Shown here: piece by piece, positions 1-64,000 of the stretch
Numbering within the stretch: the stretch's first letter is position 1
Layout: every line of letters begins with the position of its first letter
NCBI RefSeq assembly: GCF_029962835.1
Contig: NC_080573.1
Location: 37,255,001 to 37,319,000, forward strand
DNA length: 64,000 nucleotides
Direction of reading: 5' to 3'
Source of the DNA: Magnolia sinica
Taxonomy: Eukaryota > Streptophyta > Magnoliopsida > Magnoliales > Magnoliaceae
Translations under genes and position numbers: made by a program
The notes under the pieces: generated by a model
Database searches by the model: none
Told to the model about the DNA's origin: nothing
The model's input: only the letters and a program-made list of their open reading frames with translations

Positions 1-1389
1 ATAAAAAAAAAACAGAAACTTTTTTTTTCTTAAATGGAAATGCAAAAAATCAAATGCGTTTTCTTAATTTGAGGCCTTGTTTCTAAAATTTAAATGGTGG
101 GGTGTTTGGGATGTGCAAGAATATGAAATGGGGTGTCTGGATTTTGAGCTTCTTTTTTTTTTTTTTTTTTGGTAAAATTCAAGCAGAATCAAGGAAAGAG
201 AGAGTTTGGTTATTGGAAGAATGCAAAAAACAAGAGGTGGGTTCTATGAATTTGAAGAAGAAAAAGTAAATTGAGGAATGATTGGATGAGATTCTCTGGA
301 GATTTGATGAGTTTTTGGAGAATATGTGTGGCTCCGATGCTGTTTACGTTTGAACTTTGTGACTGTACATTAGTCTAGAGTAAAAGTAGCATTTCCATCT
401 GTCCTATAACAGCATCTTCGATAGCTGTTATACTAGGAAAAGAGAAAACTTTACTACTCTGGCAGTGTGTAGTGTTTCATACGTGAGCAGTCACTACTAA
501 CATAATTGGTTAATGTGTAACTCAATCTAAACCGTCCAAATTTTGGGATTCATTTTAGATGGACATTAATAGACATTTATACTTAAATTATTTTTCCTAA
601 CATGTAGATTGGTAGACATCTAGCGATCCTGGTAGGATGAGAAGTAGTCAACGGAGTAAAGTCGAAGAAAGAAAATCCATTCATCAAAATCGTCCCACAA
701 ACCTGATTTTAGGGTTAGATCTTGTCTGCAGTGGTTCCCACTAAGTAACTAATTTTGAATAGAGATGAGCACATACGATACAACCCCTTCATGTGGAGTG
801 GAATATATCACATACAGCACTTTCTTTTCCGCTACTAAAATAGCACATGCTAGGATATCCAAGCCATGAAAAAGGTGGTCCATGCCATGATGATCAGATG
901 GTTGAAAAAATAGTAAAATCCACTAATCATGCGGGATACATGGCCCATAATCAATGGACAGTCGATAGAAATTATATTCATGCATTTTGCATGGATCCGA
1001 TTTCTTACACACGTGACACTTACACGTTGGCGGGAAAGAATGGGAGTGGATTTGAAAAGTTCGTACAGTTCTTGTGTTTGGAAGCTGTGTGGGGCCACAA
1101 GATGCCTATAACAAATCCACTCTGTACATAAGATCACCGTTGTTTCGTGTGGTGTGGCCCACCTGGGTTTTGGTTTACTCTCATTGTATTGTGGTAGGTT
1201 AAAAATAGATGGTTGGTGATTTTCTTTATAGAGAAATGATCCAGCACAGTGAGTGATAGTGCTCCTAGTTGTCCAATCTATTATTGAACTGGACTGTTCA
1301 TAGGTCTTTAGACCACATTTCAAGGGAAGCTGATTGGCTGGTGTGCCATATACCACCGACCTGACTCTTGTATTGACGCCACTAAGTTA
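1..1389. other. no gene recognised
   Basis: AT-rich sequence with A and T runs and several short overlapping open frames on both strands around 850-1356. These frames overlap each other antisense, have no recognisable domain and no splice-supported extension. I see nothing here that I can name. Confidence 0.6.
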
Positions 1390-1740
1390 TGTGGGTCCCA
1401 TTTGTTATATCCCAACTGACCGTCCATTTAAAACGAGCTCGTCATAAGGTTTGAGCCAAAAACATAAGACATCTAATGATCAAATGAACCATACTGCAAA
1501 AAGCAACGGGGGATTGAACATCTACCATTGAAATCTTTCTGAGGGTTATAGGCGTTTTGGATCAATATGATATTTGTTTTTACTCTTCATCGGTGTCTGT
1601 ACAATATGTTATGGTGGCACTGACATAGGCTATTTGTGGTGTGGCTCACTTGAACTTTGAATATGATTTATTTTTGAGAATAAGGTCTAAAATGATAGGG
1701 CTTATGTAACTTTGATCTCCTTTCAACCTTGAAGACAACT
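1390..1740. repeat. fold-back repeat family A, copy 1
   Basis: Diverged copy of the dispersed self-complementary repeat found at least eleven times here. It shows the characteristic ordered phrases: a ccgtccattt block, a 'gaacatctaccattgaaa' block, 'ttttggatcaatatgatatttg', 'gtggtgtggctcacttgaa' and 'aggtctaaaatgat'. The two halves are roughly reverse complements. It ends against the SINE target site at 1794. Confidence 0.6.
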
Positions 1741-1810
1741 AGGAGCTCGAGGAACGTCAGTCTGTCTTTGCACGGCACGTACCCACGCCAACTATGTTGG
1801 TGGTCTACTT

Positions 1811-1966
1811 GGATCCTTACTCTTGCTCCCTTGGTAGACTCTTAAGAGTTTCAACACCTGGTCAAGGGTTTAAGTATTCATAGGTGGTGAAATCCCACTA
1901 CAACGTGAGTATGTGGGGTGTTTGTGTGCCTGTGGAAAAAAATTAAATAAAAAAAATAAAGACAAA
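1811..1966 (+). mobile_element. tRNA-derived SINE, copy 1, with perfect 17-bp TSD
   Basis: A 156-bp insertion beginning GGATCCTTACTC and ending in an A-rich tail. It is bounded by identical 17-bp direct repeats ATGTTGGTGGTCTACTT at 1794-1810 and 1967-1983, as expected for target-primed retroposition. The body aligns with a second copy at 59236. That copy has a recognisable RNA polymerase III B box (GGTTCGAATACC) and an A-box-like segment; here the B box has decayed to GGTTTAAGTATTC. It is non-autonomous and needs a LINE partner for mobility. Strand is set by the 3' A-rich tail. Confidence 0.85.
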
Positions 1967-2239
1967 ATGTTGGTGGTCTACTTATCTTTGAATAGGTATT
2001 ATTTCTCAGTCAAGCAGGTTACTTATTTTTGGATTGGTCTTATTTTTGGGCTCAAATATTAGGGCAAGCTCGCCAAACAAGAGACTATTGGGTCGATATG
2101 ACACATACCTCTTGATGAGACTTGATGACACCAGCACACCAGCCAGTGGGTAGTGTGGTACACCAGCCAATCTCATTGAGACTACGTGCATGGTAGAACC
2201 CCTTTTAAGCTCCGGACAAGGAGAGGCTCCGAGGGCTAC

Positions 2240-2660
2240 CAAAGGGCCACTGTGATGTATGAATTTTATCACCATGTATATCCATTTTTCCATATCATTT
2301 TAGGGTACTAGACAAAAAATAAGGGATCTAAGGCTCAAGTGGACCACACCACATGAAGCAGCGGCACTAAGGATGCCCACAATTGAAACCTTTTTAGGGT
2401 ACAATGTGTTGTTTATTTGCCATCCAACCTATTGATACGGTTGTATACACATGGACGAAGTGAAAAAAAATAAAAAACAAAAACAAAAACAAAAAAAATA
2501 TCAACTTCATCCAAAACTTCTGACACCCTTAAGATTTTTTCAACGGTAGGAATTTAATCTTCACTTTGTGGTCCATTTGAGCCTTGGATCTTCACTATTT
2601 TAGTATTATAATCTAAAATGATATGTAAAAATGGATGAAGCACCATAGAGTTCCATCCAT
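2240..2660. repeat. fold-back repeat family A, copy 2
   Basis: Near full-length copy. The left half has 'gtgatgtatg', 'ccatatcattttagg' and 'aagtggaccacaccac'. The right half has the inverse phrases 'gtggtccatttgagcc', 'ctaaaatgatatg' and 'aaaaatggatgaag'. The centre is expanded by an A-rich run near 2463-2500. Confidence 0.7.
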
Positions 2661-2749
2661 GCTAAAAAAGACTCTATATGATCCGCCGGGTCTCCCGAAC
2701 CTGAATAGGGAGTTATCGGGGCATTCAGAATCTAGATAGTAACTAGGCT

Positions 2750-3421
2750 TGCATAATGTCATCCGTAAATGGAGGTTCTATCTACTCGAGTAGGGCGTCT
2801 ACGGATGCTGGCTTTAGCTCAGCAGGCCTATTGGATATTCCCAAGCTAATTTCAGATTTTTTTTTCATTTCTGCTCCCAAGGGAACCTCATTCTCAGCGG
2901 TAACCTCTGGAGCCTTTCTTCAAGCCTTCCTCCTCTTTTCTAACGTATGCCACAGGTTTGACTCAGCAAGCTCAATGGTCCCTAGGGTTTATGCTGGGAG
3001 ATGCATACTGCCTTCTGGTAGGTTCTTCACGGCATATGGTGTAGGAGGCGTGGGTACTGGACGAGATTGTGCAGTTGCTGCCCCCATCTCTATGTTTTGA
3101 TCGTCGTGGAGGGTATGCTGCATTTCCAGCAACCTCATGATAAGGTCGATGTTGCTGGTTAAAGCTCTTACTTGGTTCTCTAAGGAGACGAGCCAACTTC
3201 CTCTATTTCAAGACCTTTTGGCGATTACTGGCGAGGGTGGCTAAGATCGGGAGCCTGATTGGGAGGCCTAAGGTTTCTTAGGCTGTTCTTCCTGCATAGG
3301 CTCAACATCGACCAATGCTCTCCCTTTCTTCTTTGTCATTGAGCTAGGAGAGGGGGAGGATAGTAGGCTGCGCCGACCTGATGTTGAATGCTTTGTTGTC
3401 GTTCTACGGACGATGCCAAAT
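2750..3421 (-). pseudogene. Ty3/gypsy gag N-terminal relic
   Basis: Reading the minus strand down from about 3420 gives a phrase like the leader at the start of many plant gypsy elements (aatttggcatcgtccgtag). Next comes a short Lys-rich start (MTKKKGRALVDVEPMQEEQ) that hits a stop. In another frame follows a coil-like stretch (LENQVRALTSNIDLIMRLLE), again ending in a stop. This arrangement matches the start of a gag polyprotein that is frameshifted and truncated. No protease or polymerase follows below 2750. The plus-strand frame at 2756-3100 is a shadow of it. The lineage cannot be set. Confidence 0.5.
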
Positions 3422-4185
3422 TGTTATCATCTAAACCTGGATGAGCTTACCACTGCACCTGTATGCATTCGAATATCTGTATCAGTAATAAAGGACTACG
3501 AAGGAGTCAGTTTTGGCCAGGGACCCTCCGATGCCTAAGTTAGGTGAGTAAGTTTATCACAGGAATATGACCTGACTCAGAAATTTTTGTGTGTACCTTC
3601 CTCCCAAAACATAAGGTATATTTATAGGATGCTTAGGCAGTTTGCATATCGTAGCGGGATCTGTCAGATACACCGAAGGGTTTGAATTTGAGTAGCGATT
3701 TGCTTTCGAGAATATTTCCAATCTAATCTTGATCAGCATGCTCTTCGGCTATGATCTCGTTGAGTCTATCCTTACTCGGTACGATGAGAGGTTTTTTTTT
3801 TTTTTTTTATAATATCCCTCGTCCGATGTCAAGATCGGTCTGATCAGCTTGATCAGCTAGTTTTATCACCAAGTTCTAAATTCAAACAGTTTAGCTCGAC
3901 AAATGAGTCTCTCCTCGGAGTTCATTTATGGGGTTTCTTGTCGGAGTTCAGCTTGGCTATATGGTCAATACGTTGGTGGTTTCGTTCGACAATTCTTTGA
4001 CATCATTGCCCCCGGTCCACTCATAATGCATATATGTCCAATGCAATAGGTTAGTTCGATTTTTTACTAATAAGCCCAATTTTACCTACACCAACTGTCC
4101 TTGTCAAACAACTATTTACTCCAAAAGCTTAAGTTGTCAGAGTATGGTGTATCAATGTATATCAATGGACTTTATCACTTCAACA
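3422..4185 (-). repeat. probable LTR(s), terminal TGTT...AACA
   Basis: Segment bounded by TGTTATC at 3422 and TTCAACA at 4185, adjoining the gag leader on one side and a G-rich minus-strand tract on the other. It could be one 5' LTR for the gag relic. Alternatively it could be two abutting LTR fragments: the lower end serving gag, the upper end being the 3' LTR of the small element at 4186-4391. No second copy lies in the window, so the boundaries are inferred only from termini. Confidence 0.4.
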
Positions 4186-4391
4186 CCCCCCGCACGTGCG
4201 GGATGGAACTCAACACGAGAACATACTGACGAGGGTGGAGGGACACTCACACCATAAATACGCCGGGCTTGGTTACCCGGTCCCGGAGCTGGACCTGATT
4301 TTCCTGGTCCCCCGTGGGAGAATAATATTTTAGAGAAGCATATTTTTGCTGCTCTCGAGATTCGAACATAGGATCTTCTACTCTGATACCA
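4186..4391 (-). mobile_element. internal domain of a TRIM-like LTR element
   Basis: On the minus strand a primer-binding-site match to initiator Met tRNA (TGGTATCAGAG) sits at 4391-4381 and a polypurine tract (GCGGGGGG) ends at 4186, just before TGTTGAAG. Only about 200 bp separate them and there is no coding capacity. This is the architecture of terminal-repeat retrotransposons in miniature. The expected upstream LTR is interrupted by the MITE that starts at about 4402. Confidence 0.45.
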
Positions 4392-4401
4392 TATTAAAGA
4401 T

Positions 4402-4451
4402 TGAATTGTTTGGAATTCTGGCTTCCTGACCAGATCCGAGAGGTATATTGC

Positions 4452-4531
<80 letters not shown>

Positions 4532-4740
4532 TAAGGATATTGTAGGTTATAAGATGTTTGAATTTACAAACAAAGAGGGAAATAACAACATAATAACAAC
4601 CCTAACAAACATTTGATTTGAAATTTAAAATACAGAGGAGAAGTTTGTTAAGGTTATTGAGAAGATTAAGAGATTTGACTATCTTTATATACAATATACC
4701 TCTCGTATCTGGTCAGGAAGTCAGAATACCAAACAATTCC
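4402..4740. mobile_element. MITE with ~45-bp TIRs and a (TA)n loop
   Basis: Left arm 4402-4452 and right arm 4688-4740 are inverted copies of each other over about 45 bases with three or four mismatches. The core phrase is TTCCTGACCAGATCCGAGAG on the left, and the inverted right arm reads CTCTCGTATCTGGTCAGGAA on the plus strand. The interior is non-coding and starts with a 76-bp TA array. The two short plus-strand open frames over this element are artefacts of the array and arms. No clear target duplication was found. Confidence 0.75.
4453..4528. repeat. (TA)n microsatellite
   Basis: About 38 uninterrupted TA units inside the MITE at 4402-4740. Length is probably polymorphic. Confidence 0.95.
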
Positions 4741-4868
4741 ATCTCTGTCTGTCCCACCTCATGGTCGGATTCAATGTTCAACACGTGCAAACATAGGCTC
4801 CTTAGGTGCGCTTGTATGAGAACGGGCACTTGCAAAGTTTAAAGTACATGCAGACTTGCCCACTATTA

Positions 4869-5407
4869 GGAGCGGATTAGGAGTTACCCGGGTAACACAT
4901 TAGTTGGTCTTAGTCTGACTGTACGGAGCCTACATTGATGAATGTGTTGTATATCCACGCTGTCCATCCGATTTTCTATCTCATTTTAGTACTTTATTCC
5001 AAACATTAAGAAGATCCACAATTCATGTGGACCACACCACTGAAAACTGTAATGATTGACCATTAAAAAATTACTATGGCCAATAAAAGTTTTGGATCAA
5101 GCTGATATTTTTATTTTCCTTTCATCCGGACCTGTTTGATCTTACCAACAGGTTGGATGGAAAACAAACATTACGGTGGTCCATGGATGGGCCCTAATAA
5201 GTTTTTAATGGAGGATATTCAATCATCACTTGTTTATGTGTAGTGGTCCACCTGAGTTTAGATCCTCTTAGTTTTTAGGACCACGTCCTAAAATGATATA
5301 AAATAACGGATGGACGGCGTCGATATATAAACCATTCATCAACGTGGGCCCTACGCTCAGGGTAATACCTACTAATGTGTTGCCCGGGTAACATCTAATC
5401 GACTCCC
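4869..5407. mobile_element. TIR element 1 carrying a family A core
   Basis: The left end 4869-4910 and the right end 5367-5407 are inverted repeats of about 38 bp, centred on GTTACCCGGGTAACACATTAG on the left. Between them lies a full family A fold-back core (4911-5360). The element is non-coding. No convincing target duplication: the 9 bases outside each end differ. Confidence 0.7.
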
Positions 5408-5425
5408 ACACTCCGTCACGCGTTT

Positions 5426-5970
5426 GGGAGCGGATTAAGTGCGACACGGCCTTATCTAACACGGTTCGACCTTAAGCGTTTGGTCCACGTTGATGTATGT
5501 AATTCATATCCACTCTGTTCATCCGTTTTTTCATATTATTTTACATCATGAACCCAAAAATATAGCAGATCTAAGTATCAAGCCGACTATAACATAAGAA
5601 AAAGTGTTGATTGAACGTCCACCATTAAAATCTTCTTATGGCCTACCTTAATGTTTGAATAATGTTTATTTTCCATCCAGCCTGTTGATAATGTAAAAAC
5701 AGACTGGATGAAGGGAATAAAACAAATATCATCTTGATCTAAAACATTTGTGGTCCATAAGAAGTTTTTAATGGTCAACACCACTGTTTCCGTTGATATG
5801 GTTCATCTGACAATTGGATCTTCTTACTTTTGGGTTTCACATCCTATGTTGAGTTGGAAAAATATATGGAAGGAGTGGATATACATTAACTTCATCAACG
5901 TGGGCCATACGGTAAGGATCGTACCATGTTGGGTACGGCCGCAGCCGCACCTAATTCGCTCCCCACGCGT
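5426..5970. mobile_element. TIR element 2 carrying a family A core
   Basis: Begins GGGAGCGGATTAAGTGCG at 5426 and ends with the inverted version (CGCACCTAATTCGCTCCC) at 5963, only 18 bp downstream of element 1. Its outer TIR bases (GGAGCGGATTA) match those of element 1 but the inner TIR sequence differs. A 9-bp direct repeat CACGCGTTT lies at 5417-5425 and again at 5971-5979. Its size would fit a Mutator-type target duplication, although 7 extra bases sit between the right TIR and that repeat. The core is another full family A copy. Non-coding. Confidence 0.65.
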
Positions 5971-5979
5971 CACGCGTTT

Positions 5980-7288
5980 GAACAGGGGGACATCCAATTG
6001 CTTTATGGTTATGACACGTGTCCCCCTCTTTCCATCGGCAATCTTCTCGGTGGATTGACGATTTGAAAATGTTGGCGACTAAATCCTCTCAAGTTTTGCA
6101 CTGATGCAGAGAAATCCGTACCATAAAAACTGTGGGCCCTTCGTGGATTGATGGTATCTCTAAAATCATCCTCACCAAGAAATCCTAACCATCTAATTAA
6201 TATCCATCAGTGAACGGTTAAAAGTAAAATACTGGGTGGTCCAAATTCAATGGTGAAAATCAGATGGTTAACATCTTTTTCCAAGTGAAAATTTTCAGTT
6301 CTGCTACATCCACTGTTGGCTCCGAGTGCCATACAACAATGCCACGTGTACAGCTGAAGAGTCACCAACCACCTATAAAAACACAAACTACAACTTCCAT
6401 CAACAACCACAAGCCCATTCCCCAAACAGCAACCACAGTACAATACAATACAGCCAGCCACCAAGATGGACCCTTCATAATCAATGGCCATGAGCAATAT
6501 AAGATAGACCTGTCCTGTCCAATGGTCCATCATGATCGTAGTGATCCAATCCAATATCGATGGGTAGGGTTGGTGTGGTCCATTCATCAGCCTCTTTTAT
6601 GCAAGCAGCAGTTTTCAAAGGTGCAGATGAGTTGTTTAGGATTCTCTGTGGTGGTGATATTTTAGAGTAATGAATAATCTAGGATGGGACAGACAGATAA
6701 TGGCTCAATTTGTTACCATTAATTAATGATCTTCACCATCCATTTTATCAATTTTACAGGCTATTGATCAGCAGATTAGTTGATTGGACTGTCCAAAGTG
6801 TCTTGATGCAACTGGGAGCACCGTAACCTACAATACTCCAAGAGCACTGCACCATTTCTTTAGTTAGATAAAAGGAGTTTGCAGAGTAGCCTGCATAACT
6901 TCAGCTTGCAGAGTAGCCTGCTAATTTTGGGTTCCAATCAGTTGTGGTTGCTTGGTCATTGTATCTTAAACAAATAGCAGAGGACATTATTTTGGTATGT
7001 TGGATCCCACAAGCACTGTATGTTGGGCTGAAATCATATTTAAATGATGTTTCTGCACCTACTGAGCCAGTGGTCAATGATGAGCATGAACCAGGGTCTG
7101 AGGTTCCTGCACCAACTGAGCGAGAGGTAAGAAAGGAAGGAATTGAAGAAAAAGAAGCTTGCAGAGCTTTAGTTGACGTAATTTGAACCAGACTTCGAGA
7201 TTGAATTGTCATATACAGTTGTCATTTGAATTGCCATTTGATTGGCTAAACAAATTCTATATCAATGATTCTTTAATTTCTTCTTCTT

Positions 7289-7321
<33 letters not shown>

Positions 7322-8580
7322 GTGGCGGGGAGAAATTAGAAGAGTTCTTGAGCTTGTTTTGTTGATTTTTCTTTCATTATATGGATTTGAATCTTTCTTT
7401 CTTACCGGTCTGCTCATTTCATGATCACAGCCGTCCTGAGTTCTCTTTTTATCTTCTTACAAGACGTGCAAGTCTATTGACATAGATATGCAACAGGCAT
7501 GTTGTCTGCGATGAATTTCAAATTCACATCCAGTTGTTATATTCATGAATTTACTGTTATTATACATCAACTTCCCAGAATCATTCTTAGTCCAAATGGC
7601 CCATTTAAGGCAATGAATGGATGAATTTGTGTTGCACAATAGTTCAGAGATTTCATACCCATGTTCCACACCCTTTGCATGAAAAGAAAAGAAAAAAAAA
7701 AGTGTATGTTCTATTATCCTGACAATCACCAAGACAATAAAAATTACCTATGTGGGAAATGGGTTTTCTTAAGATAGAATTTTGGTAGAAGCAGCTTTAG
7801 TCTAAGCATCTACCATTTGTATTTTATCATTTAATTTAAAAGTCTTTTGATTGAAAATTAGTTCACATGAGAATACAAGTACTAATAAGGGTGAAAATCA
7901 TGAATTTGTTCACTGAATTGCTAATCAATTGATGTCCGCAGCCATGGAACAGAAACTTAATGCAATTTCTGTAACAAACATACAAACTGCCCTCAGTGAA
8001 GATGAAGAGAAAATTAAGACGTTACACGGCAACTATCCAACCCAGTACCAAGGGCCACAATCTTCACTTCCTCTGCTTCAAACCGCATATACCACTAAAT
8101 TCAAGTTTTGGTTTCAAGTCATTTGCACACCCTGCTACTGACTGAGCGTCACATGGAAAACAAGGCATGAAATCCACCCCATCCATCAGGTTTATGGCCA
8201 TATGTTCATGGTGAAATCGAAAATCAGGACGACAGACGCAATATATCAAATCAAATCCTCCAATTACAGTTATCAATAAGAAGAATGGACCAATAGAAGA
8301 CAGAATGGATCAAATCAAATCCTCCAGATAGATGCCTCAAAATTGATATAAGTGCCCAACTAATGGACTGTTTAACAAGATAAATAACATTCTAATCCTA
8401 AACATTTCTTCAAAACTAGCCCAAACAATGAAAAAGAGCTTTAGCATAGAGAATTACAAGCATCTTTTGTTGACATTGACGTTAATGTTAACATCATAAT
8501 CGGTTGCAATTGACAAGCTATTTAGTCGATGCTCCAAGTCTTCAGACATCCAAATTAGATTCAGTTCTTTATTTATTTAT
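5980..8580. other. no confident gene; unassigned open frames
   Basis: A G-box-like CACGTG near 6342 and a TATA-like CTATAAAAAC near 6372 precede a 5'-leader-like stretch, but the first ATGs (6465, 6483) open only 4- and 7-codon frames. A plus-strand frame at 6944-7186 (80 residues, acidic Glu-rich C-terminal part, ending LVDVI) and one at 7929-8141 (70 residues, preceded by an AG acceptor-like site at 7942) look mildly coding-like. I do not recognise either, and neither connects to other exons. They may be decayed exons. Confidence 0.4.
7295..7321. repeat. (GT)n microsatellite
   Basis: Thirteen consecutive GT units. Confidence 0.95.
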
Positions 8581-8586
8581 TTATTT

Positions 8587-8757
8587 TTAATCACTTTTTA
8601 AGTCTTTTTTCACGATCTCTAGCTCTTTTTTCAACAGATCATGCTCCTTAGCCTCAAGCTCTCTTTTCAAGAGTTCAAGCTCCTTCACATCTTCGTGACT
8701 CAACTTAGGTGCTACTTGGCCTGGCTCACACTTGTTGCACCAACAAAAGAAATTGCA
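8587..8757 (-). pseudogene. zinc-finger tail plus coiled coil relic (GRF-like)
   Basis: Too short to stand alone, but coding-like: 56 codons followed by TAA at 8587. It opens CNFFCWCNKCEPG and continues into a strongly heptad-like charged segment (KELELLKRELEAKEHDLLKK). In plants the end of GRF-type zinc fingers commonly reads C-x-F-F-x-W followed by a coiled-coil tail; the first half of that finger (the CxCG part) is not seen. An AG (…ATCACAG) lies directly upstream on the minus strand, so this could be a last exon. The minus-strand frame at 8859-9122 does not supply the missing half. It is either an isolated exon or, more likely, a fragment of a mobile or duplicated gene. Confidence 0.4.
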
Positions 8758-8766
8758 ATTCTGTGA

Positions 8767-9700
8767 TCATATTAAACACAAGTTTCAACAGTTAGTGTAA
8801 AAGCAATATAATTAATTTCAAATTAGTGAAACTCTTAAAGGCTTCAACAATATCACATTCATGGGACATTTGTAGAAGAGACTATATTTCGTGATGTCTT
8901 GGATTTTAGGACCAAACAACTTGCTTGATTGCCTATATAATCTATTGGCTTAACTTGATTAGCCAATTTGTAATCCATAGTGTATATTATTCGTTCATCA
9001 GTAAAAAGAAGAATTTTATTAGATTCACTAGTTTGGAGTTTCCCACACAAAAAAATTACAGGATTTCCAATTAAAGCATGGAGCATTCCCGAATGATGCT
9101 CAATTTCTATTGAAAGCCCCAAAATCGGGTTCCACCATAATCAAGCTGACAGCCGCGAAAGACAATAAAGTTGTGTTCCACCAAGACTGAACGGAAAAAC
9201 TACATCAAACCGTGAGAAAAATTTGAAACAAAAAAAGGCCAGTGCACACCCAAAAAAAAAAATCCCAAAATCGGGCCATGGGTACTGCCCGCCATTAGAG
9301 GATGGTGCGTATACAAATAAATCATTCACCACCAAAACAGCCCTAAAATCCCCATTTCAAATCTCGAAAGGCCACATTTGAATCTGAAAAATTCTAACAC
9401 CCTAAAATCCCCATTTAAAGGTCAACATTCAAATCTAGAAAATTCCAATACCCTAATTAGATAATCCTCCATTCCGGCCTAAAATCCCCATTTCGAATTT
9501 GGAAATTCCACATTCGAATCTGGAAGATTCAATAGCCTAATCAAAGTAAGAAACGCCACAGACGAGGGGAAATCCCAAAGCTCTAAAATTCCAATTTCGC
9601 ATATGGGAAGACCTCATTTGAATGTGGAAGATTCAAAAGCCCTAAAATTCCCCATTCTGCAATGCCCTAAAATCCCCAAATTGGCTTTTTTTTGGGGGGG
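8767..9700. other. no gene recognised
   Basis: AT-rich sequence that becomes CCCTAAAATCCCC-rich from about 9340, with several diverged internal repetitions of 'aaatccccatttc' and 'aatctggaa'. It ends in a G homopolymer of about 15 near 9692-9707. The open frames on the minus strand have no recognisable domains. Confidence 0.5.
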
Positions 9701-9710
9701 GGGGGGGTGG

Positions 9711-9830
9711 TAAGGGGGAAGAGAAGATGGGCTGTATGGCCAGCCCCATTTAGCCCAAACTTGTGACTGTACGGCCGCACGTGTGAACTCGTAGGGCTAG
9801 CCGTACGACCCATCTTCTCTTCACCCTTAC
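9711..9830. repeat. perfect-looking hairpin, ~38-bp arms
   Basis: Left arm 9711-9757 contains GAGAAGATGGGCTGTATGGC. Right arm 9793-9830 contains its inverse (CCGTACGACCCATCTTCTC). About 35 bases separate them. The hairpin sits at the upstream edge of repeat family C and may be its terminus. Confidence 0.6.
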
Positions 9831-10400
9831 ATCCCTTGGATTCCCCATCAAAACCCTATCAGCCTTCACCCTAAACCCTAGATTCTCAAATCCTCCAATT
9901 TCCCCAAATTCCCAAACCATAGATCTCTAATTTACCTAATTGACCCAAATCCCTAATTTCCTCTCATCCAAACCCTAATTCCCCCTTTACCAATACCTAA
10001 ATCCATCAATTCCCTTAACCAATTTAGCCCCAATTTCATCTTTTCCCAAAATTTCCCTAACCCTAGCCTTACCTGTATCTAAATCTAGCAAGCCCTAGGT
10101 AGTATTAGGTTTTCCCTCTTAAAATAGACTTATATCCCCATGCAATTTGGATGTCCTTGCATCTATTAGATCCTTGTTTCTTGTATTTATTGTTCATGCG
10201 GGACGTTGCTTGCTAATTTAGGCTTGAAGTCTTCATATTTTCTTCTTAGGATCATGAGATGTGTGATGGCTTTAGCATGCTTATGACTTTTAAATAATTA
10301 ACTTAATTTGCTGATTGATCTCTACTTTTGGTTTAGCGTCATACATCGGTCCTACATCACTAGACTATCCATTCAATAGTACCATTAGACCAAGCCACAA
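9760..10400 (+). repeat. dispersed repeat family C, plus copy
   Basis: Homologous, in opposite orientation, to 12895-13400 in intron 6 of the chorismate synthase gene. Shared blocks in the same order: a cacacgtgtgaa phrase, a cytosine-rich leader of the 'aaccctaa' kind, 'gtattaggtttt', 'tggatgtccttgcatctatt' versus 'tggacatccctatatctatt', and 'cagtcctacatcacta'. Non-coding. It may be an LTR or a retrotransposed leader; family not identified. Confidence 0.55.
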
Positions 10401-10936
10401 TGCAAGAACCGCGTTGGCCAGATGATCATAACCCTCTGAATGAGGCCCATTTGTTAGAATTGTTCGTTTTTTATGAGCCATCGATCGCATGGTTAGGATC
10501 ATCAAATTAAAGTGCTACTTTGGAAGCATAAGCAATACAAAGGGTGATCTATCGGATAGATGTTTCGAGATCATGATTAGACCTATTTTGTTTTTCCACT
10601 CAATCTGGACCTTCCATTTTCCATGCTATTAATCAGATGTTTGGGAACCTCCGATTGGTGTGATTTTTGCCCCATGCTTGCCCCTAGTTGGATGAATGAA
10701 TGGACAACTCAAATCGACAATTGATTGTCCCGTGTGAGCAGCTTTATTCAACATGGTGCTTATGATAATGAAACCGAACTCAAGAACTTAGACAACATCA
10801 CATAAAGCAATACAAAGTTCAACGAGAATGAGAGGGAAAGAAAGTGAAAAGGAGAGAAGGAGAAAACAAGAGAGAGAGGGGTGGGCTGCCGCAGTAGCGG
10901 TGCGGAAGAAGAAGAATCGGGTTTTTTCCTTTTCTT

Positions 10937-10967
<31 letters not shown>

Positions 10968-11150
10968 TTTATTTTTTTTTTTTAGGGTTATTGTACATAA
11001 TGACTGTTGTGGGACCGTAACGGCCGTTACAACACCGTAGCAGTCGTTTTGGTTTGTTTTTTCTGGACCTCCCCGTTTTAGCCTGGTATTGTGTAACGGT
11101 AACTGCCGTTACTGTTACGTATCGGCTGATAGGTAACCGATCTGGGACAC
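10400..11150. other. no gene; T-rich tract and GTAACGGCCGTTAC palindromes
   Basis: Contains a roughly 45-base T-rich tract at 10936-10981 and then imperfect palindromes (taacggccgtta near 11020, gtaacggtaactgccgttac near 11095). The latter look like the end of an unidentified element. The downstream end of this stretch probably holds the 3' end of the chorismate synthase transcript. Confidence 0.4.
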
Positions 11151-11316
11151 CTTACCTACAACATATCATTGCAATCCCACACCTTTGTTTGTGGCTGCTA
11201 AGCAAAGGCAGACAACTCAGTCCTTGAAATCATAGTCCTCTGCTACTTGTGTACGGATTACAGGGATTTCTTGGAAAAACTTTAACTAAAATCAGAGAAA
11301 GCTCACAACTCACCCT

Positions 11317-11465
11317 TCAAAGCGGAAGGCCAGACGCGTCAGGCTTTGTTGACTCCACAGGTTCTTGGAGGCAAGGGTTGATGGGTAGTAGCTGGCATTG
11401 TGCATACTGCACCATCAGTTGATCCAAAATAACCAAAGCGACCATGGCTTCCACCATTGGCACAG
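11317..11465 (-). CDS. chorismate synthase exon 13 with stop
   Basis: Completes Ala-394 and encodes [20 protein letters not shown], then a species-variable tail ending SGLPL and TGA at 11319-11317. The last exon in plant homologues ends at a similar point. Confidence 0.95.
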
Positions 11466-14400
11466 CTGCAACACCAGAAAGCAATCATTAGCATGAATCT
11501 TCTTCCATGATATTTAATTAGTTTAAATGCAGACCAAGAAAGCAAATGACAGAGGGGAGTTTCCCTATGAAGGAAGTTTCCTGAACAGACCTCGAGGGAC
11601 CACACAAGGATCGTGGCGTCCTCGTGCAATAAGTTCAGTCTCATGTCGGTCTCTGGTCACTGTGTGTTGTTTTCTCTGCAAGTGTCGCATAATGAGTCCC
11701 ATAAGCAAACTCAAAGATTTAGCTGTCAGACTGAAATAGAGTTCCTTTTTTCAATCCATGCGGAATATACAAGTGTTCTATCAGGGAGTCCAACTCACTG
11801 CAATTGTAGAAGTAGGCTTGAAAGCTATCCTCATGGTTATTGTTTCACCATTTGATATTCCACCCTGCAAGAATTAGAAAAAAATGCATGGAAACCCAGG
11901 TAGCACTTTAGAAGTTTGAATCTTAATGGAATAGTGAGAAAGAAAAGGAAAAAAGAAAGAATGGGAACAGAAAATACCTGTATCCCACCCGAACGATTTG
12001 TTCTTGTTCGGATTTTTCCATCCTCATCAGTATAGAACTCATCGTTATGCTCACTTCCTGTCATAAAAGTACCTGCATAGATTGCCACAGACAAATTAGT
12101 TACACCATGAATAAAATCATGAACCCATAATAGCCAATGATCTCTTGAAGATAGAAGTTGAAATGGTTGTTGGAAGATAACGACTAAATTATAAACAGTC
12201 TGTTTCTGCTTTTCTATTCACAACCAATCAATGCTCAAAGACATGTTTCTGTACCTACAAATCCACTACCAATTTCAAATGCCTTGGTTGCTGGCAATGA
12301 CATGACAGCTTTAGCAAGCTCAGCTTCAAGTTTATCGAAGGCAGGTGAACCAAGCCCCTATAACCAAAGGGGTCATCTTTATTAGACAACTGCTGACTTG
12401 GATTATTTCCAAACATGATGAGAAATGTATATATGCTTGAAAGGAGGCTTTGTGAGTCTACTCAGGAGAGAAGGAATTGAACTGAATACTTACACGTGGG
12501 ACATTCCTCACAATGCATGTCACAACACCACCAACAGAGTCCCCTCTCACTCGGATGGCATCGATGGCATTAATCATCTTCTCAGCATATTCAGGATCTG
12601 GACATCTAACAATATTACTTTCTACCTGGGAGAAATTCATATAGGAAGATTCTTAGGAAATTGCAACAATAGCAGTATTAGCTAAACCTCATCAAGAGAG
12701 AAGAGAGAAAAAAAAAAAAAAGAGAGAGAGAGAAAGAAAAAGAAAAAACTGTTTCTAACCTGTTCGAGTGTTACAACCTCATTGTCAACCACACCCTCTG
12801 GAAGTACAACTTTATGCACTTGAGATACATATGCCAAAACCTGAAAATCATCAAGAATATTTAAGCAGGGATGGATGCAATGCATGACAAGTAGTCAATC
12901 AGTACCTATCCATGCATGTAATCTTGTGGATGCATTAGTGATGTAGGACTGATGCATGAACCAAATAACATGTGAGATCAAGTAGTAGAATTATGACAAT
13001 TAACAATAAAACACAAGCATTGCCATAATAATCACGAATCCCATAAAAACCAAAAGAACATCATGCATAATCATAGCCTAAGTTACCAACATCGTCACAC
13101 AAGATCATTAAAAAAAAAGCAACTAGGATCTAATAGATATAGGGATGTCCAATTAACATAGGATATAATCTATTTCAAAGTAAAAAACCTAATACAACGT
13201 AGGGTAAAAATTAGGGTTTGGGTAATTTGGAAAAGGAGAAAAGTTATGATTTTTAGGGTAAGGGTTTCAGGAATGGAAGAAAATGGTTTTAGGTCGAAGG
13301 ATTCACACGTGTGGCCATATGGTCACAAGTGTGGCATGAGATGGACGGGTTTAGGTCGGTTAGGGTTTGGGATTGTAGATATGTAAATGAAAGATGGGTT
13401 TAGGAAAAGATGAGGGCTTATGATGAGAAAATCGAAGAACTTGAAGAAAATACCTAATGGAGGGAAAAAGAGATGGTGTCGGGATAGATGGAGACCTCGC
13501 ACCTCCGTTGATGAAGATTAGCCTCGCACCAATCTTCCTTCCAAATTGCATGAAAGTATCTTCAAATCGCATGAAGATGGAAGAAGAAGAAAGCAAGAGC
13601 TTTTTTTTTTTTTTTTAAGCACAAAATCCAATGAGGGAGAGGTTCACATGCCCACCCTCTTTTATAGCTTCAAGAAAGTTCAAAAATTACAATAAACACC
13701 CTATTTTGTAAATTTTCACAAAAATATCCAGTCTAACTAAATCAACTAAAAACACTCATAATGGTGTCCAAATATAATATCAGCAAAACTAAATCCTATA
13801 AGTTGATAAAATCTAAGAAAAATTAGTGTGGACAATCCACGATCAACAGCCCGATCATGTGATCCAACGGCCCGATCATCACGTCCATCCAATCCAATGG
13901 TCTGGATCACTCTATAAAACAGCCCATGTGCATTTTCCCAGTATGGGGTCTTCCAGGTGCTTGCACATGCACAAAGGGTCATCAACACGGTCACGGGTAC
14001 TCGCCTAGCCACAGGGAAATTGGTGCGACCCGCCTCCTCTGATATGTACACAAAGGTGTACATGTAGTGATGTCCTCATCAATTAGTAGCAAGATATAAT
14101 ACAAAAACATGTTTAATTACACAAAATAAACAAAAAGATCAGACCAGAACATTAGTACCCTAAACGAGAAAATATAAAATTGCCTCATGCGCAAGTAGAC
14201 AAGTTCAAACAAAAACAATAAATCAATAGTATTAAAACATATGGACAAGCTGCTAAAGATGATATGCACTACACCTACATGCATGCATAAGACATTCACT
14301 ATGCGTTGAATTGCATATTAATTCGGGATTTGGGGCGAAGATAGGGTACAACAACTTATGGAAAAGGGACCCAGCTGAAATCATATCAATAAAAGATAGT

Positions 14401-17400
14401 TGCACTTAGCAACTTAATAAATGCACCTCAGTTCCTGACACCATCTTGAGAATCTTCTTTGCAACAGCTCCAGGTATAACTCTCCCAATGGTTTCTCTAG
14501 CTGAAGATCTGCCACCCCCCTACAATTCCATTTGGAACAAGTTTTACAATGATGTTTATACACCCAATCATCTAAAGAATTTGGTTCCAATGAGCCATCA
14601 TAACAGGTGGGAACATGAGGTTACCTGTACTGATCTCACACCATATTTAAAATCATACGTGGCATCAGCATGAGAAGGCCTATATGCTATTGACATTTCA
14701 CTGTAATCCTGCAAAAGTTGGCGGATGGGAATGATTTGAAAATTCAGAAAGCATGAAGATGCAAGACAATAGATGGTGATCATGAGGGGTTTTGCTTTGG
14801 AACTTATGAAACTTGAGACCTCATATTAAGGAAGCCCCCAGTTCCAAGAGACACTCACATGACTTCTTTGATCGGTATTTGGTACATAGACATGGATTGG
14901 GGTTCCTGTAGTCATTCCTGCAGTACATATTCTGCATCAGTCAACAGATTACTCTGAGAGGAATGGCAAATACACCACATAGCATGCAAGAAAGCAGTGA
15001 CTGAAAAAACAAAAAAAAGAAGCAGCAACAACGACCTTCAGAAACGCCTGAAAGAATCTGACATGTATCAGTCTCTTTTCTTGGAGTAGTTATTCGGCTC
15101 TGCCCTGGCCTCCTGGAGACATTAATTTTGGAGTTAAAACTTGAACATATTCATCATCATCATCTTCTTCTTCTTTTTCGCTTATTGAAAAGCCCAATAT
15201 TCGTATTTTTAATTTCATCCCAGTTATTAGAAAATGAATAGTATTTTGGGCACTTGGAAGCCCTATCCATAGATAAAAACATTGGCCAAATAAAATTTAT
15301 CATTAACCAGACAGACGCTATGTTAAATAGGGATTTATCAGCAATATGTGATGCAGAACTCCCATTTTTCTCATTTATAAAAAACCACAATAACTGAGAA
15401 AAAATGAAGATATCTCGATGAAATAAGGAGACACCAGCAGCATATTTAGATACATTACAAAATAAAAATGATGGCCTGAATCTCACAGACGGCTGCCAAG
15501 TTGGCACATGGACAGCAAGTCACCTCTTCGATTTGGTTTGCACAAATCACCTTGGCATCTCTCGAGTTGCATGGGCTAAACTACAGTATGAATTTGCTAA
15601 ACTGGTTAGTAAAATCAGCAGTGCGTCCATATCCACTGTACATGTCATACATGTACATTGACCAGTCCTTGTACTTTCCAGTCTGGCCAGATCCAGCCAG
15701 TAGAAGTCCCTGTCCAGGACAACTACAGGTTTTGATCAGATTTTGGAATGATATTGTTTTTCTTTCTTTCCTTCTTTCCTGCTGATGAAGCTTTAAGTTC
15801 ATCCTCGGAGGCTTGTCTCTCATTGCATGCAATAAACATCCGTTGTTGAAAATTCCCCTTTGCAGGTAACATGTAATACTTGTGCTAAGGCATAATGTGA
15901 GTCATGACCATGTTGGCATGTGAACAGTGTTGGTAAACATTAGTAATGGGCTTCTTGATATTTTTCAGCCAACTACTCAGGCATGACCCCTCATGCGTGT
16001 GGGTGCTCTGTACTTATGGTTTGTCTTGCCACTGCCCCTCCATGATTCTGCTTGCTCATCCTTCGAGGCGTGGGTGTATGTAACAATTCGATTGGAGGTT
16101 TATACTGGGTGGGATAGTGTCAATTTGGGCCTCTGCCATGGCCTATTTTCAAGAGCCTGGGAAAATGGGAAGGTTGATGTCTGGTGGGGCAGCTCATAGT
16201 AGAAGTTTTACCATTTAAAAGACGACCCCAAGTTTCTGCAGAAAGGTAAGATGAGAAAAAAATGGTGGCCCATATCTCTATATGAGACCATTGATAGAAT
16301 GATAGCATAGAGCATTGAGTTTTACAGGGAAAAGGAAATCAGTAGTCCAGGGACGATAAAAATGGATACAGAATTAAGGTACAAAATTGGAAATGAAGTG
16401 CATTAATAATTTATCATAAAATTTAAATTGAAGATCTAGTCAAATAGCAAATGAGTAGGAGAGTGAAAAAGAAGTCAGTAGTCCAGGGATGATAAAAATG
16501 TGTTGCTGTTGAGTTAGAAGAAACCCCTTTCGAATTAGTTTTGCCCCATTTTTATTGCTATTTGCATGAGATGAAAGAAGAATAATAACAAAAGAGAAAT
16601 GGATGTAATTTGTTAGAGAGGACAGAGGGTCCTGGTTAAAGAAGAGGAAAGAGAGTACTGGTTTGACAAAAGAACAAATGAGAGAAAATATCAATAGATA
16701 TTGCTAAAACCAAAAGTTTCCATAAGTAAAATGGACACCAATATAGATACAGTGAATCTACCACACAAAGGTATAGCTGCAAGCAGCCAGGACTGTCCAC
16801 AGGCTGGGCTGGGCCAGGGAGAAGTCAGCCAGGGTCCAGCCCATTTACATTTAGTCCGTAACCTGGCTCGTTGGCCCGAAACTTTTCAAGATTGGTTATG
16901 AAAATAAGCCTAGATTTGGGCTCAGACCGAGCCTTGAAAACGGGAAGGTTGTTAAATATAATCCCAGGCCAAGTAGATCTATTTTCAGGACCAAAAATAT
17001 TGCTTGAGTCAGCCCATAGGCCTAACAAATAAACCCATGCCTGACCAGTGGTGGGCTTGGCCAGGAAGCTTGACGGGCAAACCCCGTCCATTGACATTTA
17101 ACAGCCCTGCAAGTAGTGTCCATTCTCGATGCACGTGTTCGCCACCAAGGAAGCAAATGAACTGCTAATAACTTGATACTAGATCTAGTTGCACCAATAT
17201 AACAGTGTACTTGTGACGAAGAATCTGACATGTTAAAAGGAATACCTTCTATCAAGTTCTACTTGCATATCAGCTTCTGAAAGGGGAACCCGAGGAGGGC
17301 ATCCATCAATAACACACCCGACACCTCCTCCATGAGATTCTCCATATGTTGTAATGCGGAACAAGGTCCCAAATGAATTTCCAGTGCTAGCCTGCACCTC

Positions 17401-18569
17401 TGGCATTTTAAGTACAGCATGTAAGATTTTACACATTTCAAATCATGAACAGATAAAGGTGGAAAACAAATAAAGCACCTATGTCTAGTCCCAATTAGAT
17501 ATCAAGCATGGTACATGGCTAAATAAGTGGAGAAAGAGACCAGCAAATAACAGCATGACATAAATGATATCCAATCCCCACTCCCCATGGTTAGTAAAAG
17601 AATGAAATTTTAAGACAAGAAAGTCTAAGGAAAAAAAATAAAATTTGATGCATGATGTAAATGATATCCAATACCCTCCCCATGGTTAGTAAAAGTATGA
17701 AATTTTACAACAAGAAAGTCTGAAGAAAAAAATAACACACCACAGGGGTGTTTGGTTGTTGTTTTTTTCTCACCTAACAATTCCCTAGTTTCTTTTTTTC
17801 TTTTTTAAATGGAAAAACAAGTTTGGTTTGCACTTTTTTGTTGGTTTTTACATTCCCCAGGAATTCCATTCCTCAGGTTTCTAAAAAAATCTTGCCCAAT
17901 CATTTAGATAGGGAATGGAAAACCTGGGAATTACAACAGAATACTTTTCCCAGGCTTCCCCCAAAAAACCCAGTGTGCAAACCAAACAATTCCCTAGAAA
18001 GCATAGAAACCAGGTAATGAATTCCACAACAACCAAACAGACCCTGCATGAATGCAATGGAGAGGATGCATGATATTAGGAAGCCCTCCAAAACACCCAT
18101 ATCCATAAACAGTTGCAACCAAAAGCAATTGTATCAGCTAGTTCAAGAACTATGGATGAAAATTAAAATTATGAAATGAATTAAAATCAGCATTCTAGAT
18201 AAAGAAAAACAGAAGAAAGAAAACACTCAATTTCCACACGCACACGCACATGGGCGCGCGCGCGCACACACACAGCCCCCAATGCTCAGCTGCACACCAG
18301 TTCTCGTGAGAACTCATCACACGTGATGTGAGCCCAAAATCTAAACGGTCCACGTGATGCAGCACCCCATGAAACCCTCAAGGCCTAGCTTTTACCCTAA
18401 TCCAAAACTTTGGTGGGCCATGGCAAAAGAAAATAGTATCCTTCCTTGATTTTCATCTCTCTTTTCTATGGACCACCAGAGTTTTGGATCAGGGTGAAAA
18501 TTGATCCCTAGAGGTTTCATGGGGTGCCGCATCACATGGACTGTTCGGATTTTGGGACCATGGCACGTG

Positions 18570-18658
<89 letters not shown>

Positions 18659-21600
18659 TTGTGTTAGGAAATATGTTTTTAGATTTCTTATTTTAGAGAT
18701 CTTTGCTAGAAAAGAATTCTATTTTTAGATCCTTTAGGTTGTGCTAGGAATTTATCTCAAGAATGAGACCTTGTAAACCTCTCCTTATAAATAAGGGGCA
18801 GGCCCAATGAAATAACAGAGATAAATTATACTTCTCTTTGGGAAAAATTTCTTTGTTTCTCTACAATAGTGTTGGGAGAGAGTTGTGATCTCTAGTACAA
18901 GACGAGAGGGCTGTTACACTTGCTCACTGTAATTGCTTATTTTCTCGACTTGCTATATGCGGACCTTCCCACACTTGTGTGGGTTTTGAACATCAATAAG
19001 TTGCATTTCTCTACTTGAATTTCATTGCAATTAGTTTCTTCTTGATCTAGCCGCATTAATCACCCAAGTAAACCAGAACTGAAACTGGTGTAAGTTTGTA
19101 ACAAAACAATGAACATTCAAGAACTGCAATAGAAGAATTTAGATGAGAAATGCAACAAAGACATAGATCTTGAAGCAGAAAGTGCCACCAAACCAAGTTA
19201 CGATCTCAAACAGTATTAAGTACCGAAACCAAGAATGATTCAACAGCCAATACCGAAAATTTCAGATGAAAAGACTGAAACAATGACCTGAAGTTTGCAA
19301 ATAGCATGGTTAAGTAACAAAATTGCAATGAAAAACAACTTTCAAGCCTAAGATTGATGGCTGCTTCAAAGCTTATTACTAAGGTAAAATATGCTAGCTC
19401 GCTCATACGTTTCTTTTTCAGCATGGCTTCAAAGCTTATTACTAAGGGCCTGTTTGGTTAACCATTTACCATAGTAAATGCTAGGAATATCATAATGATT
19501 ACTTTTAACATCCATTTGGATTGGAGGGAAATTAGGAAGGTAATTCTGTCTTGAAAACCGAAATTTCATTAGATATGATTGCCTTTGTAAAATCTGTGGG
19601 CCCCACCGTGATGTATGTTTCCAATCCATACCATCCATCCGTTTTAGTAGCTCATTCTAGGAAATGAGCCCAAAAATGAGGCATATTGTATGCCCAAGTG
19701 GACCACAACATAGGAAACAAGGGGGATAATGACATCCACAATTAAAAACTGAAATTTGTGCAGGACCCACAATGGTGTGTATCTGTCATCCAACCTGTTC
19801 ATAAGGTCAGCCCACAAAAAGTTTCCAACAGTAGGTGTTCCATTCCCATTGTAGTTTGTGGTGTGGTCCACATGTGCTTTGAATTTGCCTCATTCCCTAA
19901 CTTGAGCCGATAAAACAAATGGACTGTGTGGATCAGACATACATTAAAGTGGGCCCCAAAAATGTTGTATCGTTTTCTCCTATTTGATTTTAGTGTATTT
20001 GTCCACATCATCTAAGTGGCTTAAATGAACTTAAAATGGTAAATAATTATTACCCATTTACCAGCATTTACTGTGGTAAATGGTTAACCAAACAGACCGT
20101 AAGGTAAAACGCGCACGCACATGCATTTGGCAGTTGAAGCCAGTCTTTCTTTATCTTGTAGCTCAGAAAGAGTAGATTGGAACTTTGCAAATAGCATAGT
20201 TAAGTAAGAAAATCACAATGCAAAACAGTTCAAAACAATAGAGACTGAGTGTTTACACCCATTTTTGGTGCCCTAACGTCGACCGATCAAAGGTTGCCAC
20301 GTGTTGACACTACGAGGCTAGAATTGGTAGAAATCCTACTCTCGCCCGAGATCTTCATTTGATCTTCCTTTGGCGTTACGCATTCTATTATTAATGCAGA
20401 GGCATAGACCCTTATGCTTGCCTTTAAGAGGACGTATCGACGGATACCACGTGGCTATGTTTATCATGGCAATTAATGAGGCAGCGTGCCCAACACGTTT
20501 ATAAGAGTTCCATCGAGAGAACGGTTCTTATCATATATCTGGTTATGATACACTCAGTGATGCCATCTCTTACAATCCTTCCAAAATGGGAGATCTTCCC
20601 AGAGACGTTTGGAGAGTCTGAAGCGTTCCAGAAGGTTTTGAATATTAGGAGATCAAACTGATATCCAAGTGAACCCGGCTATGGTTTAGAACCAAATTAG
20701 GAGAGATAGACGCATTAGCCAGATCAAGTCCCAAGCCGTACATTGATTAGAAAAAAAAAAAAAAGAGAATGGGAGAGCTCGAGGACCCAATCCTGTGGGC
20801 GTGGTTCAATTGGGATCAAGAGCTTGGGAGATCAAGATGTGATAGATCTTGTCCATCTAATCTCTCCAGCATTCCAAACCATCAAGGAACAAATGCCTAA
20901 GATTAAATGCAAAAGGTGGTTCAATTTGGACCGTCCAACACCTCGAAGCGGAAGAGACAGGGAGTCTAAAGAGATGTTGATTGGCCATGATTTGTTTGAG
21001 GTTCGGGATCAGCCCTTGAGGTTCCCTGGCCTCGGCCTGGTTGTCCTCATTAGAGGGATTTTAACGTTCCCAGGCCTGATCTTGAATCCATTTAGTGGGC
21101 GATGAAGATATCCATAGCAAGATCAACTATGAGAAGAAGATCCGAGAAGCTTGTAGTTTCGAATCCGTCCAGGAGATTTCCCTATCTAGAACACACGCCA
21201 TAAATGCAAAGGATCCAAGATCATTAAGGGAAACCCAGCGAGGGTTTTTTTTTTTTAAAAAAGCAACATCAACTATCATTAAAAGAGGGAAGGAGAAAAC
21301 AGCGGGAGGAGAAAAGAAAGAAAAAGAGAAAAAACAAAAATAGGGAAAAGGGCAACGCTACCGAGATGGCAAACCAACCCTAACAACCTAGGAAAGACAA
21401 TTCAAAAGCCCTTAAGTCCTTAACATTACAAGCTCATTCGATCACCAACTTTTTAGCCCTCGTTCCAACCACCAAGGCGGACGAGGAAACATTGTTGAAA
21501 CAGCGATTGTTTCTTTCCTCCCAAACAGCCCACCAAATAGCGATAATTGACAAACACCAAATGATGGATTTGATCTTCCCAACTTTCTGCCCATTCCAAG

Positions 21601-24600
21601 TAGAAAGCAAGCCTCCCGCCGAGTCAGGAGTACACTAGGAAACAGAAAAATGCTGACAGAAGTCGATCAGAATTGTAGACATGAAGGGGACGCATGCAGC
21701 AAAGACAGATGTTAACTATCTGCATTCCTCTCTTGAGGAGATTATCAACAGTGAGAATTTTGTTACGACCAGCTAGCCAAGCAAAACAGATAAACTTAAG
21801 AGGGGTCGGATACTTCCAGATGAAAGGGGACGCTTCTTGAACGTGATGATTCGCAGGGCTGGAGGCAGCGTACAATGATTTGACTGAAAAATGGCCCGAC
21901 TTCTCCAACTGCCAGAGAAGGCTATCGTGCTGATTACTGAGGGGAGCCGAACGAATTAGGCACTCCATGAGAGCTGCAAACTTCGAAGCCTCGGTATCGT
22001 TTAGATTTCTGAAGGTTTTGATGTCCCACACAATGTGACCAAACGAGATAGAGTAGCAGTTAATGATAAGGGAGTCTTTTGAAGGGTACGACCGATATGT
22101 TTGCAAAAATTGAAATTTGAGGGGCTGATCCCTGAGCCAACGATCTTCCCAAAGACGAATAGAAGATCCATCGCCCAACTCGAACATGGTATGCTGGATG
22201 ACAGAGGATTTCTCTTTGATGACACATTTTCAGATATGGGAAACGTTGTAAATCGGGGCGTCTTTAGGCCACCAGTCCCCTTGAGATGAGCCATACTTAC
22301 CTTTGACTATTAGCGCCCACAAAGCGTCCTTCTCAGTAGCGAATCTCCAGACCCATTTCCCAAGTAACGCAGAATTCATCAATTTCAGATTTTTCACATT
22401 TGCCCTACCTTCCTTAAAGACCTTGCAGACGTCATTCCAGTCCAGCAAGTGAAACTTCCTCTGATTTTCTTTACCAAACCACAGAAAATCTCTTCTGATT
22501 TTATCAATGACCTTAAGCACCTGACCTGGACACCTGAAAAGGGGCATGAAATAGAGGGGAAGGCTAGACAGAGCAGCTTTGATAAGAGTGAGATGACCAC
22601 CCATAGATAAATAACGGCATTTCCAGGTAGCGAGAAGCTTTTGAAACTTGCTGATGATTTTTTCCCACATGGTTTTCAGCGGCCGGCCCACAGAGAGATG
22701 AAGGCCAACGAAGTACGTTGGGAAGGTGGCGAACTGACAACCAAGAGTGTCTGCATAGGTCTGAAGGGAGGGAGAGGTAACGTTGATACCCATTATCTTA
22801 GATTTGGACATGTTGATCCTGAGGCCGGAGACCGCTTCAAAGCAACGAAGGGAAATAAGGAGATTGTCGATACATTTCGCCGACTCTTCCGAAAAGATCA
22901 AAGTGTTGTCCGCAAATTGGATGTGAGTGATCGGGTTGGGAAGACCACGCATCGCAATTCCGCAAAGAAGCCCCTGTTGCTGGCCTCTGGTTAGCATAAC
23001 AGACAACGCCTCTGCCACAATCAGAAAAAGGAGAGGAGAGAGGGTGTCACCCTGGCTCAGGCCTCTCGAGCTTTTGAAAAAACCTTTGGGGGATCCATTA
23101 AGAATAATGGAGAAGTGGGCTGAGCCAATGCAAGCAGCGATCCACATTCTCCACTTAGCCCCAAAGCCCATCCGACCTAGAAGGAAGTCCCAGGCAACGT
23201 GATCGTAGGCCTTGGCTATATCCAATTTGCAGAAAATGCCTTTTAGATTGGACCTATGGTAGGAGTGAAGGACTTCATTTGCTATCAGCGCAGCATCCGT
23301 GATTTGTCTACCCTTTATGAAGGCATTTTCAGAAGGCGAAATGAGGTTGCTGATAACCTTAGCAAGCCGAGAGGCAAGGACTTTAGTTAGAATTTTGTAG
23401 GGACTCCCTATCAGGCTAATGGGTCTGAAATCGGAGAAGGAGCTAGCACCCGCCACCTTAGGGATGAGGGAGATAAACGACACTCTAAGCCCCTTCAACA
23501 ATCTCCCCCGATCGTGAAACTCCTGAATGAAGAGCCCAGCAAGGGTTTTGCCGCCTCAACAAGTTAAAAAAGGAACATACGAAGAAGAGCTCGTAACCCT
23601 ACGCCAAACACATCTATCTACTTTACAATTTACTTGTCCAATTTATCTTAACATAACATAGCCTAGTTCTAGCATAGATTGTTATTGCCTAGTGGCTTCC
23701 ACTACAGTACCTTAGGAGTGGATTAAATATCCGCAACCTTAAGTCGTAGGATCATGATCAACTGAGTTCTGATTTAACTGTTCATACTAATCCAGTCACA
23801 TCCTGCTGACCACCCGCCTCGATCGTCTGTTCTGATAGATGTATTAGATATTTATCTTTTCATTTATTTCTTTAGATATTTAGTACTTTGTCAATTGTAA
23901 TGGGCCATACATTCAAATATTAATAAAATTGGCATTGCTTAGCCTTCTTTTATTTATATGTATTTTTTTATTCCTTTAAGAAATATTGAGCTAAAGTACT
24001 GGTGAAAGAACAAGTCCTTAAATCGGCAGAAGCACGTCTATTGTCGCAAGGCAAAAATAATTCATTTGGAAGGGCTAACCCCTACCCTTTCACAAAATGC
24101 CTAAATGTTGAGTGCAACCGGCGGTCGAGAGGGTAACTAGATCCAATGTCCAGTCTCCAATCTGTCCGTTTCAATGCGGGGGAACACCAGTAGTTCAATA
24201 AAAAATTAAGTCAAGTAGACTTTGGCAGGCCCGCGCATCATACCCACACATGAAAATGGAATACAGGCCCTCGTTCACACGTGTGGCCTTATTTGATTGA
24301 ATTGGCAGCAACACTGAGAACAGATCAAAAACTTCCACATAGGCAATTCCTAATGGATCAGATCCCTCAGAAATCAGTTCGTCATGTAACTACTTCAGGA
24401 CAAAACAAGTTCTAACATCAAAACAGAGAATTCAGCGGCCTAGATTTAAATCTCAGATGGATCCGAGTTCAACCGAATCAGAATTTAAAGCAATTCTACA
24501 AAGCCTATTGAATTCAACATCCTAATTCCAAGCAAAAACCTAGAAATTTGCAGAGATCAGGACCAAAATAAGTCCAAAACGGCAAACTAAAGACAGATTC

Positions 24601-24827
24601 CACAATCCAGATCAGGAATTCAGTTGAGGATGTCTAAAAGAAGATCGGAATCGATAGAAGACGGGAATGAATTTACCGAGCTTTCGTGCAGCAGGAGTGC
24701 GTCGGATCGAGATCTGTACGGACGGAGCGGATAATCTCCTGAGATCTGAAGCTTGGAATCCCAGGCCATAGATTCCGTCGGTTCTCGTGGCTGTGAGAAA
24801 GGGTTTTGACGACAAAGACGTCGCCAT
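11317..24827 (-). CDS. chorismate synthase, plastid form (13 exons)
   Basis: Seventh and last step of the shikimate pathway: removes phosphate from 5-enolpyruvylshikimate 3-phosphate to give chorismate, using reduced FMN, in the plastid stroma. Joining exons 24677-24827, 17246-17399, 15036-15112, 14859-14917, 14625-14708, 14427-14519, 12760-12840, 12494-12625, 12255-12357, 11978-12072, 11799-11864, 11591-11675 and 11317-11465 gives 1329 nt, i.e. 442 codons plus TGA, normal for plant precursors. All twelve introns are GT-AG and the phases close without a frameshift. Residues 1-50 are Ser/Thr/Arg-rich with few acidic residues, as in a transit peptide. Family signatures are intact: [10 protein letters not shown] (70-79), [15 protein letters not shown] (151 on), [10 protein letters not shown] (176 on) and [13 protein letters not shown] spanning exons 10-11. 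The start ATG is in a good context (CCATGGCG). This is the only intact gene in the window. Confidence 0.97.
11591..11675 (-). CDS. chorismate synthase exon 12
   Basis: Encodes [20 protein letters not shown] and HDPCVVPR plus one base. Donor GTCTGT at 11590. Confidence 0.95.
11799..11864 (-). CDS. chorismate synthase exon 11
   Basis: 22 codons, [20 protein letters not shown] then IA. Donor GTGAGT at 11798. The usual Gly before the next exon's RKQ is Ala here. Confidence 0.93.
11978..12072 (-). CDS. chorismate synthase exon 10
   Basis: Encodes [20 protein letters not shown] and [12 protein letters not shown], the first part of the third family signature. Donor GTATTT at 11977. Confidence 0.96.
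12255..12357 (-). CDS. chorismate synthase exon 9
   Basis: Encodes [20 protein letters not shown] and [14 protein letters not shown] plus one base of the next codon. Donor GTACAG at 12254. Confidence 0.95.
12494..12625 (-). CDS. chorismate synthase exon 8
   Basis: 44 codons, phase 0. Encodes [20 protein letters not shown] and [18 protein letters not shown]. Consensus donor GTAAGT at 12493. Confidence 0.96.
12760..12840 (-). CDS. chorismate synthase exon 7
   Basis: 27 codons, phase 0. Encodes [20 protein letters not shown] and EVVTLEQ. Lies downstream of the 1586-bp intron 6, which contains repeat family C. Confidence 0.95.
12895..13400 (-). repeat. dispersed repeat family C, minus copy in intron 6
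   Basis: Reverse-oriented relative of 9760-10400, in intron 6 of the chorismate synthase gene. The two form an inverted pair about 2.5-3 kb apart that spans the gene's last seven exons. The rest of the intron to 14426 is repeat-like (catccaatccaatgg, A-rich) without coding content. Confidence 0.5.
14427..14519 (-). CDS. chorismate synthase exon 6
   Basis: 31 codons, phase 0. Encodes [20 protein letters not shown] and [11 protein letters not shown]. Donor GTGCAT at 14426. Confidence 0.95.
14625..14708 (-). CDS. chorismate synthase exon 5
   Basis: 28 codons, both ends phase 0. Encodes [20 protein letters not shown] and KYGVRSVQ, the second family signature with the SHAD histidine. Confidence 0.96.
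14859..14917 (-). CDS. chorismate synthase exon 4
   Basis: Encodes [20 protein letters not shown]. Acceptor TGCAG, donor GTGAGT at 14858. Confidence 0.95.
15036..15112 (-). CDS. chorismate synthase exon 3
   Basis: Encodes [18 protein letters not shown] and SGVSEG. Its first base completes an Arg codon; acceptor CAG at 15113, donor GTCGTT at 15035 (weak donor). Confidence 0.93.
16787..17108. mobile_element. hAT-type MITE in intron 2
   Basis: 322 bp, ends AGGACTGT…/…AACAGCCCT. Flanked by 8-bp direct repeats GCAAGCAG (16779-16786) and GCAAGTAG (17109-17116), one mismatch, the size expected for hAT transposons. Interior is rich in 'ggcttgggc' and 'gggctgggcc' motifs typical of such MITEs. Non-coding; the antisense open frames are shadows. 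Confidence 0.6.
17246..17399 (-). CDS. chorismate synthase exon 2
   Basis: Begins after CCAG at 17400 and completes a split codon (phase 1). Encodes [19 protein letters not shown] and the first signature [10 protein letters not shown] with the catalytic-site His. Donor GTATTC at 17245. Confidence 0.96.
17743..18046. mobile_element. small TIR element (MITE) in intron 1
   Basis: Left end CAGGGGTGTTTGGTTGTTG and right end inverted (CAACAACCAAACAGACCCTG), about 300 bp, interior also partly self-complementary (ccaggaattccattcc / gggaatggaaaacctggg). No clear target duplication. Inserted about 345 bp inside intron 1. Confidence 0.7.
18300..18570. repeat. hairpin repeat family B, copy 1
   Basis: The arms 18330-18430 and 18445-18570 are reverse complements with about 15% mismatch: 'cacgtgatgcagcaccccat' on the left faces 'atggggtgccgcatcacatg' on the right. 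Preceded by a CG/CA dinucleotide tract (18250-18276) and followed directly by (CT)n(AT)n. A second copy is at 25555-25895. Confidence 0.75.
18571..18656. repeat. (CT)n(AT)n compound microsatellite
   Basis: Roughly 25 CT units followed by about 18 AT units, abutting hairpin family B. Confidence 0.95.
19446..20099. mobile_element. Harbinger/Tourist-like MITE, TSD TAA, family A core
   Basis: 654 bp. Left TIR GGGCCTGTTTGGTTAACCAT and right TIR inverted (ATGGTTAACCAAACAGACCG). It is flanked by TAA at 19443-19445 and 20100-20102. The unoccupied site is preserved 63 bp upstream: 19363-19389 reads through TTATTACTAAGGTAAAA without the insertion, so the ends and the 3-bp duplication are set by the sequence itself. 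The centre (about 19597-19960) is a family A fold-back core. Located in intron 1 of the chorismate synthase gene. Confidence 0.85.
20249..21233. other. unassigned repeat-like DNA left of the LINE
   Basis: Starts TGTTTACACCCATTTTTGG, which looks like an LTR start. It includes a plus-strand frame 20743-21105 (120 residues, basic, no domain I recognise). Together with 23547-24200 it may be a single older element split by the LINE insertion; I cannot identify it. Confidence 0.35.
21246..23534 (-). mobile_element. 5'-truncated LINE (L1-type) in intron 1
   Basis: Minus-strand retroposon with the 3' poly(A) at 21256-21246 and a 5' end truncated inside the reverse transcriptase at about 23534. Near-identical 12-bp direct repeats CCCAGCGAGGGT (21234-21245) and CCCAGCAAGGGT (23535-23546) flank it, one mismatch, as a target duplication would. 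Its body occupies about 2.3 kb of the 7.3-kb first intron of chorismate synthase, in sense with the gene. Confidence 0.8.
21434..23534 (-). pseudogene. LINE ORF2: reverse transcriptase and zf-RVT
   Basis: Reading down from 23534: RT palm with [20 protein letters not shown] and [18 protein letters not shown], catalytic box [15 protein letters not shown], thumb/connection ([20 protein letters not shown]), then the C-terminal zf-RVT region with [10 protein letters not shown] and [20 protein letters not shown]. Damage: the catalytic FADD is FADN; TGA replaces an expected Trp codon at 22230-22232, after which the frame continues unchanged; one frameshift near 21680 moves the tail ([20 protein letters not shown]) into another frame, which ends with TGA at 21434. 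The endonuclease and ORF1 are missing because of 5' truncation. Not functional. Confidence 0.85.
23547..24600. other. unassigned repeat-like DNA right of the LINE
   Basis: AT-rich, no ORF of note. A phrase around 24040-24190 (subterminal GGGCTAACCCCTACCC and CCGGCGGTCGAGAGGG) looks retroelement-derived but I cannot place it. The last 250 bp before exon 1 is ordinary intron. Confidence 0.35.
24677..24827 (-). CDS. chorismate synthase exon 1 (transit peptide)
   Basis: Codons 1-50 plus one base. The donor GTAAAT follows at 24676. The plastid-targeting region reads [18 protein letters not shown] at its start and is rich in Ser, Arg and Leu. It includes [14 protein letters not shown], which resembles the end of other plant chorismate synthase transit peptides. 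Confidence 0.95.
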
Positions 24828-24915
24828 GGAGAGTTGATCTCTGCTTTCGGAACGTCTGAAATGGAGGAGATGGGAAATGGAAATGAGAGATTTGGTGGAA
24901 ATGGGTATATAAAGA
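24828..24915 (-). promoter_or_regulatory. chorismate synthase core promoter and 5' leader
   Basis: A TATA element (minus strand TTTATATA at 24913-24906) lies about 80 bp upstream of the ATG, placing transcription start near 24880 and giving a pyrimidine-rich leader of about 50 nt. On the plus strand the same octamer reads TATATAAA, but no gene follows in that direction. Confidence 0.6.
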
Positions 24916-25020
24916 CAGGTCTTCCCCCACCTACTCCTCTGTATCTTTCAGCGGGCTCTCGCTACCTCACCAACCCCTTCCCGTTTGAAAATCAGGAATT
25001 TGCAGCGGATCAGATGTGGA

Positions 25021-25066
25021 ACACGTGTGTCAAGTTTCCAGGTGCGAGTGGAGTTGACGGTTGACC
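25021..25066. promoter_or_regulatory. G-box-like and paired W-box motifs
   Basis: ACACGTGT at 25021-25028 and two TTGAC cores 7 bp apart at 25054 and 25061 (the second with the W-box form TTGACC), 190-240 bp upstream of the start codon. bZIP/bHLH and WRKY factors bind such motifs; shikimate genes are commonly wound- and elicitor-induced. Functional use is inference. Confidence 0.4.
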
Positions 25067-25460
25067 ACGGTCCACTTATGATCTGGTGTCCCGCGGGAGT
25101 AGTAAATAACTTTTGAGCAGCGGGGACGACGGGCGGAAGAAATCTGCAGTGGGAAGACTGAAGAGGATTACTCTGTGAAGGCCAGGGGTACTCGCTCGCT
25201 GGGGTCGTTTGGATGCCTGAAAATCCTCAAGCTGTAAGGGGATTAGATGTCATCCAATTACAAGGCTGTTTAAATACCTGTATTTGTCTGTAAAAACTCT
25301 ACAGGTTATACACATTATAGATTTTAGCTGTACCATGAAACTAGTAAAAGGCCATGTTTTGGGTTATAGGTGAAGATATGTAGGGCCTGCTGTAGTGTGC
25401 ATGGTATACTCAATATGTCTGTCATGTGCTTCCCTTGATGCTTTATTATGGTGCGCCTGC

Positions 25461-25469
25461 CCGCGCGCG

Positions 25470-25541
<72 letters not shown>
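25461..25541. repeat. (CG)n(CA)n(TA)n compound microsatellite
   Basis: About 4 CG, 7 CA and 29 TA units, directly before hairpin family B copy 2. The small open frames over it are repeat artefacts. Confidence 0.95.
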
Positions 25542-25544
<3 letters not shown>

Positions 25545-25554
25545 GGAAACGCTC

Positions 25555-25895
25555 ACCTGCGAACCAGTTCGTACCTGTTACTTACGAACTTTTTTGAGAA
25601 CCCATCATATGTTGATGTAGATCCAAAATTTGAACCGTTCATGTGAAGAAGCACCTCGTGAAACCCCCCAGGACTAAGTTTTACTTTGATCTAGAACTTT
25701 GATGGGCCATGAAAAATTAAAACAGTTTTCTCCCTTGATTTGCATTTTTCTTTGCTATGGCCCACTAGAATTTTAGATTAGGGTGAAAATTTCTCATGTG
25801 AGGTTTCATGGGATTCCGCATCACATGGACCGTTCAGATTAGACACCCATGACACGTGTGCAAAGGTGCGCATGTGCGTAGGTGCGCAGGGGAGC
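25555..25895. repeat. hairpin repeat family B, copy 2
   Basis: Same hairpin as 18300-18570: arms contain 'catgtgaagaagcacctcgt' and the inverse side 'cacatggaccgttcag', with 'gatgggccatgaaaa' facing 'tttgctatggcccacta'. Bounded by (CA)n(TA)n on the left and (CT)n(TA)n on the right. Confidence 0.75.
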
Positions 25896-25898
25896 ATG

Positions 25899-25899
25899 G

Positions 25900-25940
<41 letters not shown>
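25899..25940. repeat. (CT)n(TA)n microsatellite
   Basis: About 10 CT then 11 TA units adjoining hairpin family B copy 2. Confidence 0.95.
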
Positions 25941-26454
25941 ACTTATTGATTATCAAATGGATCACATGGGGGAAGCATGGGATGTCCATCATTAAAAACT
26001 TTCAAATTGTATTTGGGCTGCTGTGATGGGTGGTGAACATCCAATTCATTTAATGTGTTCATGTTTTAATGTTCTCTTAGAGCTTAAATAAATAAATAAA
26101 ATCAAGTCCTAATGTAATTTTCAGGTTTTGGAATGTGTTACTTCCCAAGCTCTATGGTATGAATATCTATTTATATATTATAAACACTTTATAAGTTATC
26201 CAATGCATAATATACTTACTTGAAAACAGATTACTACTTAAAAGCAAAATAAAATAGCAGAGCCAAATAATATAGCATGTAATATGTTTACAATTGAAAC
26301 TCTTTTCTAGCGTAAATTATTTACAACTAAAAACTTTATAAACATCCAAATGACCCAAGATTTTCAAGATCTTCACGTGACACTTTTGTTGGATCCTCGA
26401 GGGCATGGATTGTGTACTGCCTCCCAAGGACTTAACTAGAGTGGGATGGCCATT

Positions 26455-26740
26455 TCATGGGCTCCATGAGGCCCACCGTGATCTTTTTCTTTTTTTTTTT
26501 CCATCCATGCCGTCCATTTATTTTTACAAGTCATTTTAGGACATGAGCTCAAAAAGGAGGTCGATCGAAAGCTCAAGTGGACCACACCACATGAAGGAGT
26601 GAGAGTTAGAACTCTAATCCTCGAAAACTTCCTGGGGCCAACCGTGATGTTTATTTGCCATCCAATCTTTTTATAAGGTCCTGTAAACCTTGTATGAAGG
26701 AAAAACATGAAGGGATTTTGACCAAAAAATCATTGTGGTA
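26455..26740. repeat. fold-back repeat family A, left-half copy
   Basis: Carries 'aggcccaccgtgat', 'ccatgccgtccatt', 'aagtggaccacaccacatg' and 'tgatgtttatttgccatcca', then breaks off. Confidence 0.65.
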
Positions 26741-26884
26741 TACCGAAATGCCCCCGAATATTAGAAGGATTAAACAAATGTCCTACTTAGTCACCTGACA
26801 CCTTTTAAAAAAGAGTTGGGATGAAAATTACCCCTGGTTGTGTTGAGCTAGCGAGAGTTGCAGGAGGGGTTCGGACGGGGTAAA

Positions 26885-27335
26885 CACTGTAAGACCTACT
26901 ATATTGTTTGTGAGAAATCCACACTGTTCACATGCTTTGTCAAATCATTTTATGACATGAGCTCAAAAATAAGTAAATCTAAATCTCAAGTGGGCCACAC
27001 AATAGAAAATATTGGAGATCATATGCCTATTGTTGAAACATTCATGAAGCTGTAGAAGCTTTGGATTAAACTAATATTTTTATTCTTTCAGTCCATCCCA
27101 ATGGTAAGGAGTTTATGAGCATTTGTGCCACTTTATGAACAATTTAGATTGCATATAAACATTATAGGGGAGCCCAGAAAAGTTTGAATGGTAAACAATT
27201 CCTTTTCACTATTTTCTAGTCATGTGGTCCACTTGAGTTTCAAATCTGTCCAATTTTTTTGTCTCAAGTCTTGACATGATATTCCAAAATGAATGAATGG
27301 AGTGGATTTCACACAAACATCATGGTGGGCCCAAC
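26885..27335. repeat. fold-back repeat family A, full copy
   Basis: Both halves are present: 'aagtgggccacac' and 'ttggattaaactaatatttt' on the left, 'catgtggtccacttgagttt' and 'acatcatggtgggccc' on the right. Confidence 0.7.
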
Positions 27336-27439
27336 ATAGCTTACAGCAATAGAAATTGCCTCCAAAAAGCTTTTTTTATGGAAATCCGTGTGACATAACA
27401 CGGATCGGGTAAGGGGACCTATTTAGAGATGGATGGTTT

Positions 27440-27690
27440 TATGAGGCCCACTATGATGTATATATTTTATCCACTTCGTCCATCCATTTTGAAAATTATT
27501 TTAGGGCATGAGCCTAAAATTAAGGGATATCAAAGGCTCATGTGGACCATGCCATTGAAATCAGTGAGATTGAAAACCTTATAGGGGCCATATAATTTTT
27601 GGATGTAACTCATTTTTCGGCCTATGACGTTAAATTAAATTCTAAATCCAATGGATGGAGTGGATTCGATATATAACCCATGGCAGCACC
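27440..27690. repeat. fold-back repeat family A, truncated copy
   Basis: 'aggcccactatgatgtat', 'ttagggcatgagcc', 'catgtggaccatgcc' and a shortened right half ending 'atggatggagtggattcgat'. Confidence 0.65.
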
Positions 27691-28660
27691 CACAACTCTT
27701 AACACATTATAACATTGACCCTTACCACGTTACAACATTGACCCATATCACATTACAACCACGACCCTGACCCTTATAACACAACAAGTTCGAACCTTAA
27801 CATATTACAACTACGACCTCGACCCTTATAACATTACAACCTCGACCTTAACCACATTGCAACCACAACGTCGACTCTTATAACATGACAAACCTTAACC
27901 CTTAACACATGATAATCTCGACCCTTATGACATTACAACTACGACCCCGACATTTATAACATGACAACCTCGACCTTTAACACATTACAACCAAGACCTC
28001 GACTCTTAGCACATTAAAACTAAGACCTCGACCTTTAACACATTACAACCACGACCTCGACCTTTACCCTTATCAAATTACAACCACGACCTCGACCCTT
28101 ATAACATGACAACCTCAACCCTTAGCGCATAAGAATATCTTACCTTTCACATGATAACCTCGACCCTCATTACGTTACAACCTCGACCCTTACCACATTA
28201 CAACCACGACTCTAACCGTTATAACATAACAACCTCGACCCTTAACACATTACAACAACGACCTTGACCCTTATAACATAACAACCTCGACTCTTAGCAC
28301 ATAACAATATCTACCCTTCACATGACGACCTCAACCCTTACCACATTACCACCTCGTCCCTTGCCATGTTATAACCATGACCCCGACCCAACACATAACA
28401 ATATCTACTCTTCACATGACAACCTCAAACCTTACCACGTTGCAACCTCGACCCTTACCACATTACAACCACGACGCCGACCCTTATAACATGACAACTA
28501 TGACCTTGAATTTTTTAACATGACGACCTCGACCCTTACCACATTATAACCATGACCCAAACACTTAACACATGACAACCTCGACCCTTAACACATGACA
28601 ACCATGATTCAAAACCTTAACACATGACAATCTCAACTCTTAACACATGAGAACTACGAC
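27690..28660. repeat. degenerate minisatellite, ~23- and ~29-bp units
   Basis: About 1 kb of alternating variants of two related units, ACATGACAACCTCGACCC plus a linker and ACATTACAACCACGACC plus a longer linker, repeated about 35 times with substitutions and small indels. Non-coding, strongly strand-asymmetric (C and A on the plus strand). A stub of the same array resumes at 34797-34840 after the LTR-like block that interrupts it. Confidence 0.85.
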
Positions 28661-29249
28661 TGTAAGACCCTGTCTATTCCGTACGACTTTCTATGCTTAT
28701 GTACATGATGATCTACGCCCTTAACTAAACCTACACTGGCCGTTCATAGTACATACCCGACTAACTGGAACCCTAAGACCTTAAAACCTATCTCATATCG
28801 ACCGCCCCGTCGCCGCGATCGTGGAGGTACCACTCGTGCGTCTATACGATACTTCGTTAGTGAGATATGCCGTGAAGAATAATAAGTGTATCATGTGTGC
28901 ATAGTGTCATATATTCCATTCCACACATGTGCATATCACATACCATGCACACATGTACATGCCACACATGGGTGAGAGAATCTCTACCCATGTGTGATGT
29001 CACACACCCAAACCCCTCCCACTCTCATGAACACCTCAAGTCAACACCTCTGCATTCCATACACTATACATGACATCATCACACCATGCCATCCCATGCT
29101 CTTTTAATTCAATATTAATTACAAAGCATGAATTAATTACGATAATCCTAATCTAAGCTAATATTAATCTCATTAGCCTAACTTAACCAAAAATTTATCC
29201 ATTTCTTTATAAATACCCCTCCATCCATTAGCATTTCACCATTTTCCAT

Positions 29250-29251
<2 letters not shown>

Positions 29252-29287
<36 letters not shown>

Positions 29288-29290
29288 GAG
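29252..29290. repeat. (GA)n microsatellite
   Basis: About 19 GA units, one interrupted by GC, inside the solo LTR-like block. Confidence 0.9.
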
Positions 29291-29789
29291 ATGAGTGATC
29301 TTAGTGGGCCATCAACTCCATCAATCCCATCCCTTCCATCCATCTCAACCATCAATTTCATCTAAACCGTCCATCTAATTCATCAAGCTGAGTATACCCA
29401 CTCCACTCTTGGTTTGTTTTCTTTTTTATTATTTGTATGATTATTAGTGGTGACGATTGATGTGATCAATGGTGTGGATGATGAAGATAGTATGATTGAT
29501 GGTGAAGATAATTGCAATAATGATGATGATGCTATTAACGGTGTGGATGCATAGAAGAAAACATATAAAATCAATTTATTATAGAGTCCATGTGGGACCT
29601 ATTGATAGTGGGCCCCACTAAAATGTTTGTATGACATCCAAATCATCCAACCATTGGCCCATTGGGATGGCCAAACTCATACACACCCATGCACACATGT
29701 GCACGTATATAAAAAAAAAAGAAAAAAAAAAGAAAGAAGAAAGAGATGCTGCTTGCTGGCAGTAGCATCCCAGCTATTTGATTTAAGGG

Positions 29790-30080
29790 GTAGGGGCTGT
29801 GGTCCCACACTAGGCCTCACCCATAGTGTATGTATTTGATCCACACCTTCCATTCAATTTCCCAACTCATTTTAGGCATTGAGCCAAAAAATGAAGCCAA
29901 TCTAAATCTCTAGTAGGCCACACCATCAAAAATATGGTTTTAATAGTAATAATCTATTAGGGCCCACTGTGATGTTTCCATATATCAAAAAATACTAAAT
30001 ATTGGGCTTCTTAGATCTATCTCGGGCGGTAAAATCCAACAGATGGAGTAGATCGCCATGATATGGGCCCCAACTATGAA
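29790..30080. repeat. fold-back repeat family A, copy in solo LTR
   Basis: 'cccatagtgtatgtatttgatccac', 'aactcattttaggcattgagcc' and 'gtaggccacaccat', then a shortened right half. Confidence 0.6.
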
Positions 30081-30359
30081 AAACCATTGAAAAACACAAA
30101 AAAAAATTAAACAGCATTGACGCTGTTGCTGTCAGCGTCTGACGCTGTAGCAAGCAGCTTTTGCTGCTGACGCTGGAGGAAAGTGGGCCTCATCATAGGC
30201 CCCACCTTGATGTATGTCGAACATCAGCACCGTGCATTTGATGGGTCTCGTTTAAAAATGAGTCACCCCTAAATTTCAGCCGTACACGAAATTCAGGTGG
30301 CCCACACCATAAAAAAATAATAAATTTAGGAAGCTGAATAAATCAGTAGTTTTCATGGG

Positions 30360-30800
30360 TCTAATCATGTGGTATATGTTATATCTAAACCATCCATCCA
30401 TTTGGTGAGCTTGTCTTAAGGCTTGAGAAGAAAAATAAGATAGGTCTAACTATCAAGTGTGCCACACTACAAAAGGAACAAGGATTGAACATCTAACATT
30501 AGAACCCTTTTTGGGTCAGTAGTTTTGGACCAATATGAAATTTGTTTTTCCCCTTTATTCAGATCTTTGTGACCTTATGAATAGATTGAATGGAAAATAA
30601 ACATTATGGTGGGTCCTGTGAATGGTTTAACGGTGAAATCATTATCCTCACTGCTAATTGAGGTGAGGTCCAGATAATCTTTGGTTATGAATCATCTTTT
30701 TTGGATAATTTTCTAAAATGATCTCTAAAAAAATAGATGAACGGTGTAGGTATAATAAATACATCACTTTAGGATCCATGTAACTTTGATCTCCTTGAAC
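30360..30800. repeat. fold-back repeat family A, full diverged copy
   Basis: 'aaccatccatccatttgg', 'gattgaacatctaacatta', 'ttttggaccaatatgaaat', 'aaacattatggtgggtcc' and 'tttctaaaatgatc', in the family order. A further partial copy lies at 31375-31500. Confidence 0.6.
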
Positions 30801-32289
30801 CGTTCGTACAACTCGAAGCTCAAGCATGTAAAATCACTTGTTAGGTCCACCTGAAATTTGGATGTATCTATAACTTGGTCTGACCCCTCAACCAAGTGGG
30901 ATACACATATGGATGGGCCAGATTTATGAACCACATCTCTATGGGCCCAACAAATGATTATGAATATTTATTGGAGGGTAACCCTCTCAACTTGTGTGTG
31001 GTATGACCCACTTTGATGTAAGTGTTAGGCCACTTAATTCACCATGACTATGACATGATATATATATATATATATATATAAGATCCTCACCGTTTATCTA
31101 TTTTATCAACCCTTTTGACATTATGTTACCATGAACCAGGCCCATCTAATGATTAGATAGCCGTACATTATGAAATAATGTAAATTGAACTCTCATCACT
31201 AAAAATTTATTATGGGTCATCCTGATGATGTATTAGATATTCAACCCATCTAGCCCATGTACCGGGTCCCCTTTAAGGCATTGTCCCAAAGATCAGTCAA
31301 TCTAACCTGAATTGGACCATACAATATAAGGCTGTGAGAATAAAGACTTAACTATTGAATCCAACCTAAGGCCACCATAGTGTATCTATTTAATCCATGC
31401 GGACCATCCACTTCCTCATATCATTTTAGGATTTGGACTAAAATCAAAGCATACCTGAGTCTTAAGTGAGTCACACACAACTTAACCTCATGGGAAAGCC
31501 CTATGAGCTCCATCACATAAAACTCATTGTAAATTCCATTGATGTGTGGGCCCAAGAATGTTAAGGCTCATTTTGAGTGAACTCCATATGGGCCTATCAG
31601 TGGTAGCCTTATTTATGCCAACCATTAGGCCTCTTTGACAAGAGTTTGTAATCTCCATGTGTTGAACATATGACGAACTGGTATTGTAATTTTTGAAGTA
31701 ATGATGATTAATCCCTTAAATAGGCTGATTGTGGACAACCCTTGATCACTTGGCACTTTGGTTAGAGTGCGACCCTAAGTAATAGGATCATGTGACTTAT
31801 GTTTAAACTCTAAAACATGTTTAATTATAACAAATATGTAGACTCTAGTGGTGTGAGGGTGTGACTGTTTGGTCCATTAATCATGTAGGTATTTAATGTA
31901 TATATAGCCACCTAATCATAGGTAATGGTGGAGTATATGTAGTATATGTAGTCATCTATTTGTATGAATGTGAAATACGTACAAGGCCACTTAATTGTAT
32001 AAAATCAAGTGACATTGATGGTAATTCAACAACATAAGTCTGTGCTTATCGATATAGATACCACCACTTGAATTACATAAAACCAAGTTGTACACTAAAC
32101 CGAATGTGATGTAGGGTTATGTTACCCAAGCTAATGCTATCAAGGTCCAAAATTCTATACACTGTGACCTCTAAACCATAAATGGTACGATGAAATGTGG
32201 CTCTTGGCCCTTAACCATGCGACATCGAATATGAGCCATTAACTATGTGATGTGTGAAGTGGTTGTAGTATAAGATTTATCATAATTGG

Positions 32290-32815
32290 TGTAGCCATGT
32301 ATTCGTGGCCTCTGGGCAAGGCCCATTGAGATATATTTCTGGCCCATATGATGGGGCTCATTGTGATGTATTTTCAGCCCATGTGATGTGGCCCTTAGTG
32401 ATGTGTATTAGGCACAGGTATGTGACCTACCTGTGAAATAGATTTGAAGCCACTTGTAATGTATTCGAGGCCCATGGGCAAGGCCCAATGTGATGTATTT
32501 GAAACCCATAGGTGTCGCTCATTGAGATGTATTTTAGGCCCATGGGTTGTGGCTCATTGTGATGTATTTGAGGCCCATGTGTAGGGCCCACCTAATGTGT
32601 ATTTGAAGTGCATGGGTTGTGAAGCCTGATGTGGTGTATTCATGGCCCATGTGCCGAGGCCCATTGCGATGTGTAAGGCCCATATGATACAGCCCAATGT
32701 GATGTATATGTGGCTCATGGGTGAGGCCCAATGCGATGAATGTGTGGCCCTTGTGTGAGACCCAAAGCGATGTACATGAGGACCGATGTGATGTGTGTGA
32801 TTTCGCCATGATGTA
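32290..32815. repeat. degenerate tandem array, ~35-50-bp unit
   Basis: About a dozen variants of 'gaggcccatgggtgaggccc' followed by 'aatgtgatgtattt'. The minus-strand frame at 32534-32809 (His/Thr-rich) is only the translation of this array. Confidence 0.8.
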
Positions 32816-34649
32816 TGTATTGATGTTTATGTGGTCACTCCTTGGGAGTAATGTTTGTTAAATGTCCACATTAACAGGCAATGATGGTTGAATGTCCACA
32901 TTGTGACCTTCCCTTAGGCCTTGTTAGGCCCATTCTCACCGATTCCGATCATTGAGGCCGATTCCGATTGTCGAGGCCTATTATTGATGCCGATTATGAG
33001 TGTGACAGCTTAGCATCATGATACATGCCCATACGCATCATCTACATGTTTATTATGAGAGGTGGTTGACCATTGCATATGCCATTGGGCATGACGATTA
33101 TGAGACTTCCTAATAGGCAGAGATTGTCTCACATGAGTACACGGTATGCGTTGGATTGCTTCATGATTGAATTGTATAATTCATGCGTCTTGCATTATGA
33201 TTACTGTGCACCCTAGCGACATTAGGGCCGTAGCCTCCACAGACATATTGTAGATGGCCAGACAGGACACTGAAAATTTGTTCTAGCATCGGGTTGCCAT
33301 AGATGGTCCTAGGTGAAAATCCCTAAACCCTCTTAGTACCAGAGGATGACTCCAATGTTGAGACCGAGTGGATATATGAGCGCACGAGGGTCGAATACCA
33401 GGAGGCTGCGTCTCCCACTATGTCGTGGTCGGTTGGAAAGGGGTGTGGCCTTACTCGCCCGAGGGTAGGGGCATTATTAAGCTGAGTTTGACCGGCACGT
33501 AAATGGGTCCACTATCGATGTGCTGGATAGACATTGGCAGACTATTGGCCAGGCGGATATTGAGGTTTCTTACGCTCACTTGGACTGTGCTGCTGAGAGA
33601 GGGGCAATGCCATTTGGAGTGTACTAAACACTGGTGATGATCTCAGAGATGAACAATACTGATATGTGGACTTCTTGAGCAGGAGTTGCATACTCATTCA
33701 TTCATTCATTCACTATCCACTTGGGCTGGTGGTGCACAACTATTTGTTATGTGTACCTTCGCAATGGCCAGGATTTCGGTTGGGGCGCGTGACTAACCTG
33801 AGATCAGGAGTTTACCACATTGAGTCTGACTATCCAAATTTAGGTATGAGACTGGTTTGGATAAAAGTCACTTGTGATGGACCCCATAGCCTGCGATACT
33901 ACGTACTATCATCCCGACTTCACACTCCAGCATAGTGATTCCATTCGCACCGCATATTGTATTACATCCGCAGCATATGACATTTTGGGTTACCTGTGTT
34001 TCTGCATTTATATGGTTTAGATACGGCATCTGATATTTGACTCTTTATGACTCATTTGTATAGTTGATCTGTATTACGTATTCTGATTCCTCATTTATAT
34101 ACTTGATCTGTATTGTGTATTCTGATATTGTTTAACTCATGGACTTATCGGTATTTCTGATATTGTATAATTATGGCATGACAATATAATGATGATGATG
34201 TGATTACGGATGCGTGTAATACAGTTATGGCTGTGGTATAGGAGAAATAAAAATATGACTTGGTGATGCTGGTAACATTGACTTAGAGTATTACTATGAT
34301 GCATATGCATTGCATTGGCATTGACATTGACATCATACTTTATATGCTACATGCCTTTCACATATATGATTTCCTTATAATATATTTATCTTACTTGCAT
34401 GTAAGACACACTGCACACACATGTGTACTCACTAGGCTTTTTGCCTAAGCTTCCTATCTCCCATATTTTTCAGGGCTGGAGTAGCTTGGAAGACTTTACT
34501 TTCTCGATGCATTGCAACTGTTTTTCGGTTTGGCAATGTTGACGTTGTGTGCCTTTTGGAAAGCATTGTACTTGTAAATATCAAGATTTTTATTGGAGAG
34601 TGTTGCTTAGTAATTTGATCATGGACCTTTATGCTCAGGTATTATTATA

Positions 34650-34680
34650 TATGTATAATAATAATAATAATAATAATAAA
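34650..34680. repeat. (TAA)n microsatellite
   Basis: Nine or so TAA units near the end of the solo LTR-like block. Confidence 0.9.
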
Positions 34681-34841
34681 ATACAGTAAAAAAATCTTCC
34701 TTGTGATGCACCGAACTCGGAACTTGGTGTATGGAAGTCGAGTGTCAGATTTGGGGCATTACGGAAGCTGTCCGTCCTCGGGTTTGGGGCGTGACAACGA
34801 CTCAAACCTTTAACACAAAACTTCAACCCCTTAAAAATGAT

Positions 34842-35284
34842 ATATGTTCATTGTCTTTTAAGATAATATATTACAAAATTCAAATTTTATCTCCTTCATT
34901 GCCTTCCACATGATAACCACAACCATCCTTATTTACCTCAAATCCCTTCTGACAATCACTTCTCCCTATGACAACAACAACCACCGCCATCCCTCTCTAT
35001 CCACAATCAAAAGTGGCTTCACTTGGTAAGAAAATGGTATTCTAAAAAAAATCATTTAAAATATCTTCCACCTATCAATGGTTTGCCCATATGTTGGAGA
35101 AGTTAATGGCGGTGAACATACGCCAGAAAACGTAGTTGAAAGGAGTTGTGGTGGGTTGGAAAATATTTTTGAAAAGGAAGAAGAAGCCTTAAAAAAGCTA
35201 GAAAGAAAGAAAAAAAAGAAGCTCCATACAGACCAAGTTACAAGGACATGGGTAATTTAGTCCTTTTTTTTTCAAAAACATGTC
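34842..35284. other. no gene recognised
   Basis: AT-rich stretch with a short plus-strand Lys-rich open frame (35078-35260) that has no domain I recognise. Confidence 0.5.
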
Positions 35285-35292
35285 AGATGATT

Positions 35293-35894
35293 CGGGGTGC
35301 ACATCGAACCGGTAGAACCATGGATCCAGACCGGAACCGACCAAATGGTCTGGTTTGGTCCGGTTCTAGAGTGCACCGGTTCCGATTCCAAAAATTAAAG
35401 AACTGTTTAGTTCGGTTCGGTTCCGGTTTGGGGGTATGTAGAACCGAACCGAACCATGATCTAAACCCTGAATCCGAACCGTGGATCCGATCCATGGAAC
35501 TAAACTTGGAACCGAACCGTGGAACCGAACTTGGAACCGTGAGCTTACAATATATTTTAGTTGTATATTTGACTTATGATTTATGGTTTACAATGCAACC
35601 TTTGCTTGTTTTCATAAATGTATTTTTGACATCATATACAATATTTAAACCATTCATCAAGTGGATCACAACACAAATGGACATGGGCTAAATTATAAAA
35701 TAGAACATGCAATTGGGCCAGATTATAAAAAGCCCAGAACCGTGGAACCGAACCGGTTTTCACGGTCTGGTTCCGATTCGGTTCTAGGGTGCTAACGGTC
35801 TGGTTCCGGCTCCGAAAATACTGGAACCGTAAGGAACGGTTCAGTTTCGGTTTCACCCCAGAACTGGACTGAACCAAACCATGTGCACCCCTGT
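35293..35894. mobile_element. hAT-type MITE with AACCGAACCG interior, 8-bp TSD
   Basis: Ends GGGGTGCACAT…/…ATGTGCACCCC. Identical 8-bp direct repeats AGATGATT at 35285-35292 and 35895-35902 support a hAT insertion. The arms are filled with diverged 'ggttccggttc' / 'gaaccgaaccg' repeats in opposite orientation, so the element can fold back. The antisense Asn/Pro-rich open frames are by-products of these repeats. Confidence 0.8.
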
Positions 35895-35929
35895 AGATGA
35901 TTACCCTCGGAGTATTTGAAACTTTCCAT

Positions 35930-36160
35930 CCATTTAGAGATTTTTACCATACCTTAATGCTAGTATGGTCAAAATCCCAAACATAAATATTAGCTTAATC
36001 CAAAACTTCCATGGGCCCTAAGAAGCTGTCAATAGTAAGCTTTAGATCCCCTAGCTTCATGTGGTGTAGCCTACCTTCAATCTGTCTCCTTTTTCCTTTT
36101 TAGGCTTATGCCCTAAAATGATAAGTCAAAATAAATAGAATAAATGATGGGGCCTTATAG
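35930..36160. repeat. fold-back repeat family A, right-half copy
   Basis: 'taatccaaaacttccatggg', 'tcatgtggtgtagcctacc' and 'gccctaaaatgataag' in the family order. Confidence 0.55.
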
Positions 36161-36374
36161 AGGACCTAGCATGATGGTCTGTTTCTAGCTAGGTTAGGAG
36201 TAGTACTCAATCCACACTCCATTAAATCAATCAGGATCGCTCATCATTAGGTGCACCATGAGAATGTTGAATGTAGAGTAGTCACTATATTTCCATCCAT
36301 GTTGGATTACGGCATGGTCAAAATGAGTGCTGAGATGAAAACATACGAAGATTACATCTGACCACTGTTATCGA

Positions 36375-36560
36375 AAGTTATAGGGCCCACAGAGATGCCC
36401 ATCACAAATCCACTGCGTATATCAATTTCGCAAGACTACGATAAGACAACAATCTAAAAATTAGGCATCCAAAACTGCCGTATGACACAAAACAATGAAC
36501 AACCACCATTGGAAACTTCGTGGGGGATATAGAAGTTTTGTATCAAGATGATATTTGTGA
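36375..36560. repeat. fold-back repeat family A, copy cut by the fold-back array
   Basis: 'agggcccacagagatg', 'ccattggaaacttcgtgggg' and 'gtatcaagatgatatttgtg', then abruptly different sequence at about 36560. The missing right half was not found beyond 57860. Confidence 0.55.
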
Positions 36561-36633
36561 CTACACGAAATAGTTGAGCAGTTTTGTACTTCTCAACTAT
36601 TCTCTCTAGCAAAGACTACCATCTTAAAATATG

Positions 36634-37351
36634 GGTTTTAAGCTTGTTTGGAAAAAAAAAAGGAAAGAAGATGAAAAAAATATTGTAAAAATTTTACTTT
36701 TAGAAAATGGATTATTTTCTTATTTAAAAATTTGTTCATGACTTGGAATTTATGTTCAGTTTTAAAAATTTATCTGGTGTCTAAATGAGATGATCCTAGT
36801 ATAATTTAAAAACTCATTAAATTATCTTTCTAATGAGCCCAAAATCACTTCAATCCGACCTACAACAAGGAAGTTATGACCATTTTTGTGGAATCACGTG
36901 ATGCTAGAAACAAATGCAAATGCCAATATGGACTTTGGGACAACGTTTGAAAAGTCAAACAGTAGATAATCCTAGTCTAATTTAAAAACTTGTTAAATTA
37001 TCTTTCTAATGATCCCAAAATCACTTCGATCCAACCTATAACGAGGAAGTTATGACAATTTTTTGTGGAATCACGCGATGCTACAAACAAACGTAAATGC
37101 CAGTATGGACTTTGGGACAAGGTTTGAAAAGTCAAATGGTGTCCAAATGAGATGATTCCAACCCACTTGAAAGCTCATTGAAATATTTTGACAAGTTCAA
37201 GATTGCCTAGATTTAACCTGCAACATATGAGTTATGACTGTTTTTGTGAAATCAAGCAATGCTGGAAATGAGACCGAACGGTTTGTGAACACCATAATGG
37301 AGTTTAGGCTTACATTTGACAAATTAAATAGTATCCAAATGAGATGATTTC
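36634..37351. mobile_element. fold-back element, left arm (~185-bp tandem repeats)
   Basis: Outer end GGTTTTAAGCTTGTTTGG, then an A-rich zone and about 3.5 tandem units of 180-190 bp. Each unit carries 'aaatgagatgat', 'aaattatctttctaatga', 'ccaaaatcactt', 'aaggaagttatgac' and 'tggactttgggacaa'. Unit starts lie near 36779, 36965, 37139 and 37328. The array is interrupted at 37351 by the Athila-like element and continues at 56995. Confidence 0.7.
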
Positions 37352-39585
37352 TGTTCACTCCCCAAGTATAGGGTTGTGATGTAGTAATAAACTCGGTGAG
37401 ACCGAGGTCGAATCCCAAGGGACTGAAACCTGTACGTAATCTGAAAGTAGGTAGAAATAGAACTAGCCTAAGATGAAATCTAAATCAAAGATAAATTGAT
37501 GAATAATGGTGAGAGATTAATGTAGAACTTTAAGGAATTCAGAGGAAGGAAACTAGGGATTCAGAGTATCCACTTGTAGAGATCAGGGAGATCTTATGCT
37601 TGCATCAAGAATCATGGAAATCAAACTGAACTTACTTGAATTAGTTTTCACGAGATGAAAGGTATATGGATTAGAATGGATTCCATCACCAAACCATGCC
37701 CAGGAGATAAAGCAATCAACAGAATTAAACTAATTACCAACCAATCAATCAATGTATGAAGATTAGGGAGGGTGTTATCATCCGACCATGCCCATGGAAC
37801 AATGATGAACAACAGGGCTTCCTGACTTCATAAACATGAAAAGGAGAAAGAAAAACTCAAAGCCATCGCAGATCTATTGTAATTTCAGTCACAACAAACC
37901 ATTAAAAACTAAAAGCATTCCCCTGACTGAACCGTACTCAAAGTAGTTCAACAAATTAAATCATAGGCATAAAAATAGAGTCTCCCATCTCACTACAAGC
38001 TTCACCACTTAGCCCTAGCTAAGAGGTTTAGCCACACATAAATCTGATTAGGCTAAATCTCAAAAACATCATAAAACGTTAATGAAAACAACTGACTTAT
38101 TCTCTTTCTCTCCCTTGTAATGCATCCGCGTCTGCCTCCTCAAGCCGTGCTCACCTCCAACCAAAACCCTCGCCCTGGCTCTCTCTCCCTTTCTCTCCTT
38201 TATAGAATTTCGGAAGTGGTGGCTAAGTCGAGCACTGACTTCTCTTTCGCAGTCCGTTTGCAACGGAGCCGGACTCCCTGTTTACGCAGAAAAAAAAACA
38301 AAGCCTTATGCATCTGTGATGATTTGTGGGCCTAGGATTGATGTCAGACGAGAAATCCGACCCGTCCATTAGTTTCCCCTCGAAAAACTAGTGAAACCTG
38401 ATTGGTTTTGGATTAGATTCGTGGTGAACCACGAATTAGTTCAATTCACCGTCAGTCTTCCGATTGGACGGTCGAAATCCAATTTAAGTTATCTTCTGCA
38501 ATTCCACCACCTAGGCGAGGGAGGTAGGGCCCGTGGGTTCCTGAAGGACTGTCCTGATTAGCTTGATGGGCCCTGATGGTGGCCCACAAAGATCAACGGC
38601 AACTCCCTGCTGCGAAACAGAGTCACCGCCATTCGACTCTGTGAATCGCGTTAGCATCTTTCTTGAAGTCAAGTGGAAAATCCACTCCGTCCATTGTTTT
38701 CAGGATGAAAAATCGTCTGGAATTGCTTAGTTTTCGATCCAAACTGTGGTGTCTCATGAGATTGTAGCCCAGCCGTCCATCCTGCGTTTAAACAGAGATC
38801 TACGCATATGTTTATGCATGGGACCAGACGGACACCTAGGAGCTGGTCTTGGCCATCCTACAAATCAAATGGACGGCTCTGATCATCACTCCGGGCGTCT
38901 AGTGGGGCCCACTGGCCAAAACCGCAGTTGCGTAGTGAAGACGCTAGAGCTTTTTTTTTGAAAATTTGAGAAGTTATCGGTCAGCATAACGCTGACCGAT
39001 TTGGACAATTGCGTTGCACGGTGAGTGCGTGCACATTGTGCACATGCACTCTCTTGAGTGGGGTCCACTGAGATTTTTGTGAGAAATCCGTTCCGTCCAT
39101 CTTTTCCTCATCCACTTTAAGGCGTTGATAATGAAATTTAAGTATATCTAGATATCAGGCGGGCCCCAAATCAAGATTTTAGGGGCTGATCTGTCCGTTG
39201 GGCCACTTCCGGAGGGATCTGAGGGTTAAAATTCGACATGTACTGTTAATTTGTGGGCCCTTGGCCATGTATGAAGTTTTGAGCTGAACAGATGGTGGGA
39301 ACCTCGGGATCTTGCATTCTGGCTGATTTTCAGCCCGCTTGAGCTTTAGTTTCTCGATTTTCGTGGATCCCTGGTGTGTAATTCCATCGATCTTGGTCCT
39401 CTGGAGTCCGTCCCTTGCCTTTAGTGTCATCAGAGCGTTAAATCCATGCTTTAACCTTCCTTTTCAGTCCATGCTCGTAAGTACACTCTGCATCACAAAC
39501 ACGATTAAATCAGCCATTAAACAGTATTATGCCTGTAGATCCAGGTAATAACTAGGGTCTAATATGCAATATTTGACCCTCAACA
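37352..39585 (-). repeat. 3' LTR of the outer gypsy element
   Basis: 2234 bp, TGTTCACT…CCTCAACA on the plus strand. The minus strand carries CTATAAAG at 38205-38198, a plausible TATA box for element transcription. The phrase 'ccccaagtatagggttg' near its start recurs in LTRs of this lineage in other plants (from memory). Confidence 0.8.
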
Positions 39586-39600
39586 CAATCCCCAACCAGC
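39586..39600 (-). promoter_or_regulatory. polypurine tract of the outer element
   Basis: Minus strand GGTTGGGGATTG ends exactly at the 3' LTR start; primes plus-strand DNA synthesis in retrotransposons. Confidence 0.7.
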
Positions 39601-40957
39601 ATTTTGCTAGTCCTGAGCAAAATATGCGAAAAATTACTTTCAGAACTAAAAGACAATTCCTGTAAACCCGAGTGACTTGTGAACACATAGTCGAGATGTG
39701 AAAATTCTAAGATTCATGAATGTTGGATATAATTCTCTCCTAGACTCAAGCACATGGTAACTTCATAATTAAGTTCAAAATATTAACCTGTCAATTAGAA
39801 CAATTCTAAACATTGAATTCCATGGATGTATAGTCTAATCTCGACTTATCAACATTAAGATTCACCTATCTATTTAAGGATGTCATTATTAATCAATAAA
39901 AGAATTCACGATAACCCAAACTTGCCTCTCCCATTATCTTTTTCTTTTCTTTTTAATTTTTGTTTTTTTTTCATTAAAAGTAACGCCAAGAAGAGGGATC
40001 AAATCCTCACCTATAGGGAGTAAACCTAAGGTAAAGACTGTTCACCCAACTCTTTTTCACATATCATCCATGGGGAATCGAATCCTCACCTATAGGGAGC
40101 AAACCTATGGTAAAGACTGTTCGCCCAATCGATTCAATTTCCCAAGTTGGTTCCTTTCATGTTTAGTGATTACCAAGTTAATCCTTCAATATCGAACTGA
40201 AACCTTAATATGCAAGCGAGATGTGTCCTGCGAATTCATGACTCAATCAATGTTTACAAATTCTAATAATGGATTAACAATTTAAACTTAGCTGTGAAAT
40301 TTAACAGATGACCGAATCTAAGAGTCGTAGATTACTAACATCATGTATTTTTGCAATTCCCAGTGTCCCAGATGGCCATCAAAATCACTTTGAATTCATA
40401 CAAAATTCCAGAAAAATTGAAAATTTTCACAATTTTCGCTCAAGACCAAGAAAACACTGATTAGGAAACCTAATCTCCTACCCCGAACCTAAAATCTACA
40501 TTGTCCTCAATGTAAATGATATGAGCATGCAGTGCACTTGAGACAACAAAAAGTAAATATGAAGTGATGGGGAGATAGTACCTGGATGATGAATCGAGAG
40601 ACATTTTCTAAGAGATCGCAGCATGGGCGTCGGTCAGCACGAGAGAGAAGGCAACACAAAAATAAAAATAAAATCCTACCTATACCACTTTCGTAGGTGC
40701 TCTCGATTGCATTTAGCGTATGCAACAAGCCTTTAAACCCTTAGGTTGCCCCTAGTGGACGAGTTGTAGTCTCGTGAGGGTTTGCAGTAATGTTACCCAC
40801 AAACATTGAACTAACTAATGATAAAAACAAAATGAAATGAAGAGCTGGGTTGCCTCCTAGGAGCGCTAAGTTTACCATCTTCAGCCAGACAAATAAAGCA
40901 ACTACCCTAGTCCTATGAAAGCGATAAACCTACCTATACCTCAATCAGACTAGGAGA
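39601..40957. other. 3' untranslated internal region of the outer element
   Basis: No recognisable protein. Lies between the integrase stop and the polypurine tract, where related elements may carry env-like or antisense frames; none is visible. Contains a duplicated phrase 'atcctcacctatagggag' at about 40002 and 40083. Confidence 0.5.
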
Positions 40958-42102
40958 TCAATCCTGGTAAACAGGAGCAGTCAGGGGCATGGACATGTCC
41001 TCTGAATCAAATTTCTCGACAAATAGTTTCAATCGATGTCCATTGACTTTAAACTCCTTGCCATTATCGGGATCTCTTATCTCAGCGGCCCCATGAGGAA
41101 AAACAGTAACAATAATGTAAGGGCCGGTCCAACGAGATTGAAGCTTACCCGGAAAGAGATGTAATCGATAATTGTACAAAAGGACCTTCTGACCAGGCGT
41201 GAATGATTTTCACAAAATGTGTTGGTCATGAAATGCTTTCATCTTGTCCTTGTAAATTCTCGAATTATCGTACACATCATTCTGGATTTCCTCAAGTTCA
41301 TTCAATTGAAGTTTGCATAGCGAGCCAGCGTTGTCCAGATTGAAATTAAGATTTTTGATCGCCCAGTACGCTTTATGTTCCAGCTCCACAGGCAAGTGAC
41401 AAGCTTTCCCATAGACAAGTCTAAAGGGAGACATTCCAATAGGGGTTTTAAAGGCAGTACGGTATGCCCATAAGGCATCGGTCAATCGGATTGACCAATC
41501 CTTACGATTAGGATTAACCATTTTCTCCAAAATGTGTTTAATTTTTCTATTAGAAATCTCAGCTTACCCACTTGTCTGTGGGTGATACGGGGTCCTCACC
41601 TTATGAGAGATACCGTATTTCTTCATTAAGCTCTCAAATGGTTTATTACAAAAGTGTGAGCCCCCATCACTAATGATGACTCGAGGCGTTCCGAATCGAG
41701 AAAGGATGTTTTCTTTTAGGAATTTAATAACCGTGCGATGGTCATTAGTTCGACACGGAATCGCTTCGACCCATTTAGTGACATAATCCACAGCGAGCAA
41801 AATATACAGATTTTCAAACGATTGGGGGAATGGTCCCATGAAATCGATGCCCCAGCAATCAAATGCTTCAATGATAAGGATGGGATTGAAAGGCATCATA
41901 TTTCGACGGGACAATGCTCCCAATTTCTGATAACGCTCACAAGCTTTGCAAAACTCATGAGTGTTCCTAAACATAGTGGGCTAGTAAAAGCCACACTGCA
42001 GAATCTTGGCCGTGGTCTTTTTAGCAGAAAAGTGACCATCACAGGCCTGTGAATGACAGAAGGAGATGACGCTTTGATGCTCATTGTCTGGTACACATCT
42101 CC
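40958..42102 (-). pseudogene. outer element integrase
   Basis: Zinc-finger remnant HEFCKACERYQKLGALSRR (the expected second CxxC Cys is Tyr), then the DDE core: GIDFMGPFPQSFENLYILLA with the first Asp, VIISDGGSHFCNKPFE with the second, and the Glu in [13 protein letters not shown]. The tail includes [20 protein letters not shown] and ends [10 protein letters not shown]. Single frame broken by TAA just after YHPQTSG (the usual Gln of QAE) and TGA after FHDQHIL. Both fit C-to-T changes (CAA and CGA). Confidence 0.8.
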
Positions 42103-42891
42103 TTAGGATTTAGTCTGGGCAATATTTAAATAAATAAGGATCATCTCAGAAAAAGTTACGCTCCTCGGTGAAGAATTTCTTCTTATCTTGCGTAGTCCAC
42201 TGTGTCGGTATGGAACCTGTGTTAAGATATAATTAGCAATATCAGCGAACCAAGGAGAATGGGAGACTCTGAACAGTTGTTCATCAGGGAACATATCATT
42301 GATATGGGTCACCTCAAGAGAATTAGAGGTATTAAGGCGAGGAAGGTGATCGGCTACTACGTTCTCTACTCCCTTTTTATCTTTAATTTTCAAATCAAAT
42401 TCTTGGAGTAGAAAGATCCATCGTATCAAACGGGGCTTAGAATCATTCTTAGAAAGAAGATACTTAAGTGCCGCATGATTTGTGTAGATAATAATCTTGG
42501 ATCCGATCAAGTAGGACCTAAATTTGTTCAAGGCGAACACTACAGCTAAGAGTTCCTTTTCCGTAGTCGAGTAGTTCACCTGGGCAGAATTTAAAGTTCT
42601 ACTTGCGTAATGAATGACATAGGGCCTCTTATCTTTTCTCTGGCCTAGGACCGCCCTAAGAGCATAATCAGAAGCGTCGCATATAAGCTCAAAAGGAAGG
42701 CTCCAGTTAGGTGGCTGCATGATAGGTGCAGTGGTTAACGTGCCCTTAAGCTTGGTGAAAGCTTCCTGGCATTGCTCAGTCCACTCGTACGGAGCATCCT
42801 TTTGAAGAAGATTACATAAAGAATGAGAGAGGAGACTAAAGTCCTTTATGAATCGCCTGTAAAATCCTGCGTGTCCTAAGAAGGATTGCAC
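42103..42891 (-). pseudogene. outer element RT connection and RNase H
   Basis: Starts [19 protein letters not shown], the usual RT thumb/connection, then RNase H with [17 protein letters not shown] (Asp), [18 protein letters not shown] (Glu) and [17 protein letters not shown], where the expected catalytic TDHAAL Asp is Asn. 262 codons without a stop, but the catalytic change argues against activity. Confidence 0.85.
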
Positions 42892-43445
42892 GTCTCTGAT
42901 GTTCTTAGGTGGATGTAGGTTAGAGATAAGATCGATTTTTTGCCTTATCTACCTCGATTCCCTTGGACGAGATGATATGCTCAAGGACAATTTCCTTCTG
43001 AACCATGAAATGACACTTCTCTCAATTAAGTACCAAGTTCTTTTCTTCACATCTTTTCAGCACACATTTAAGACTTTCCAAGCACTTGCTGAAAGATGGA
43101 CCGTAAACAGAGAAATCGTCCATGAAGACCTCTACATATTACCCCATCATATCAGAAAAGATACTATGCATACATCGCTGAAAGGTAGCAGGGGCATTAC
43201 ATAGTCCGAATGGCATCTTTCGGTAGGCAAAGGTGCCGTAGGGACATGTAAATGTGGTCTTTTCCTGGTCTTCAGGGGCTATCTCTATCTAGTTATAGCC
43301 CGAATACTCGTCAAGGAAACTGTAATAGGAATGACCAGCTAACCTTTCCAGGATCTGATCAATGAATGGTAAAGGAAAGTGGTCTTTCCTCGTGACGGTA
43401 TTTAACTTCCTTTAGTCAATGCACATTCTCCAACCAGTAGTGACT
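42892..43445 (-). pseudogene. outer element reverse transcriptase, C-terminal part
   Basis: From the nested insertion downward: TTGWRMCID then stop, RKLNTVTRKDHFPLPFIDQI, YGTFAYRKMPFGLCNAPATF, and the catalytic VFMDDFSVYG (43129-43115 for VFMDD), which is intact. At least four in-frame stops, several at positions where Gln or Lys is expected. Continues in the 56549-56935 segment across the insertion. Confidence 0.8.
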
Positions 43446-43450
43446 CTAGT

Positions 43451-46400
43451 TGTAACGCCCTGAAATTCGGGGGTCGAGCATAACTCAGCTCCCGAGTTCC
43501 AAAACATCACTTATGCAACATAATTAATGAATGATGTATGTTGACTGTATTAGCACATAAACATGGGATAGATTAAGCCAAAACGCAGATATGATTCAGG
43601 GATAAGTGAATAAAGCAAGCGGAAGACTTATAGTAAAATATGTGTACAAGTGTAAGTCCCTGAATTACATATACAACCAGATCGTGTAAAAGTGTTATTT
43701 ATCAAAATTATAAGTACAAGTTACATCATTTTAGATCCCAAAATAGTAATCCCATAGGTCCCGCGCAACTGACCGAGGCTCGCTAGAACCCGTCAGAAAA
43801 CTGCATATAGGAGAAGGCAGCCTCGTCGTCATCCAGCTCCCGCTCTGCCTCAGACGTCGCATCCACATCTGCAACATCAGGGCCTAAGACAGAGTCTGGT
43901 GGGTGTGAAACACCGCCCCAGAAACGTGGGAGTGAGTGATCAACTCAGTGGAACAATAAGGCACTGGTTAACATGCTATCAGTTCAATCAAACAATAATG
44001 ATAAAGCAGGACAATTAAATAAATCCTAAGTACTCTTGTTAATGCAGGTATGAATGCAATATGATGCGTGCCCTCACGCGTACACCCTCGCGTCTTCATC
44101 TTACGTTACGCATGACATCGCCTCAAAGTGCGCCACATCTACAAAGCACATGCAAATGCGGTGCATGGATATGATTACCAAGTTGTTATTAGTCCAATTC
44201 ATACAGGCAGATTGGGAAGCTAAGATACCTTCCTCATATCACCATCCAAACAGTGATCCATACTAGGGTCGTCAATCCTAGACATCTCATACGATCATAT
44301 AGTTGAGGTCGTAGCAAAGGGCTCGTCACCAATCAATGCACGCCTTTCATGCCCTTACTACCACAGATCGGCTCGTCACCTCCTTGCGGTATCCAGGTAT
44401 GCTCGAGGTCACTACAAAGGGCTCGTCACCAATCAATGTAGGCCGACAGCACGAATATAGTGTCCCATACCACCATAATCGGCTCACGAGTTTAGTTGCT
44501 CACTGGTCACTACGGGGAGGCTCGTCACCCCAGCGTAGGCCGACGGCTCGACCACGGTGTCCCATACCACCATGTCCGGCTCATGAGTCTTAGCGGATCG
44601 GTACCATGGTTATTAGGATTTCACTGGTAAGTTCGGTACCCTAGATTCAAGCAGAGTAGCGTCCATACATGGTTAACATACATCGGACAATCGGGTTAGT
44701 TGACGAACTCGACTAGCACGAGCGCACGTTGAATTGAACGACATAGAGTGCGCAAACACTCCGCGTGGCCAAACCACTGCCGCCAACTCAATACGACTCG
44801 GGTTCGTCTAATGCGTCTCACGTGGCGAAAGCAATCTCAACCACGACCAAAGGGTCAATTACCGATTTCCTGGACTAAGGCATAGTCCCAAACATCCTAC
44901 ACTACGACAAATATTCATATGGAATGTAAAACAGTAATGGAACAACCACTCAAATCATGGTGCATACACATCTGAAGAATATCAATTTAACATAAATGTA
45001 AGCATAGGAATGCTTGAATTTAAATAACTTGGAATGTAAATGCATAAGGAAATCATGCGCATCCATAGAAGTATTGAGAATCACTTCTCAACGCCTGCAT
45101 TTAGTGTAATCAGTTACACGTAGGTCATTCATGCATCTCTACAAACACTTAGCATCCATGGAACAACATACATGACGCATGTTGAAATACATGCACTTAG
45201 ACAATTCCTTCTTCCAAGGAGTTGTCATACATGCATCTAGCATACATACATGACCAAAAATCATGGCAAACATAGGTGCGTATTTTATACGTATACGGTA
45301 CTTTATAAATACACTTAGAATACACAAATCTCAACATAAGCACATGCATATCAAGAAAGCAATGTAAACATAACATTTGACATGTGAAATCTCATCCATA
45401 ACAAGAATAAATCACTATCGGGATTGAAAGCCTTGAAAACCATAACCTATACACTTAAAGTCCGCACCTTAAGCGAGGAAAGAATAGCCGAACTGATTTA
45501 GACGAGTTGTCTTCGTCAACGGCGCAAGAATACCCTAAAATAAGGATAGAAATGAGATACAACAACACCAAGTCTAATCTAAGCTCTAACACAAATTAGG
45601 GTTAGTTTAACTTACCCCAAAAGAACTCAGAACCGTCAGAGGAACGATTCCAAGTAAAGGCTCAAAGGTGAAGCAGAACAAGGAAGAATCAAGATGATTC
45701 ACCAACCAATCTCTCTCACTAACTCTCTCTTTTCCACTCTCTTTCCAAGCTAGGGTTAGAGAAAATTCGTATGGAAATGAGAACTAGGGTTTAAGGACTA
45801 TATATAGGCCTTAAAATGATGGAAATAACCCGGGTCAAGGTATACTTAGGTTATAACCAAAGTACGCCTTTCTCGATCCAACGAAGCACTTGGTGGGCCT
45901 ATAACCACGAAAGGTCGGACTTAAGCTCACCGACCATGGATCTAGGTCGCGAGTTTCGGATCTACAGATCAGCGGTGGCGGACCACACTCAATTCAACGG
46001 TCACAAAATCTATCAAGTCCACAAGCACTAGGATATGCCCGGGCCAACCATCCTGATCGGAGGGTGAAATTGGGTCGAATCCAACGGTCGAATGCTTAAA
46101 ATCGTCGCGAAAACGACTCAATTTCATAAAAAGCTTATTAAATTCCAACCGTTCTCACACTCTTCACTCCGAACTCAACCAAATCGACCAACATCGGATC
46201 GACTTGATTTTTGAGGTGAAGACCAAGCCCAACTTAGTGACCAATAACCTAAGATCATCGCCATCGGACTTTCGACGCGGTCCAGTCTGATCCAGACTTC
46301 CAAAAATTCCCCAAAACAACCGGATTTAGCGATGGATCCCAGATTTCATAACGTAGAGCTCACTAATCTGCACGTTTAGATCCATGCAGATACGATTTAA

Positions 46401-46501
46401 AGTGATTGATGCGAATTTCACAAGCAATCAAGTAAAGCGCTAATTACCCCAAAAACAACTACTTAAGGAAAGATTAGCACAAAAATTCCAAGGTCGTTAC
46501 A
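43451..46501 (-). repeat. 3' LTR of the nested chromovirus
   Basis: 3051 bp, partner of 53467-56543. TATA-like CTATATATAG on the minus strand at 45807-45798, followed by a leader with 'ttaaaccctagttctc'. The short open frames inside are not conserved genes. Confidence 0.9.
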
Positions 46502-46516
46502 ATCTACCCCCTAAAG
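46502..46516 (-). promoter_or_regulatory. polypurine tract of the nested element
   Basis: Minus strand CTTTAGGGGGTAGAT directly before the 3' LTR. Confidence 0.75.
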
Positions 46517-46535
46517 AAAATTTCGTCCTCGAAAT

Positions 46536-47042
46536 TCATACCTTCATATAATCCTCGAGGATCGGAGGGTAGGTCTTCCTGACCTCGTCAGATTCCCAAG
46601 TAGCCTCTCCTACGCCATGATGCGACCATAACACCTTCACGAGAGGGATAACCTTGCTACGCAGCACCTGCTCCTTTCTATCCAGAATACGCGTTGGTTG
46701 CAGTACATAAGTGGCATCCTCACTTAACTGCACTTGCTCCCAACTAATAATATGCGAAGGATCAGGAACGTACTTCTTCAGCATAGAAACATGAAATACG
46801 TTATGCACGCCCGCAAGAGGTGTGGGCAAAGCAAGGCGGTAAGCTACCGCTCCCACTCGATCCAAAACTTGAAATGGACCAATAAATCTCGGCGTCAGCT
46901 TCCCCTTCTTACCGAACCGCAGAACTCCCTTCATAGGAGAGACCTTCGAAAAAACATGATCTCCCACTACGAACTCAAGCGGTCGACGCCTCGAAGGCAT
47001 AACTCTTCTCCTGCTCTGCGCTAAAGTCGACGTCGAATGATG
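46536..47042 (-). pseudogene. nested element integrase tail with chromodomain
   Basis: Basic SH3-like part (EFVVGDHVFSKVSPMKGVLR and KLTPRFIGPFQVLDRVGAVA, then YRLALP and VHNVFHVSMLKKYVPDPSHI), then a chromodomain-like segment: ILDRKEQVLRSKVIPLVKVL and EATWESDEVRKTYPPILED. This combination is typical of Del/Tekay chromoviruses, whose chromodomain guides integration to heterochromatin. 154 codons are open; upstream the frame is lost. Confidence 0.8.
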
Positions 47043-47905
47043 TCAACCTTCTCTAAAGTCACCGCACCAACTTCGGGCCAAGCAAACTACGCTCACCAAT
47101 TTCGCCCAACAATGTGGTGCTCGCACGGCGACCATACAACGCCTCGAAGGGAGCCATGCCGATACTCGCCTGAAACTATTATTATACGCGAACTCGGCAT
47201 ACTGAAGAATCATCCCAACCGTCTTTGAAATCCAAAACACAAGCTCGCAACATATCCTCCAGACTTGATTCACGCGCTCCGTCCGCCCATCTGTTGCGGA
47301 TGAAACGCGGTGCGACTAGCAAATCCATCGCTTCCTGGATACGAGTCCGGAAGATAGATGTAAAACGCGTGTCTCTATCAGAACAATCTCCAGGGGAACT
47401 CCATGTCGACGCACTATCTCCTTGATATACAACCTAGCCAACTCGTCTGCAGAGTAAGTGACTCGATCGGTAAGAAATGCGCCGACTTCGTTAATCGATC
47501 GACGATCACCCAAATAGAGTCAAATCCCTTTCTCGTCCTCGCCAACCCAGAAATAAAATCCATAGAGATGAAATCCTATTTCCATTCAACTATGGGCATG
47601 GGCTGCAACCACCTAGGAGGTCGGTGATGCTCTGCCTTGACCTGCTGGCACGAGAGACACCGAGAAACAAATTCAGCAAACTGGACCTTCCTATTGTCCC
47701 ACCAATAAGACCTCTTCATATCCTGATACATCGTCGTGCTACCTGGATGCATCGCAAGCTTAGAACTATGGGCTAACTCGAGAACCTCACGTCTCAAGTC
47801 GGGATGTCGGGAACACATAACCGCCACGAAATCGTAGGCCCCCATCAGAACTAACACTCCAATCGGAGTTCCCATCTGTACCACCCGCGGCCTCATCTTC
47901 ACCAA
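47043..47905 (-). pseudogene. nested element integrase: zinc finger and core
   Basis: 47905-47576 gives the HHCC finger (LELAHSSKLAMHPGSTTMYQ and SRCLSCQQVKAEHH, then RPPRWLQPMPIVEWK). The catalytic core below 47575 is scattered over several frames: [32 protein letters not shown] and, near 47150, GMAPFEALYG. The breaks coincide with sites where an expected CTG or CAG appears shortened, e.g. the codons after YGRR. Probably mis-assembled rather than truly broken (see findings). Confidence 0.7.
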
Positions 47906-49050
47906 AAGCTCATCATCCGCCTGAGCCGCAACGATCCTCTCGTCGATAAGGCTCTACACGAATGTGTGCGATAACCTCATACGGCTCAACCACCGTAAGC
48001 TTCGCTCAAAATCGCGCACGAACTCCAACATCTCCCACTCGGCTCATCATCGGAGCCGCAAACTCAAAGCCTTCTTGCGACTCAACGCATTCGCCACAAG
48101 GTTTGCCTTACCAGGATGGTAAGAAACATCGAACTTGAAGTCCTTCAATGTTTCCATCCATCTGCGCGGCCTCATATTCAAATCACGCTGCGTGAAAATA
48201 TACTTAAGGCTCTTGTGGTCGCAAAAGAGCTCGAACTCCTCACCATAAAGGTAATGTCTCCAAAGCTTTAATGCGAAGATGACGGCTCTCTCGGTCGTGC
48301 GTAGGGTAATTCTCTTCGTGTTTTCTTAATCGACGCGAAGCATAAGCAATCACCCCGTCCTTCTGCATAAGGACACAACCTAGACCAACGCGAGAGGCGT
48401 CGGTATATATAATATACTTAACCCCTTGCTCGCAATATTAGCACAGGGCGGACGTCAACTTGTCCTTCCGCTCCTGAATAACTCCGCCCGCTCACTCCAA
48501 GCAAACTTCAAATCCTTCCGTGTCACCTACGACAACGGTCCGGCAATCTTCGAGAAGTCCCGAATAAAGCGTCGATAATATCCTCAAGGCCAAGAAAACT
48601 CCTCACCTCGAAAATCGAACCAGGCTTCCTGCACTGCACCTACCTTGGCAAGGTCGACGCTATACCTTCCTTGGACACCACATGTCCCAGAACTTGACTT
48701 CCTCTTTCCGGAAATCACACTTCTTGACTGTGCGAAAAGCTGATGCTCCTAAGAGTACCCAAAACCGCTCTTAAGTGCTCCTCGTGCTCGCCGGCTCGCC
48801 GAATAAATCAAGATGTCATCAATAAATACAATGACGAATCGAAACAGAAAGGCCGAAATACCCTGTTCATCGATCCAAGAACACGGCCGGTGCGTTCGTA
48901 GTCCAACGACATCACAAGGAACTCATAATGACCGGAGCTAGTCCTGAAAGCGGTCTTCCGTCTTCTTCTCTGACTCTCAACTGATGATACCTCGATCGCA
49001 GATCAACCTTCGAAAAGTACCGTGCCCCCTTCAATCGATCAAACAGATCA
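47906..49050 (-). pseudogene. nested element RT core and RNase H, frame-scattered
   Basis: Recognisable in pieces on the minus strand: [37 protein letters not shown] and the intact catalytic box FVIVFIDDILIYS (48842-48803). RNase H fragments follow to about 47950. At least six small frame jumps. Confidence 0.65.
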
Positions 49051-49677
49051 TCAATCCTCGGGCAAGGGGTACTTATTCTTCACACTTACCAAATTCAACC
49101 TGCGATAATCAATACACAATCGCAAGGAACCATCCTTCTTCTTCACAAAAAAAGTGCTCCCCAAGGAGACACACTGGGCCGAATAAAACCCAATTCTAGC
49201 AAACCATCTATCTCGCTTCCTCAACTCCTCCATTTCACTCGGAGGCATCCGATAGGTGGGTAAAGAAATGGGTGCCGCACCAGGCATAAGATCGATAGCA
49301 AAATCAATCTCACGCTGAGGAGGTAATCCAGGAATCGACTCAAACACATCTTCAAACTCCTGAACCACCGGTGTACTAACCAACGCAGACTCGGCCGAAC
49401 TCTCCAACAGAGAAGAATAAAAATCAATACGAATAGGGTAATTGCTGAACCGGGAAAGTAACAATCTCGCCCTCAGTCCATGGATCGTCACCGATCTCGC
49501 TTCACAATCAATCTCACCGCATCCTCGTGAGCCAATCCATACCCATAATAACATCGTAGTGATAAGCGGTGCGACTAGCAAATCAACACGGATCGATCCA
49601 CTTCCCGGATCGACCAAACAATCCATACAACGCTTGCCCAAGGCGGAGGACATCCCCGTAGCGGTAGTAAGCGTCAC
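49051..49677 (-). pseudogene. nested element protease-RT linker and RT start
   Basis: 208-codon frame with [40 protein letters not shown] and [10 protein letters not shown], then [20 protein letters not shown] and KYPLPED. This is the usual Ty3/gypsy RT entry. The region just before (residues 1-110) is the diverged protease tail. Confidence 0.8.
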
Positions 49678-50210
49678 TCCGGTATAGGAACAGATCTCAA
49701 ACCCAAACGCCTAACCGCATAAGAAATAAGAGCAGTAGTGGACCCTGTAGCCACTAGCACAGAAACGGGAATACCTTCTATATGCGCTGTCACCTCAAAG
49801 GACCTCGGCACCAAGTCAGACATAGGCGCTTCTGCTGAAAGCGCATGAACACGAGCCTGCTGCTGACGATTCGGCGGAGGAACCATGGGCCGCTGAGGTG
49901 GCCTGAAACCAGGAACTGCAGGTCTGAAGGATGGATGAGCTGGCGCTGATCGAAGAGGAGGAGGAGAAATAACCGGAGGCATCGGACGGCTAACCCTCTG
50001 CGGTGGAGTAAAACCACCTGCTCGCATACGGGAAAAGCAGAAACGGTCCAAGTGCCCAACCTTTCCACAATAAGAACATCTCAGATCAGCTCTCATCTGC
50101 TGAGCGGGCGGCGCTGAACGCCTAGGAGGAGAATCAACACGCGGCCTCTTGCCAAGGAAAGGTGCACCCTGGAAATCCGGTCTCGGCCTAGGAGGCATCG
50201 GTGCTCGCAT
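49674..50210 (-). pseudogene. nested element gag zinc knuckle and protease
   Basis: Pro/Arg-rich segment, zinc knuckle CSYCGKVGHLDRFCF (CX2CX4HX4C), a long Pro-rich linker, then the aspartic protease flap FEVTAHIEGIPVSVLVATGS and [13 protein letters not shown]. The expected catalytic DTG/DSG triad reads ATG (Asp to Ala), which would abolish protease activity if real. Confidence 0.75.
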
Positions 50211-51091
50211 GCGGGACGCTCTATCTCCGTCCTACTCTGCTCGCAAGGACATGCTCACTAGCTCCGCATATGAAGAAATGCCAGCACAGCAAATCTTCGA
50301 TCGGATCTCAGGTCGCAGCCCCTCGGAAAAACGCCGCATCCTCATCGGCTGATCACCCAGGATCAAAGGAACATACCGCCCCAACTCAGGAAACCGGTTC
50401 TCATACTCCGTAACCGACAACCCTCCCGGCGGAGGCGAAGGAACTCACTCTCCTTCTCATGTCGTTACTAACCGGAAATACTTCTCGTGGAAGCGCGCCT
50501 CAAACGCCGCCACGACCACACGAAGTCCTCTTCGACAGTGCGAAGACACTGTCCCACCACAAACCGGCCTCCTTCTCAAACATGAAGGTGGCAAGCTCAA
50601 CTGCTCGACCTCAGAGCAGTGTAGCGGCCTCAAGATCTTAGAGATGCGGTCAATCCAATACTCGGCCTCCTCGGGTCGTGAGAACCCGCAAAGTAGGAGG
50701 TCTCAAGCGCTGAATCGCTCGAATGTGCCGCTAACACGCACTGGCACTCCCGGATGGAGGCATAGGTGAAACAGTTGGAGTCGCCCTATCGACTGAGCAA
50801 AGATGCCACCATGGAGGAGAGGGAACTCCCGCTGCGCTGCGGCCGCCGCTGCTGGCTAATCCGCCGATCAACAACATCATCTGCCTCAAACCTATCAACA
50901 GTGAAGTAGAAGAAGGTGCATGGCTCGGCTCAGAAACCGAGGGTGTGACCGGAGGAGCCATAGGTGTCGACCCAACACCAACACGAGATGGACCGCCTGC
51001 GGATCTGAATGGCTATCGCTCAAGGGAGGAACCCCCTCAAGCGACTCAATCAGAGAAAGACGGGCCAAGTCTTCGAACCCTTAGGAGGCAT
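50211..51091 (-). pseudogene. nested element gag capsid, frame-scattered
   Basis: A likely ATG at 51091 (MPPKGSKT). MAPPVTPSVSEPSHAPSS appears from 50961, and the capsid signature SVTEYENRFPELGRYVPLIL with RMRRFSEGLRPEIRSKI appears from 50420. Between these the frame jumps several times. Capsid domain of Ty3/gypsy gag. Confidence 0.65.
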
Positions 51092-51404
51092 CCCTACATT
51101 AAATCAAAGGATGCAACCTGTCCGATTCTAAGTCACATAATCCATCCACACAACAACAACACAACAGCACAACACCAAAACAAACCACATGCATTCCATT
51201 AACCAAAATCGTCGCAATACAAGTAGTGCAACAATACATGAATCACGACTAGGAAAGCATGAAAACAACAACATCTAACACTACAAACAACCACAACTAC
51301 TACAACCACTAACACTACCACACTACAACAACTCCAACTACAAGCCAACAACGGCTACACACGAGAAAGAAACACCAAACAAAGCAAAGACGGCCACGAC
51401 GATG
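51092..51404 (-). other. spacer between extra frame and gag
   Basis: 313 bp. On the plus strand low-complexity A/C repeats (caacaacac, ctacaacc) fill 51140-51350; no frame. Could be the gag 5' leader. Confidence 0.6.
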
Positions 51405-52609
51405 CTACTCGTCAGACGGAGACGGAGGCGGAGCACCCTTATCCTCCAAGCAACACAGGATAGACTTCAAAGTCCGGACATCTTCTTGAACTTGTGCTTA
51501 ACCAAGCCTCGAAGATCCACCATCTCTTGGCGAAAGCCGCTTGCCCTTCTTCAAGCCGTGTAAGACGGGCATCTCTCGCAATCTGCTCTGCGCCTCTGGC
51601 ACCACAGGAGGAGAGCGATCACTCGAATCCTGTGCCCCAATCTCTTCCTCGTCTTGCTCTGCTTCTTCCTCAGACTCCGCACCACCTTCAGCATAACTCT
51701 CATCATCACTCTCAGACCCGGCCTCACCCTCAGAGGCAAGCCGACCAGAACCAACCTTCATCAGCTTAAGGGTCCTCAAGTTGATATAGCGAACAGGGAC
51801 CGGCTTCTCAGCTCCAAGCCTATAGCCAAACTCATGTGCGATCTTGCAAATGAGGCGGCCAAAGGGAAGAGACTCGGTCCGTCTACTCGAACGAGCGATG
51901 AGAATAATCTGACGCAGGATGTACGTCGGCGCACACAACTTCGCATCCTGCCACCTGATATAGAAAATCTACCATCAGGCGCGTACACTCGCTGCGGTTG
52001 CTCCACCTGGGATACACATTGAACGTAAAGATGTGGTGAAGCAAACGGAAGTCGTCCGTCATGTGAGAAGCCAAAAGACTCCTATTCGGCTGCCATTCGA
52101 CCAGACGACCACGGCGACGATCCCTCTCGCGCACACTGTCCACATTCTTCTCGCGGGCATGCACTTCCCCAAGTGGCACCTTCAAGAGTCGGGATATCAA
52201 AGCAACATTGACAATTCCAACTCGACCGCTACCACAGGAAATCTTGAACTGCAGAATCCAGCGAAGGCTCCCGAATGTTGGCATAGAAGGCCCGAACAGT
52301 GCTAGCATTCGCGCGATACTCGCCTTCGAACAAGGGACCCCAACCAGCCCCTTCTAGGCGCTCCAACAAAAAGAACTCACCAAAGAGCCGCGGATCAACA
52401 TGAGCCTCAAAAAGGACTCTATGCCCCTCATAGACTCCATGCGACAATTCCGCCAACAAGGTCCTACTGACAGGAGCTCGAGGATCGAGGTCCCGCTTCG
52501 TCTGGAACTCGCGCGTGGCGGACGTGCTAGCGGCGGCACCTCTCGGCCTCCGTGCACGGGTTGGGCGGCTCGGCCCGGCTTCATCCACGGGCGCTCTCTT
52601 CTTCCCCAT
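51405..52609 (-). pseudogene. extra frame (aORF) upstream of gag in the chromovirus
   Basis: Sense-strand frame starting MGKKRAPVDEAGPSRPTRAR at 52609. Pieces in order: a basic, nuclear-localisation-like N-terminus; LLERLEGAGWGPLFEG and STVRAFYANIREPSLDSAV; VALISRLLKVP; LASHMTDDFRLLHHIFTFNV; PTYILRQIILIARSS; LPFGRLICKIAHEFGY; then an acidic Ser/Glu-rich tail and a C-terminal coil (AQVQEDVRTLKSILCCLEDK) ending PPPSPSDE and TAG at 51405. The order 'FYAN… / L..I…NV.P / FG.LI..I…G' matches the domain that plant annotation pipelines call 'putative plant transposon protein' (from memory). No catalytic motif recognised. Two frame jumps and one in-frame TAA (51498) interrupt it. It lies between the primer-binding site and gag, where canonical Del/Tekay elements carry none that I know of. 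Confidence 0.65.
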
Positions 52610-53452
52610 CAAGGAAAGAAGGGAAGAAATGGAAAAGATGGCCGTCACAATCTCAAAGAGGGCCATGAGAAATGAGAGAAAGAGAGAAATAGGAAGATGG
52701 TGAAGCTTCCACACAACTATGAGCCAAAAAGGGAATGAAAGGGCTCAAATGAGAGGGAAAAATGGAGAAATCAGCAATGGAATAGAAGATTTGAGAATGG
52801 GGTGATGGGTTTGCACGAAAATGGAAGGAAGATGAAGATTTGGGAGAGACTTGCGAGAGTTTGGAGACGTTGTTGCAGAAAAGGAGAGCTTGGAAGAGGG
52901 TTTTGTAAAGGAAAGAGGTAAAATGAGTGGATTTAAAGTGAAACCCGTGGAGGGTGGGCCACACAAGCCTCATGGACGATCGGCCCGCGTCGGCCGCCTG
53001 GCCCGCCGATCGGCGATCTCTCGCCGAACCGGCGATGGCATCGCGGTCTCTGGACATATCGGCGATGCCTCGCCGATTTGGCGAGGTCCTCTGGTCCTCC
53101 TTGGTCCAAATGATGTGGTTCCCCACGGGTCCCACGGAAAATGCCCCGATTGGCCCCTTGTGTAATTTGAAGTTTATCGGGTCATTCTGACAGACAAACA
53201 GCGATTTCTGGAAGGTTTAAAAATGAATAATGGGAGGGTAGACCATCTACACTCATTAATAGAGGGTCTAGAACAGGTTTCGGGTCGCTGTGTGTGATCA
53301 GGTAATCTCGGCAAAGGTTTTCAGGAAACTTTCGCCGATAGAAACTACGGAGCACAAACACAAAGCGATGATAGACCCGCACCCAATTACACTATAGTGG
53401 TGACAACGTGCGGTGTGTGACCATAACCTATGTCCGGTTTAATCCAGATCAT
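52610..53452 (-). other. 5' untranslated leader of the nested element
   Basis: Between primer-binding site and the extra frame. Includes short repeats of 'ccgatcggcgat' (52975-53085: gatcggc, ggcgatctc, ggcgatggc, ggcgatgcc) that could form RNA structure, and a Phe/Ser-rich open frame of no recognisable type. Confidence 0.5.
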
Positions 53453-53464
53453 GCTCGATACCAA
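53453..53464 (-). promoter_or_regulatory. primer-binding site, initiator Met tRNA
   Basis: Minus strand TTGGTATCGAGC starts 2 bases after the 5' LTR. The canonical complement to plant initiator Met tRNA is TGGTATCAGAGC; the site lacks the A of CAG, matching the indel pattern of this element. Confidence 0.75.
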
Positions 53465-53466
53465 CT

Positions 53467-56400
53467 TGTAACGCCCGAAATTCGGGGTCGAGCATAACTC
53501 GACTCCCGAGTTCCAAAACATCACTTATGCAACATAATTAATGAATGATGTATGTTGACGTATTAGCACATAAACATGGGATAGATTAAGCCAAAACGCA
53601 GATATGATTCAGGATAAGTGAATAAAGCAAGCGGAAGACTTATAGTAAAATATGTGTACAAGTGTAAGTCCTTCGAATTACATATACAACCAGATCGTGT
53701 AAAAGTATTATTTATCAAAATTATAAGTACAAGTTACATCATTTTAGATCCCAAAATAGTAATCCCATAGGTCCCGCACAACTGACCGAGGCTCGCTAGA
53801 ACCCGTCAGAAAACTGCATATAGGAGAAGGCAGCCTCGTCGTCATCCAGCTCCCGCTCTGCCTCAGACGTCGCATCCACATCTGCAACATCAGGGCCTAA
53901 GACAGAGTCTGGTGGGTGTGAAACACCGCCCCAGAAACGTGGGAGTGAGTATCAACTCAGTGGAACAATAAGGCACTGGTTAACATGTTATCAGTTCAAT
54001 CAAACAATAATGATAAAGCAAGACAATTAAATAAATCCTAAGTACTCTTGTTAATGCAAGGATGAATGCAATATGATGCGTGCCCTCACGCGTACACCCT
54101 CGGCGTCTTCATCTTACGTTACGCATGACATCGCCTCAAAGTGCGCCACATCTACAAAGCACATGCAAATGCGGTGCATGGATATGATTACCAAGTTGTT
54201 ATTAGTCCAATTCATACCAGATTGGGAAGCTAAGATACCTTCCTCATATCACCATCCAAACAGTGATCCATACTAGGGTCGTCAATCCTAGACATCTCAT
54301 ACGATCATATAGTTGAGGTCGTAGCAAAGGGCTCGTCACCAATCAATGCACGCCTTTCATGCCCTTACTACCACAGATCGGCTCGTCACCTCCTTGCGGT
54401 ATCCGGGTATGCTCGAGGTCACTACAAAGGGCTCGTCACCAATCAATGTAGGCCGACAACAGCACGAATATAGTGTCCCATACCACCATAATCGGCTCAC
54501 GAGTTTAGTTGCTCACCGGTCACTACGGGGAGGCTCGTCACCCCAGCGTAGGCCGACGGCTCGACCACGGTGTCCCATACCACCATGTCCGGCTCATGAG
54601 TCTTAGCGGATCGGTACCATGGTTATTAGGATTTCACTGGTAAGTTCGGTACCCTAGATTCAAGCAGAGCGTCCATACATGGTTAACATACACCGGACAA
54701 TCGGGTTAGTTGACGAACTCGACTAGACGAGCGCACGTTGAATTGAACGACATAGAGTGCGCAAACACTCCGCGTGGCCAAACCACTGCCGCCAACTCAA
54801 TACGACTCGGGTTCGTCTAATGCGTCTCACGTGGCGAAAGCAATCTCAACCACGACCCAAGGGTCAATTACCGATTTCTGGACTAAGGCATAGTCCCAAA
54901 CATCCTACACTACGACAAATATTCATATGGAATGTAAAACAGTAATGGAACAACCACTCAAATCATGGTGCATACACATCTGAAGAATATCAATTTAACA
55001 TAAATGTAAGCATAGGAATGCTTGAATTTAAATAACTTGGAATGTAAATGCATAAGGAAATCATGCGCATCCATAGGAGTATTGAGAATCACTTCTCAAC
55101 GCCTGCATTTAGTGTAATCAGTTACACGTAGGTCATTCATGCATCTCTACAAACACTTAGCATCCATGGAACAACATACATGACGCATGTTGAAATACAT
55201 GCACTTAGACAATTCCTTCTTCCAAGGAGTTGTCATACATGCATCTAGCATACATACATGACCAAAAATCATGGCAAACATAGTGCATATTTTATACGTA
55301 TACGGTACTTTATAAATACACTTAGAATACACAAATCTCAACATAGCACATGCATATCAAGAAAGCAATGTAAACATAACATTTGACATGTGAAATCTCA
55401 TCCATAACAAGAATAAATCACTATCCTGGGATTGAAAGCCTTGAAAACCATAACCTATACACTTAAAGTCCGCACCTTAAGCGAGGAAAGAATAGCCGAA
55501 TTGATTTAGACGAGTTGTCTTCGTCAACGGTGGAAGAATACCCTAAAATAAGGATAGAAATGAGATACAACAACACCAAGTCTAATCTAAGCTCTAACAC
55601 AAATTAGGGTTAGTTTAACTTACCCCAAAAGAACTCAGAACCGTCAGAGGAACGATTCAAAGTAAAGGTTCAAAGGTGAAGAAGAACAAGGAAGAATCAA
55701 GATGATTCACCAACCAATCTCTCTCACTAACTCTCTCTTTTCCACTCTCTTTCCAAGCTAGGGTTAGAGAAAATTCGTATGGAAATGAGAACTAGGGTTT
55801 AAGGACTATATATAGGCCTTAAAATGATGGAAATAACCCCTGGTCAAGGTATACTTAGGTTATAACCAAAGTACGCCTTTCTCGATCCAACGAAGCACTT
55901 GGTGGGCCTATAACCACGAAAGGTCGGACTTAAGCTCACCGACCATGGATCTAGGTCAGCCTGAGTTTTCGGACCGACCGGCTCTACAGATCACCGTGGC
56001 GACCACACTCAATTCAACGGTCACTAAATCTCGATCATGTCCACAAGCACTAGGATATGCCTGGGCCAACCATCCTGATCAGAGGGTGAAATTGGGTCAG
56101 AATCCAACGGTCAGAATGCTTAAAATCGTCGCGCAAGCGACACGACTCAGATTTCATAAAAAGCTTATTAAATTCCAACCGTTCTCACACTCTTCACTCC
56201 GAACTCAACCAAATCGACCCAGAACATCAGATCGACTTGATTTTTGAGGTGAAGACCAAGCCCAACTCAGTGACCGCAACAGCCTAAGATCATCGCCATC
56301 GGACTTTCGACGCGCGGTCTAGGTCCGATCCAGGTCTTCCAAAAATTCCCCAAAACAACTGGATTTAGCGATGGATCCCAGATTTCAGAGTAATGTAGCG

Positions 56401-56543
56401 CTCACTAATCTGCACGTTTAGAGCCATGCAGATACGATTTAAAGTGATTGATGCGAATTTCACAAGCAATCAAGTAAAGCGCTAATTACCCCAAAAACAA
56501 CTACTTAAGGAAAGATTAGCACAAAAATTCCAAGGTCGTTACA
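53467..56543 (-). repeat. 5' LTR of the nested chromovirus
   Basis: 3077 bp, near-identical to 43451-46501. TATA-like CTATATATAG on the minus strand at 55815-55806. Differences from the partner are a handful of transitions plus more than twenty 1- to 4-base indels, and several larger ones in the last 600 bp. Confidence 0.9.
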
Positions 56544-56548
56544 CTAGT

Positions 56549-56970
56549 TGGCACGAGTTCATTATTAGCATTGGCTACGATGGTGATTCCGGACTTCTTA
56601 GGGACCACTTGAGTTGGACTCACCCATTGACTATCAGATATAGGGTATATGATACCCACGTCCAATAGTTTAAGAACCTCGGCCTTAACCACTTCCTTCA
56701 TGTTTAGATTTAGTCTACGTTGTGGTTGCCGAGCGGTTTTTGCATTATCCTTAAGATATATGCGGTGAGTACAAATCGAGGGATCGATTCCCTTAAGGTC
56801 CGCTATCGTCCATCCCAGGGCTCCTTTATGCTCAATGAGAGTAAATATGAGCATACTCTCCTGTTCTTTCTTCAGGTGGGAAGAGAACACCACCGGGTAT
56901 GTCTCATCTTGACGCTCTGATGATACTAAAGGCAAGGGACGGACTCCACCAGGTATGTCTCATCTTGAGG
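56549..56970 (-). pseudogene. outer element pre-RT and RT N-terminal part
   Basis: LIFTLIEHKGALGWTIADLK and GIDPSICTHRIYLKDNAKTA, RQPQRRLNLNMKEVVKAEVL, KLLDVGIIYPISDSQWVSPT and QVVPKKSGITIVANANNELV, then the CTAGT target site. Typical Athila/Tat RT entry, no stop. The reading continues across the nested insertion at 43445. Confidence 0.85.
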
Positions 56971-56971
56971 G

Positions 56972-56994
56972 TATGCAATATTTGACCCTCAACA
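56972..56994 (-). repeat. 23-bp remnant of the outer element's 5' LTR
   Basis: TATGCAATATTTGACCCTCA plus ACA, identical to the last 23 bases of the 3' LTR (39563-39585), and followed by the target duplication ATTTC. Everything else of the 5' LTR has gone. Confidence 0.8.
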
Positions 56995-57858
56995 ATTTCC
57001 ATCTAATTTGAAATGTTATCAAATTATCTTTCCAACAAGCCTAATATTGCCCAAATATGATTTGTAACGAGGGAGTCATGACTATTTTTGTGAAATTGCG
57101 TAATATTTGAAATAGGACCGAACAGTTTACATATGCTATTATAGAATTTGATACTACTTTTAAAAGGTCAAATGGTGTCTAAATGAGATGATTTTAATAT
57201 AATTTAAAAAGTCGTAGAATTATCTTTCCAATGAGCCCAAAATCACCCAAATTCGACCTCTAACGACAGAATTATGACCATTTTCATAGGATTGCATAAT
57301 GTTGGAAATAATCATAAAGTGAGCTTGTATCAAAAGTGAATGTAAGATTACTCATGTTCATGTTCAAGTCCAGCACTGCACGATCCCATGAAAACAATCA
57401 TAACTTCCTTATTATCTTTATTATATATCAGATTAAGGTGATTTTGAGCTCATTGAAAAGATAATTCGATAAACTTTCAAATGAGACTAGAATCATCTCA
57501 TTTTGATACCATTTGACTTTTTAAATGTGAAGCCAAAGTCCATAACGACATTCGCAAACTGTTGTCTCATTTTATGCATTATGTAATCCCAAAAAAATAG
57601 TTATAACTTTCTCGTTATAGGTTAAATTAATGAGTATCAGACTTGTTGGAAAAATAATTTGACGAGCACTTTAATGACATTATAATAATTTTATTTGAAC
57701 ACTATTTAATCTTTTAAATTAAACTAAGCTCAAAGTTTAGCTCACAAATAATTTTTAAAAGCCATCTTCTTTTTTAGAAATAGAGTTAAAAAAATAAAAA
57801 AATAATTATATTTTTCATCTCACTTCTTTTCATTTTCTTTCCAAACAAGTTTAAAACT
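56995..57858. mobile_element. fold-back element, right arm with direct and inverted units
   Basis: 56995-57330 continues the ~185-bp repeat in the same orientation as the left arm. From about 57380 the units are inverted ('aatcatctcattttgatacc', 'ttgactttttaaatg', 'atagttataactttctcgtt'). It ends CCAAACAAGTTTAAAACT at 57841-57858, the inverse of the left outer end, 16 of 18 matching. So the whole is a long fold-back (palindromic) element. Confidence 0.7.
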
Positions 57859-57879
57859 TATTTTTCTGTTGCAGTAGCT

Positions 57880-59230
57880 TGAATCAAAGAGAATAGACAG
57901 TAAGCACGATAAAAAAAACAAAAACAAAAAAAAAAAAACCCCAAGTACACTGGTAAAATACGAGTAAACCAACGAGTATACTTGAAAGAAAGTCTAGGCA
58001 TAAAAGGTATGTTTGGAGAGTCTGGCGTGCGCCTCGTGTAGCTAGTCGGGAGTTGGGCTTGTACATGGATATGATTGGTGGCCGTTGGAATTTTTTACCC
58101 GTCCATGCCGTCCGAATTTTGTCATGATATTCTCTGGATGTATATACAATCCTCCTTTTGGTTTTTTTTTTTTAATTTTTTAATTTTTTAATTTATTTTT
58201 ATTTTAACACAGGGATCAATACAAAGCATTTTCATGTAAAAATAATAATAATCTAAAAAAGCTGTACCAGGGTAGAAAAATAAATATTTAACAACATGCT
58301 GTTTTCTTAGAAAACCAATCAGCTACATGGCGCCCAGCTGATGCACAGATCCGATGTCCCACACTTGCTAGGAAACTGGTGTTGGCGGGTAGACCCAAAC
58401 AGTACATGTGCAAACTTGGATAAGATCCAGACCGTTCATCGGCTGAGCCCAAGGACACACTTGAAGAATGATCTAACGAGCGAGCCCAAGGTCACAGTTG
58501 AAGAATGATCTAACGTTAGGGTTGTTGTGAACCATCAGTCTTCTAGTGCTCTGTGTAAAGGCCACCAGTAGAAAATTTCCAACAGCGATATTTCTGAGCT
58601 ATGATATTTCAGTGAGCAGTCCAGATCATATTGACATGCGCACTTGTGAGGTCGTGGTCTTAGGACCGTAGAGTGCATGTGCTCCCATGGAGTACTGAAA
58701 ATCAATAAAGATTATTATTGCGTTTGACCGACAGCCACGTGATGCACGTGTGCAAGAAAAAGGAGGCAAGTGAATAGACTGGTGTCAGATCTCTGATGAT
58801 TAAATCGTCTGGGCCATCAGATGTGAAGAAATAAGCAATACCACCATGGTGCAGATGACCACGTGTAACTTGATCCAGACCATTCATCTCGTTGCTCGAT
58901 GTTCACGGATATCCAATCTGCGACCTGCAAATGGACATTCAGAGTGAAATATGCGACAGACAAAAATAACGATCAGAATGCATCGACATTGCAAGTTTTT
59001 GAAACCATTGACCAATCTACAGTGGGCCCCACCAGATTGATACCACAGGAGGGCTTGCAAAGACATGTGTACACATAAATTACCACTGAAGCCCCATCCA
59101 TGACAATTTGATTATTTTCATTTTTTCTGGAATGACAATTGCAATTCAATTGGATAGTGCACCCAAACTTGCTTAATAATGGAAGTAGAATAATCTCAAG
59201 CTAGCCTGAGAAGTTTCATCATATCCTGCT
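57880..59230. other. no gene recognised
   Basis: Contains T-rich tracts near 58160-58205, short duplicated phrases ('gagcccaaggacac' / 'gagcccaaggtcac' with 'ttgaagaatgatctaacg' at about 58450 and 58490) and small unassigned open frames. I can name nothing else. Confidence 0.5.
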
Positions 59231-59235
59231 ACCTC

Positions 59236-59360
59236 GGATCCTTACTCTGGTGGTAGACTCTCGGGAGTTTCAACACGTAGTCGAGGGTTCGAATACCCAT
59301 AGGTGGTGAAATTCCGTTACAGCGTGGGTGTGTGCGTGTGGAAAAATAAATAAATACTAG
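59236..59360 (+). mobile_element. tRNA-derived SINE, copy 2
   Basis: Same start (GGATCCTTACTC) and body as the copy at 1811. B box GGTTCGAATACC at 59286-59297, A-box-like region about 59243-59257, and an AAATAAATAAAT tail. Less decayed than copy 1. No clear target duplication. Confidence 0.75.
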
Positions 59361-59391
59361 TAATAATAAAATTTGATGGTTAACAAGCAAT

Positions 59392-60322
59392 TGTTAGAAA
59401 TCCAAAACACAATGGAGGATAGAAGAAAATGATCAAATTTATCGGGTTTAAGGCTCGACTTGAATAGTCGATTTCTTAAGACAGATTTACTGCCCTTTTT
59501 GTAGAAATTCCAGTAAGTGTAAACGAAGAAAATCTACAAATTATCTTCAGGATATAATGAACTCTCAATCCAATTTTCAACACGAAAATTTGCACATTTA
59601 AGTATTGAACAGATCTCTAGTTTTGACACCGATATGCCTTAAGACGTTTAGAAAAAATTCAGTAAGAGATTAGATCGAGAGTAATTGCACAGAAGATGAT
59701 ATAATGTTAAGAATTAAGAGTCTATACTTCTGGATTATAGTATCCAGGATTTATATCAGCTGAAAGGTTATGGATTTCTTCCTGAAGAGGTGCTAAAGAG
59801 CCTCTTCAAGAAATCCATACTCATTCACAGTAAATAATTATCTTTCCATGAAAGGACATGACTCTATGTCATTTGGTAGTTATTTTTATACCCATTCAGA
59901 GAGGAGCAGTTATCCAATAGGAAAAACTGAATCCATATAAGCGACACATGGCATAGGTGCCACATCATGTCACAATTACTCTTAATCAACAAAGGTCATA
60001 AAATCATCAGGATAAACCCTCGTTCAATTTCAGTTGTATCATGGCCAAAAAAGTTTGAATCATGTGCCAAAAAGACTATCTTTTTGCTCCTTACGACGAT
60101 GCAAAGTGCTAAGTGTGCCTAATAAAGTGCCCAAGCAGCTCTACAGCCCACGCCACGCGCGTGCGGAGGAGATTTGAACCCTGATTGCATAAACAAAAAC
60201 TCCTTCTCTTACCGACTGGCTATACACACTATTTATGGAAAGTTTAAATAATTAATATATTTATTTACTTTCTAAAAATAACTTTTATTTTTGAAATTTA
60301 TTTTTATCTAAAAAACACAACA
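59392..60322 (-). repeat. 3' LTR of a Ty1/copia element
   Basis: TGTTAGAAATCC at 59392 to CACAACA at 60322, 931 bp, with inverted TGTT…AACA termini. Adjoined by a minus-strand polypurine tract TATGGGGGAT. The partner LTR would lie beyond 64000, so the left edge is inferred from termini only. Confidence 0.6.
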
Positions 60323-60335
60323 ATCCCCCATAATT
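60323..60335 (-). promoter_or_regulatory. polypurine tract of the copia element
   Basis: Minus strand ATTATGGGGGAT ends at the LTR start. Confidence 0.65.
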
Positions 60336-60875
60336 TCAAAAATAAAATCAGATTCTAAAACGATGGCATATCAGTATAAATAGGTGCATATAAAGGTATC
60401 TTTTGGATTTGAACATTTACTTTAGTGTATATGTATCAAAGTTATGCCAGGTACTTAGTGACCCATTAGTCTTGAACTAAGGACCTTAAATGACTCACTG
60501 GACACATAACACACATCTATTCATATATAATTGGAGATCTAAAAGTCCGCACATTTCTAGCCTTGTGCGTATCCTTATTTCATGAGTATTCTAGAGACGA
60601 TCCCAATCTCTTCAAAAGCGGTCTCACTTCTCTACTCATATAGGTAGATCCATCAAAGATGATTCTGCTTCATCTCAACAAAGTCTGCTTATAGATTTAT
60701 TAAGAATTAGTACTCAACCTTTTATGAAATGCAGAAACCAAACACTAGACTTTTAGGAATGAGACTCAAATTTTCTTTTTCTAGTATATATTTCAGTCAC
60801 ATACTTGACTTGTTTATCCCTTTGAACCTATCATGTATTTCAAAACATAGGTAGGGTTGCCATCAAGAATGAAAG
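60336..60875 (-). other. copia element 3' untranslated region
   Basis: AT-rich sequence between the pol stop and the polypurine tract; no frame. Confidence 0.55.
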
Positions 60876-63300
60876 TTACATTTTTATGGATCTTAGTCTC
60901 ATTCCTTTAATGGTTCTTCTTATCTGATTTCTTAATAAATCTTTTGTCAAGGGATCTGCTAAGTTCAGGATGGATTTAACATATTCCACTGTGATTACTT
61001 CATCTCTGAGCAATCCTTTAACAAAGTTATGCCTTAGACCTATATTTCTAGACTTAACATTATAAGTCTTACTCATAATATGACAAAGAGTAGCTTGACT
61101 ATCACAAAAGATAGATATAGCAGGAGTAGGTTTTGACTAATATGGGATTTCCATCAGTAGGTATCTTTGCCATTCACCTTCTTTACAAGCAGCGCCAAGT
61201 GCAATAAACTCACTTTCCATTGTAGAGTGAGATATACACGTTTGTTTTTTAGATTCCCATGATATTTCTCCTCCTTTAAGAGTGAATATCCAGCCACTTA
61301 TAGATTTAGATTCTATGCTATCTGCATTCCAGCTTACATTGTTGTACCCTTCAAGTACAGCGGGATATGATTTATAATGCAATCCATAGTTTATGATTTC
61401 TCTTAGATATTTTAAAATTCTCAAAATCACATTCCAGTATACTTGTCCTGGATTACTGGTATACCTGCTTAACATTCCTACTGTGAATGCTATATCGGGT
61501 CTAGTGCAATTCATTGCATACATTAAACTCCCAATAGCACACACATATTCTTGTTGTGCTTTATATCTACCAGTATTTTTAACCAATTTAATACTTGGAT
61601 CAAATGGGGTTGAAACCGGTTTATCATCATAATGATTAAACTTCTTTAACACTTTCTCTAGGTAATGAGATTGTATTAAGGCTATTCCATCATTAAGATT
61701 ATAAATCTTAATACCTAATATTACATTGACTTTGCACATATCCTTCATGTCGAATTTGGTACTTAGGAACTTTTTAGTTTCTTTCACATAGTCCTCATTT
61801 GGTCCAAATATTAGCATATCATTTACGTATAGGCAGATAATGATTTGACCTTTAATATATATGCACTTAATTACTTAGTTTACTCTAAAATCATTAGATT
61901 GTACTACTTGATCAAACTTCTCATGCCATTGTTTAGGAGCTTGCTTGAGCCCATAGAGAGATTTGACCAGTTTACACACTTTCTTCTCTTGCCCGGGTTG
62001 AATAAACCCTTCAGGTTGTTCCATATAGACTTTCTCATCTAGAACACCATTTAAGAATGCCTTTTTGACATCCATTTGATGGATTACTAAGTGATGAATT
62101 GCTGAAAGAGCAATTAAAGTCCTAATGGTAGATATTCGAGCAACAGGAACATATGTATCGAAAAAATCGATACCTTCCTTTTGTCTAAATCCTTTGGCTA
62201 CCAATTGAGCTTTAAACTTATTTATGGTTCCATCAGGATTGAACTTTCTTTTAAAAATCCATTTACATCATATAGGCTTTGAACCTAGTGGAAGATCGAC
62301 CAAACACCATGTGTTATTGGAGACTATGGAATCCATTTCATCGTCAATGGCTTCCCTCCAAAACTGTACATCAGGAGATGAGAGAGCTTCACTAAGTATT
62401 GATGGATCACTTTCAATACTTAGTGGTAGAGTAATATCTTTTCTTATTTCATTTCTATCCCCTTTTATAAGGAACATATATAAATCTGGGCCAAAAGATG
62501 TTTCTTTTCTTGCCTTTGTCGATCTCCTTAGTTCTTTTTCTTCTGGATGAGTATTAGATTTATCATGAAAGTTGTTAAGCTCTTCGTTCATTGGTTCTAT
62601 TATATTTTCATCAACCTGCCCTTTTGTATAATTATTCATATAGTCTTTGTATACTGTATTTTCAAAAAATATAGCATCTCTAAACTCTATAATCATGTTT
62701 TTGTCAGCAAAAGAAGTTTGTTCTAGAACCAGGAATCTATATACTGGACTATTAATCCCATAACCCACAAAAGTACACCTGATTCCTCTAGGACCTAATT
62801 TTACTCTCTTAGAATCAATAATCCTGACTTTTGCTATACTTCCCCATAATTTGAAGTAATGAACATATGGTTTCTTCTTTTTCCATAATTCATATGGGGA
62901 GATATCTAATTTTTTGTGTGGGATAACATTTAAAATATGGTTTGCTGTTAATAATGCTTTCCCCCACAAATTCAGTGATAATCTAGAATTTGATATCATA
63001 CAGTTGATCATTTCAACTAATGTCCTATTTTTGTGTTCCACGAGGCCATTTTGTTGAGGTATGTAAGGTGCCGTAAATTCATGGATTATACCATTTGATT
63101 CACAGAATTTATTGAATTCATTAGAAGAGTACTCACCTCCTCTATCACTTCTGAGGGCTTTAATCTTTACATTCAACTGATTTTCTACTTCGACCTTATA
63201 AAGCTTAAACTTTTTAAAGGCTTCATCTTTATATTTTATCAAGTATACATATGAAAATCTAGTGAAGTCATCAATAAATGTGATAAAATACCTTTTTCCT
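60876..63300 (-). pseudogene. Ty1/copia pol: integrase, RT, RNase H
   Basis: One continuous reading frame with three in-frame stops. Integrase core: TFIDDFTRFSYVYL (Asp), IKALRSDRGGEYSSNEF (Asp), YIPQQNGLVEHKNRTL (Glu). RT: MDVKKAFLNGVLDEKVYMEQ and SLYGLKQAPKQWHEKF, with the catalytic box YVNDMLIFG where YVDD is expected. RNase H: NADSIESKSISGWIF, TMESEFIALGAACKE, CDSQATLCHIM and GLRHNFVKGLLRDEVITVEY. Stops at 62268 (TGA for the usual Gly before CKW), 61875 (TAA, probably Glu) and 61137 (TAG, probably Trp). The order INT-RT-RH marks Ty1/copia. No frameshift, so decay has been by substitution. Confidence 0.88.
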
Positions 63301-63936
63301 TAACGAGTTCAGGTATTATTTAAATCACAAATATCAGAATGAATTAACTCTAAGGGTTGTGTTTTTCTCATGCCAGTCCCAAACGGTTTCTGGTTATTTT
63401 AGAATGGGCACACACATCACATTTTCCTTCTTGTTGTATTTCATATTTAGGTATAAGTCCCAGGATCATCATTCTTTTCATTAAATGATAATTAACATGA
63501 CCTAGTCTAGCATGTCATAAAGATCTGAATCTACTATATAAACGGAAACATCATTATTATTATTAATATTTAGTTTAATCATACCATTACATGAATATCT
63601 TTTGCCAACAAACATACCATTCTTTGTGATAACCAACTTACCAGACTCAATCACTATTTTGAATACTCTCTTATTGAGAAGATCGCCTGACACTAGATTT
63701 TTAGACATGTCAGGTACATGTAATACATTTGTTAGTGTCAGTCTTTTGTCTGATGTAAACTGAAGCTCGACTGTTATTTTTCCAACAACGTTCGCACAAA
63801 CGTTATTACCCATCTTCACTTCTTGTCCAGTTGTAATACCTTCATAGGTCTTGAAGATGTTTCGGTCCTTCGATATGTGAATGGTTGCACCAGTATCTAG
63901 CCACCATCCATCATCGGATATTATTGTATTAGCTTA
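63301..63936 (-). pseudogene. Ty1/copia protease and integrase zinc finger
   Basis: From 63936 down: ANTIISDDGWWLDTGATIHI with the protease DTGA triad (63900-63883), NVLHVPDMSKNLVSGDLLNK (gag-pre-integrase region) and YSCNGMIKLNI, stop near 63502, then KYEIQQEGKCDVCAHSK, the CxxC half of the integrase HHCC finger (about 63395-63490), and further stops. A TAA lies directly before the protease at 63936. Confidence 0.8.
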
Positions 63937-64000
63937 AGTAACCATTGCTATAAGTTGGTCTTCTGTCATGTTAACCTGAGCTTTCAGTTGCTTCTTCCTG
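63937..64000 (-). other. copia element continues past the window
   Basis: Minus-strand sequence toward gag; too short to judge. The 5' LTR and gag should lie beyond 64000. Confidence 0.5.

What the first reader, a model, noticed from the sequence alone, without database searches (positions are those of the whole stretch)
51405..53464. Extra reading frame between primer-binding site and gag in a chromovirus
The nested 13.1-kb element has LTRs, PBS, gag, pol and a chromodomain-like tail in the expected Del/Tekay order, but also a ~400-codon sense-strand frame ahead of gag. The frame has a basic start, a conserved-looking middle (VRAFYANI, LLHHIFTFNV, FGRLICKIAHEFG), an acidic tail and a C-terminal coil. 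The middle resembles the plant family annotated as 'putative plant transposon protein'. I know of no such frame in canonical Del/Tekay elements, so it may be a captured host or transposon domain kept as an accessory protein.
Basis: partly seen in the sequence, partly recalled or inferred. Interest (0 to 1): 0.78.

Follow-up and report, generated by a model that had tools for sequence, protein, structure and literature searches.

The report
Conserved extra gene in plant retrotransposon
A very abundant plant retrotransposon family carries, ahead of its usual genes, an extra protein gene that selection has kept about as carefully as the standard ones; such extra genes were already known in related elements, but here it bears a recognisable domain, which gives a handle on what these mystery genes are.

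Summary
Between primer-binding site and gag of a 13.1-kb chromodomain Ty3 element (minus strand, 43451-56543) lies a ~409-codon sense frame, 52609-51405, frameshifted in this copy. It is a family feature in this genome: in the same place in 20 of 20 copies picked by the frame, 6 of 6 picked by its Pfam profile and 12 of 12 picked by pol alone. 8 of these 38 keep it uninterrupted. All 8 copies scanned match PF20167 (Transposase_32, 'putative plant transposon protein') at 47-72 bits, cut-off 45. Between subfamilies pN/pS is 0.25, against 0.26 for gag-PR-RT and 0.98-1.50 in wrong frames. One copy of a related Ty3 family of the genome lacks the frame.

New, as far as searched, is PF20167 in a chromovirus 5' ORF, with selection evidence. 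Likely role: a nuclear accessory protein that can act in trans; biochemistry and origin are unproven.

The parts
53467..56543 (-). 5' LTR (3077 bp), flanked by CTAGT at 56544-56548
   Evidence: blastn of the two LTRs 96.8% identity (40 mismatches, 32 gap openings over 3095 columns); termini TGTAACG/CGTTACA
53449..53466 (-). Primer-binding site, AGTTGGTATCGAGC.. (one base short of TGGTATCAGAGC; iMet type, name recalled)
   Evidence: TGGTATCAGAGC or one change from it in all 21 stretches (window and L009-L028)
52610..53448 (-). Leader, looks non-coding, rich in upstream ATGs (11 before the frame's ATG in copy L026, one of them the in-frame Met)
   Evidence: ratio 0.65-1.05 in all three frames; ATG positions
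51405..52609 (-). Extra frame (ORF0-like), MGKKR.. to stop, 409-410 codons in open copies; frameshifted here
52487..52609 (-). Basic N-terminus of the extra frame (MGKKRAPVDEAGPSRPTRARRPRG)
   Evidence: ratio 0.15 main x far; 0.28 old x main
51831..52348 (-). PF20167 (Transposase_32) domain; lower bound placed by analogy with open copies (codons 88-265)
   Evidence: sub-threshold and colinear in two pieces (profile 3-31 and 61-132; 14.4 and 15.1 bits); over the cut-off in 8 of 8 copies scanned; ratio 0.17 and 0.20
51575..51745 (-). Acidic linker, least constrained part (approximate bounds)
   Evidence: ratio 0.66; 0.49
51405..51574 (-). C-terminal coil-like, partly basic tail (approximate bounds; coil judged by eye)
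   Evidence: ratio 0.34; 0.28
51092..51404 (-). T/G-rich spacer between extra frame and gag; acceptor-like CAG|GTTGCATCC before the gag ATG in the 6 copies read
49674..51091 (-). gag (ATG 51091), zinc knuckle and start of protease, broken in this copy
   Evidence: weak, sub-threshold zinc-finger/zinc-knuckle and protease matches; Retrotrans_gag 54 bits in copy L022
46536..49710 (-). pol: RT, RNase H, integrase; frameshifted; SH3_Tf2-1 and chromodomain at 46545-46964
   Evidence: Integrase_H2C2 1.6e-15, SH3_Tf2-1 3.3e-27, Chromo 0.021 (below cut-off); copy L021 Chromo 26.0 bits over cut-off 25.1
43451..46501 (-). 3' LTR (3051 bp), flanked by CTAGT at 43446-43450

Best explanation
The frame is a genuine accessory gene (ORF0-like 5' extra ORF) of a high-copy Tekay-type chromovirus family. 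Shown: fixed position between PBS and gag, a PF20167 domain, and purifying selection about equal to gag-pol across the family's subfamilies. Inferred: it is made from the element's RNA as a ~409-residue nuclear accessory protein. The basic N-terminus would serve nuclear entry or nucleic-acid binding, the PF20167 core is the functional unit, the acidic linker and C-terminal coil would serve spacing and self-association, and the protein would help the element's RNA, cDNA or integration complex in the nucleus or blunt host silencing. It can probably act in trans, because copies sharing one and the same broken frame have multiplied.
For: Presence: 20 of 20, 6 of 6 and 12 of 12 pol-selected copies (L042 read only in part). 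Uninterrupted in 8 of 38. PF20167 at 50.7, 58.3 and 47.2 bits and 51.0-71.9 bits in 5 of 5, cut-off 45. pN/pS, old subfamily x main: extra frame 0.25 (shifted frames 0.98 and 1.50), gag-PR-RT 0.26 (1.06 and 1.31). Main x far: 0.26, against gag 0.24, gag-PR-RT 0.31, integrase 0.23-0.30. Leader control 0.65-1.05. Constraint is strong in the PF20167 core and the stretch before it and weakest in the acidic linker. A 2-nt deletion at the same place is shared by 5 copies (window, L009, L010, L012, L015), which fits propagation of a defective lineage.
Against: No transcript or protein evidence was available. The nuclear role rests on composition and on predictions published for 5' ORFs whose homology to this one is untested. 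11 upstream ATGs in the leader of L026 make plain ribosome scanning to the frame, and then to gag, difficult, and no donor of 7/9 or better was seen in that leader. 29 of 38 copies have an interrupted or altered frame. Ratios within closely related copies are higher (0.40 main x main, 0.37 far x far; 0.31 old x old), and wrong-frame controls in some of these smaller comparisons fall to 0.71-0.81 for the extra frame. The shared lesions might also be spread by recombination or arise repeatedly.
Confidence: 0.72

Rival explanations
1. The frame is a decaying passenger: a transduced or inserted piece that hitchhiked in one amplified master and has no function for the element.
For: 29 of 38 copies have an interrupted or altered frame; the window copy has several frameshifts; some extra ORFs are explained by transduction (PMC11963269, passage).
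Against: pN/pS 0.25-0.28 between subfamilies, like gag-PR-RT, with ratios near or above 1 out of frame in the same comparisons and 0.65-1.05 in the leader; the open copies aligned differ in length only by whole residues.
Confidence: 0.06
2. It is the same ancient gene as the grass ORF0 (Retrosat2/RIRE3/RIRE8) and perhaps the Athila PF20167 ORF: one old accessory module inherited by, or swapped between, plant Ty3 lineages.
For: Same position, similar long LTRs (3.05-3.08 kb against more than 3.2 kb) and overall size; ORF0 of Retrosat2 relatives shows Ka well below Ks (PMC3485330, passages); alpha/beta core in the grass 5' ORFs and a long C-terminal coil in the maize and sorghum ones, and PF20167 in sunflower Athila 14 (PMC11728184, passages).
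Against: Grass ORF0 gave no hits outside its relatives, sunflower Tekay 5' ORF showed no amino-acid similarity to the grass ones, and no known domain was found in the sunflower one (same papers, passages). No grass or sunflower sequence could be compared here.
Confidence: 0.3
3. The domain was captured independently in this lineage from another mobile element or host gene after it split from other chromoviruses.
For: The one copy read of a related Ty3 family in the same genome has only about 170 nt between PBS and gag and no similar frame; extra ORFs are described as independently acquired from multiple sources (PMC6317226, passages).
Against: Only one copy of one other family was read; loss in that family explains it equally well; no donor was found in the window, the protein collection or the viral contigs.
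Confidence: 0.45
4. The frame is an N-terminal gag-like or structural part of the polyprotein, not a separate accessory protein.
For: It lies directly upstream of gag; frame start and gag start have the same phase in copies L025 and L026.
Against: It ends in a stop about 300 nt before gag, the phase varies (0, 0, 1 and 2 in L025, L026, L028 and L027), gag has its own ATG and Retrotrans_gag domain, and gag-deleted copies such as L023 and L024 keep the frame with its own stop.
Confidence: 0.06

Closest known systems
Retrosat2 / RIRE3 / RIRE8 family (Tekay clade, grasses) with ORF0
   Same: Ty3 element, LTRs of about 3 kb or more, over 12 kb in all (Retrosat2, FRetro3), extra sense ORF between 5' LTR and gag-pol, dispersed and abundant; mean Ka below Ks for ORF0 (PMC3485330, abstract and passages).
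   Different: ORF0 is reported in grasses only and without similarity outside its relatives; no PF20167 assignment in what I saw. Here the frame has a clear PF20167 domain. Homology not tested.
Sunflower Tekay group 2, 5'aORF (Tekay 13-2)
   Same: Tekay element, ~400-residue sense 5' ORF, in 500 of 523 group-2-like elements, nuclear signal predicted, C-terminal helix (PMC11728184, passages).
   Different: Reported as mostly disordered, proline-rich and not similar to known domains; the nuclear signal is C-terminal there, the basic stretch N-terminal here.
Athila 14 ORF(+) of sunflower with Transposase_32 (PF20167)
   Same: Same Pfam domain (partial similarity, positions 133-312), in a 487-residue sense extra ORF of a plant Ty3 element (PMC11728184, passages).
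   Different: Non-chromovirus (Athila) lineage; called 3'aORF(+) in that paper, whereas this one lies before gag in a chromodomain element.
Ogre, Retand and Athila extra ORFs (plant mobile domain, Transposase_28, Athila ORF-1)
   Same: Extra ORFs that carry a named domain in a good part of a lineage (PMC6317226, passages).
   Different: Other domains (PF10536, PF04195, PF03078) and other lineages; none of these was matched by the 5 open frames scanned at E up to 10.

Membership tests
Tekay (Del) clade of chromoviruses | Ty3 order gag-PR-RT-RNaseH-IN with chromodomain at the IN C-terminus | tested here: met
   Pfam on the window and copies: Retrotrans_gag, RVP_2, RVT_1, RT_RNaseH, Integrase_H2C2, SH3_Tf2-1; Chromo 26.0 bits (cut-off 25.1) in L021, below cut-off in the window
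Tekay (Del) clade of chromoviruses | Type II chromodomain (first and usually last aromatic-cage residues missing) | tested here: inconclusive
   By-eye alignment to a recalled HP1 motif suggests the first and third cage residues are not aromatic; definition from PMC6317226 (passage)
Tekay (Del) clade of chromoviruses | RT/RNaseH/IN phylogeny inside Tekay | not testable with these tools
Tekay (Del) clade of chromoviruses | tRNA-Met type PBS next to the 5' LTR (iMet type recalled) | tested here: met
   TGGTATCAGAGC or one change from it in 21 of 21 stretches
5' extra-ORF (ORF0 / 5'aORF) chromoviruses | Sense ORF of at least 250 codons between PBS and gag, shared across copies | tested here: met
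   Present in 38 of 38 copies, 12 of them chosen by pol alone; uninterrupted in 8 of 38, one (L042) open as far as read
5' extra-ORF (ORF0 / 5'aORF) chromoviruses | Sequence homology of the ORF to grass ORF0 or sunflower 5'aORF | not testable with these tools
   No grass or sunflower sequences were at hand; the protein collection gave no relative at E up to 0.001, viral contigs none
PF20167 Transposase_32 | Profile score over the curated cut-off (45 bits) | tested here: met
   47.2-58.3 bits in the 3 copies, 51.0-71.9 in 5 of 5; the window's own broken pieces are below it (14.4 and 15.1 bits)
PF20167 Transposase_32 | Transposase activity | not tested
   The family name is an annotation; no catalytic motif or activity was established
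Athila ORF-1 (PF03078) | Profile match | tested here: not met
   No PF03078 hit at E up to 10 in the 5 open frames (HMMER filters drop most very weak matches); the genome-wide PF03078 search did not complete

The most novel reading that the evidence does not exclude
PF20167 proteins are one ancient, exchangeable accessory module of plant Ty3 retrotransposons: the seemingly unrelated ORF0s of grass, sunflower and this plant's Tekay elements and the Athila extra ORF are diverged forms of one nuclear helper protein that moved between chromovirus and non-chromovirus lineages.
Probability: 0.25. Interest if true: 0.68.

Novelty: new variant of a known kind. Interest (0 to 1): 0.47.

Why it matters
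Thousands of extra ORFs are listed in plant LTR retrotransposons, most without domain or known function. Here is one with a named domain, in a very abundant family of a 1.84-Gb genome (13,875 first-look candidates for the domain, of which 150 were scored), with selection about as strong as on gag-pol. That makes it a good case for asking what these proteins do, and gives a profile with which to test whether the orphan ORF0s of other Tekay elements are its relatives. It also suggests that some plant genes annotated 'putative plant transposon protein' may be retrotransposon accessory genes, not DNA-transposon transposases.

Tried and rejected
Private insertion in this copy: rejected, the frame is in 38 of 38 copies. 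Chance open frame: rejected by the wrong-frame and leader controls. The leader's own longer frames (up to 195 codons) as further genes: ratio 0.65-1.05, no support. The upstream Met at 52666 as start: the 19 extra codons show ratio 1.04, though with few changes. A spliced route to gag: acceptor-like sites lie before the gag ATG, but no donor of 7/9 or better was found in the leader of L026, only two inside the frame; consensus recalled, unproven. A donor in the Athila-like element that hosts the insertion: no match with the frame's profile elsewhere in the window; best other hit E 0.068. Relatives elsewhere: none at E up to 0.001 among 7,998 scored candidates, none in IMG/VR. Solved structures: two matches, Transcription elongation factor 1 (E 0.0007) and nucleoplasmin (E 2.9), both over the acidic part or its edge; judged compositional, not tested further. 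Structure prediction: switched off. PF03078 in the own genome: tool busy each time.

Literature limits: searched one open-access library; PF20167 was found in one paper only (PMC11728184, on Athila). That is not proof that nothing else is in print. Steinbauerova et al. 2011 was not read; its abstract (chromovirus extra ORFs only in Poaceae) is recalled.

Bias: searches list only the 150 best of 22,168 and 13,875 candidates. The 20 copies were chosen by me to cover three hit classes, so frame-intact rates from them are not genome rates. The 12 pol-selected copies were spaced down the list, but all of that list is at least 87% identical to the window over the matched part, so presence is shown for this family, not for all chromoviruses. 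The old-subfamily stretches are 6 kb and end within RT, so their gag-PR-RT comparison covers only part of that region.

Full report
What was claimed.

Anatomy. The element is on the minus strand, 43451-56543 (13,093 bp), with LTRs 53467-56543 and 43451-46501, 96.8% identical by blastn (40 mismatches, 32 gap openings, 3095 columns), and CTAGT on both sides. It sits inside an Athila-like pol (see noticed items). Downstream of the 5' LTR come AGTTGGTATCGAGC (PBS; TGGTATCAGAGC or one change from it in 21 of 21 stretches), an 839-nt leader, the frame (ATG 52609, stop 51405), a 313-nt T/G-rich spacer and gag (ATG 51091). pol carries Integrase_H2C2 (1.6e-15), SH3_Tf2-1 (3.3e-27) and a weak chromodomain (0.021) in the window; copy L021 has the chromodomain just over its cut-off (26.0 against 25.1 bits). 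The window's frame is broken into four overlapping stop-free pieces. Two of them match PF20167 weakly but colinearly (profile 3-31 and 61-132).

Is it in other copies? A six-frame search of the window's own genome (G000, 1.84 Gb, 127 contigs) with one piece gave 22,168 first-look candidates, of which the best 150 were scored, all at E below 1e-55. Twenty copies were fetched. All 20 are colinear with the window from the LTR through the frame (L019 with a gap in its LTR). To avoid choosing on the frame itself, 12 copies were taken at intervals from the top 150 hits of the integrase-chromodomain piece (19,343 candidates), and the expected frame stretch was read: 12 of 12 carry it at 88-95% nucleotide identity (L042 read only to window 51805). 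Six hits of the PF20167 profile (13,875 candidates, best 150 scored, all over the cut-off; none in 14 control genomes) were also read: 6 of 6 are a diverged ('old') subfamily of the same element with the frame in the same place. The frame is uninterrupted from MGKKR to its usual end in 8 of these 38 copies: L023, L024, L026, L028 (of 20), L030, L032 (of 6), L041, L044 (of 12). L042 is open as far as read; the other 29 are interrupted or altered. So most copies are broken, as expected of old insertions, but the family's coding form is clear.

What does it encode? Open copies give 409-410 residues: a basic start (MGKKRAPVDEAGPSRPTRARRPRG), a PF20167 domain at about residues 88-266, a strongly acidic linker and a coil-like C-terminus (coil by eye). 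PF20167 scores are 50.7, 58.3 and 47.2 bits (the last two from copies with an altered frame) and 71.9, 69.1, 56.4, 55.5 and 51.0 bits, against a cut-off of 45. No other Pfam family reaches its cut-off in these frames; the rest are weak matches to the acidic part and tail.

Is it selected? Uncorrected Nei-Gojobori proportions, summed over pairs. Main x far copies: extra frame pN/pS 0.26 (68 pairs), shifted frames 1.03 and 1.30; gag 0.24; gag-PR-RT 0.31; integrase end 0.23; RNaseH-integrase 0.30. Old subfamily x main: extra frame 0.25 (174 pairs; shifted 0.98 and 1.50), gag-PR-RT 0.26 (85 pairs; shifted 1.06 and 1.31). Old x far: 0.28 (shifted 0.94 and 1.29) against 0.25. The leader gives 0.65-1.05 in all frames. 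By part, old x main: basic start 0.28, residues 42-87 0.17, PF20167 0.20, acidic linker 0.49, C-terminus 0.28. Less clean results: within groups the extra frame gives 0.40 (main), 0.37 (far) and 0.31 (old), gag-PR-RT 0.41, 0.31 and 0.43, and wrong-frame controls in some small comparisons fall below 1 (lowest for the extra frame 0.71, old x old; lowest of all 0.55, integrase end, far x far, 3 pairs). Pairs are not independent and include neutral decay after insertion, which pushes ratios up. The 19 codons before MGKKR show 1.04.

Can it be missing in relatives? Copy L026 is interrupted in gag by another Ty3 element of the opposite sense, 63-67% identical in pol (its chromodomain was not checked). 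One copy of that family was read (L047): PBS at 2462, gag-like frame from 2629, and no match to the extra frame's profile better than E 0.23. So the same genome holds a related family with the canonical layout; only one copy was read.

How it may work. Shown: coding, selected, family-wide. Inferred: a nuclear accessory protein. It probably acts in trans. An identical 2-nt gap is shared by 5 copies (window, L009, L010, L012, L015), and a single gag deletion is shared by 6 of 20 copies (L009, L011, L012, L018, L023, L024; five show the same junction letters and L018 differs by one). These 6 are drawn intermixed with gag-bearing copies on trees of the extra frame and of RT. Many forks there are weak; one starred pair joins gag-less L018 with gag-bearing L010, and the tool's label count compared gag-less rows with the old subfamily only, so it does not test the mixing. 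Defective genomes have thus probably been copied with help and have probably recombined. How ribosomes reach the frame past 11 leader ATGs (L026, one of them the in-frame Met), and then gag, is open; the splice scan was not convincing.

Against what is known. Extra ORFs of at least 250 codons were catalogued in 3,372 Ty3/gypsy elements, in 314 similarity groups, with 21.4% of all extra-ORF proteins showing any CDD similarity (PMC6317226, passages). Retrosat2, RIRE3 and RIRE8 (LTRs about 3 kb or more; Tekay elements according to PMC11728184) have ORF0 before gag-pol, not found outside grasses by those authors, with mean Ka 0.257 and Ks 1.647 for ORF0 (PMC3485330, abstract and passages). Sunflower Tekay group 2 has a 402-residue 5' ORF in 500 of 523 copies, not similar to known domains; PF20167 was found in a sunflower Athila ORF (PMC11728184, passages). 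The present frame therefore belongs to a known kind, 5' extra ORFs of Tekay elements, and is a new variant: it has a clear PF20167 domain and selection evidence on a par with gag-pol. I saw no paper placing PF20167 in a chromovirus, within one open-access library.

Verdict. Real, ordinary in kind, informative in detail. The claim of an unknown frame type in Del/Tekay is not upheld; the accessory-gene reading is.

Noticed in passing
window 40961-42948 and 56516-56959, minus strand: The chromovirus sits inside the pol gene of an Athila-like Ty3 element: RT start on the right, RNase H and integrase pieces on the left (judged by eye from the frames).
   Followed up: partly
L009, L011, L012, L018, L023, L024 (window 51164 to about 49611): Six of 20 copies share one gag deletion but keep the extra frame and pol. 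They do not cluster on trees of the extra frame or RT, which suggests recombination with gag-bearing copies.
   Followed up: partly
L021 (window 51183 to 49575) and L034 (frame at 2159-3946): Two further gag losses with different junctions; in L034 the extra frame runs directly into RT sequence (596-codon open frame).
   Followed up: partly
L047 2462-4000 (turned to element sense): A second abundant Ty3 family of this genome, related in pol, with about 170 nt between PBS and gag and no extra frame in the one copy read.
   Followed up: partly
window LTR pair 43451-46501 and 53467-56543: Indels are many beside substitutions (32 gap openings, 40 mismatches). Some copies also carry many short gaps in the frame (window, L015). 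Biology or assembly error is undecided.
   Followed up: no
L018, L019, L020, L021, L022 (codon 249 of the frame counted from the upstream Met): The same 2-nt gap occurs in main-group and in diverged copies inside a GTGTGTG run, so it looks recurrent or recombined; downstream codons stay constrained in the original frame.
   Followed up: partly
window 21624-23555, minus strand: Long LINE-like reverse transcriptase frame of 441 codons followed by 201 more (by eye).
   Followed up: no
window 27680-28653: Array of imperfect direct repeats with start spacings of 23, 29 and 52 bases among others.
   Followed up: no
window 61137-63933, minus strand: Ty1/copia-like pol in several frames (by eye).
   Followed up: no
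window 51091-51160, minus strand: Before the gag ATG lies CAG|GTTGCATCC in 6 of 6 copies read (preceded by TGA in 4) and TGTAG|GG in 5 of 6: acceptor-like sites without a strong leader donor.
   Followed up: partly
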